Source: Muribaculaceae bacterium
GTDB lineage: Bacteria; Bacteroidota; Bacteroidia; Bacteroidales; Muribaculaceae
Reading direction: 5' to 3'
NCBI GenBank assembly: GCA_017935045.1
Contig: JAGBIJ010000032.1
Location: 1-37,556 of the forward strand
DNA length: 37,556 nt
The translations under genes and the position numbers were made by a program. The number at the start of each line of letters is the position of its first letter. Position 1 is the first letter of the stretch. Shown here piece by piece: positions 1 through 37,556 of the stretch. Under the pieces are notes generated by a model. It had not been told where the DNA came from. It saw only the letters and a list, made by a program, of their open reading frames with translations, and did not search any database.

Positions 1-168
1 ACCAAATTTTTATACCACTTATTTTATTGAAAATCAGAGAAATGAATGCGAAAAATTACCTTTTCCCATTCAGACTTCCCCCGCTATAAAATAACAGGCT
101 TTTCGGAAGCACAAGACTTTTTTAAATGAAAGAGCCGTGGCGAGGATATGTGATTTTTGCTGATTTGC
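1..168. other. Upstream non-coding region, no gene seen
   Basis: AT-rich DNA with no convincing reading frame on either strand. Its only visible structure is the left arm (124-141) of an imperfect inverted repeat. The right arm lies at 226-241, beyond the promoter of the downstream operon. No terminator for a gene to the left could be assigned. Confidence 0.5.
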
Positions 169-199
169 TTGCATACATTGATGAAGTTTTGTATCTTTG
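169..199 (+). promoter_or_regulatory. Bacteroidota-type promoter of the ior operon
   Basis: TTG at 169-171, a 20-nt spacer, then TATCTTTG at 192-199, which fits the TAnnTTTG -7 element. The predicted transcription start near 203 leaves a leader of about 70 nt before iorA. The leader holds the 10-bp palindrome AGCCGCGGCT (225-234). Confidence 0.6.
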
Positions 200-275
200 C
201 CGTTGAATTGCGGCGATATAACTTAGCCGCGGCTTTCATTATTTCTACCTGATACTAACCCAATAATCTAATAAA

Positions 276-1886
276 ATGATTACCAAAAGACTTTTACTCG
301 GCGATGAAGCTCTCGCCCTCGGTGCAGTCAACGCCGGCCTTTCAGGCGTTTATGCCTATCCCGGCACTCCCTCCACCGAGATTACCGAATTCATACAGGA
401 GGATGCGCTTGCGCGTCAGCGCGGTGTCCATTCTCACTGGAGCACTAACGAGAAGACCGCCATGGAGGAGGCGTTAGGCATGAGTTTCTGCGGTAAGCGT
501 GCCATGGTCTGCATGAAGCATGTAGGCATGAATGTGGCAGCCGACGGTTTCGTCAATTCGGCTATGACAGGAGCCAACGGCGGTCTGGTGGTAGTAGCAG
601 CCGATGACCCCTCGATGCATTCATCGCAGAACGAGCAGGATTCGCGCTTTTACTCCAATTTTGCTTTTATCCCGACTCTTGAACCCTCGACTCAGCAGGA
701 GGCTTACGACATGATGCCATACGCTTTCCGCTTTTCGGAAGAACACGGTATACCAGTGCTGATGCGTATGGTTACGCGTCTGGCACACTCCCGCGCTGTA
801 GTGGAGACGAGCGACGCAATAGAGGAAAACAAGCTTTCGTATCCCAAGAATACCCGTCAGTGGGTGCTGATGCCCGGCAATTCGAAGGTAAGATACAAGC
901 AGCTGCTCAAAGATTGGGATGACTGTGTGAAGGCTTCCGAGGTGTCGCCTTTCAATAAATATATAGATGCTGCCGATCATTCCCGCGGTATAATCGCCAA
1001 TGGCATAGCCTACAATTACCTGATGGAATGTTTCCCTGACGGCTGTCCGTGGCCCGTTCTGAAAATCAGCCAGTATCCTCTGCCGCAGGCTCTTATAGAC
1101 CGCATGGCCAAGGAGTGTGGCGAGATTTTTGTAATCGAGGAAGGCCAGCCGTTCATCGAGGAGCGTCTGCGCGGCATGCTCGGCACACCGCTGCCCATCT
1201 ATGGCAAGCTGACCGGCCATCTGCCCCGTACCGGAGAACTCAATCCTGATTTCGTACGCGAGGCACTCGGCCTGCCTCAGCTGGAGCGCAAAGGCGCATC
1301 GCAGGTAGTGATGCCCCGTCCGCCCGCTCTCTGCCAGGGATGCAGCCACCGCGATGTCTATACGGCTCTCAACGCGACGTTGGCTGAGTTTGAGTCTCCC
1401 AAGGTATTCGGCGACATAGGCTGCTATACATTAGGATGGCTTACTCCGTTCAATGCCATAGACAGTGTGGTAGACATGGGTGCTTCCATCTCTATGGCGA
1501 AAGGCGCCGCTGACGCCGGCCAGTTCCCGTCGGTGGCCATAATCGGCGACTCTACGTTTACTCATTCGGGCATGACTCCGCTGCTCGACGCCATCAATGA
1601 GAACAGCAACATCATGGTCATCATTTCCGACAATCTTACCACAGGCATGACCGGAGGCCAGGACAGCCAGGGCACCGGTAAACTGGAGCAGATATGTATA
1701 GGCCTGGGCGCCGATCCGGCTCATGTGCGCACTATTGACGCTCTGCCCAAAACCCACGAGCAGATGATGCAGATATTCCGCGATGAGCTCGCTTACAACG
1801 GTGTCTCCGTAGTAGTGGCAAGGCGCGAATGTATCCAGACCGCCCGCCGCCACGCCGCGGCAGCTGCTAAAGCGGCAAAGAAATAA
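276..1886 (+). CDS. iorA: Indolepyruvate ferredoxin oxidoreductase, alpha subunit
   Basis: Thiamine-diphosphate-dependent 2-oxoacid:ferredoxin oxidoreductase subunit, 536 aa. With IorB it oxidatively decarboxylates aryl pyruvates (indolepyruvate, phenylpyruvate, 4-hydroxyphenylpyruvate) to aryl-acetyl-CoA in the cytosol. The N-terminal pyrimidine-binding half opens with the typical GDEALALGA and YPGTPSTE motifs. The C-terminal half has CQGCSHRD and the ThDP/Mg site starting with GDS near residue 424, followed by a downstream SDN. The protein ends in an Ala/Lys-rich tail where archaeal IorA continues into a two-[4Fe-4S] ferredoxin domain. No CxxCxxC cluster is visible, so electron exit must use another route. 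It heads an operon: iorB starts 34 bp downstream. The start is ATG after A-rich DNA. Family assignment is secure; which aryl pyruvate is preferred cannot be read from sequence. Confidence 0.92.
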   Translation: MITKRLLLGDEALALGAVNAGLSGVYAYPGTPSTEITEFIQEDALARQRGVHSHWSTNEKTAMEEALGMSFCGKRAMVCMKHVGMNVAADGFVNSAMTGANGGLVVVAADDPSMHSSQNEQDSRFYSNFAFIPTLEPSTQQEAYDMMPYAFRFSEEHGIPVLMRMVTRLAHSRAVVETSDAIEENKLSYPKNTRQWVLMPGNSKVRYKQLLKDWDDCVKASEVSPFNKYIDAADHSRGIIANGIAYNYLMECFPDGCPWPVLKISQYPLPQALIDRMAKECGEIFVIEEGQPFIEERLRGMLGTPLPIYGKLTGHLPRTGELNPDFVREALGLPQLERKGASQVVMPRPPALCQGCSHRDVYTALNATLAEFESPKVFGDIGCYTLGWLTPFNAIDSVVDMGASISMAKGAADAGQFPSVAIIGDSTFTHSGMTPLLDAINENSNIMVIISDNLTTGMTGGQDSQGTGKLEQICIGLGADPAHVRTIDALPKTHEQMMQIFRDELAYNGVSVVVARRECIQTARRHAAAAAKAAKK

Positions 1887-1920
1887 CCTTTACTAATCCC
1901 ACACCACAACCAGAAAAATA

Positions 1921-2514
1921 ATGAAAACAGATATAGTATTAGCCGGTGTCGGCGGCCAGGGTATCCTCTCCATTGCCACCATTCTGGGCGCTGCCGCCCT
2001 TAAGGAAGACCTGTATATCAAGCAGGCCGAGGTTCACGGCATGAGCCAGCGTGGCGGCGACGTGCAGAGTAATCTGCGCATAAGTTCCTCGCCTATAGCA
2101 TCAGACCTGATTCCCCGTGGCGGCGCGGATCTGATTGTATCGCTTGAACCGATGGAGGCTCTCAGATATGTAGAGTTTCTTAAACCTCAGGGATGGATAG
2201 TGACCAGCACAGTCCCCTTCATAAATATCGACAATTATCCGGAGCAGGACCGCGTAGCCGCCGAGCTTGCCGCCTGGCATAATACCGTGGCTTTCGATAT
2301 GGACGAGGTCGCCAAGCAGGTGGCCACCGCCCGCAGTTCCAATATGGTGCTTCTGGGCGCCGCCGCTCCTTTCATCGAGATAGAGGTGGAGAAGATTGAA
2401 GACGGTATCCGCACTGTCTTCGGCGCCAAAGGAGAAAAGATTGTAGAAAGCAATATCGCTGCTTTCCGCGCCGGTCTCGACTTCACGCGCAAACTAATCG
2501 CCGATCGCGGCTGA
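1921..2514 (+). CDS. iorB: Indolepyruvate ferredoxin oxidoreductase, beta subunit
   Basis: Gamma-type subunit of the 2-oxoacid:ferredoxin oxidoreductase family, 197 aa, the usual size. It opens with the family signature GVGGQGILS and continues with EVHGMSQRGGDVQSN, which contributes to the active site and CoA-side binding in this family. It works as a partner of the preceding iorA, lying 34 bp downstream in the same operon. The aminotransferase gene follows after 18 bp. The start ATG is preceded by an A-rich tract. Nothing looks truncated or unusual. The call is secure because the motif and the pairing with iorA agree. Confidence 0.92.
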   Translation: MKTDIVLAGVGGQGILSIATILGAAALKEDLYIKQAEVHGMSQRGGDVQSNLRISSSPIASDLIPRGGADLIVSLEPMEALRYVEFLKPQGWIVTSTVPFINIDNYPEQDRVAAELAAWHNTVAFDMDEVAKQVATARSSNMVLLGAAAPFIEIEVEKIEDGIRTVFGAKGEKIVESNIAAFRAGLDFTRKLIADRG

Positions 2515-2532
2515 CACCTTATATATATTACC

Positions 2533-3837
2533 ATGTTCCCTATAACACAACAGGAGCTCAACGACGCCATGAAGCGCGTCGGCATCACTGATATCACCGA
2601 GGCTACCATTCGCCAGATAAGCTCCCTGGCATCCGAGCTTGAAGATATCGCCGGAGATAGAATGGTGCATCTTGAAATCGGCAATCCCGGTATTCCCGCT
2701 AATGCTCTCGGTGTCGAAGCCGAGCGCGAGGTGCTGCGCAAAGGCATAGCCAACCAGTACCCCAATATAGCCGGCATACCTCAGCTGAAGCGCAACGGTT
2801 CGCGTTTCCTGAAAGCTTTCCTGGACATCGACATGCCCGGTGACTGCATCATCCCGACCGTAGGCTCCATGCAGGGAGGCTACGCGTCAATGCTTCTTCT
2901 GGCCCACCGCGACCCGAAGAAAGACACCATGCTCTTCATCAATCCCGGCTTTCCCGCTCAGCGCTATCAGGCCCGGATTCTCGGTCTGAAGGAAGCTTCG
3001 TTTGACATTTATTCATGTCGCGGCAAGGCTCTTGAAGCCAAATTGGAGGAGATGTTCTCCAAAGGCAACGTGACTGCCATGATATACGGCACGCCCAACA
3101 ATCCTGCCTGGATTAATCTTACCGAAGAAGAACTGGAGATTATCGGACGCATGGCCACCAAGTACGATGTCATCGTACTTGAAGATCTGGCTTACGTCGG
3201 CATGGATTTCCGCACTAACTTCGGCAAGCCCGGCGAGCCTCCGTTCATCCCGACCGTGGCGCGATATACCGACAACTATATGCTCCTTGTCTCGGCATCC
3301 AAGATATTCAGTTACGCCGGTCAGCGCATAGCCATGGTATGCTTCTCTCCCTCTGTCGCCGCCCGCGAGTCTGAGGCTCTTAATGACTACTTCGGCATGT
3401 CGGCTTATCTGCGTACATTCGTATTCGGAGTCCTCTACGCGTTATCATCAGGTACCGCTCACTCTGCCCAGCACGCGTTCGCCACGATGCTCGGCGCCGC
3501 TGCAGACGGGCGTCTGAATTTCGTCGAAGACTGCCGCGAATATGAGCGTCGCGGTGCGCGTGCCAAAGACCTGTTTACGTCCAACGGCTTCCATGTAGTC
3601 TATGACCGCGACGGCCAGGAACCGATATCCGACGGATTCTTCTTCACTGCCGGATACAAGGATATGCCCAGTGACGATCTTCAGGCCGAGATGATGCGCT
3701 ACGGTATCGCCGCCATCTCGCTGCCCTCTACAGGCAGCGAGCAGAACGGCCTGCGTGTCTGCGTCTCCATGCTGACTGACGACTGTCACTACGATAGCCT
3801 TGAAGATCGATTAAACCGTTTTAACCGCGACCACTAA
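2533..3837 (+). CDS. PLP-dependent class I/II aminotransferase
   Basis: Fold-type I aminotransferase, 434 aa. The likely Schiff-base lysine sits in SASKIFSYAGQR, and the substrate/PLP region includes YGTPNNPAW and VLEDLAYVGMD. It presumably transfers an amino group between an amino acid and a 2-oxo acid. It is third in the ior operon, 18 bp after iorB and 16 bp before the CoA-transferase. The inferred job is therefore making (or consuming) the aryl pyruvate used by IorAB, that is, aromatic amino acid transamination. The sequence does not prove substrate choice; a broad aliphatic/aromatic enzyme is possible. Length and motifs are complete. The fold call is strong, the aromatic specificity only contextual. 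Confidence 0.85.
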   Translation: MFPITQQELNDAMKRVGITDITEATIRQISSLASELEDIAGDRMVHLEIGNPGIPANALGVEAEREVLRKGIANQYPNIAGIPQLKRNGSRFLKAFLDIDMPGDCIIPTVGSMQGGYASMLLLAHRDPKKDTMLFINPGFPAQRYQARILGLKEASFDIYSCRGKALEAKLEEMFSKGNVTAMIYGTPNNPAWINLTEEELEIIGRMATKYDVIVLEDLAYVGMDFRTNFGKPGEPPFIPTVARYTDNYMLLVSASKIFSYAGQRIAMVCFSPSVAARESEALNDYFGMSAYLRTFVFGVLYALSSGTAHSAQHAFATMLGAAADGRLNFVEDCREYERRGARAKDLFTSNGFHVVYDRDGQEPISDGFFFTAGYKDMPSDDLQAEMMRYGIAAISLPSTGSEQNGLRVCVSMLTDDCHYDSLEDRLNRFNRDH

Positions 3838-3853
3838 TCCCTCTTTATATCTG

Positions 3854-5155
3854 ATGAACCAGCCCAGATACACAACCGCTGCCGAAGCAGTGAAACTCAT
3901 AAAGTCAGGCCATCATGTCTACGTCCAAGGCTCGACATCAATTCCGGAAGTTTTGATGCAGGCTTTGGCCGACCGTGGCCATGAGTTGCGCGATGTGACT
4001 CTCTACACCGGCTTTGCCGTCGCTAAGGGCCCATCACCTGTATGCCGCCCCGAATTCAAGGATTCATTTCTGGTCGACAGCTTCTTTGTCAGCAATTCTT
4101 TCCGCAAATGGATAGCCGAAGGCTACGGCTCGGTCACACCCCGCTTCCTTGGCGAAGTGCCGGCTCTGTTCCGCGACGGCACCTGGAAAATTGACGTTGC
4201 CCTCATCAACTGCTCTATGCCGGATCCTGACGGATACGTAAGTTTCGGCGTCAGTGCCGACGTAGCGACATCGGCCGTTGAGTGCGCCGACATCGTTATA
4301 GCCCAGATCAATCCTCAGATGCCATTCTCTTATGGAGACCCGGTAATCCACATATCCCGTCTCGCTGCTGCTGTGCAGGTCGACGACCCGCTGGTAGAAG
4401 TACCGACGGCCACACCTACCGAGAAGGAACTCAAAATCGGAGGATATATAGCCGAATTGATTCCAGACGGCGCCACTCTCCAGATTGGCGTCGGCGGTAT
4501 CCCTAACGCAGTCATAGCCGCCCTTGGCAATCACAAGCATCTCGGGCTTCATACCGAGGCTATGACTGACGGTGTACTTCCGTTGCTTGAAAGCGGCGTC
4601 ATCGACAACTCTCTCAAGCGCGTCGAGCCAGGCAAGAGCATAGCCTCGCTCGCTCTCGGTTCGCGCCGGCTCTACGACTTTATGGACTACAATAAGGACA
4701 TAATATTCCGCGATGTGGCCTGGACCAACGACCCCTTCATCATAGCTCAGAATCCCAAAGTGATGAGTATCAACTCATGCCTTGAGATTGACCTGACCGG
4801 TCAGATATGCGCCGACTCCATAGGCACCCGTATCTTCTCCGGTGTAGGCGGACAGCATGACTTCGTCTACGGTTCATCGCGCAGCGAGGGCGGACTGTCT
4901 TTCCTCGCTATGCTTGCTACGACCAACAAGGGCCTAAATAAGATTAAGCCTGTGCTTACCGAGGGTGCCGGAGTGGTTACCACACGCTTCCAGACTAACT
5001 ACATCGTCACTGAGTACGGTGCTGTAGACCTGCGTGGCAAAAAACTCGCCGAGCGAGCCAAGCTTATGATAAGCGTCGCAGCGCCCCAGTTCCGCGAAGA
5101 GCTTGACCGCGCCGCTGCCGAACGCTTCGGTTATTCCTACCTGCGCCTGAAGTAA
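3854..5155 (+). CDS. Acetyl-CoA hydrolase/CoA-transferase family protein
   Basis: Class I CoA-transferase of the acetyl-CoA hydrolase/4-hydroxybutyrate CoA-transferase family, 433 aa, full length. Visible motifs are LQIGVGGIPNAV, HTEAMTDGV (near residues 232-240, the region that carries the catalytic glutamate in relatives) and the C-terminal VTEYGAVDLRG. Such enzymes move CoA between an acyl-CoA and a free acid, usually acetate. As last gene of the ior operon (16 bp gap) it could swap CoA from aryl-acetyl-CoA to acetate, releasing arylacetate and keeping the thioester energy as acetyl-CoA. That substrate is inference; butyrate- or succinate-type activity is the main alternative. A strong terminator lies 23 bp after the stop. 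Confidence 0.85.
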   Translation: MNQPRYTTAAEAVKLIKSGHHVYVQGSTSIPEVLMQALADRGHELRDVTLYTGFAVAKGPSPVCRPEFKDSFLVDSFFVSNSFRKWIAEGYGSVTPRFLGEVPALFRDGTWKIDVALINCSMPDPDGYVSFGVSADVATSAVECADIVIAQINPQMPFSYGDPVIHISRLAAAVQVDDPLVEVPTATPTEKELKIGGYIAELIPDGATLQIGVGGIPNAVIAALGNHKHLGLHTEAMTDGVLPLLESGVIDNSLKRVEPGKSIASLALGSRRLYDFMDYNKDIIFRDVAWTNDPFIIAQNPKVMSINSCLEIDLTGQICADSIGTRIFSGVGGQHDFVYGSSRSEGGLSFLAMLATTNKGLNKIKPVLTEGAGVVTTRFQTNYIVTEYGAVDLRGKKLAERAKLMISVAAPQFREELDRAAAERFGYSYLRLK

Positions 5156-5178
5156 GTTTTACGCATAGACTCCTAACG

Positions 5179-5211
5179 GCAGCCCCGTCAGCCATTGCTG
5201 AACGGGGCTGC
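5179..5211 (+). terminator. Hairpin terminator of the ior operon
   Basis: A perfect 10-bp GC-rich stem (5179-5188 with 5202-5211) continues inward as CAGC-CATT-GCTG with one bulged A. It lies directly after the CoA-transferase stop. The following DNA has few Ts, so it may depend on structure more than on a U tract. Confidence 0.75.
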
Positions 5212-5242
5212 TTGCCTATCCCCCGAAATTTGCTTAAATTTG
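5212..5242 (+). promoter_or_regulatory. Promoter of the acyltransferase gene
   Basis: TTG at 5212-5214, a 20-nt spacer, then TAAATTTG at 5235-5242 (TAnnTTTG). Transcription would start about 5246, immediately before the first ATG at 5247. The message would then be leaderless, or translation begins at a later methionine. Confidence 0.55.
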
Positions 5243-5246
5243 CACC

Positions 5247-6311
5247 ATGACTTCACTCAGACCCAATACCGTACCATACGCTATACCTATGCCCAACAAT
5301 ATGGGTATAGTCCGTTATATACTCGCTCTTGCCGTCATCATCGCCCATTTCGGCACATTTACCGGCACAACAGTCTGGTTCCCCGTTTCCAGCTACAACG
5401 CTGTAGGCGGTTTCTTTGCCCTCAGTGGCTTCCTGATCTACGGCAGTTATCTTCGCCGCCCCGGCGACATTTGTGGCTATCTTCGCCGTCGCGCGCGGCG
5501 TTTGTTGCCGTCATACTGGGCTACCGTGTTGCTTGCCGCGTTGCTTCTCGTATTCGTCAGCACACTCTCTGCGCCCGCATATTTCTCCTCCTCTGGTTTC
5601 TGGAAATATCTTGCCGCCAATCTCTCCTTCCTTAATTTCCTCGCTCCTGACCTCCCCGGCGTCTTTGCATCGCAGCCCGTCCATGCTGTCAATGGCTCAC
5701 TCTGGACTATGAAGGTCGAGTGGCTGCTCTATCTTTCCGTACCGCTTGTCGCTCTCCTTGCCGGCCGTAGTCTGCGCCGCTCAGTAGCCGTATTCTGCAC
5801 CGTTTATCTACTTTCCTCCGCCTGGCGTATATGTTTTCTGTCTCTTTACGAATCCACCGGCCGTCACATCTTTGAGATACTTTCCCGTCAATTTATGGGT
5901 CAGCTTATGTACTTCTATGCCGGCGTGCTTATCTATTACTTTTTCGACGTTCTTATGTCCCGCCGATGGCTCGTCATCTCTGTCTGCGCCCTTCTGTCTG
6001 CTCTTTCATCTTTCATTCCTTTCTATAGCGAAACCCTCGGGCCACTCGTGCTTGCAATGATCGTCATCTGGTTTTCTATGACTGGGCGCTGGGGGATCTG
6101 GGAAGGCCGGCACGACAATGTCAGTTACGGTATGTATCTCCTTCACGCACCCATTATCCAGACACTTGTTTCACTTGAGATTATCCCGTTATTGGGCATT
6201 TGGCCCTCTCTTATTCTCTCGATTATCTTATCCTTTACGGTAGCGTATATTGTCGAAACTACTCCATCACACCTTTTTAAACCCCGACATTCCAATAAGA
6301 TAATCAAATAA
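5247..6311 (+). CDS. Acyltransferase 3 family membrane protein
   Basis: Integral membrane O-acyltransferase of the OafA/acyltransferase 3 family, 354 aa, with about ten hydrophobic segments. The diagnostic R-x10-H motif is present in the first helix (R23 and H34 from the first ATG), followed by GGFFALSGFLIYG. Such enzymes acetylate or otherwise acylate surface sugars such as O-antigen or capsule from the cytoplasmic face. The acceptor cannot be deduced. It stands alone after a terminator with its own promoter. The start is uncertain: the ATG at 5247 sits at the predicted transcription start, whereas ATGs at 5289 and 5301 would begin just before helix 1 and give a 42-54 nt leader. The 3' end runs into AT-rich DNA. 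Confidence 0.8.
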   Translation: MTSLRPNTVPYAIPMPNNMGIVRYILALAVIIAHFGTFTGTTVWFPVSSYNAVGGFFALSGFLIYGSYLRRPGDICGYLRRRARRLLPSYWATVLLAALLLVFVSTLSAPAYFSSSGFWKYLAANLSFLNFLAPDLPGVFASQPVHAVNGSLWTMKVEWLLYLSVPLVALLAGRSLRRSVAVFCTVYLLSSAWRICFLSLYESTGRHIFEILSRQFMGQLMYFYAGVLIYYFFDVLMSRRWLVISVCALLSALSSFIPFYSETLGPLVLAMIVIWFSMTGRWGIWEGRHDNVSYGMYLLHAPIIQTLVSLEIIPLLGIWPSLILSIILSFTVAYIVETTPSHLFKPRHSNKIIK

Positions 6312-6397
6312 TAAAGTAATACAATTATTAAAATTTACTTTTATTGTTTATGATTAGTAATTTATTTATAAAGTAATAATATAATAAAATAACATCC

Positions 6398-6426
6398 GCC
6401 TTGTGCTTGACTTGTTTAGACAAGGC
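6398..6426. repeat. Hairpin-forming inverted repeat
   Basis: GCCTTGT (6398-6404) is complementary to ACAAGGC (6420-6426). An alternative inner fold pairs CTTGT with ACAAG around a TTAG loop. It lies 87 bp after the acyltransferase stop. It could end that transcript, but there is no U tract. Confidence 0.4.
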
Positions 6427-7305
6427 ACGTTAAGAAAGCTGTACAATCGTACCCTCAATACATCTTTTACCCACTCTCTTAATCTTTGTATGGGCTGTGT
6501 CATCTCACATACTCCCATCTGTATTTTGCGTGACCCCTATATTATTACATACGCCTGATTAGCTGTAATTGCTCTCCTTCGCCAACCTGATTCGCTTCAT
6601 TCCGCCGGTTCCGTTCATCCTCCATTTTCTCCTGAAATCATTTTTCACTGGCCTACTAAGTCTGTCTTATAAATCCACTTTCTCTTTACTATCTTGGTCA
6701 TTCGTTTGTCGCCGTCACTCACATTCTCTACTACATTTTCCGCCTGCCAATGCTGCGCTCTATCCGCCTTATTTCTGCTTTCCTCTTTCCGCATGTCCCT
6801 ACAATCAATACTGATGCGGCCAGTGGTAATGCATTATTCCTGTTGTCTCCCTCCAATATTCCCATTGGACGTTCTCATTGTACCGTTTTTTACCTCAAAC
6901 GCACGTTATATGTTTCGCTCAAATACGCTGACCATGCAAAGCTGCCTTACGCATCATACTTATGGCGCTCTATTTTCATTCTCGGTTTATATACTGATTG
7001 GTCTTTGGGTTTTGTTATCTACATGATCTACTATATTCTTTCTCTCCCGGCAAAGCTATCCATTCTTCATTGTGACCCGTTATATATCATAGTTGTTTCC
7101 ATCTTTCCCCAAATTTTAGTCGCATTATCTCAGTTACCATTTCTTTGCTTATTTGTCGGTCACAGCAACGTCTTTCCTTATACACGAAAACAGCTCTTTT
7201 GAGAGATAGAACTGCTATCACACCAATCTTCATTCTATTCTTTAGGGACAAATGCAAATGTGAATTATGTGGCGTCAGGTTTTCAGTCAGTATGCGGTTA
7301 AGTCG

Positions 7306-7337
7306 CAGGAGCATAGCGGGCTATGCGCCTGAGGCGC
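7306..7337. repeat. GC-rich paired hairpin, REP-like
   Basis: CAGG-A-GCATAGC, then GG, then GCTATGC-G-CCTG forms an 11-bp stem with one A/G mismatch (7306-7331). It overlaps a second perfect stem, GCGCC-TGA-GGCGC (7325-7337), so the two folds are mutually exclusive. It is a GC-rich island in AT- and pyrimidine-rich non-coding DNA, which suggests a repetitive extragenic palindrome or a mobile-element remnant. Only one copy is in this window. Confidence 0.45.
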
Positions 7338-8007
7338 GGCCCGGTTATGCCGAAAATATGGCGGACAGTGCAAATTATCATTGTTTGTCATCCTTGTGTG
7401 CGATTTTTTTTACTCGACTATTATTCTGCAGTCTCAAAACCGCAAATGTATTTTGCCTTCCGTCTTAGAGGTATGACCTGTCATGCTTCATCGCTGCATG
7501 ACAAAATCCAAGTTGCGCTTTCACTCCATAATTCACATTGGTATTTGATCCGCCTCTTAATGTGGATAAGATTATACTTGAGGTCTATACATATAGGTCA
7601 ACCTTTTTATCAAGGATTTTCTACTTTTAAAATATAATAGGTTATCCTTATGAATCTCTAATCTGCGGTCTAACCGCTATAATGATTCTAAGACCATGTT
7701 ATTTGTTGCATGTCTCGTTGGGGCAGCAGTTGCCTTACTCACTACGCTTTTTTGTCATTAATGCAATGATCTTAGATTCTTCTGTTATAGCAGCGCTCTT
7801 TGTCGACCATTTCTTATGTTATTGTTTTGTTACAGCAACATACCGTGAGAGGATTAATTATTTCTACATTGCCTATACCGCTCCTTATCGAACAACAAAT
7901 TTATTCCCGCTGAAACGTATCCCATCCGAATCAGGCAAAATGCATATTTAGACAAAATAGCGCACATAAAAACATATATTCTGATACATATAATAATATC
8001 TACATAC

Positions 8008-8280
8008 AAGCATATAATAATACAATAATACTAAGCGCGTAAGCATGTAGTAATAAGATAATATACACACATAGTAATAAATAAAGACAGTAATATATGT
8101 GAATTACAGCAATAATATTACTAGATTGTAAATAATATGCTTACAAAGCCCTAATACATCAAGTAATAAAATAATAAATAAAGACAATAATACACACGCA
8201 AATTGCAACAATGCTATTACTATATTATAAATAATACACAGAGGCAGTTGTTGGCATCGAGTAATAAAATAATAAATACT
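8008..8280. repeat. Degenerate AT-rich tandem repeats
   Basis: Two periods are visible. A 33-nt unit starting AAGCATATAATAATAC (8008-8040) is followed by a 32-nt relative starting AAGCATGTAGTAATAA (8041-8072). Longer units then start with AGTAATAAA at 8073, 8162 and 8260 (spacing 89 and 98 nt; the last is partial). The two long units share AATAAAGACA, TAATA, ATTACTA and AAATAATA blocks. They end 183 bp before the GNAT start. Not CRISPR: the units are divergent and have no constant-repeat/unique-spacer pattern. Confidence 0.6.
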
Positions 8281-8462
8281 ACGATGTTGCTTTATTATCA
8301 TAATCTACTGCAACTTCTCTTTGGAAAAATATTCTTTCCCGTGCAATATCATTCTATCTCAGTTTGTTATAATATTATAAGCAACGTTCTTCTCAGTCAT
8401 CTATTGGCGGTAAGCCTCCTCTATTTTGGGGTTAAGTCATTGATTGACAAACTATAATAAGC

Positions 8463-10178
8463 ATGAATAAGCTCAAAACAGAACTCATAAATATTTGGAA
8501 AGAAGTATTCCAGGATGACGACGAGTATATTCGTCTTATCTATGACAATTATTTCTTTCCGGAATGTATTGAATATATACGCAACAATAATAAAATAGCC
8601 GCAGCGCTGACTGGAATACCATATAGGTTTAACTGTTCTGTCGTTGATAATTCATGCCATTATGATGCGGTCTCGCATACTAAATCTTCTTTAAATGGAA
8701 TTTATTTATGCGGATTATCCACATTACCCGCTTTTAGAAAACGTGGATTAATGTCGAAATTAATTTCAAATTCTATAGTTAATTCACATAATAAAGGCTT
8801 TGATTTTTCATTCTTAATTCCTGCTGATGATAAGTTAAGGGAGTATTATCGTAAGCATGATTATATTGATGTTTCCTTTAGAGGAAAGTATTTGCTATAT
8901 TCGGAGTCTCAGATTTCTCCATCTGTTGTCGAGAATGATTCTGTCGATACCCCTAATTATTATCCATTGAATATAAATCATAGATTCAATAATTATGCCT
9001 TATGTGAAATGTGTGTAGACAGTGATTTATATAAATTACTGAAGTATATATCCAGACATTGCGTTGATAATAAGGGCAACCTATTTGATAATTGTTCTAT
9101 TGATTATTGCATAAATCAATATTTCAAAGAGCGCGAGATATTGCAGCAATGCAATGATGATAATTTAATTGATGTATATAATATATTAGATTTAATTGAT
9201 AAGAATATATTATTATTTAATCTAAATTTTATTATTAGCAACATTATTTGTCTGTATAAATTATTTAAATCTAATAATGACAATAAGTATGGTAATCCTA
9301 TTTTGAGAATTAACCACACATTTAGCGATTATGTTAACGTGCTATATGAAAACCATATTAGCGGTAATAGTATTATATTATTATATAATGTAAAAAATAG
9401 TTCTATTGTAAGTGATAACAATGCAATAAAATGCGTACATTCATTTGAGAAATTTAATTATAAATTTAGATTTGACAAGTATCTTAAGCCGCTTGTTACG
9501 CCTATAGAATGTTTATCCAATGACGATCTATTTGTTAAAAAACTGAAGTATTGTGAACCTCTCGCTATGTTGTTCTGTTCTAATATTAGATGCAACGATG
9601 TGACCATTTGGACACTGCTTTCTGAATCAGAGGATTCTGAGATGGTTGCTCTTGAATTATTGAAATCAGTTCTTTACAATTCACCCTCGCTGACTTATTA
9701 TCGGAATGAGATCTCAAAAGAAAGTTCCGTTAGATTTAGGAGTCGGGCAGTACTTTCTTCAGCTTGGACCGGGGTAGAGGAAAAGCTCGTTCCGTACATT
9801 ATGATGCGGCCTTTGAATCTCTCCCACATTCTAAAAATCCTGGCTGACCGTACGTCTCTTGGCAAATTTTCAATTCTCGTCAAAGACGATTTGATTGCTG
9901 AAAACGACGGATTATATATGTCAGAAAATGGTACATTTTCATTTACTCCATCTGTAAATCTAAGTGAATCAGAGATTTATCAACTACGCGAAAGTATGGT
10001 AAAAACCTGTTCTAAGCCATTTTTTACGCCTTCCGAGCTGATAGCTTGTTTATGCTATAATCCCTTGAATTTCAGCTTAAAAACGGCTTCTAACGCGGTA
10101 TTTGAGATAAGGCGGCTTACTGCTTCAGATAATCTCTTTTCGGCATTTTCTTTTGATGCTTTCCTATTATTGGATTAA
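8463..10178 (+). CDS. Eis-like GNAT N-acetyltransferase, enlarged
   Basis: GNAT-fold acetyl-CoA-dependent acyltransferase, 571 aa. The acetyl-CoA site is visible at about residues 79-101, with GLSTLPAFRKRGLMSKLI matching the RxxGxG-type pyrophosphate loop. The next section (FLIPADDKLREYYRKHDY) is typical of Eis-related GNATs. The C-terminal third (MMRPLNLSHIL onward, then a beta-rich section ending FTPSELIACLC) resembles the sterol-carrier-like domain of Eis proteins. Typical relatives are about 400 aa. The extra length lies roughly at 170-370, which is Asn/Ile/Tyr-rich. Codon use is far more AT-rich than in the flanking housekeeping genes, consistent with horizontal acquisition. Substrate unknown; Eis itself acetylates amines and protein lysines. 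ATG follows a run of A and T; no standard promoter was found. Confidence 0.6.
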   Translation: MNKLKTELINIWKEVFQDDDEYIRLIYDNYFFPECIEYIRNNNKIAAALTGIPYRFNCSVVDNSCHYDAVSHTKSSLNGIYLCGLSTLPAFRKRGLMSKLISNSIVNSHNKGFDFSFLIPADDKLREYYRKHDYIDVSFRGKYLLYSESQISPSVVENDSVDTPNYYPLNINHRFNNYALCEMCVDSDLYKLLKYISRHCVDNKGNLFDNCSIDYCINQYFKEREILQQCNDDNLIDVYNILDLIDKNILLFNLNFIISNIICLYKLFKSNNDNKYGNPILRINHTFSDYVNVLYENHISGNSIILLYNVKNSSIVSDNNAIKCVHSFEKFNYKFRFDKYLKPLVTPIECLSNDDLFVKKLKYCEPLAMLFCSNIRCNDVTIWTLLSESEDSEMVALELLKSVLYNSPSLTYYRNEISKESSVRFRSRAVLSSAWTGVEEKLVPYIMMRPLNLSHILKILADRTSLGKFSILVKDDLIAENDGLYMSENGTFSFTPSVNLSESEIYQLRESMVKTCSKPFFTPSELIACLCYNPLNFSLKTASNAVFEIRRLTASDNLFSAFSFDAFLLLD

Positions 10179-11294
10179 TTATCTAATTGTTTCAGAAGTT
10201 AATTCAATATTCGTAGCAAAAATATGATAAATTATTCTTATTATTATGTTTAATAATAATTATAACTATTATCATATTATATGCTTATAGAAAGATGATA
10301 TATTATATTTATAAATTCATTATTATATTAATATCATGCTTGCGTGATTCTGAGAATTATTACAATAATTTAAATTTTAACCCTGAGACATTATTAGTTA
10401 TAGTGAACCAGCGAGTGGATTGGGGAATACTATGAAAAACGACCGTTTTAGCTCTGTTTTTACTTATTTGAACGAAAATTCAATATTTTAAATTTTGTGC
10501 GTAAATCACTTATTAGCAATGATTTGTTTAGTAAATTCAAGGCTGTTAACTCTCTGAGATTTGTTTGTAATTTACTATTCGGTAATTTACCCGTGAATTT
10601 CATCAGTAAATCAGGTTAACTCAGGCCGTCCATATCTTCTTTAGGTACCTGCAAGCTATAAATTCTCAAATCCCAGTTATAAGGGTACCTGGACTGCGAG
10701 AGAGTAGGGTAGTAGTTGGTCTATTTGGGAACAAATACTATATACGTAAGCAGAGTCATCGTTTCGTACATTAGAGTTTGTTTTACCAGCTTGAGATGCA
10801 AGACCTAAACGATTGGTCTTTTCTTCCAATCTATTATCCGTAGTACAACGGTTTCGGCCTGAATTTACAGATTGAGTTTGAGTTCATAAATTTTTCTTTT
10901 GCATACACTGAAAATTTAAAATTACATGTTGCATATCTGAATTTTAAGCTTACAAATACATATACATAGCGTATCATTCAATACCGTAAAGTTCTTGTTA
11001 CACCGGGTTTAAAAAAGCAAAACACAGACATTAACATTTATTTAGTATTAGTATAACATGCTTATTGCTAATGTAATAGCCTCTGTTGTTAAAGTGTTAA
11101 AACAATAAATTATCTCAAAGCGGACACCTCAGTTATATGGTGTCTGCTTTGAGGTATTATGTATCTAATATTCAACTTATTCCCATATATTCTCTTTATT
11201 ACTATTTAAGTATTGCAATTTTAAAAGCCAAACAATTTACAAATTCATTACATTCGCAAATTTGCTATTTCGTTTAAAAATTCTCCGAAATAAA
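10179..11294. other. 1.1-kb gene-free AT-rich stretch
   Basis: No reading frame of note on either strand. The first 200 bp are very AT-rich. From about 10400 to 10900 the composition is more even and includes GGTACC twice (about 10645-10690) with complementary TATAA/TTATA inside, so an RNA fold is possible. A strong hairpin sits at 11114-11153. I could not identify any known RNA family or tRNA here. Confidence 0.5.
11114..11153. terminator. Strong 15-bp hairpin, possible terminator
   Basis: Left arm 11114-11128 and right arm 11139-11153 pair over 15 positions with one G-U wobble in the plus-strand RNA, around a 10-nt AT-rich loop. No U tract follows on either strand. It could end an unrecognised transcript from the preceding gene-free kilobase, or be the fold of a small RNA. 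Confidence 0.55.
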
Positions 11295-11312
11295 TTTGCA
11301 GTTTGCAAAATT
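11256..11312. promoter_or_regulatory. Candidate operator of the XRE regulator
   Basis: A perfect palindrome GCAAATTTGC (11256-11265) is followed by AAATTTGCAGTTTGCAAA (11292-11309), which repeats the TTTGC/GCAAA half-sites over the -33 element. This placement suits autorepression by the adjacent HTH protein. This is inference from position and symmetry. Confidence 0.4.
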
Positions 11313-11325
11313 ATGATTACATTTG
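11295..11325 (+). promoter_or_regulatory. Promoter of the XRE regulator gene
   Basis: TTTG at 11295-11298, exactly 19 nt of spacer, then TACATTTG at 11318-11325. This is a textbook Bacteroidota promoter. Transcription would start near 11329, giving a leader of about 28 nt before the ATG at 11357. Confidence 0.7.
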
Positions 11326-11356
11326 CATATCCTTTCAGTAACACTATTTTAGCCCT

Positions 11357-11851
11357 ATGGAAGATCAAAATGTAGCTGTTCGTCTAAAACTCTTTATGGA
11401 ACACCTCGGACTGTCAAATTCTCAGTTCGCCGACACATGTTCCATTCCCCGTCCATCGCTCTCTCAGCTCCTCAGTGGTCGAAATAAGAAATTGAGTGAT
11501 GTGGTTGTGCGTCAGATTCACGAGGCCTTTCCGCAGCTCTCTGTCCTGTGGCTTATGTTCGGTGAGGGCCAGATGTTGGTTGATAGCCCTGCCGATCCCT
11601 CTTTAGCTTCTGACGCGGCTAAATTCATGGGTAATGGGCAGGTTTCTGCTTCCGGCGCAAACCTCAACGGCTCAACAGACACTGATTTTACCTCTAATCA
11701 CTCTGATAATATTAGAGTTAGCCATGATTTTCCTGCTATGCTCTCGGCGTCTCAAATAGAAAAAAAGGAGCCTCCTGCGCGTAAAGTCATATCTATTACA
11801 ATTTTTTATGATGATAATAGCTATGAAATATTCAAACCATCTAAACAGTAA
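11357..11851 (+). CDS. XRE-type helix-turn-helix transcriptional regulator
   Basis: DNA-binding repressor-like protein, 164 aa. An XRE helix-turn-helix occupies about residues 7-60 (QFADTCSIPRPSLSQLLSGR covers the recognition region) and is followed by LWLMFGEGQML. That ending is common in Bacteroidota repressors of phage or mobile elements. Residues 80-135 are Ser/Asn/Asp-rich and probably flexible. A short conserved-looking end, KVISITIFYDDNSYEIFKP, may be a partner or oligomer contact. It has its own promoter with palindromes over it, so autoregulation is likely. It borders the AT-rich accessory stretch, but no integrase or other phage gene is visible, so its target is unknown. Confidence 0.75.
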   Translation: MEDQNVAVRLKLFMEHLGLSNSQFADTCSIPRPSLSQLLSGRNKKLSDVVVRQIHEAFPQLSVLWLMFGEGQMLVDSPADPSLASDAAKFMGNGQVSASGANLNGSTDTDFTSNHSDNIRVSHDFPAMLSASQIEKKEPPARKVISITIFYDDNSYEIFKPSKQ

Positions 11852-12190
11852 ATTCAATTTTATTCAATCATTAAGACTGAGTGCATTTTCAACTATTTTC
11901 ATAGCTTTCTTCGTCCTTATCCATTTTGTCCATTTTTCTTATTCGGTCGTTGGTTGTGAGGCAATTTAGAGGCTGTTTAAAAACAAATGTAAATTAACCA
12001 TCCTTCCGGTTCTTCCATAGTAGTAACTTTATTGAGCTTATACAGGCCATTCATATTATTTTCGCCTTGCGTCCGTAGCGCACACACTCTCTGTATCTTT
12101 TTTCGTATTCCTATCCTCTTAATCCGGTTTGCCCTCTCCCACTCGTTTGTTCACTCCTGGTGCATGTCCCTTGCATTGTAATCGTCCGAT
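11852..12190. other. Gene-free pyrimidine-rich gap
   Basis: No gene seen. The plus strand from about 11880 to 12170 is rich in C and T, like the stretch at 6560-7240. The string GAGGCTGTTTAAAAAC near 11970 resembles ends of some insertion sequences, but there is no partner end or transposase. The gap runs into the ddl promoter. Confidence 0.5.
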
Positions 12191-12221
12191 TTTGCCGCGT
12201 TGATTTTTTTTTGTAATTTTG
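12191..12221 (+). promoter_or_regulatory. Promoter of ddl
   Basis: TTTG at 12191-12194, a 19-nt spacer, and TAATTTTG at 12214-12221. The predicted start near 12225 gives a leader of about 100 nt. Only 89 bp without a clear second promoter separate ddl from ileS, so this may drive both. Confidence 0.7.
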
Positions 12222-12327
12222 TGCTTTAAAGGTACGCGCGCGTGCGTATACCTATTCTTCTAATTCAACCTCTTAATTTTAGAGGAATCATATTTGAATA
12301 TTCATTTTATGATTCCGTGGTCCAAAA

Positions 12328-13524
12328 ATGAAAACTAATGTAGCAGTATTCTTTGGTGGCAGAAGTGTTGAGCATGAAATTTCTGTGATTTCAGCTCTAC
12401 AGGCCATCAATGCGATGAATAAAGAAAAGTATAACGTCATCCCGGTATATATTTCAAAACAAGGCCGCTGGTTTACCGGCGCTCCCCTGCTTGAGATTCG
12501 CAACTATAGAGACATGGACGCTCTTACGGCGCAATGCACCGAGGTCTTCATGCGTCCTGAGTATGGAGATTATAATCTTTATAAAGCCGAGGTTGCGCGT
12601 TTTGCTAAAAAGAATACTATAATTTCTGAACTTCACGTTGTACTTCCTGTCCTCCACGGCACTAATGGAGAAGACGGCGTTTTCGAAGGATTGCTTGAGA
12701 CTATAGGTATTCCTTTTGCCGGCTGCAATACCCTCTCGTCAGCCAACGGCATGGACAAGATTACCATGAAGATGATACTTCGTGAGAGCGGTATTCTCGT
12801 GGTGGATTATGTCTGGTTTACCGACCGCCAGTGGTTCACTCAGAAAGACGAGCTGATTAAAAAAATTGAAGACACTCTCGGCTATCCTGTGATAGTCAAG
12901 CCAGCCAATCTCGGCTCAAGTGTCGGTATCGGCAAGGCAGCCGACCGGCAGCAGCTGATTGAAAAAATTGACAATGCCGAGCGCTTCTCCCAGCGTATAA
13001 TAGTTGAACATCTCGTCGAGCAGCTCAAGGAGATAAATTGCTCCGTGCTTGGCGATGCCGACGACCATCAGAGCAGTGTCTGCGAAGAACCCATCAAGAC
13101 CGGAGACTTCCTTTCTTACGAAGACAAATACATGGGAGGCACAAAGAGTACACAAGGCATGCAGGCGAGTGAAAAACGAATTCCCGCTCTGCTCCCCGAT
13201 GAAGTTAGCGAGCGCATCCGTCACATAGCAGGCGAGACATTCCGTGTACTTTCATGTCATGGCGTCAGCCGAGTCGATGTGATGATTGATGAAAAAGACG
13301 GTCAAGTATATGTAAACGAAATCAACACCATTCCAGGCTCGCTTTCCTTCTATCTTTGGGAAGCGTCAGGCATAACTTTTGAATCTCTCATGGATCGTCT
13401 TGTCGCTCTCGCTCTCAAACGCAAGCGTGATATTGATCGTAAGACATTCTCATACGACTCCAATATTTTCGCCCTCGGCGGTGGAGTCAAAGGAGCGAAA
13501 GGCGCCAAAGGAAGCAAATTCTGA
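12328..13524 (+). CDS. ddl: D-alanine--D-alanine ligase family protein
   Basis: ATP-grasp ligase, 398 aa, that joins two D-alanines for peptidoglycan precursor synthesis in the cytosol. The N-terminal Ddl signature FFGGRSVEHEISVISA is intact. The ATP-grasp core includes PVIVKPANLGSSVG, and the Mg-binding end VYVNEINTIPGSLS is complete. SYEDKYMGG matches the omega-loop region, where Lys-Tyr is typical of D-Ala rather than D-lactate ligases. The protein is longer than the usual 300-370 aa and ends in a glycine/lysine tail (GGGVKGAKGAKGSKF) that looks unstructured. ATG start after an A-rich run; ileS follows 89 bp downstream. A vancomycin-resistance type ligase is unlikely, since no vanH/vanX neighbours are present. 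Confidence 0.88.
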   Translation: MKTNVAVFFGGRSVEHEISVISALQAINAMNKEKYNVIPVYISKQGRWFTGAPLLEIRNYRDMDALTAQCTEVFMRPEYGDYNLYKAEVARFAKKNTIISELHVVLPVLHGTNGEDGVFEGLLETIGIPFAGCNTLSSANGMDKITMKMILRESGILVVDYVWFTDRQWFTQKDELIKKIEDTLGYPVIVKPANLGSSVGIGKAADRQQLIEKIDNAERFSQRIIVEHLVEQLKEINCSVLGDADDHQSSVCEEPIKTGDFLSYEDKYMGGTKSTQGMQASEKRIPALLPDEVSERIRHIAGETFRVLSCHGVSRVDVMIDEKDGQVYVNEINTIPGSLSFYLWEASGITFESLMDRLVALALKRKRDIDRKTFSYDSNIFALGGGVKGAKGAKGSKF

Positions 13525-13613
13525 GTCCGGCTCCGCGACACAGTCTTCTCGCACAATAGTCCCTCTTACGACGGGTGCAGTGCGACACATAATTTGAAAA
13601 GAAAGTATTATAT

Positions 13614-16600
13614 ATGAAATTCAAAGAATACAGCGGACAGCTCTCCCTGTCCGACATCAACCGTCAGATGCTGCAGATCTGGGATGCCAGAAATCTTTTC
13701 CACGCCAGCATGACAGAACGCGAGGGCTGCCCCTCGTTCGTCTTCTACGAGGGGCCGCCCTCAGCCAACGGTATGCCCGGCATACACCACGTCATGGCTC
13801 GTACCATCAAGGATGTCTTCTGTCGCTACAAGACCATGAAAGGCTTCCATGTAAAGCGCAAGGCAGGATGGGATACCCATGGCCTTCCCGTCGAGCTGGG
13901 AGTCGAGAAGAATCTCGGCATTACCAAAGAAGATATAGGCACCAGGATTTCCGTAGATGACTACAACGCTGCCTGCCGCCGCGAGGTTATGAAGTATACC
14001 AAAGAATGGACCGACCTTACCCACCAGATGGGTTATTGGGTCGACCTTGAAAATCCCTACATAACCTACGACAACCGCTACATAGAAAGTGTGTGGTGGC
14101 TGCTGCGTCAGCTCTACGACAAGGGCTATCTCTACAAAGGCTACACAATCCAGCCATACTCACCGGCTGCCGGCACAGGCCTCAGCTCCCACGAGCTCAA
14201 CCAGCCCGGCTGCTATCGTGATGTCAAGGACACCACCGTTACCGCCCTATTTACAATACTCGACCCCAGACCTGAGATGACGGGATGGGGCACACCCTCT
14301 TTTGTCGCCTGGACCACTACACCCTGGACCCTCCCGTCCAATACGGCCCTCTGCGTCGGCCCGGCCATCCGTTACTGCGCCGTCCGTACATACAATCCCT
14401 ACAACGGCGACAAGATTACTATCGTCATAGCGAAAGACCGTATCGGAGCTTATCTCAAGCCTGAAGGCGCGGAGCTGCCCCTTGAGTCCTACGCTCAGGG
14501 CGACAAGATTGTGCCTTGGCGCATCGTGGCCGAATACTCCGCCGCCGATATCATCGGCATGCGTTACGCGCAGCTTATGCCCTGGGTAAAGCCCGTCGAA
14601 AAACTGACAGACCTCTCGGCTCCCTATGTCAAGGAAGCCGCCCAGGCCGAGCCTGAACGCGTATTTGAGGTGGGCGCTGACCGTTTCGTGCGTCTCGATG
14701 ACCACGCTTTCCGAGTTATCCCCGGCGACTACGTGACGACTGAAGACGGCACCGGCATCGTCCACATCGCACCTACCTTCGGCGCCGACGACGCCAAAGT
14801 GGCCAAAGCTGCAGACATACCCTCCCTCTTTATGATCGACAGTCAGGGCGATACGCGTCCCATGGTCGATCTGCAAGGCAAATATTATGATATCGACGAC
14901 CTCGCCCCGGCATTTGTCAGCGCATGTGTCGACGTGCCTCTCTATTCCCGCCATGCCGGCGAATATGTAAAGAATGCCTACGATCCCCGATTCAATCCCG
15001 ACGGGAAATACGATGCAAAGGCCGCTGAAAAAGCCGAAGACCTCAATATATATATATGTATGGAGATGAAGCAGGCCGGCTCCGCCTTCCGCATCGAGAA
15101 GCATGTCCACAACTATCCTCACTGCTGGCGAACCGACAAGCCCGTGCTATACTATCCCCTCGATTCCTGGTTTGTACGCACTACCGCCTCGCGTGAGCGA
15201 CTCATGGAACTCAACGACACCATCAAGTGGAAACCGGCCTCCACAGGCACCGGACGTTTCGGCAAATGGCTTGAGAATCTTCAGGACTGGAATCTTTCCC
15301 GCTCCCGCTACTGGGGTACGCCTCTGCCTATATGGCGCACGGAAGACGGCAAGGAGCAGCTGTGTATCGGCTCTTTCGCCGAACTCTCCGATGCCATAGA
15401 CCGTAGCGTAGAGGCTGGATTCATGCCCTCCAACCCGCTCACGGACAAAGGCTTCAAGCCTGGAGTGATGACTGCGGAGAATTATGCTGTTATCGACATC
15501 CACCGTCCCTACGTCGACGATATAGTCCTGGTCAGCCCGTCCGGTCGTCCCATGCGCCGCGAGACAGACCTGATCGACGTATGGTTTGACTCTGGAGCCA
15601 TGCCTTACGCCCAGATTCACTATCCATTCGAGAATAAAGAGGTATTCGACTCCCGCGAGGTATACCCCGCCGATTTCATAGCCGAAGGTGTCGACCAGAC
15701 CCGCGGCTGGTTCTATACGCTCCATGCCATAGCCGGCATGGTCTTCGATACAGTGTCATACAAGGCCGTCATCTCCAACGGACTCGTACTCGATAAGAAC
15801 GGCAACAAGATGTCCAAGCGCCTCGGCAACGCTGTCGACCCCTTCCAGGCTCTCGACCGCTTCGGCTCCGACCCGGTCCGCTGGTATATGATTGAGAACT
15901 CTCAGCCCTGGGACAACCTCAAGTACGACGACCTCGGTGTGAAAGAAGTCTCCGGAAAGCTCTTCGGCACACTTTACAACACCTACAAGTTCTTCTCTCT
16001 TTACGCCAATGTCGATGGCTTTACAGCCGCAGAGCCGCAGATACCATATAAGGATCGTCCCGAAATCGACCGCTGGATTCTCTCCCTGCTCGGCACTCTG
16101 GTCAAGGACGTGGATGCCGCCCTCGACGACTACGAGCCTACCCGCGCCGCCCGAGCTATTTCCGAGTTCGTAGGCGACAATCTCTCCAACTGGTATGTCC
16201 GTCTCAACCGCAAGCGCTTCTGGACCGGAGCCATGACTCCCGACAAGCTTTCGGCCTATCAGACTCTCTATACCTGTCTGAAGACCGTCGCCCTGCTCAT
16301 GGCGCCGATAGCGCCTTTCTACGCCGACCGCCTTTACGCCGACCTGATGGCTCCCGTGACCGGCGACGAATATACTCCTGTCCACCTCGCCCTTTTCCCC
16401 GAAGCCGACGAATCTCATATCGACAAGGCTCTGGAGCGTCAGATGCGTTTGGCTCAGGATATTACCAGCGCTGTCCTTGCATTGCGCCGCAAGGTCTCGA
16501 TTAAGGTGCGTCAGCCGCTCCAGACCCTGCTTGTCCCCGTGCCTACGCCCGAGCAGGGCGCGATGGTCGAGGCTATGAAGCAGCTCATCGCATCCGAAGT

Positions 16601-17177
16601 CAACGTTAAGGAAATCAAGATTGTAGCTGCCGGAGAGAGCGGTCTTGTAAAGCGCGTTAAAGCCGACTTCAAGAAGCTCGGCCCCCGCTTTGGCAAGGTA
16701 ATGAAGCAACTCGGCGCAGCCATAAAGTCCATGTCACAGGAGCAGATAGCTGTTCTGGAAAGTCAGGGCTCTGTCTGCTTCTCCGAAATCGAAGGCAATC
16801 CCTGTGTCACGCTTGACGATGTCGAGATTCTTGCCGAGGATATCCCCGGATGGCTTACCGGCGGCGCCGGCGACCTCACGGTGGCCCTCGACATTACCGT
16901 GACCGACGCTCTGCGCGACGAGGGCATAGCCCGTGAGCTGGTAAACCGTATTCAGAACATTCGCAAGGACTCAGACTTCGAGATTACCGACCGTGTCCGT
17001 GTCCGCCTGACCCACGCTCCCGAGACTGATTCTGCCGTTGCCGCTTACGGCAGCTACATCGCCTCCCAGGTATTGGCGGACTCTATCGAAATCGTAGACT
17101 CCATCGCCGCCGGCCCGGCTCTCCAGGCGCTTGATATCGACGGAATCAAAGTCGACGTGGAGGTACTCAAAGTCTGA
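13614..17177 (+). CDS. ileS: Isoleucyl-tRNA synthetase
   Basis: Class Ia aminoacyl-tRNA synthetase charging tRNA-Ile, 1187 aa. The HIGH-like motif is GIHH near residues 53-56, and KMSKR is at about 732-736 followed by LGN. The Rossmann core, the editing insertion (TTTPWTLPSNTALCVG) and the C-terminal anticodon-binding region are all present. At nearly 1190 residues it resembles the longer eukaryote-like IleS2 branch more than the 930-residue E. coli enzyme. IleS2 enzymes are generally less sensitive to mupirocin (established for the branch, inferred here). No T-box leader was seen, as expected outside Firmicutes. A GC-rich hairpin follows the stop at 17198-17237. Confidence 0.95.
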   Translation: MKFKEYSGQLSLSDINRQMLQIWDARNLFHASMTEREGCPSFVFYEGPPSANGMPGIHHVMARTIKDVFCRYKTMKGFHVKRKAGWDTHGLPVELGVEKNLGITKEDIGTRISVDDYNAACRREVMKYTKEWTDLTHQMGYWVDLENPYITYDNRYIESVWWLLRQLYDKGYLYKGYTIQPYSPAAGTGLSSHELNQPGCYRDVKDTTVTALFTILDPRPEMTGWGTPSFVAWTTTPWTLPSNTALCVGPAIRYCAVRTYNPYNGDKITIVIAKDRIGAYLKPEGAELPLESYAQGDKIVPWRIVAEYSAADIIGMRYAQLMPWVKPVEKLTDLSAPYVKEAAQAEPERVFEVGADRFVRLDDHAFRVIPGDYVTTEDGTGIVHIAPTFGADDAKVAKAADIPSLFMIDSQGDTRPMVDLQGKYYDIDDLAPAFVSACVDVPLYSRHAGEYVKNAYDPRFNPDGKYDAKAAEKAEDLNIYICMEMKQAGSAFRIEKHVHNYPHCWRTDKPVLYYPLDSWFVRTTASRERLMELNDTIKWKPASTGTGRFGKWLENLQDWNLSRSRYWGTPLPIWRTEDGKEQLCIGSFAELSDAIDRSVEAGFMPSNPLTDKGFKPGVMTAENYAVIDIHRPYVDDIVLVSPSGRPMRRETDLIDVWFDSGAMPYAQIHYPFENKEVFDSREVYPADFIAEGVDQTRGWFYTLHAIAGMVFDTVSYKAVISNGLVLDKNGNKMSKRLGNAVDPFQALDRFGSDPVRWYMIENSQPWDNLKYDDLGVKEVSGKLFGTLYNTYKFFSLYANVDGFTAAEPQIPYKDRPEIDRWILSLLGTLVKDVDAALDDYEPTRAARAISEFVGDNLSNWYVRLNRKRFWTGAMTPDKLSAYQTLYTCLKTVALLMAPIAPFYADRLYADLMAPVTGDEYTPVHLALFPEADESHIDKALERQMRLAQDITSAVLALRRKVSIKVRQPLQTLLVPVPTPEQGAMVEAMKQLIASEVNVKEIKIVAAGESGLVKRVKADFKKLGPRFGKVMKQLGAAIKSMSQEQIAVLESQGSVCFSEIEGNPCVTLDDVEILAEDIPGWLTGGAGDLTVALDITVTDALRDEGIARELVNRIQNIRKDSDFEITDRVRVRLTHAPETDSAVAAYGSYIASQVLADSIEIVDSIAAGPALQALDIDGIKVDVEVLKV

Positions 17178-17197
17178 TCCGGGTTTTCTTGTCATAG

Positions 17198-17237
17198 CGC
17201 GGGCGGCGGCGCGCAAACATTCATGCCGCCGTCCGCG
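17198..17237 (+). terminator. GC-rich hairpin after ileS
   Basis: A 12-bp stem (17198-17209 with 17226-17237, one G-U wobble) encloses a 16-nt loop. It lies 21 bp after the ileS stop and 38 bp before the next start. No U tract follows, so it may be an inefficient terminator or an RNA-stability element between ileS and the DksA-family gene. Confidence 0.5.
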
Positions 17238-17275
17238 TTAAATAAGAAAAATTACCCTAAACAATATTTAAGACG

Positions 17276-17644
17276 ATGACTGAAAAGACAAGATATACCG
17301 ACCTGGAGCTTGAAGAATTCCGTACATTGGTGCAGACCAAACTTGACAAGGCGCTTGCCGAATACGAGACACTGCGATCGCTGGTTGTCAATGATTCTGA
17401 CAACAGCGATTCTGACACAGCCCCTACGTTCAAGGCCCTGGAAGAAGGCGCCAACACTTACGGCAAGGAGGAAGCTGTGCGTCTGGCACGCCGGCAGGCC
17501 GACTTCATCGCCAAACTGCGTGCAGCGCTGGTGCGCATTGACAATAAGACGTACGGCATCTGCCGCGTTACCGGTAAACTCATCCCCAAGGAGAGACTGC
17601 GCGCTGTGCCTCATGCCACCCTCTCCATAGACGCAAAACGATAG
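17276..17644 (+). CDS. TraR/DksA family protein with degenerate zinc finger
   Basis: Small coiled-coil regulator of the DksA/TraR family, 122 aa. Residues 8-40 and 55-90 should form the antiparallel coiled coil. The C-terminal zinc-finger part reads YGICRVTGKLIPKERL, where C4-type DksA has four cysteines; only one Cys remains, as is usual in Bacteroidota versions. DksA relatives insert into the RNA polymerase secondary channel and act with ppGpp. The acidic tip residues that E. coli DksA uses are not obvious here, so the mechanism may differ. lspA begins 2 bp after the stop, so the two are almost certainly cotranscribed. Confidence 0.82.
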   Translation: MTEKTRYTDLELEEFRTLVQTKLDKALAEYETLRSLVVNDSDNSDSDTAPTFKALEEGANTYGKEEAVRLARRQADFIAKLRAALVRIDNKTYGICRVTGKLIPKERLRAVPHATLSIDAKR

Positions 17645-17646
17645 AC

Positions 17647-18300
17647 ATGAAGAAGAAACGCGGGCTTCTGGCCCTTGCCATTATCCTGGTTGTCATCATA
17701 GCCGACCAGCTCCTCAAGATATACGTAAAGACACATTTCTATCTGGGCGAAGAAGTCCCGGTAACGTCCTGGTTCCGCCTGAAGTTTATAGAAAATGCAG
17801 GCATGGCATTCGGACTTGAGCTGTGGAATAAGATGCTGCTGACCTTCGGCCGCATAGCCGCCGTTGGATTCTTCATCTGGTTTCTGGCGCGGGTACGCCG
17901 TTGCGCTGCGCTGCGTACAGGCTTTCTCGTCTGCGTCGCCCTGATTACCGCTGGAGCCGCCGGCAACATCTTCGACTGTGTCCTCTACGGTGAGATTTTC
18001 TCCAACCCCGTGCCTCCTGAGATAGCCACATTCGTGCCGGTCGGTCAGGGCTACGGATCATGGTTCGAGGGCCGGGTAGTCGATATGCTCTACTTCCCGC
18101 TGTTTTCTGTCGATATTGCCGGCCATAGTTGGGAATTTTTCCAGTACATATTCAACATTGCGGATGCCGCGATATGCGTAGGCGTCCTGATGCTACTGTT
18201 CTTCTACAGCAATGACATAGCTCCCGCCTGGGATTGCTTCCGGGGACGCAAGCCACAGCTGCAAGCCACTGACACCGATGACGTTCCGACTGAGAAATAA
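17647..18300 (+). CDS. lspA: Lipoprotein signal peptidase
   Basis: Inner-membrane aspartyl peptidase (signal peptidase II) that cleaves prolipoproteins before the lipidated cysteine, 217 aa with four hydrophobic helices. The catalytic aspartates lie in GNIFDCVLYG and FNIADAAICVG. A long loop between them (about residues 118-165) and a hydrophilic C-terminal tail make it larger than the 160-aa E. coli enzyme, as is common in Bacteroidota. It overlaps the next gene by 23 bp. That gene encodes a lipoprotein and is thus a plausible LspA substrate. Start ATG is 2 bp after the DksA-family stop. Confidence 0.93.
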   Translation: MKKKRGLLALAIILVVIIADQLLKIYVKTHFYLGEEVPVTSWFRLKFIENAGMAFGLELWNKMLLTFGRIAAVGFFIWFLARVRRCAALRTGFLVCVALITAGAAGNIFDCVLYGEIFSNPVPPEIATFVPVGQGYGSWFEGRVVDMLYFPLFSVDIAGHSWEFFQYIFNIADAAICVGVLMLLFFYSNDIAPAWDCFRGRKPQLQATDTDDVPTEK

Positions 18301-19048
18301 CTCCCTGGCCTCTCTGGGCGCCCTGCTTTTACTGCTGCCATCCTGCTCGTCCCGTCCCGAAGGGGTGCTTGACGAAGACAATCTGGCCGATCTGCTCGCC
18401 GACCTGTATGTCGGCGAGTCGTATACCGTCATCGAAGGTTCGTCTGAAATCTCAGCCTCCGGGCTCGATTCTGTACGCAGAGTCCTTCGGCAGTCGACGC
18501 TCAGGAACCACGGGCTTACCCAGGCCGATTTCGATTCGACACTTTCCTGGTATGGCCATAATCTTGAGCGCTACAGCGAGGTCTGCGAAAAAGTCATCGA
18601 GACTCTTGAGCGGCGCGAGCGTGAGGCTGCCGCTATGGGCAACGACAGACAGGCGGCAGCAGGCTCCTCCTTATGGACAGGGCCTGTTTCCCGGCGTCTT
18701 GCAGAGGCCGAGACTATGACCTTTGAGTTGCCGGGCAAGTCGCTGAAAAAAGGGGAGCGGCTTGAATGGCAGTTCAAGACCATCAATCAGACAGGCCCCG
18801 TAGAGACATTCATGGCCGTACGCTATGCCGACGGCACGACCGGATTCCAGACCCGGTCACTCAGCTCCATAGGTGTCCAGACAGTAGGATTGCAGACAGA
18901 CACGGCGCGTACCATCAGCAGTGTCTACGGTTACCTGCGCTCGCGCCAGGCCGAACCTCTGTTGCTCGACTCTATCCTCCTCACGGCGCAGCCGTATAAC
19001 GCCACACTATATTATGAAATCAACACCCAGCGTACCTTTAGCCCCTGA
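18278..19048 (+). CDS. DUF4296-type lipoprotein
   Basis: Predicted lipoprotein of 256 aa. A short signal peptide ends in a lipobox, LLPSC, with Cys at about residue 23. The following section (VLDEDNLADLLADLYVGES) fits the DUF4296 family, which in Bacteroidota commonly lies just after lspA. A second, beta-rich half from about residue 130 is not part of any family I recognise. Function is unknown; location should be the periplasmic leaflet of the inner membrane or the outer membrane. It overlaps lspA by 23 bp, which indicates translational coupling. A small ORF overlaps its 3' end. Confidence 0.75.
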   Translation: MTFRLRNNSLASLGALLLLLPSCSSRPEGVLDEDNLADLLADLYVGESYTVIEGSSEISASGLDSVRRVLRQSTLRNHGLTQADFDSTLSWYGHNLERYSEVCEKVIETLERREREAAAMGNDRQAAAGSSLWTGPVSRRLAEAETMTFELPGKSLKKGERLEWQFKTINQTGPVETFMAVRYADGTTGFQTRSLSSIGVQTVGLQTDTARTISSVYGYLRSRQAEPLLLDSILLTAQPYNATLYYEINTQRTFSP

Positions 19049-19328
19049 TCGGGAAGCAGCCTCGGCTGACAGGTGCTTAGCCGCCGGGAATCTTCCCGCC
19101 GACACTACCTGTCGGCGCTGCCTCTCGAGGCGTATAGACGAAATAGCAGCCGACGGCACAGTCAGAGTACACAGCTTGAGCGTCCTGACCTTAACGCTGC
19201 GTTCTGACGGCTCAATCACGGAGGCTGACGTTGCGCCCTTCGTATCGGAGACGTGGGGCACCACGTATGTTGACGCGGTAATCACGCTTCGCCGGGGGGC
19301 TGACGGAAGTATCAGCGTCAGCTTCTGA
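19014..19328 (+). CDS. Hypothetical small protein overlapping the lipoprotein gene
   Basis: 104-aa frame that begins inside the DUF4296 gene (35-bp overlap, different frame). Residues 30-104 look protein-like: a CRRC pair, then alternating beta-type stretches such as VHSLSVLTLTLRSDG and YVDAVITLRRG. The composition is less biased than in typical shadow frames, and no longer frame covers 19049-19328. I recognise no family. The start at 19014 is chosen because the upstream extension lies wholly within the lipoprotein gene and is low-complexity. It may be the last gene of the ileS-lspA group. Confidence 0.45.
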   Translation: MKSTPSVPLAPDREAASADRCLAAGNLPADTTCRRCLSRRIDEIAADGTVRVHSLSVLTLTLRSDGSITEADVAPFVSETWGTTYVDAVITLRRGADGSISVSF

Positions 19329-19859
19329 GAATCCCGTATTTCCCCACACCCATACGTGTCTGCGCAAATTTGCGATTCTCGCCGGCTTCTCCATTTTCAC
19401 GCCACAACCCACCCTGATTTTCCTAAACCATACGGCATTTGTAGGCAGCCCGGTGCTAACATTAAAATTATTCAGTCTTTTCATAACTTATACAGTATTA
19501 TAGTTGTTTCGGGACTATTCCCTACTGCAAAGTTACGCATTAAGTGGGCTTGATTTGAGGCTAATCCTTAAATTAGAATCAAGATATACTAATAATCAGG
19601 CTGTTAATATATGTATATTAAAATAAATTTATTTTAATATACATATATTAACAGTAGGCGCGGATGAAGAATGTTTTGCGGTAAATGAATGTCAGGTTTT
19701 AACTTATCGTGACTCAAGCGGCAAAGAGATGCTATTGGATAAAGCGTGGATACTTAGAAGCTGTCTAACACTTACCGGTCAGGTCATGGCTCTGATTTTC
19801 CCTGAACATGTATTATGGCGTATATATCATTATGTTGTCCGGGCGGAGTGTCAGGCTGA
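19329..19859. other. Gap between convergent genes
   Basis: No gene is supported. An inverted repeat GAGAATC/GATTCTC (19327-19333 and 19374-19380) encloses a 12-bp palindrome CGCAAATTTGCG (19363-19374) and may end the plus-strand transcript. CTAAT-CCTTAA-ATTAG forms a small hairpin at 19561-19576. The 54-bp palindrome at 19601-19654 is listed separately. On the minus strand TAACTTTG (19535-19528) fits a -7 element, but no gene is placed to use it. Confidence 0.55.
19601..19654. repeat. Perfect 54-bp AT-rich palindrome
   Basis: Every base from 19601 to 19654 pairs with its mirror position: 27-bp arms and no spacer, beginning CTGTTAATATATGTATATTA. I checked all 27 pairs by eye. Only six of the 54 positions are G or C. 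It sits between convergent transcription units, 206 bp beyond the stop of the AT-hook partner gene of parA. Possible roles are a partition or protein-binding site, a cruciform, or a bidirectional terminator. The lack of a GC-rich stem argues against a normal terminator. Confidence 0.9.
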
Positions 19860-20246
19860 TTATTTGCGGGGGAGGCGTATTTTTCCGTTGGCGGCTTCCC
19901 AGGCCTGGATATGGTCGGCGAGAGCCGCACCGATTACGTCTTTGAGCAGTAGCCCTTCGACCAGAGATATGTATTTCACTTTGCGGAGCAGCTCTGGGTC
20001 AACTATAAATGTAGCCCTTATCTCAGCCTCCTTGCCGGGCGCTTCTGATTTACGCGGGCGTCCGGGTTTGCGTCGTGGTGCAGTCTCGGCAGCGGGGGCA
20101 GCTTGTGCCGGAGCAGAGACTGCCGAAGTTGCGGGGGCGGATTGCGCGGGAGCGGGCTGGATGGCCTGAGCCGGCTGTGGTTCAGGCTGGACAGGGCTTT
20201 CGCCCATGATTCCGCTCATAAGTGATGCGAGGTTTTTCTTGGCCAT
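19860..20246 (-). CDS. ParA-partner DNA-binding protein with AT-hook
   Basis: 128-aa protein encoded 58 bp after parA, on the same strand. Three parts are visible. A short basic-hydrophobic N-terminus (MAKKNLASLMSGIMGE) recalls the N-terminal peptide by which ParB-type proteins stimulate ParA. A Pro/Ala/Gln linker spans about residues 17-57. KPGRPRK at 60-66 matches an AT-hook core, and the C-terminus (ATFIVDPELLRKVKYISLVEG) could be a ribbon-helix-helix or similar small fold. I infer a centromere- or nucleoid-binding adaptor for the neighbouring ParA. It is not a canonical ParB: no ParB nuclease/HTH domain is present. Start ATG is clear. Confidence 0.6.
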   Translation of the reverse strand: MAKKNLASLMSGIMGESPVQPEPQPAQAIQPAPAQSAPATSAVSAPAQAAPAAETAPRRKPGRPRKSEAPGKEAEIRATFIVDPELLRKVKYISLVEGLLLKDVIGAALADHIQAWEAANGKIRLPRK

Positions 20247-20263
20247 AGTTTCGACGGTTGTGG

Positions 20264-20310
20264 TAATATTTATTATTTAAAATATTTGTTACTGATAATA
20301 TTTATTATTT
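20264..20310. repeat. Pair of 15-bp AT-rich direct repeats
   Basis: TAATATTTATTATTT occurs at 20264-20278 and again at 20296-20310, a start-to-start distance of 32 bp (about three helical turns). The pair lies between parA and its partner gene, overlapping the parA stop codon. The spacing puts both copies on one DNA face. It may be a binding site for the AT-hook protein, acting as operator or partition site. Confidence 0.6.
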
Positions 20311-21054
20311 TCGTGCGAGAACTTCTTCGGCGAGCGCCATGTAGTCAGCGGCGCCGTTGCTGCGAGGGTCGTATTCAAATATCGACTGGCCGGACAGGGG
20401 CATTTCTGCCAACGAGATGTTTTCGCGGATTTTAGTCTTGAATACTTTGTCTCCGTAGCGTTGCTCGATTTGAGAGACAACTTCTTTGTTTAGGCGGCGG
20501 TTATTGTATCGTGTGAAGAATACGCCACCGAGGCTGAGGTTGGGGTTTACGCGGCGTCGCACCTCACGGACCACGTCATCAAGCATAGTCAGGCCTTTGA
20601 GCGGAAGCGCTTCGGCGGTCAGAGGTATGTACAGTTCGGATGATGCGACCAAAGCATTTGTGGTAATTATACCGAGTGCCGGGGGACAGTCGATAAGCAC
20701 GTAATCGTATTGGTCTGCGCAGTCGTCGAGCAGAGTGCGGAGTATACCCTCGCGCGCTATCTTGGTGGCCATGTCGATTTCGGCGCGCGCAAGCTCCAGA
20801 GAGGCGGGAACGAGGTCCAGGTTCTCGCGGATGTGGACTATGGGGAGAGGCGCGTCGTTGACCAGTGCGTCGTATATACTGCTTTCCGGGTCTTCGTTCT
20901 GAGTAAGTGTGAATGAGAGGTTTTGCTGCGCGTCGAGGTCGATGAGGAGTACGCGCTGTCCCTTCAAGGCGAGGGCTACTCCGAGTGTGGCAGTGGAGGT
21001 AGTCTTGCCCACGCCTCCCTTATGGTTGGCTATTGTGATGATTTTTGCACTCAT
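20305..21054 (-). CDS. parA: ParA/Soj family ATPase
   Basis: Deviant Walker A ATPase of the ParA/MinD superfamily, 249 aa. NHKGGVGKTT (about residues 9-18) is the Walker A motif with its signature lysine. VLIDLDAQQN and YVLIDCPPALG are the A' and Walker B motifs. The size matches chromosomal or small-plasmid Soj-type proteins without an N-terminal HTH. I chose the ATG at 21054 because a TAnnTTTG promoter lies 25 bp before it; the 35 extra residues of a longer frame overlap that promoter. The next gene downstream encodes an AT-hook partner. No ParB is present. Plasmid-type partition is possible, but the flanks are chromosomal housekeeping genes. Confidence 0.88.
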   Translation of the reverse strand: MSAKIITIANHKGGVGKTTSTATLGVALALKGQRVLLIDLDAQQNLSFTLTQNEDPESSIYDALVNDAPLPIVHIRENLDLVPASLELARAEIDMATKIAREGILRTLLDDCADQYDYVLIDCPPALGIITTNALVASSELYIPLTAEALPLKGLTMLDDVVREVRRRVNPNLSLGGVFFTRYNNRRLNKEVVSQIEQRYGDKVFKTKIRENISLAEMPLSGQSIFEYDPRSNGAADYMALAEEVLARK

Positions 21055-21078
21055 ATTATCTGGTGTTGTTTTGGAGTA

Positions 21079-21086
21079 CAAAGTTA
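21079..21086 (-). promoter_or_regulatory. -7 element of parA
   Basis: Minus-strand TAACTTTG fits TAnnTTTG. Transcription would start near 21075, with a leader of about 20 nt to the ATG at 21054. No matching -33 TTG is present in the poly-A/T stretch upstream, so the promoter may be weak or activated. Confidence 0.5.
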
Positions 21087-21133
21087 ATAAATTTTTTTGA
21101 TATTTTGTTATTATGTTACTGAAAAATATCGGT

Positions 21134-21170
21134 AAAAAAACTTCGGGCTGCGGTCGCATGCCGCAGCCCG
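21134..21170 (-). terminator. Intrinsic terminator of the CoA-disulfide reductase gene
   Basis: On the minus strand a perfect 10-bp stem (21170-21161 with 21153-21144, CGGGCTGCGG arms, 7-nt loop) is followed by a run of seven Ts (21140-21134). It lies 31 bp after the gene's stop codon. This is the clearest intrinsic terminator in the window. Confidence 0.9.
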
Positions 21171-21201
21171 TGTTGGTTTGAGGATATCTCTTTGGCTTAG
21201 G

Positions 21202-23628
21202 TCAGATGAAGAGGTTTAGAGTGGCCGAATCAGCGCGGTTCATGTATGTGGCCACGCCGCCGATGGATACGTTGTCAAGTAATTCCTCTTTCGTTACCCC
21301 CATTACGTCCATTGACATCTGGCAAGCGATAAATTCTACTCCGGCAGCTATGGCTGCATCGCGTAGAGCTTCAAGAGACTCGACGTTGCGTTTCTTCATT
21401 ATGTGACGCATCATTCGCGGGCCGATGCCGGCCATGTTCATTTTTGATAGAGACAGATGGCGCGAGGAAGATGGGAGCATGAAGGAGAACATGCGCGCGA
21501 AAAAGTCCTTTTTAGTGTGCGGGCAGCGTTCTTTTTTGATTACGTTCAGCCCCCAGAAAGTAAAGAAGATTGTGACCTTGGCTCCGGTTGCTGCAGCGCC
21601 GTTGGCCAGCACAAAAGTAGCCAGCGCTTTGTCAAGGTCATCGGAGAACATGATGAATGTCTTTCTGTTTTCAGTGCATGCTCCGCTCTGTGCTTGCGTT
21701 GATTGGGTCGCTTTTGCGATTGTGACGGTGTGGATTCCTGCTTTAGAGGATTTCGAGATGAAGCGGTGGCCTGTAGACTGACACCAGGCTTCGGCATCGC
21801 GTGGAAAACCCGGATCGGTGGCTCGGATGCATACGTATGAACCATCGGTTGCGTTGTCCATTGTCTCGCGCAGTTTCATAATCGGCCCGGGGCATGAGAG
21901 TCCGCAGGCGTCAATGGCAATGGGCGGCGTGTCAGGCGCGGGAGATATGTCGCGGGAAGGCTTTGCGGTCGGAGCCGGGAGTGTGGCTGTGGCGGCGCGG
22001 TATGTCTTGAGTCCGCCTATCAGGTTGCGCACATCGTTGTATCCGTGTTGGCGCAAAATACAAGAAGCCAGGTATCCGCGCAGTCCGACGCCGCAAAAGA
22101 CTACTATGGGGCGTCCGGCTGGTATCTTTTCCAGAGAGTCGCGGATGCTGTCCAGAGGTATGTTGATTGCGTTCGGGAGAGAGCCGGTAGCGTACTCTTC
22201 ATTAGTGCGGACATCGATCAGGGTAATGGAGCCAGGGGCTGCATCCCGCAGTTCCCGCCAGTAAATCGGATCCATTCGTCTGGATATGATATTGTCTGCT
22301 ACATATCCGGCGACAGCTACGGGGTCTTTGGCAGAGGAATATGGGGGTGCGTAGGTGTGTTCGGTGCGGATCAGGTCGGCAATGGCGCCGTGGCTTTTGA
22401 TCAGGCGTGCTATTGTGTCTATGCGTTTATCCACACCTTCATAACCTACTGCCTGGGCGCCGAGGATAAGGCCCGATTCCGGTGCGAACAGAAGCTTGAT
22501 GGTAAGAGGTGTGGCTTCCGGATAATATCCCGCGTGGGAGCTGGGATGGACAGTTGCCGACAGATACGGTATGCCGAGCTGCTGCAGGCGTTTGGCGGAA
22601 TGTCCGGCCGCAGCGACAGTGAGATCGAATACTTTTGCGATGGATGTACCGATAGCTCCTTCGTATTCCAGGCGGTCGCCGAGGGCCATGTTGTCGGCTG
22701 CGATGCGCGCCTGGCGATTGGCCGGGCCGGCCAGATAGTTGAGCCATGGCTCTCCGCCGATCGGATGCGGGTACTCTATTACGTCGCCCACGGCATAGAT
22801 GTCCGGCGCCGAGGTGCGCAGATAGCTGTCTACTGCGATGCCGCCGCGCGGGCCGGTCTTGAGACCTGCTTTTACAGCGAGCTCGGATGCCGGCCTTACT
22901 CCTATGGATAAAATGATTATGTCGGCTTCAAGCGTACTGCCTGAAGCGAGTGTGACTCCGATTGCGCCGCCGTTGTCAGAGAATGAAGTGACTGCAGTGT
23001 CAAGCATCAGGTTGACTCCCTTTTCGACAAGGTGGGCGTGGACGATGGCTGCCATAGAGAAGTCGATTGGCGCCATGACCTGTGAGGACATCTCTATGAG
23101 AGTGACGTCGGCGCCCCGGTCACTGAGATTCTCGGCCATTTCCAAGCCGATGAATCCGCCGCCGATGACTATTGCGCGGCTTACGTGACGCGAAGCCAGG
23201 AAGCTATGGACAGCATCGGTATCGGCTACGTTGCGGAGAGTAAAAATACCGGGAAGCTCAATTCCAGGGAGCGGGGGAACGAAGGGTTTGGCGCCCGGCG
23301 AGAGCAGCAGCCGGTCATAGGATTCGGTGTAGACGGCGCCGTCCGGGCCTTTGATGTCCACCGATTTTGAGTCGGGGTGGATAGCTGTCACTTCGGAATT
23401 GGTGCGCACATCGATATTGAAGCGTCGGCTGAATGACCGGGGAGTCTGGACAAACAGCCGGTCGCGTGAGGATATAGTCCCGCCTATATAATAGGGGAGT
23501 CCGCAGTTGGCGTATGATATGTGTTCGCCTTTTTCGTAAAGTATGATTTCATCGTTTTCGGCTATGCGTCTGAGGCGGGCGGCGGCAGTGGCGCCTCCGG
23601 CTACGCCGCCGATTATAAGGTGTTTCAT
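21202..23628 (-). CDS. CoA-disulfide reductase-rhodanese-TusA-DsrE fusion
   Basis: Four-domain sulfur-handling protein of 808 aa. Residues 1-445 form an FAD/NAD(P)H pyridine nucleotide-disulfide reductase of the CoADR/persulfide reductase type, with GGVAGGATAAARLRR for FAD and the redox Cys42 in NCGLPYY. A rhodanese domain follows (about 455-550; Cys512 in FCGVGLRGY). Next comes a TusA-like domain (about 570-645; Cys575 and Cys579 in CGLSCPGP). Last is a DsrE/F-like domain to the end (Cys769 in ACQMSMD). The domain chain suggests passage of sulfane sulfur between cysteines and reduction of persulfide or polysulfide with NADH. The start is ATG at 23628; an in-frame TTG upstream is actually part of the promoter. 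It lies after the PPTase gene but has its own promoter and terminator. Confidence 0.85.
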   Translation of the reverse strand: MKHLIIGGVAGGATAAARLRRIAENDEIILYEKGEHISYANCGLPYYIGGTISSRDRLFVQTPRSFSRRFNIDVRTNSEVTAIHPDSKSVDIKGPDGAVYTESYDRLLLSPGAKPFVPPLPGIELPGIFTLRNVADTDAVHSFLASRHVSRAIVIGGGFIGLEMAENLSDRGADVTLIEMSSQVMAPIDFSMAAIVHAHLVEKGVNLMLDTAVTSFSDNGGAIGVTLASGSTLEADIIILSIGVRPASELAVKAGLKTGPRGGIAVDSYLRTSAPDIYAVGDVIEYPHPIGGEPWLNYLAGPANRQARIAADNMALGDRLEYEGAIGTSIAKVFDLTVAAAGHSAKRLQQLGIPYLSATVHPSSHAGYYPEATPLTIKLLFAPESGLILGAQAVGYEGVDKRIDTIARLIKSHGAIADLIRTEHTYAPPYSSAKDPVAVAGYVADNIISRRMDPIYWRELRDAAPGSITLIDVRTNEEYATGSLPNAINIPLDSIRDSLEKIPAGRPIVVFCGVGLRGYLASCILRQHGYNDVRNLIGGLKTYRAATATLPAPTAKPSRDISPAPDTPPIAIDACGLSCPGPIMKLRETMDNATDGSYVCIRATDPGFPRDAEAWCQSTGHRFISKSSKAGIHTVTIAKATQSTQAQSGACTENRKTFIMFSDDLDKALATFVLANGAAATGAKVTIFFTFWGLNVIKKERCPHTKKDFFARMFSFMLPSSSRHLSLSKMNMAGIGPRMMRHIMKKRNVESLEALRDAAIAAGVEFIACQMSMDVMGVTKEELLDNVSIGGVATYMNRADSATLNLFI

Positions 23629-23645
23629 CGGTTCTATATTTTTTG

Positions 23646-23676
23646 CAAAGGTAGGTCTGAAATCTGAGATTTGCAA
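23646..23676 (-). promoter_or_regulatory. Promoter of the sulfur-fusion gene
   Basis: On the minus strand TTG (23676-23674), a 20-nt spacer, then TACCTTTG (23653-23646). Transcription would start near 23642, 14 nt before the ATG at 23628. The -33 TTG could be mistaken for a start codon. The promoter begins 45 bp after the PPTase stop, so the fusion gene need not depend on the NRPS operon. Confidence 0.65.
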
Positions 23677-23721
23677 TACCTGGATGATGTATTTTACCGA
23701 AGCCCCGCATTTTCTTCTGTA

Positions 23722-24324
23722 CTATGATGTCATCTCGTCCGGGCTAATTCTTGCTATTGTGGCTACGAAATCGGCTTCCACGGTAGAGCAGACAGAAAGA
23801 GACGGGGGAAGGGCAGAAGTATCGAGGCGCTCTATATCAATGGAATTGTCGAGCTTGAAGACCGCTTCTTTTACAGTCCAGATCTTCGTGAATTCCAGGG
23901 CCGGGTCGGGGGAGCCGGCAATCAGCCGGCGTTCGGCGGGACTGTAATACAGTTCGGCTACTGCTTCGGTCTGCGAATCGGGATTCTGAATCCGCTCTAC
24001 GTCGCAGGCGGCGGGTATGTCGGAGACCAGGGCCATCGCTGCCTCAGGGCAGTGGCTCAGACTGATATGCAGACCGGGATAACCGCGCAGAAAAGGCTTG
24101 CCGAGGGTTGTGCGGTCAAGCCGCAAGCCATAAGGGGAGATGCCGCAATGTCTCAGCAGCAGATTTTCCAGCAGCTCCCAGGCCAGAGCGGACTGGAGCC
24201 GGTCGATGGGAAAAACGTATGAGAGAGTATCGCGGCGTCTCCAGAGGGGGAGCCGCGATATTCTCTCATCGAGAGTGGGGAGATCCCTTTCGGGATTTAT
24301 CGGACGTATAGAGTATTCTGTCAT
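23722..24324 (-). CDS. Sfp-type 4'-phosphopantetheinyl transferase
   Basis: Transfers the phosphopantetheine arm of CoA to the active-site serine of carrier domains, converting the apo-NRPS to its holo form in the cytosol; 200 aa. Family motifs are GKP (75-77), SLSHC (88-92), the Mg-binding CDVE (Asp108, Glu110), and WTVKEA (149-154) with the catalytic Lys/Glu. It is slightly shorter than Sfp (about 224 aa). The ATG overlaps the NRPS stop in an ATGA arrangement (24321-24324), which argues for coupled translation and for the NRPS as its substrate. It is the last gene of the five-gene operon; no clear terminator follows before the next promoter. Confidence 0.92.
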   Translation of the reverse strand: MTEYSIRPINPERDLPTLDERISRLPLWRRRDTLSYVFPIDRLQSALAWELLENLLLRHCGISPYGLRLDRTTLGKPFLRGYPGLHISLSHCPEAAMALVSDIPAACDVERIQNPDSQTEAVAELYYSPAERRLIAGSPDPALEFTKIWTVKEAVFKLDNSIDIERLDTSALPPSLSVCSTVEADFVATIARISPDEMTS

Positions 24325-27300
24325 TCGGGAGCCATGGCGGCGTCAAAGTATCCGAGGCCGGCTATGGCCGTGATGAAGTTGCGTATATAGGCTGTCGACG
24401 TGGGACTCCAGCGGAAATCCAGACGGAACAGAATCTCGTTGGTAAACTTGGGCGAGCAGCCTATATAAGCGGTGTTGCCGTCGGCCGACTGGTAAGCCAC
24501 CAGAGGCTGGAGCAGCGTGACGACATCGGAGCCGGAGGCCATCGCTTCGTTCAGGCGGGCGGCAAACAGTCCGGGCTCCACACATTCTATCTTCTTAGGC
24601 AATACCTCGTTCATCACACCGATGACGTCTGCCATAGGCACGTGATGGTTATTGAGCGGATGGAACACTACGTTGTCAGTCGGAGTCGTGGCGAGGCGGA
24701 GGATGGACCAGGACAGTTGGTCGACCGGAGAGAACTCGCATGAAGAGTCAAGATGGCTGTAAGGTATGCATCCGAGCGCCAGATAAGCGCGAAGCATGCC
24801 CATGAAGGCGTTGCTCTGGAAGTTAGCCTGAAACTCGCCGTCGGATTCGCGTGGCGAAATGTTGCCCACACGCATTATCTTGGCCTGAATCCGGTCCTCC
24901 GCTATGGCTCCGAGTATGATTTTCTCAGCGTCATATTTCGATTTCACGTACTGGTTTGAGAGCCCCTGGCCGAGATCGAGCGACTGCTCGGTCAGAACCT
25001 TGGCCGCTGCTACGGAGGCTTCGGCGTCGCCGGCCACCGAGACGGTGGAGATATGCACCAGGCGCCGGTCATGGGCCGCGCACCAGTCCACTATGTTGCG
25101 TACCGTATCGACGTTGGCATGCTCAATCTCGTTGCCCGGAGCGAAGTGCTTCACGCTGGCCGCGCAGTTGATGACAGTGTCTATGGCAGAAGCGTCAAGC
25201 GCCGCGAGGGTAGCGGCTTCGGTCAGGTCGCCGGTCACGATGAAAATACGCTTGTCCCAGAGATGCTCGTAGGTATCGCCGAAGTAGTAGAACAATAACG
25301 TGCGCACGCGAGAGGAAGCGTCGAAGCTCTTGGAGCCGCGCACCACGCAATAGACGCGGGCGTCGGTGGCGTCGAGCAGCCAGTGAAGCACATGTACGCC
25401 GAGGAAGCCGGTGGCTCCTGTCAGCAGCACATTGCCTACGGACTGAAGCTCGCCGTCGTTGAAGGCGGCTATGGTATTTTTGCGCAGTATGTCGCCGAAC
25501 TCTTCTGCCGGGGTCTCGGCAGCGCAAGTCCCGGCGGCCGGAGCGGCTGTCTGCGGGGTCTCGCTCAGATGGGCGGCCAGGGCGCGCGGCGTCTTGGTGG
25601 CGAACAGGTCCTTATAGCTTATCTTCAGACCGCTCTGCGAGAGAACGGCCACTACCTTGATGGCATTGATGGACGTGCCGCCTATCTTGAAGAAATCATC
25701 GTTGGCGCCGACGCGCTCCAGGCCGAGCGTGCGGCGGAATGCCTCGGCAATGGCGGCTTCGTCGCCGGGCGCAGGCTCCACGTATTCGGCCAGTTTCTCC
25801 AGCACTGGCTCGGGCAGGTGCTTGCGATCGAGCTTGCCGTTGGGCGTGACGGGAATCTTATCTACGGGATTGAAGCTGTCCGGCACCATGTAGTCGGTAA
25901 GGTGGCGCGTCAGGTGGGCGCGCAGCTCCTCCTGATTCACATCCTGACCTTCGTACCAGATGCAGAGGTGGTCTATATTTTGAATCCGGCATACATTGGC
26001 TACAGACATCTTCACGCCGGGGAAGGCGTTGGCCACGCTCTCTATCTCCCCTAACTCTATGCGCAGGCCGCGCAGCTTGACCTGATGGTCGATGCGGCCC
26101 AGGACATCGATATCGCCGTCGGGAAGCCAGCGGGCAAGGTCGCCGGTGCGGTATGCCGGAGCCTCGCGGAAGGTAATGAAGCTCTCAGCCGTCTTCTCAG
26201 GCAGGTTGTGATAACCTTTGCCCACACTGCGGCCGGCAATTACCAGCTCTCCTATGGCGCCCACGGGCAGCTCCCCGCCCCATGCGTCGCAGATATATTC
26301 GCGGTAATTATAGAACGGAGGGCCTACAGTGACCGGCTTGCCGCTCTGCAGAACGGCATGGTTGGAGCCTACGGTTGTCTCCGTAGGGCCGTATTCGTTG
26401 ACAATCAGCCCCCTGAAGCCGGCGCTGTCCAGCTTGGGCAGCAGCGATGCGGGAATTGCCTCGCCGCCTATGTTCAGCAGCTTGCAGCCGGCTATCGCTT
26501 CGCAGAATTCCGGCAGTTCGAGCATGGCGGCCAGGCGGCTCGGAGTGGCATCGAAGGCTTCGACTCCGGTGCGCTTCATCAGGTCGGCCAGCATGGCTAC
26601 GTCCTTACATTCCTCCTCGTCGGCCAGTACAAGCGTATGGCCCGAAGTGAGCGACGTGCCGAGGTCTACGTGCGAGGCGTCGAACGAGATAGTCACGATG
26701 AGCATGTTGACCTTAGGCTCGTCGGCACCCATAGGGGAGTATATCAGTTTGCGGTAGCCGTAGAGATAATTGACGGCGGCGCCGTGGTGGATGACCACAC
26801 CCTTGGGGCGGCCTGTGCTGCCTGAAGTGTATATAAGATATGCGGGGTCGTCGGGCTCAATCTCCACTCCCGGACGAGAGGCGTCGGGGCAGGCGAGCAG
26901 CGTGTCGATGTCTATGGCCTTGCCGGGGAAGGAATCGAGTCTGGTGGCGGTAGTGACTATCCATTTGGCATCGGAATCCTCCGTAATCAGCTTGATGCGC
27001 TCCACCGGGTATTCCGGATCACATGGTATGTAGGCCGCGCCAGTCTTCATCACACCGTAGATGGCGGCTATCAGCCGGGAGTCGCGCGGCAGAAGCACAA
27101 CTACTTTGTCGCCCCGCTCCACGCCGTTGGCGCGCAGGGCATTGGCTATGCGGTTGGCCTCGGCGTCAAGCTCCGCATAAGTGAGACTCCGGTCGCGGGC
27201 TACCAGCGCAAGCCTGTCGGGACATGCGTCGGCCTGTAGCTCAAAGGCGCCGTGGTAAGAAGTGTATGGCACATCGCCGCACTCCCCGTCGCGTATCGGC

Positions 27301-30300
27301 TCAAGCTCCACGTCTTTGGCCGGAGAGAGTAGAGCGGCTTCGCGGACAGTGGCGGCGCAGACATTGCCGGATGCGGCAGAGCCGACCATGTCAAGCAGCA
27401 CCGCCATATCGGCGTTGCTGTAGAGCGAGGCGTCGTATTCCAGCTCCAGCCGGTATTTGCCGGGAGCTGGAGTAAATATCAGAAGCGTCAGCGGCACCTT
27501 GGCAGTATCGAGAGCTACCGGTATCTTTTCGTCGGAAAGCGGTCCGTCGGCGGCATCAAGCGACACACCTCCTTCATATACATACATTATTTCGGGTCTC
27601 AGGCCGAAGCGGCGCACAATCTCTGTGAAGGGATAGAAATCGTATCCGCGGGTGGTATTGAACTGATTTTGCAGCTCCAGAGCCATCTGTGCCGGAGTAG
27701 TCTTGGCTGCCTGCGCCGGGGAGACGCGGGAAACGACAGGGAGAGTCTTGACAAACATGCCGATATCGTCGATAAGGCGCACGTCACTGCGGCCATTGTT
27801 TACCGTAGTGATGGCGAGTGTCTCGTTGCGCGTCAGGCGGTGGAGGGTCTGCATGAAGGCCGAGAGGAAGAAGTTGCTTGGAGTCACGGCGTTGTCACTG
27901 CAGAAGCGGTCTATGTCTGCCGCATCCAGCTCGGCTGCCACACGGAGCAGAGTGCCTTGAGGCACCGCTTCGGGCGACGAGCTATGGGAATAGACAGTGG
28001 TCTCCGCTTCGCCAAGCAGTCTGTCAAACCATTCTTCCGCTTCCTCGTACTCGGCGCCGCGCAGCAGCGCAGCCTCGTCGTCGGCCCACTCGAAGGCGGA
28101 GTATTCCTCCTCCGCGAGATTCTGGCCGGCGTAAGCCCTCGACAGAGAATCGAAGAAGACCATGGCCGAGACACCGTCGAAGACGATATGATGGAAGTCC
28201 ATGAAAAGCCAGGCATCATCGGCGTGGCGTACTATGGCGAAACGATACAGCGGCTCGGCGAAAAGGTCGAACGGACGGACAAGCGCCTGCATATCAGCGC
28301 GCTCCGGAGCATGGTCGAGCGTGATTTCATCGACTTCCACATTTTCGACCTTCATGCGCTGCTGCATGATGTCGCCGTTGCGGTTGACGAAACGCGCCCC
28401 CAGGGCCGGATGTGCCTTGACGGCCTCGGCTATGGCCTTCTTCAGCCGCTCTAAGTCTGTGTCCCGCTTGATGCGGATGGCCTGGGCCACATTGTACTGC
28501 AGGGCGTCGCGGTTGCGCTCCCAGTCTATGAGTACGCCGCGCTGATTTTCGGTAATGGGGTAATACTTGCGCTTGGCGGCGGTCTTGGCCGGAGCGGCGG
28601 AAGTGGCGGCGGAAGCCTGCTCAAGAGCTTTGATCAGGCCGCGTACGGTCGGGTCGGCCATGGCAGCCTTGGAGGTCATGCGCACGTCGCGCTTCTTGGC
28701 GATGGTGGCCACAAGGCGCATGGCCAGCAGAGAGGTAAGGCCGACCTTCAGCAGATTGGTCGTGACACCGAATGAGTCGTGGCCCAGCACGCCGGCGACT
28801 ATTTCCGTCATCTCGCGTTCATCGTCTGTAGCAGGAGGCACTGTCTCCTCGGCCACTTCGATTTCAGGCAGGGGGAGAGCCTTGCGGTCTATCTTGCCGT
28901 TCTGGTTCATCGGCAGACTGTCAAGCTTCATCACGGCTGCCGGAATCATAAATTCCGTCAGATCTGCCGACATGAAGTCGCGCAGCTCTTCGGGTGAGAC
29001 ATCCATACCCTCTTTGACCGCATAGTAGCCCACAAGCTGGTCGTTGCCGCCTACTGATTTGACGGCGGCGGCAAACTGACGCACCGCCTCGTGGCGGGTG
29101 GCGACGGCCTCTATCTCGCCTAACTCGATACGCAGGCCGCGCAGCTTGACCATGCCGTCCATGCGGCCCATGAACTGTATGTCGCCGTCCTCGTTCCAGC
29201 GTACCAGGTCGCCGGTACGGTAGGCGCGTACGCCGTCGATGGTAATGAATTTTTCGGCTGTCAGCTCCGGGCGGTTGAGATAGCCTACAGCTACGCTGAC
29301 ACCTAAGATGACCAGCTCGCCCGGCACACCGCGAGGCACCCGGCGCCCGTATCTGTCGAGTACGCGTACCTCATATCCGGGGATGGGCCGGCCTATGACG
29401 GTGCCGTCTGTCTCGCCCTGAGGCATGTAGCAGGTGGCGAAGACGGAACACTCCGTGGGGCCGTAGGCGTTGGCGAAAGCGAAGGGAAGCCGTCCCACAG
29501 GGGGCAGCTTCTCGCCGCCGCAGGCAAGCCAGCGCAGCGAGGGGAACTCGTAAAGGGTAATCATCTGCCATGCTATCTGTGTGGTAAGGAAGGCCGCTGT
29601 AATGCCGGTCTTCACGAAGAAATCGTGCATGGCGTCGAGGTCATGGCGCAGCTCTTCGTCCAGGATATAGAGGGTGGCGCCGGACATAAGGGTGGGGTAG
29701 AGATCCATCATGTGGGCGTCGAAGCCGAAGTTGGCGTATGCAGGCACGCGGTCCTCCTGGCCGAGGGGCACGAGGTGCATGTAGTCGTGGCAGAAGTTGA
29801 GCAGGTTGGCGCGTGTCAGCGTCACTCCTTTAGGCTTGCCCGTGGAGCCTGAAGTATAAAGTATGACAAAAGAACCGTCTGGATTGGCCGGCCATTCGTC
29901 TACGGGCGCTGCCTCGCCCTGCGTGAGCGCGCCGGCGTCCAGGATTGTGCCGGCGAAGCCCGGCAGAGTCCGGCCGGCCAGACCGCCGGTAGTCACTATG
30001 AAAGTCACGCCGGCATCTCCGGTCATAAACGTAAGGCGCTCCTCAGGGAAAGAGGGGTCGAGCGGCATGTAGGCCGCGCCGGCTTTCATAAGGGCAAGCG
30101 GAATCAGCACCATCCATTGCGAGCGCGGTATCATCACACCGACGGCCATGCCCGGTGTGACTCCGGCTGCTTTAAGGTTGTGAGCCATGACCGTAGAGAG
30201 ACGGTCGATCTCGGCGTAGGTATAGCTGGCGTCCGGAGCGACGAGAGCCGTTTTGTCCGGTATCTCGCGCGCAAGCGCCGCTATCGCGCCCTCTATGGGC

Positions 30301-31586
30301 ACAGAGCGGTCGAAATCGAGTGCCGGAGCGCTCTCCATATCTTTGAGTTCCGCATCGGCGGCCGCGTCAGTCAATCTGAAACTGCTGACGGCACTCTCGG
30401 CGTTGGCCGGGTCGCAGAGCTGGTCCAGGGCCAGGTCGAGGGTGCGGACCAGGCGGTCGACCGTAGCTTCGGTATATATGTCTGAACGCCAGATGACATC
30501 GACATCCACGCCGTCGTCCGCAAGAAACATCTGTATGGAGACAGGCACGCCTGTGTCGCCGTTGTCAAGACGTTCCGGAACCATGCCCTCCACGAGTGAG
30601 TCCATGTCAAGCAGGCGGCCCTGATAGCCGAACAGTACATTCTGCTCGTAGCCGGTCATTGATGAGAAATCGGCGAACGAGAATAGATCTTTGGCGCGGG
30701 TGTCACGGCGCTGTTCCTTCATTTCTGCGACGAGAGCCTGAGCCGTCACGTCTTTGCCGAGATGACAGCGTACCGGCAGTGTGCGGACTATCATGCCGAC
30801 GGTGTTGTCGGTGTCATGGGTATTGCGCCCGTGGTAGATTGTAGTGAAAAGCACATCATCGCGTCCGGTAAAGGCGCCTAAGGCGATGCCCATGGCGGCG
30901 TTGGCTACTGCCGAGTTTCCCTTGAAGCGCGACAGCGGGGTGGCAAGGCGGAACACCTTGTGGCTGAACTGCTGCTCCACGCCCTTGGCATCGGAGTAGA
31001 GGGCGGCTCCGTCGGTATCGAAGTCGCCGAATGTACGGACGTAGTATTCGCGCTGAGACTCGTATTCGGCACCGGAGCGGGCTGCCGTCTCGCGTTCGGC
31101 CAGAGAGAAGCAGTCTACGGCCTCAGGCTCGATTTCGCCCCCTTTCAGGGCAATGTCCAGATCACGTAGGAATACTCGCATCGATGAACCGTCATATATA
31201 ATATGGTGTATGACCATGGTCAGCCAGACATGGCTCTCTGCCCGGATGACCTCCAGACGGCACATACGGTCGCCCGGCACGTCGATATGGCTGAGTACGC
31301 CGGCCTTGATTTCTTCAAACTCGGCATCTGTGGCTGTGCGCACCGGCACGTCGGGCAGAGTGGCGCCGTCCCACTCCATGCGTGCCTCGCCGTTCTCGTC
31401 AGTGGCGATTGCCACATTGAACGCGGGATGGCATGCGAGTACTTTTCTTACTGCCGCCTGCAGGCGCTCAGGGTCGGTATCGGCGGAGAAGCGGAAGGCG
31501 TAAGCTATATGATAGGCGAGGTCTTCGCGGTAGGCCGAGCCGAGATAAATGCCCAGCTGGCTCTGGCTCAATGATGATTGTTTCAT
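24321..31586 (-). CDS. Two-module NRPS with terminal reductase domain
   Basis: Nonribosomal peptide synthetase, 2421 aa, order C-A-PCP-C-A-PCP-R. C1 has HHIIYDG at 127-133. A1 (about 440-900) has TSGSTGKPKG near 576. PCP1 carries its serine at 952 in an unusual VGLTSLLAM setting. C2 has HHIVFDG at 1132-1138. A2 (about 1480-1930) has TSGSTG at 1587-1592. PCP2 has Ser1972 in the canonical-like IGGTS. The end is a Lys2-type thioester reductase with TGATGFLG near 2050 and the SDR pair Tyr2213/Lys2217 in YVKSK. There is no epimerase, methyltransferase or thioesterase domain. The expected product is a dipeptide released reductively as aldehyde (or alcohol), possibly N-acylated because the protein starts with a C domain. 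My alignment to GrsA gives binding-pocket residues DAMFAGAVFK (A1) and DAVDNGEVGK (A2): A1 apolar, A2 perhaps a basic substrate. Confidence 0.95.
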   Translation of the reverse strand: MKQSSLSQSQLGIYLGSAYREDLAYHIAYAFRFSADTDPERLQAAVRKVLACHPAFNVAIATDENGEARMEWDGATLPDVPVRTATDAEFEEIKAGVLSHIDVPGDRMCRLEVIRAESHVWLTMVIHHIIYDGSSMRVFLRDLDIALKGGEIEPEAVDCFSLAERETAARSGAEYESQREYYVRTFGDFDTDGAALYSDAKGVEQQFSHKVFRLATPLSRFKGNSAVANAAMGIALGAFTGRDDVLFTTIYHGRNTHDTDNTVGMIVRTLPVRCHLGKDVTAQALVAEMKEQRRDTRAKDLFSFADFSSMTGYEQNVLFGYQGRLLDMDSLVEGMVPERLDNGDTGVPVSIQMFLADDGVDVDVIWRSDIYTEATVDRLVRTLDLALDQLCDPANAESAVSSFRLTDAAADAELKDMESAPALDFDRSVPIEGAIAALAREIPDKTALVAPDASYTYAEIDRLSTVMAHNLKAAGVTPGMAVGVMIPRSQWMVLIPLALMKAGAAYMPLDPSFPEERLTFMTGDAGVTFIVTTGGLAGRTLPGFAGTILDAGALTQGEAAPVDEWPANPDGSFVILYTSGSTGKPKGVTLTRANLLNFCHDYMHLVPLGQEDRVPAYANFGFDAHMMDLYPTLMSGATLYILDEELRHDLDAMHDFFVKTGITAAFLTTQIAWQMITLYEFPSLRWLACGGEKLPPVGRLPFAFANAYGPTECSVFATCYMPQGETDGTVIGRPIPGYEVRVLDRYGRRVPRGVPGELVILGVSVAVGYLNRPELTAEKFITIDGVRAYRTGDLVRWNEDGDIQFMGRMDGMVKLRGLRIELGEIEAVATRHEAVRQFAAAVKSVGGNDQLVGYYAVKEGMDVSPEELRDFMSADLTEFMIPAAVMKLDSLPMNQNGKIDRKALPLPEIEVAEETVPPATDDEREMTEIVAGVLGHDSFGVTTNLLKVGLTSLLAMRLVATIAKKRDVRMTSKAAMADPTVRGLIKALEQASAATSAAPAKTAAKRKYYPITENQRGVLIDWERNRDALQYNVAQAIRIKRDTDLERLKKAIAEAVKAHPALGARFVNRNGDIMQQRMKVENVEVDEITLDHAPERADMQALVRPFDLFAEPLYRFAIVRHADDAWLFMDFHHIVFDGVSAMVFFDSLSRAYAGQNLAEEEYSAFEWADDEAALLRGAEYEEAEEWFDRLLGEAETTVYSHSSSPEAVPQGTLLRVAAELDAADIDRFCSDNAVTPSNFFLSAFMQTLHRLTRNETLAITTVNNGRSDVRLIDDIGMFVKTLPVVSRVSPAQAAKTTPAQMALELQNQFNTTRGYDFYPFTEIVRRFGLRPEIMYVYEGGVSLDAADGPLSDEKIPVALDTAKVPLTLLIFTPAPGKYRLELEYDASLYSNADMAVLLDMVGSAASGNVCAATVREAALLSPAKDVELEPIRDGECGDVPYTSYHGAFELQADACPDRLALVARDRSLTYAELDAEANRIANALRANGVERGDKVVVLLPRDSRLIAAIYGVMKTGAAYIPCDPEYPVERIKLITEDSDAKWIVTTATRLDSFPGKAIDIDTLLACPDASRPGVEIEPDDPAYLIYTSGSTGRPKGVVIHHGAAVNYLYGYRKLIYSPMGADEPKVNMLIVTISFDASHVDLGTSLTSGHTLVLADEEECKDVAMLADLMKRTGVEAFDATPSRLAAMLELPEFCEAIAGCKLLNIGGEAIPASLLPKLDSAGFRGLIVNEYGPTETTVGSNHAVLQSGKPVTVGPPFYNYREYICDAWGGELPVGAIGELVIAGRSVGKGYHNLPEKTAESFITFREAPAYRTGDLARWLPDGDIDVLGRIDHQVKLRGLRIELGEIESVANAFPGVKMSVANVCRIQNIDHLCIWYEGQDVNQEELRAHLTRHLTDYMVPDSFNPVDKIPVTPNGKLDRKHLPEPVLEKLAEYVEPAPGDEAAIAEAFRRTLGLERVGANDDFFKIGGTSINAIKVVAVLSQSGLKISYKDLFATKTPRALAAHLSETPQTAAPAAGTCAAETPAEEFGDILRKNTIAAFNDGELQSVGNVLLTGATGFLGVHVLHWLLDATDARVYCVVRGSKSFDASSRVRTLLFYYFGDTYEHLWDKRIFIVTGDLTEAATLAALDASAIDTVINCAASVKHFAPGNEIEHANVDTVRNIVDWCAAHDRRLVHISTVSVAGDAEASVAAAKVLTEQSLDLGQGLSNQYVKSKYDAEKIILGAIAEDRIQAKIMRVGNISPRESDGEFQANFQSNAFMGMLRAYLALGCIPYSHLDSSCEFSPVDQLSWSILRLATTPTDNVVFHPLNNHHVPMADVIGVMNEVLPKKIECVEPGLFAARLNEAMASGSDVVTLLQPLVAYQSADGNTAYIGCSPKFTNEILFRLDFRWSPTSTAYIRNFITAIAGLGYFDAAMAPE

Positions 31587-31602
31587 ATCGGTTAGTTTTT
31601 TA

Positions 31603-33327
31603 TTATTCGTTTGTCGGGTTGGCGGACCACGTCATAGTCAGTATGTTCTGATTGAACATGTATTCATACTTCATGGTATCGCAGCTTTTCTTGGCTATCA
31701 GCAGGCCGAGGCCGGTCTTGGGATCCTGCTCTACAGGATTGAAGGGGCGGCCGGCGTCATGCACTACGGCAGTCACGGCGCCGGACTGCAGTGTAATACG
31801 CATATCTACGGAGGCAGCCTTGCGGTTCAGCCGATCGGCATGCTCGATGATATTCTTCAGTATCTCCTCGCATGTCACGCCGATGCGGAACCGCAGACTT
31901 TCGGAAACGCCCTTGTCCCGCAGCCATTTGTCAGCCTCTACCAGCTGCGTGCCGGCATTCCGCATGTTAGGCACTATGCTGGTGTCGTAGATCTGGCTGG
32001 CCGACTGCCGGGGTATGAGGAAGAAAGGCATCTTGCCCTCCTTGCGGCGCATGACAGCCGGCAGAAGGATGATGAGCAGGACAGCCTGACCGATGGCGAA
32101 GCCCCACCATACGCCTGTGCCCCCTACGGCCATTACCCAGAAGAAAAGCATAGGCAGCATGGGCTGTCCGACAGAGACTATCATGGCCTGACGTGTGTTG
32201 CCGTAGACCTGATAGACCGGTATGAGCAGTCCGACGGCGCACTGAAGTATGATATTGAAGGCGAAGGCCGGTATGGCAGCCCGCAGCATCTCCAGCGTGG
32301 GGCCGCCGGTAATGCTGAACAGCGAGCCTATCCACTGCGGAAAGAGAATCATGAGGCCGGCATATATGGCCAGGCTGACTCCCAGAAATCCGTATGCTTT
32401 GCCCAGCACCATGGCGACGCCACGGTTGTCGTCCGAACCGGCCAGAATGGAGGCCACGGGCTGAAATGAGTCGATGACACCGGTAAGGATAATCATCGAG
32501 AGGCGCAGCAGATACATGCAGACGGCGAATACTATGACTCCGGCCGTGCCGAGATACTGTATGGCCACTATGTTGCAGACGAATATCTGTACAGACATGA
32601 GCATGGCGGTAAAACCCGAAGGCACGCCGTTGCGCATGATGGCAGGCAACTCGCGCATATTTTTAGCAGCGGTAAACCGCAGGGCGCCTTTCTTACGGAA
32701 GTGTCCCAAAAGTATGGCGATAGCCGGCACGTAGCTGATGACGGTAGCCGCGGCGGCTCCGCCCATACCCCAGCCGCACAGGGCTATGAAGATGTAGTCG
32801 AGTATCAGGTTGGTGGCGATGCAGACGGATACCGCCACGGTTACGCGCTTGGGCTCGCCGTCGACGGCCACAAAGAGCTGAAGCACTATCATCAGCATAT
32901 ATATGGCCGCTGAGGGGATCGTGATTATCATGTAGGAGCCGGCGTAGCCGATAATGGAAGTGTCGGGACACAGCAGCCGCAGTATGGGCTGGAAGAATAT
33001 CAGTCCGGCTGCGCCCAGAAGCAGTCCGGTAACTGTGGCCGAGGAGACGGAGAGCGAGAAGATACGCGAGGCATGGTCCCGGTCGTGCGCGCCTATGGCT
33101 TTGCCGGCGAGCAGCGTGCCGCCGACACCGAGCAGCAGGCACAGCGAGAAGTAGAGCTGCAGTATGGGCATGGCTATGTTGATGGCAGACATGGCCGCGT
33201 CGCTGATGAACCAGGTAACCATCAGCCCGTCGACGAACGCTCCCATCTGGGAGGCGGCCACTGTCATTACCGAGGCGAACAGAAAGCTGCGGAAAGCGCG
33301 GCCTACAAGATAGGAATCACGTTTCAT
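31603..33327 (-). CDS. MATE exporter fused to an RsbW-like HATPase domain
   Basis: 574-aa fusion. Residues 1 to about 445 are a MATE-family drug/metabolite exporter with about 12 hydrophobic helices in the inner membrane. After a short basic linker (MRRKEGKMPF), residues about 455-570 form a GHKL ATPase domain of the anti-sigma kinase type. Its N-box is EEILKNIIEH (Asn492), its D-box DAGRPF (Asp524), and GLGLLIAKK is the nucleotide lid. Normal MATE proteins end near 450 aa. The gene lies between the sensor-phosphatase and the NRPS with gaps of 10 and 16 bp, so it is the likely exporter of the NRPS product. The fused domain suggests that export, or another partner, is controlled by STAS binding or phosphorylation. 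ATP binding is inferred from motifs only. The reading frame is continuous across the junction. Confidence 0.88.
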   Translation of the reverse strand: MKRDSYLVGRAFRSFLFASVMTVAASQMGAFVDGLMVTWFISDAAMSAINIAMPILQLYFSLCLLLGVGGTLLAGKAIGAHDRDHASRIFSLSVSSATVTGLLLGAAGLIFFQPILRLLCPDTSIIGYAGSYMIITIPSAAIYMLMIVLQLFVAVDGEPKRVTVAVSVCIATNLILDYIFIALCGWGMGGAAAATVISYVPAIAILLGHFRKKGALRFTAAKNMRELPAIMRNGVPSGFTAMLMSVQIFVCNIVAIQYLGTAGVIVFAVCMYLLRLSMIILTGVIDSFQPVASILAGSDDNRGVAMVLGKAYGFLGVSLAIYAGLMILFPQWIGSLFSITGGPTLEMLRAAIPAFAFNIILQCAVGLLIPVYQVYGNTRQAMIVSVGQPMLPMLFFWVMAVGGTGVWWGFAIGQAVLLIILLPAVMRRKEGKMPFFLIPRQSASQIYDTSIVPNMRNAGTQLVEADKWLRDKGVSESLRFRIGVTCEEILKNIIEHADRLNRKAASVDMRITLQSGAVTAVVHDAGRPFNPVEQDPKTGLGLLIAKKSCDTMKYEYMFNQNILTMTWSANPTNE

Positions 33328-33337
33328 TAGGTTTGGC

Positions 33338-35653
33338 TTATTTGTTGAGTAATAGGGTTATTTTCAGAATATTGCGGTCAGCCTCGCGGCGGTATTCCAC
33401 ACCATCGGAGAGATTGCGCACAAGGTAGATGCCCAGACCGCCTATGGGACGTTGCTCCAGCGGGGCGCCGGTGTCAGGTCCGGCTGCGGCAGTGGGATCG
33501 AAAGGTATGCCTGAGTCTGATATCTCCAGAGTAAGGGCGCCCGATGCCGCGTCATGTGAGCAGTCCAGCGCTATCTTGCCTTCCACTCCTTCCGGATAGG
33601 CATAGTTTATTACATTTACCACAGCTTCCTCAAGCACCAGATTGATGCGTCCGCGTGTCTCGGCGTCCAGGCCGTAACGTGTAGCGATAAGCTCGGTGTA
33701 GGCCGGGAGGCTGCTGATTTCCGAGAGTGTGTTGGCAAAGACCTTGTGCAGCGGAGTATGGCTGTCTTCATGCTTGAGTCGCAGACATAGCATTGTGAGA
33801 TCGTCGCTCTGGTTCACGCCGCCCACGAAGTCTGTCACGGAAGACTCTACGTGTGTAATTAGTTCCTTCGGAGTGTCGGCAGAGTGCTGCGACAGTGTAG
33901 CAAGCATCCGGTCATCGCCGTAGAGTTGACGCGACGCGTTCTCTGCTTCGGTCAGTCCATCCGTATAGAGGAACAGCGACTGATCCGGCTGCAGGCTGAT
34001 ACTTTCCTGCTCATAGACGAATCCTTCGATTACGCCGACCGGGATATTCTCTTTGCAAGGCAACAAGGCGACGCCTCCTGTGCTTACCGATACAGGCGGA
34101 TTATGGCCTGCGTTGCAGAAAACAAGATGTCCGGTAATCAGATCAAGCACACCTACAAACATGGTCACGAACATGCATGTATCGTTGTCCTTCAGTACCG
34201 TATCGTTGATGACTGACAGGATTTCCGCCGGAGAGTCACACCGGCCTGCCGTATTGCGGAACAGTGTACGGGTTACGGCCATGAACAGCGAGGCCGGCAC
34301 CCCCTTGCCGGACACGTCGCCTACAGTGAAGTACAGTTTCGAGTCGCGGATGAAGAAATCGTACAGATCGCCTCCCACCTCTTTGGCCGGACGTATAATG
34401 GCATACAGCTCAAGATTGTCGCACTGCGGGAAGGGGGAGAAGCAGTGAGGCAGAAGACTCATCTGGATGCTGCGCGCTATGTGCAGCTCGCTCTCTATGT
34501 GCTCCTTGGCCTTGGTCGTCTCCACAAGCCGCTCCATTTGCTGGCGCAGCGATTTCTGCATCTCTCCGAAGGCGTTGTTCAGCCGTCCGATGTCGTCGGA
34601 AGGTCTCATGGAGGGCAGCTGTACGTTCAGGTCTCCGTCCGAAATCTTCGATGCGGCGCCGGTCAGCCTCGCAAGCGGCTTCATGGCGTACAGGACTACC
34701 AGCCTGACAAGTATAATGATTATAATTAGCCCGGCGAACAGGAATATTACCGCTCTGACAGTGACCAGGTCGAGGCGCGACATTATGGCGCCGTACGGGC
34801 ATACGCTGCAGATGGCCCAGCCGGTGCCGGGGATGGGCTCGTAGACCACCAGAGCGTCTTCTCCCGCGATGTCGGTATGTCTCGATCCTTTTTTATGCGC
34901 CAGCATCTCGTAGCCTATCTCCGCGATATGGGGACAGCCTTTCTCCCGCGAATAAGCGTAAATGTCCTTTTTCAGAATCAGAGCGCTGTCAGGATGGGCC
35001 ATAAAGACGCCTTTGTCGCTGAGGATGAAAGCATAGCTGTCGTCTATGGGGCGCAGACGGGCGATTTCGCCGGACAGGGCTCCCAGCGAGACGTCGGCCG
35101 TGAGTACGGCTGTGATTTCGCCGTCCGCATCGTGCAGCGGATATGAGCATGTGACCATCATCTTGTTGCCTCCTCCTGTGTCGAAATAAGGCTCTGACCA
35201 GACGGCCTTGTCCTGACGCAGCGCTTCGGTGTACCAGGGCATACGGGTATAATCATAGTCCGTGTCGCCGAGGTGCTTGCGCTGCCATGTGCCGTCGGCT
35301 CCGCGGCAGACGTACTCCATCAGCCTGACACCGTCCGCACCGGGTCGCAGCGCTATGCAGCCGCCCATTATCAGAGAGTCGGTGTCCACAATCTGCTCCA
35401 CCATCTGCATCAGTCCGGACGAATCTCCGAGCCTCTTTTCCACCACAGTGGCGGAATTGGCAAGGTGGCCTTCGACGCGGGATATCTCGCTGTCGAGCTT
35501 GTCTACCGAATTGTCTACTATCAGTGTCGCATACAGCGACACGAGCCTTTCTTCGCGTTCGGCTCCATAGCGCAGGAAGATCGCGCCGATAGCACAGAAG
35601 ATAACTATGATTATCAGCGAGATATATAGGCTGAGTTTGTTGGCCAGAGACAT
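33338..35653 (-). CDS. Cache-HAMP-SpoIIE phosphatase-HATPase sensor protein
   Basis: 771-aa inner-membrane signalling protein. TM1 lies at about 8-28. A periplasmic Cache-type sensor (about 35-290) contains DYDYTRMPWYTEAL and WSEPYFDTGGG, typical of double-Cache ligand sensors. TM2 lies at about 295-320 and a HAMP segment at about 320-370 (MKPLARLTGAASKISDGDL). A coiled coil leads to a PP2C/SpoIIE phosphatase (about 400-620) with metal-binding GGDLYDFF (Asp429), GDVSGKGVPASLFMA and NQSDDLTML. The end is an RsbW-like HATPase (about 640-771) with N-box EEAVVNVINYAYPEG (Asn680), DSGIPFDP and GGLGIYLVRNL. Both halves of a partner switch sit in one chain: the phosphatase can activate a STAS protein, and the kinase-like domain can phosphorylate or bind it. 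The STAS gene is 11 bp upstream. Confidence 0.9.
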   Translation of the reverse strand: MSLANKLSLYISLIIIVIFCAIGAIFLRYGAEREERLVSLYATLIVDNSVDKLDSEISRVEGHLANSATVVEKRLGDSSGLMQMVEQIVDTDSLIMGGCIALRPGADGVRLMEYVCRGADGTWQRKHLGDTDYDYTRMPWYTEALRQDKAVWSEPYFDTGGGNKMMVTCSYPLHDADGEITAVLTADVSLGALSGEIARLRPIDDSYAFILSDKGVFMAHPDSALILKKDIYAYSREKGCPHIAEIGYEMLAHKKGSRHTDIAGEDALVVYEPIPGTGWAICSVCPYGAIMSRLDLVTVRAVIFLFAGLIIIIILVRLVVLYAMKPLARLTGAASKISDGDLNVQLPSMRPSDDIGRLNNAFGEMQKSLRQQMERLVETTKAKEHIESELHIARSIQMSLLPHCFSPFPQCDNLELYAIIRPAKEVGGDLYDFFIRDSKLYFTVGDVSGKGVPASLFMAVTRTLFRNTAGRCDSPAEILSVINDTVLKDNDTCMFVTMFVGVLDLITGHLVFCNAGHNPPVSVSTGGVALLPCKENIPVGVIEGFVYEQESISLQPDQSLFLYTDGLTEAENASRQLYGDDRMLATLSQHSADTPKELITHVESSVTDFVGGVNQSDDLTMLCLRLKHEDSHTPLHKVFANTLSEISSLPAYTELIATRYGLDAETRGRINLVLEEAVVNVINYAYPEGVEGKIALDCSHDAASGALTLEISDSGIPFDPTAAAGPDTGAPLEQRPIGGLGIYLVRNLSDGVEYRREADRNILKITLLLNK

Positions 35654-35664
35654 CGGCAGATATA

Positions 35665-35970
35665 TCAGTCTTGGATAGTGAATAGTTTATGAAATCCGGT
35701 AATGGTAAAGATGTTGCGGATTTCACTGCTCACATGCTTCAGCACGAGAGAGCCGCCCTTGGCCTTGACATCCTTGAGTATGCTGAGGAAGATACGCAGA
35801 CCAGAACTGCTGATATACTCCAGTTCTCCACACTCTATGACAATGTCTTTGTCGGCATTTTCATGTATAGGCGCAAGCTGTTTGTCACATTCCGCGGCCT
35901 GGAGAGTATCCAGGCGTCCTTTCAAGACAACCGTAAGGTTTCCGTTTTCATTAATGATTGCTATTTCCAT
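35665..35970 (-). CDS. STAS-domain anti-sigma factor antagonist
   Basis: 101-aa single-domain STAS protein of the SpoIIAA/RsbV type. The conserved phosphorylation loop is YISSSGLRIF, where Ser56, just before Gly, corresponds to Ser58 of SpoIIAA. In the family, the unphosphorylated form binds an HATPase anti-sigma kinase, and phosphorylation releases it. It is the first gene of the five-gene minus-strand operon and precedes the sensor phosphatase by 11 bp. Two possible HATPase partners are encoded downstream (in the sensor and in the MATE fusion) and no sigma factor is present. I infer that it carries the signal between those two membrane proteins. Start ATG is at 35970, after a leader of about 125 nt. 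Confidence 0.9.
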   Translation of the reverse strand: MEIAIINENGNLTVVLKGRLDTLQAAECDKQLAPIHENADKDIVIECGELEYISSSGLRIFLSILKDVKAKGGSLVLKHVSSEIRNIFTITGFHKLFTIQD

Positions 35971-36022
35971 TTCTTATATTGATTTTAAGTAAAACATGAT
36001 ATCAGATGTCGCTGAGATTCGG

Positions 36023-36053
36023 TCTGCATACATATATCACGTAATCGGCAGAC
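36023..36053. promoter_or_regulatory. Inverted repeat in the NRPS operon leader
   Basis: GTCTGC (36023-36028) and GCAGAC (36048-36053) are complementary across 19 nt. They lie inside the predicted leader of the STAS-NRPS transcript. It may be an operator or a weak RNA hairpin; six base pairs alone are modest evidence. Confidence 0.3.
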
Positions 36054-36098
36054 ACGACAAATCTTCACAGTCGCAGGAACTTGAAAACTATCCGGACA

Positions 36099-36106
36099 CA
36101 AAGGTA
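36099..36106 (-). promoter_or_regulatory. -7 element of the STAS-NRPS operon
   Basis: Minus-strand TACCTTTG fits TAnnTTTG. Transcription would start near 36095, giving a leader of about 125 nt to the STAS ATG. No -33 TTG is found at the right distance in the AT-rich DNA upstream, suggesting a weak or activator-dependent promoter. It is back-to-back with the divergent promoter at 36148-36178. Confidence 0.5.
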
Positions 36107-36147
36107 TAAATAATTTTTTATATTTTATCCATTCAGATACTTATATC

Positions 36148-36178
36148 TTTGATAAGTCGCATAGATATATTAATTTTG
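36148..36178 (+). promoter_or_regulatory. Promoter of the DUF4405-like gene
   Basis: TTTG at 36148-36151, exactly 19 nt, then TAATTTTG at 36171-36178. The predicted start near 36182 is one base before the ATG at 36183, so the message may be leaderless. Confidence 0.65.
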
Positions 36179-36182
36179 CTGC

Positions 36183-36614
36183 ATGAAAAAGATGCAAAAA
36201 CTTAAAGTCTGCAACTGGGCATTGCTGATAATGATTATACCGGTTCTTGTGTCCGGCATCGAGCTGGAGGCTACATCCGGCAGCGATCCTGCCTCTGTGC
36301 GGTATCATATCGTCATAGCCTCAATTTTTTTATTGTTGTCAGTATGGCATATATCCCTCAATCTCTCATGGAGCGGCTGGTTTAAGAAATTCTCGCGGCT
36401 GAAAAGCCCGGTAACCAGGATACTGTGGTGGCTTTTCCTTCTCACTGCCTTATCCGGAATCGCGGCTGAAATACATTGGCTTGCGACCTACTCACATTCG
36501 CCCGTAGGAGCAATACATGGCAAAATAGGTTTTGCCATGCTGATAGTAGCTATAGGCCATACGCTCAAGCGTCTCCGCTTCTTCGCTTTCAAACGGCCTC
36601 TAAACAGACGCTGA
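36183..36614 (+). CDS. Four-helix membrane protein, DUF4405-like
   Basis: 143-aa integral membrane protein with four hydrophobic segments (about residues 11-27, 42-60, 81-97, 115-128). Histidines occur near or within helices: SVWHISLNL, EIHWLATYSH, GAIHGKIGF and IGHTLKR. This pattern is typical of small DUF4405/cytochrome-b-like proteins that can bind haem, but haem binding is inference. It stands alone with its own promoter, divergent from the NRPS operon, so a shared regulatory region is possible. A methionine at residue 4 is an alternative start. A 7-bp hairpin (36631-36647) follows the stop. Confidence 0.6.
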   Translation: MKKMQKLKVCNWALLIMIIPVLVSGIELEATSGSDPASVRYHIVIASIFLLLSVWHISLNLSWSGWFKKFSRLKSPVTRILWWLFLLTALSGIAAEIHWLATYSHSPVGAIHGKIGFAMLIVAIGHTLKRLRFFAFKRPLNRR

Positions 36615-36759
36615 GCTATTGTCAGTCAGCGTATACCGGAGGTATGCCCGAACTGCCGTATATTGTTTCTGCTTTAGGCAGCGCATAGAGGGTAAGCCCT
36701 AAAAAAGCGCCCATCTTTGGCCGCCTTAGTGAGTATCCCCAGGTGTAAAGCGTGAGAAG
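36615..36759. other. Short gap with hairpin
   Basis: A 7-bp stem (36631-36637 with 36641-36647, one G-U pair, GGA loop) follows the membrane protein gene; no U tract. Otherwise nothing recognisable. An in-frame stop at 36730 limits the next reading frame on its 5' side. Confidence 0.35.
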
Positions 36760-37022
36760 ATGAGCATCCTCAACGAAAACGCCCAATCAATAGGAGAGAC
36801 TGTCTTCGACCATGCAATTACCGATGATGAGCGGATTCGGCTCGGTCTGCATACCCGCGAGACCTATCTTGAAATCTTCGAAGGCAACACCGCCTCTGTC
36901 AATGCCCACCTCGCTGTCCTCGCCAACATCAGAGGCAACCTCGCTGTCCGCGCCAACTACATCAACGCCTCCCCGCCGACAAGCTCAATGAAGTTCTCGA
37001 AATTATCATGCAAGGGATTTAA
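36760..37022 (+). pseudogene. Small hypothetical gene with probable frameshift
   Basis: From ATG 36760 the frame encodes about 70 protein-like residues (including TDDERIRLGLHTRETYLEIF and LAVRANYINA). It then turns into low-quality sequence ending at 37140. At a C-rich tract near 36970-36975 the protein-like signal moves to another frame, which reads ADKLNEVLEIIMQGI and stops at 37022. The simplest reading is a one-base loss (or a two-base gain) that broke a gene of about 87 codons. The DNA for LAVLANIRGN and LAVRANYIN is a short internal duplication. I do not recognise the family. Confidence 0.4.
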
Positions 37023-37252
37023 CGCTATATGGAGTTGGTCAAAAATTATTATTATCGTTAAAAACGGGGTCTTGGACGCTTGGAGAACTCCTAAAAATGT
37101 ATTTTTCCGAAAAATCGCTAATTTTGCACTTGCCAGTTGAGAGTAGGGGTCAGACAATAAACTTTAGTTAAGCTGAAAATTATGAGCGTAAAAATAGGCG
37201 TAGTTTGAACTATTATTATTATATTTGCAGCCTAATAGACGCAAGTACGACC
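37023..37252. other. Gap before the XRE gene with possible promoters
   Basis: No gene seen. TAATTTTG at 37119-37126 and TATATTTG at 37220-37227 both fit the -7 consensus. The second lies 25 bp before the XRE start and is the likelier promoter, although neither has a well-placed -33 TTTG. Confidence 0.35.
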
Positions 37253-37556
37253 ATGGAAGAGAACATATACATGTTGCCTGACAGTGAAATCCGCCGTCGG
37301 CTGGGACAAAAAATAAGGCATTTGCGACTCCGACAAGACTTCACTCAGGTGTCGCTCGCGGAACAGGCGCAAGTCTCATTGACGACATTAAAGAGAATCG
37401 AGAAAGGCGATATAAGCTATTTCGATTCCCTCATGCGTGTGCTTCGCATACTTGGCGAACTGGATGTGTTCTCGTCACTCATTAAGGAAGATGAGATGAG
37501 TCCCAATGAATATTTCGAGTTTGTCGAAGCAAGCAAGAAGAAGCAGCGCAAACGCG
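37253..37556 (+). CDS. HipB-like XRE regulator, cut by the window end
   Basis: The frame opens at ATG 37253 (MEENIYMLPDSEIRRRLGQK) and stays open for 101 codons to the window end. An XRE helix-turn-helix spans about residues 17-72, with DFTQVSLAEQAQVSLTTLKR covering helices 2-3 and IEKGD after. The later PNEYFEFVEASKKKQRKR is typical of XRE proteins that precede HipA-type kinase genes in Bacteroidota. So this is probably the antitoxin or repressor of a HipAB-like module. hipA would lie to the right of the window and is not seen, which leaves a plain regulator possible. Confidence 0.6.
   Translation, partial: MEENIYMLPDSEIRRRLGQKIRHLRLRQDFTQVSLAEQAQVSLTTLKRIEKGDISYFDSLMRVLRILGELDVFSSLIKEDEMSPNEYFEFVEASKKKQRKR

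Follow-up and report, generated by a model that had tools for sequence, protein, structure and literature searches.

Five minus-strand ORFs, lying in the window (the whole 37,556-nt stretch of DNA that was analyzed) at the places and spacings first described, form an NRPS-signalling operon. From the STAS gene towards the PPTase gene, they are separated by gaps of 11, 10, and 16 nt, followed by a 4-nt overlap between the NRPS and PPTase genes. Based on Pfam domain calls, each above the curated cut-off, the operon encodes a lone STAS protein, a membrane sensor, an exporter, an NRPS, and a PPTase (Table 1), so that ORF coordinates and Pfam content bear out the genes, domains, places, and gaps given in the preliminary description. 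The NRPS comprises two AMP-binding, two Condensation, and two PP-binding domains, with NAD_binding_4 (R) at the end. A sigma factor was said to be missing beside the operon, and none was found in the 24 window ORFs scanned.

Table 1 Genes and domains of the NRPS-signalling operon, with coordinates in the window and supporting evidence
Feature	Coordinates	Strand	Evidence
STAS-domain-only protein, anti-sigma-antagonist type, 101 aa	35665..35970	-	Pfam STAS 62.3 bits; NCBIfam TIGR00377 73.2 bits (cut-off 53.45)
Sensor, membrane dCache-HAMP-SpoIIE/PP2C-HATPase_c_2, 771 aa	33338..35653	-	Pfam: dCache_1 78, HAMP 43, SpoIIE 181, HATPase_c_2 89 bits
Sensor dCache ligand-binding part, residues about 83-283	34805..35407	-	PF22673 86.4, PF02743 78.4 bits
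Sensor SpoIIE/PP2C phosphatase domain	33776..34345	-	PF07228 180.6 bits; 184.4 bits in genome search
Sensor HATPase_c_2 (RsbW-type), probable STAS kinase	33356..33730	-	PF13581 93.2 bits; motifs complete
MATE-family exporter with C-terminal HATPase_c_2, 574 aa	31603..33327	-	MatE (PF01554) 87.4 and HATPase_c_2 56.1 bits, single ORF
Exporter HATPase_c_2, predicted STAS reader/docking domain	31627..31938	-	PF13581 60.1 bits
NRPS C-A-PCP-C-A-PCP-R, 2421 aa	24321..31586	-	Pfam and own domain models
NRPS R domain, TGATGFLG and YxxxK motifs	about 24342-25454	-	NAD_binding_4 (Pfam); motifs read in translation
4'-phosphopantetheinyl transferase (PPTase), 200 aa	23722..24324	-	ACPS 41.8 bits

The operon contains three parts of an Rsb/SpoIIA-type module. 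The STAS antagonist exceeds the TIGR00377 cut-off and carries an invariant serine at position 55 (23/23 aligned STAS proteins); this residue (S55 of the SSSG loop; codon 35806-35808) is likely the phospho-acceptor by analogy with known STAS proteins. The PP2C/SpoIIE phosphatase is part of the sensor, whose translation includes GGDLYDF, GDVSGKG, and SDDLTML, which we take to be PP2C motifs. RsbW-type HATPase_c_2 domains occur twice, and the sensor copy has complete motifs: the N-box E and N and the G1 D and G are kept in 19/19 homologous domains, and the lid R in 17/19. All three parts are shared with the sigma-B partner switching (Rsb) of Bacillus subtilis, as outlined in the cited section of PMC8256260. 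Sensor domains of chemoreceptors and kinases are among the solved structures related to the sensor dCache by sequence, and some of them, judging by name, are presumably from amino-acid chemoreceptors. Amino-acid sensing was considered and set aside, the amino-acid motif not being seen conserved in 17 aligned Cache domains.

The preliminary description had left room for a dedicated sigma factor elsewhere in the genome. In the source genome (2.22 Mb, 89.9% complete, i.e., about 10% unseen), the three hits to the sigma-B/F/G model (TIGR02980) were partial and scored 21-28 bits, under the cut-off of 234, so that no cognate sigma factor over the cut-off was found there, as in the window ORFs. The operon differs from Rsb in this respect and in the fusion of its HATPases to a sensor and an exporter. 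A hidden sigma/anti-sigma partner was likewise rejected: the STAS, HATPase_c_2, SpoIIE, and sigma-B/F/G searches of this genome gave nothing over the cut-off beyond the operon parts, a STAS match within a 568-aa frame on contig C36 (probably a SulP transporter), and a second SpoIIE match (of the two, the one among the matches listed is the sensor's). The source genome and four others (G689, G695, G699, and G700) each have exactly two HATPase_c_2 matches, in the sensor and the MATE protein, and a single STAS outside transporter-sized frames, that of the operon. Three more genomes (G266, G687, and G707) show the two-partner pattern among the matches listed, further HATPase_c_2 matches being weaker than these. 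Because no other HATPase_c_2 match and no other STAS outside transporter-sized frames was found in the five genomes, a hidden anti-sigma or sigma partner of known type is unlikely.

Among solved structures, BH2163 chains match the window MATE protein best by sequence. Its 27 homologues of like architecture are 23-37% identical to it, and the MATE-HATPase of G266 is 28% identical. Among 38 aligned MATE HATPase domains, the E and DxG are kept in all and the N in 37, and the first GxG (ATP-lid) glycine is missing in 31. Taken with the intact motifs of the sensor HATPase, the frequent loss of this glycine fits an arrangement of one kinase and one reader. The window copy retains the E, the N, the DxGxPF motif, and the full TGLG lid motif, and could therefore be a kinase. 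It is conceivable, although improbable, that the exporter HATPase is an input: depending on how active transport is, it would phosphorylate or capture STAS, with the Cache sensor removing the phosphate, so that the state of export would be read into synthesis. The near-invariant E and N and the GxG kept in the window make ATP binding or kinase activity possible, but the sensor already has kinase and phosphatase domains, the lid glycine is gone in most of these HATPases, and such a reading names no downstream target.

The idea that MATE-HATPases are a general trait of Bacteroidota found no support in two profile searches whose counts are lower bounds, since few candidates were scored per genome and the best matches were listed. 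The phylum-wide search (E<=1e-45, 395 genomes) recovered the source genome only, as a lower bound; in the order-wide search (295 genomes), only G266 besides the source genome reached through the HATPase, among the matches listed. Two further matches (L036 and L037) reach residues 518-524 but lack the HATPase by Pfam. The MATE tree, in which branches are long, suggests that the HATPase was present early and was lost in a clade of plain MATE proteins.

Co-occurrence of the signalling genes with the NRPS, put forward earlier as a check, is conserved in distant Bacteroidales: all five genes lie on one contig, in another gene order, in six genomes (G266, G689, G699, G700, G687, and G707). Recurrence of the set in divergent genomes with different orders shows that the linkage is more than chance. 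An NRPS was present within the stretch examined at 24 of the 39 MATE-HATPase loci tallied, and 20 of these 24 also have STAS and/or the sensor. Distant genomes keep the genes, but the eight listed genus-mates of the source genome lack a MATE protein of this subfamily. The ten pairs formed from the MATE protein, MATE HATPase, STAS, sensor, and R domain show correlated distances across up to 20 operons (r from 0.41 to 0.89; 0/1000 permutations as high in each pair), which shared descent would explain as well.

We consider it very improbable that the signalling genes merely travel with the NRPS and regulate something unrelated. SpoIIE is widespread in the order (221/295 genomes), and sensor-STAS pairs and MATE-HATPases also occur apart from an NRPS, for example in G694, where the pair and the MATE-HATPase are on different contigs and there is no condensation domain. 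However, tight linkage recurs with shuffled order in several lineages, and only a few bases separate the genes in the window.

The exporter is not HATPase-fused in every NRPS-linked circuit. Seven sister loci (L126, L132/L139, L133, L136, L137, L138, and L140) have a plain MATE protein alongside the sensor, STAS, and NRPS, and in four of their genomes (G717, G753, G835, and G731) the single HATPase_c_2 match is the sensor's. A sensor-STAS pair can therefore accompany an NRPS without a MATE HATPase, and passing of STAS between two HATPases, proposed earlier as a general scheme, is not universal. These loci favor an alternative that is less probable but deserves serious attention, in which the sensor sets STAS phosphorylation and STAS acts on a non-HATPase target (the NRPS, the membrane part of the MATE protein, or a factor acting at or after transcription), the MATE HATPase being an accessory sink or tether that is dispensable in some lineages. 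Such an output would resemble that of SypA, which itself has an unknown target according to the cited section of PMC8256260. This alternative does not account for the HATPase that the fused operons carry on the exporter, with its E, N, and DxG conserved, nor for its being the only second partner found in five genomes; the early HATPase and later loss suggested by the long-branched MATE tree also count against it.

Domains, motifs, recurring linkage, and the lack of another HATPase_c_2 or lone STAS in several genomes were computed, and from these we infer phosphorylation, docking, the direction of control, the ligand, and the product. The reading that we put forward, at about an even chance, is an operon for biosynthesis and export that a STAS switch controls post-translationally, and in which a SypE/SypA-like pair has a STAS protein that docks on the exporter. 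The sensor dCache would face the periplasm and bind a ligand, possibly the exported product itself, shifting the balance between the sensor HATPase as STAS kinase and the SpoIIE domain as STAS phosphatase. Unphosphorylated STAS would dock on the C-terminal, cytoplasmic HATPase of the MATE protein and change exporter activity, and phosphorylated STAS would not dock there. The NRPS, activated by the PPTase of the operon, would make a short peptide, which the R domain would free as an aldehyde (or alcohol) and the MATE protein would export.

The invariant STAS serine and the precedents of SypE/SypA and MlaB argue for this reading. Against it count the MATE-HATPases without an NRPS (15/39 loci within the stretch examined, and four genomes with no condensation domain), G701, where a MATE-HATPase was found but neither SpoIIE nor any STAS other than in a transporter-sized frame, and the TGLG of the window. 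Split loci also weigh against it: in G698, G703, and G715, the sensor and/or STAS adjoin the NRPS with no MATE-HATPase within the stretch examined, and the MATE-HATPases are on other contigs. The proposal that the circuit directly controls production or export of the peptide thus stands in part, supported by conserved linkage and by the lack of another partner in five genomes, but weakened by the plain-MATE sisters and the loci without an NRPS; of the two predicted effects, the evidence favors control of export over that of production.

The preliminary description regarded a sigma-free STAS circuit as unusual, a view contradicted by SypE/SypA and HmpUVW (PMC8256260) and SiaC-SiaD (PMC8457831), here as elsewhere compared from excerpts of the cited papers. 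SypE/SypA of Vibrio fischeri, a STAS circuit with an unknown target (PMC8256260; PMC12826045), likewise combines one protein bearing an RsbW-type kinase and a PP2C phosphatase with a lone STAS, and there the kinase/phosphatase protein sets phosphorylation of the single-domain STAS, as predicted here (PMC8256260). SypE has a REC domain where the window sensor has dCache and HAMP, and the SypE/SypA output is biofilm, the excerpts describing no HATPase-bearing exporter (PMC8256260, PMC12826045). HmpUVW is another STAS circuit without a known sigma target in the cited section (PMC8256260). In SiaABCD of Pseudomonas aeruginosa, a phosphatase-containing set with a STAS-type circuit, the small SiaC acts on a non-sigma target, which is a diguanylate cyclase (PMC8457831); the related NCBIfam model NF038263 matched below its cut-off. 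The STAS protein MlaB of E. coli controls an ABC transporter through MlaF, and the interface includes a site that may be phosphorylated, but its target is an ABC ATPase rather than HATPase_c_2, and its phosphorylation in cells is open in the portion cited (PMC7367683).

STAS circuits with non-sigma targets are thus already known; what is new is a predicted reader fused to the exporter of NRPS operons, and no description of a HATPase-fused exporter in an NRPS operon was found in the open-access literature. More tentatively, we propose that a phospho-switched STAS directly gates a secondary-active exporter through its fused HATPase, an outside-in, transcription-free feedback loop for nonribosomal peptide export that is spread across gut and rumen Bacteroidales and in which an anti-sigma-like domain was turned into a transporter regulatory domain. 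Peptide operons of gut Bacteroidales often include an outside-sensing phosphatase, its small switch protein, and an exporter with a docking-type domain for that protein, and from sequence we predict that export may be gated directly rather than through gene expression. Binding of STAS to the exporter would, if real, widen partner switching beyond the release of sigma factors (and a few other targets) to include the opening and closing of a membrane exporter, and release of bioactive gut peptides could be tuned quickly to outside conditions. Sister operons with and without the MATE HATPase offer a ready natural comparison for the role of that domain.

Indigoidine is an NRPS product. In Vogesella indigofera, the RsbW-like domain of TciK/TciR regulates this pigment with no sigma target shown; the regulator is a REC-RsbW response regulator, its authors report the lack of an RsbV homologue, and the cited section mentions no exporter (PMC12826045). 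Closer to the window NRPS are AusA/AusB and the gut dipeptide-aldehyde NRPSs (e.g., rup), which, as excerpted, share a short NRPS, a terminal R domain, and their own PPTase (PMC12327764), and by likeness to the rup/AusA type the predicted product is a peptide aldehyde or pyrazinone (PMC12327764). With two A-PCP modules, a terminal R domain, and a PPTase, the operon belongs to the general R-domain dipeptide-aldehyde type, but its NRPS cannot be assigned to AusA: the best NCBIfam match, AusA (NF047350), scored 1055 bits, under the cut-off of 2500, and no operon protein reached the AusA or AusB (NF047349) cut-off. Compared to the domain architecture of AusA, the window NRPS has an extra N-terminal condensation domain, and unlike AusA/AusB and rup, its operon includes signalling genes and a HATPase-bearing exporter. 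Adenylation pockets were read at what we take to be the code positions. Acidic residues at two positions of the A2 pocket (DAVDNGEVG, unlike the DMKNMGTVS or DAQSRGCVA of relatives) give a weak hint of a basic second residue. The A1 pocket (DAMFAGAVF) resembles the DAMF.G of many relatives.

ORF calls and domain searches bore out the preliminary description of the operon in the domains, strand and spacing of its five ORFs, which encode a STAS protein, a sensor (dCache-HAMP-SpoIIE-HATPase_c_2), a MATE exporter with a C-terminal HATPase_c_2 domain (fused MATE), an NRPS and a PPTase. The window is the entire contig C45 of its source genome (2.22 Mb, 62 contigs, 89.9% completeness). The expected co-occurrence was also found, with all five genes again together in G266, G689, G699, G700, G687 and G707 (G, compared genomes; L, compared loci). 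The order in G266 (MATE-HATPase, NRPS, sensor, STAS, PPTase) differs from that of the window, and the two MATE-HATPases share only 28% identity. Wider stretches showed the G266 order in the other five genomes; of these, G689, G699, G700 and G687 have a roughly 450-aa ORF separating NRPS and sensor. The order sensor-STAS-MATE-NRPS was found in L046, L047 and L060, and likewise, plus extra genes, in L051. A collection scan using the MATE C-terminus and HATPase as query recovered 36 loci, one from Paenibacillus and the others labelled as Bacteroidales groups (Prevotella, Muribaculaceae, Bacteroides, others) or as two Candidatus genera that we take to be Bacteroidales; many carry a rumen, gut or faecal source label.

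Among 39 MATE-HATPase loci (window counted), which were chosen by two peptide patterns and whose counts are not population frequencies, 24 contained an NRPS in the examined stretch (condensation and adenylation domains were present in 23; in the remaining one, L047, the NRPS is cut off by the contig end). Sensor and/or STAS were present in 20 of these 24 (L040 by tblastn); L043, L045, L064 and L085 showed neither, all except L043 lying near a contig end. A PPTase was within view at 7/39 loci. In the 15 loci without an NRPS, tblastn searches (six STAS queries, four sensor queries; E ≤ 1e-4) found neither partner in 14; the sole exception was L106, where a sensor-like half, truncated by the contig end, directly adjoins the MATE-HATPase. 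Two of the 15 (L065, L071) have the MATE-HATPase after adenylation-carrier proteins. Condensation domains occurred in 9/13 genomes searched, and G694, G701, G710 and G716 carry a MATE-HATPase (a broken copy in G716) but no such domain. The sensor-STAS pair and the MATE-HATPase of G694 are on different contigs, and searches of the G701 genome found no SpoIIE and no STAS apart from one in a 564-aa frame. The MATE-HATPase is therefore not restricted to NRPS operons. Sensor and/or STAS adjoin an NRPS in G703 (L102), G715 (L127) and G698 (L096 and L097, contig ends), where the MATE-HATPase is absent from the stretch and present on another contig; thus, sensor-STAS-NRPS sets are not always accompanied by it in the same place.

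The sensor HATPase domains have invariant N-box Glu and Asn and G1 Asp and Gly (19/19), and keep the three lid glycines (19/19, 18/19, 19/19) and Arg (17/19). The MATE HATPase domains retain Glu (38/38), Asn (37/38) and G1 Asp and Gly (38/38); the first lid glycine is kept in only 7/38, the window copy among these seven. Because the motifs are kept in sensors and the first lid glycine is mostly lost in MATE domains, we read the sensor domain as a predicted kinase and the exporter domain as a predicted ATP-binding reader in most members. The termini of MATE proteins are cytoplasmic, and the exporter HATPase would therefore face STAS.

It had been proposed that STAS is passed between two HATPase domains to control peptide production or export, and this idea stood in part. 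Exactly two HATPase_c_2 matches (sensor and MATE) were found in the source genome, G689, G695, G699 and G700, giving apparently closed pairs in five genomes. The last four have one STAS match each, and the source genome has two, the second within a 568-aa frame. Among the matches listed, G266, G687 and G707 fit the same pattern, with 3, 3 and 1 additional, weaker HATPase_c_2 matches, respectively; their second STAS (562–582-aa frames) is taken as SulP-type. Other genomes of the set, with up to 19 HATPase_c_2 matches (G690), allow no closed-circuit conclusion because they hold many more such proteins.

Plain-MATE sister operons, in which the exporter has no HATPase, are the natural comparison set and a natural experiment counting against this simple model. 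This MATE subfamily (E ≤ 1e-80) occurs in 12/149 genomes of the window's family, fused in three (source genome, G739, G814) and plain in nine. The window locus is patchy in distribution, since none of the eight listed genus-mates has the subfamily in that search. Outside the 39-locus tally, G739 (L129, L144) carries MATE-HATPase, NRPS, sensor and STAS, and G814 (L130) has NRPS, MATE-HATPase, PPTase and a SpoIIE protein; STAS was looked for at L130 and not found. Operons with plain MATE, sensor, STAS and R-domain NRPS were found at L126, L133, L136, L137, L138, L132/L139 and L140 (STAS of L136 and L140 by tblastn). The sensor's HATPase_c_2 is the single match genome-wide in G717, G753, G835 and G731 (completeness 85%, 98%, 99% and 97%, respectively), so sensor-STAS can accompany an NRPS without a second such domain. 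G822 has one match above and one below the cut-off, G792 three, and G704 eight, including a MATE-HATPase located elsewhere. In the MATE-domain tree (64 rows; program warning of long branches, L130 included), the 10 plain rows of the subfamily form one clade adjoining fused L130, nested in a 50-row clade whose remaining 40 rows are fused (96/94). The topology, with its long branches, suggests an early single HATPase fusion followed by loss, which would need fewer changes than separate gains.

Circuits built on STAS proteins but lacking a known sigma target are established or suspected: excerpts of published work describe SypE/SypA and HmpUVW, whose partners may yet include sigma factors (PMC8256260), and SiaC-SiaD (PMC8457831). 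Also published are an E. coli ABC transporter under STAS-protein regulation (PMC7367683) and indigoidine production affected by an RsbW-like response regulator (PMC12826045). An open-access literature search found no publication on a HATPase-bearing MATE or such an NRPS operon. Judged from sequence, the window system resembles SypE/SypA but has a membrane sensor, and its docking site is likely on the exporter.

Translation of the window NRPS (C-A-PCP-C-A-PCP-R) shows condensation HHxxxDG motifs, carrier serines and, in the R domain, TGATGFLG and YxxxK; AusA was the top NCBIfam match, under its cut-off. Dipeptide aldehydes from gut NRPSs convert to pyrazinones, according to excerpts of PMC12327764. 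The window NRPS begins with a condensation domain, which may attach an acyl group or one more residue. Many fused-MATE relatives have A-PCP-C-A-PCP-C-A-PCP-R, unlike the window, so products will differ.

Features in the window and in compared loci (coordinates counted within each)
Feature	Location	Strand	Remark
Divergent ORF	window 36183-36614		212-nt gap from STAS gene, upstream side
PyrNDR-type oxidoreductase (pyridine nucleotide-disulphide), rhodanese, TusA, DsrE-like fusion	window 21202-23676	-	45 nt downstream of PPTase
A-T-rich stretch	window 6001-12000		30-41% GC vs 45-62% in remaining window; island-like
GNAT-type protein	window 8463-10178		within A-T-rich stretch
Weak AMP-binding match, 373-450 aa	L126:14612-15964; L133:2793-4136; L128:2252-3373		under the cut-off; located between NRPS and the plain MATE
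Two adenylation-carrier proteins, then MATE-HATPase	L089:1541-10085; L094:2496-9969		another kind of biosynthetic neighbourhood; L089 also with glycosyltransferase 2 and pyruvyl transferase
MATE-HATPase broken into two ORFs	L108:7916-8969		genome without condensation domain
STAS gene, 450-aa ORF, two tandem C-A-PCP-C-A-PCP-R type NRPS genes	L127:106-16000		second NRPS gene runs past stretch end
SNF (sodium:neurotransmitter symporter family) proteins	L051:8876-10207; L096:8446-9777		within such operons; perhaps precursor amino-acid uptake
Outer-membrane barrel-like proteins (Alginate_exp, OMP_b-brl_3)	L101:5411-6808; L130:7043-9022; L066:477-1823		in or beside operons; L066 match below cut-off; possible outer-membrane exit
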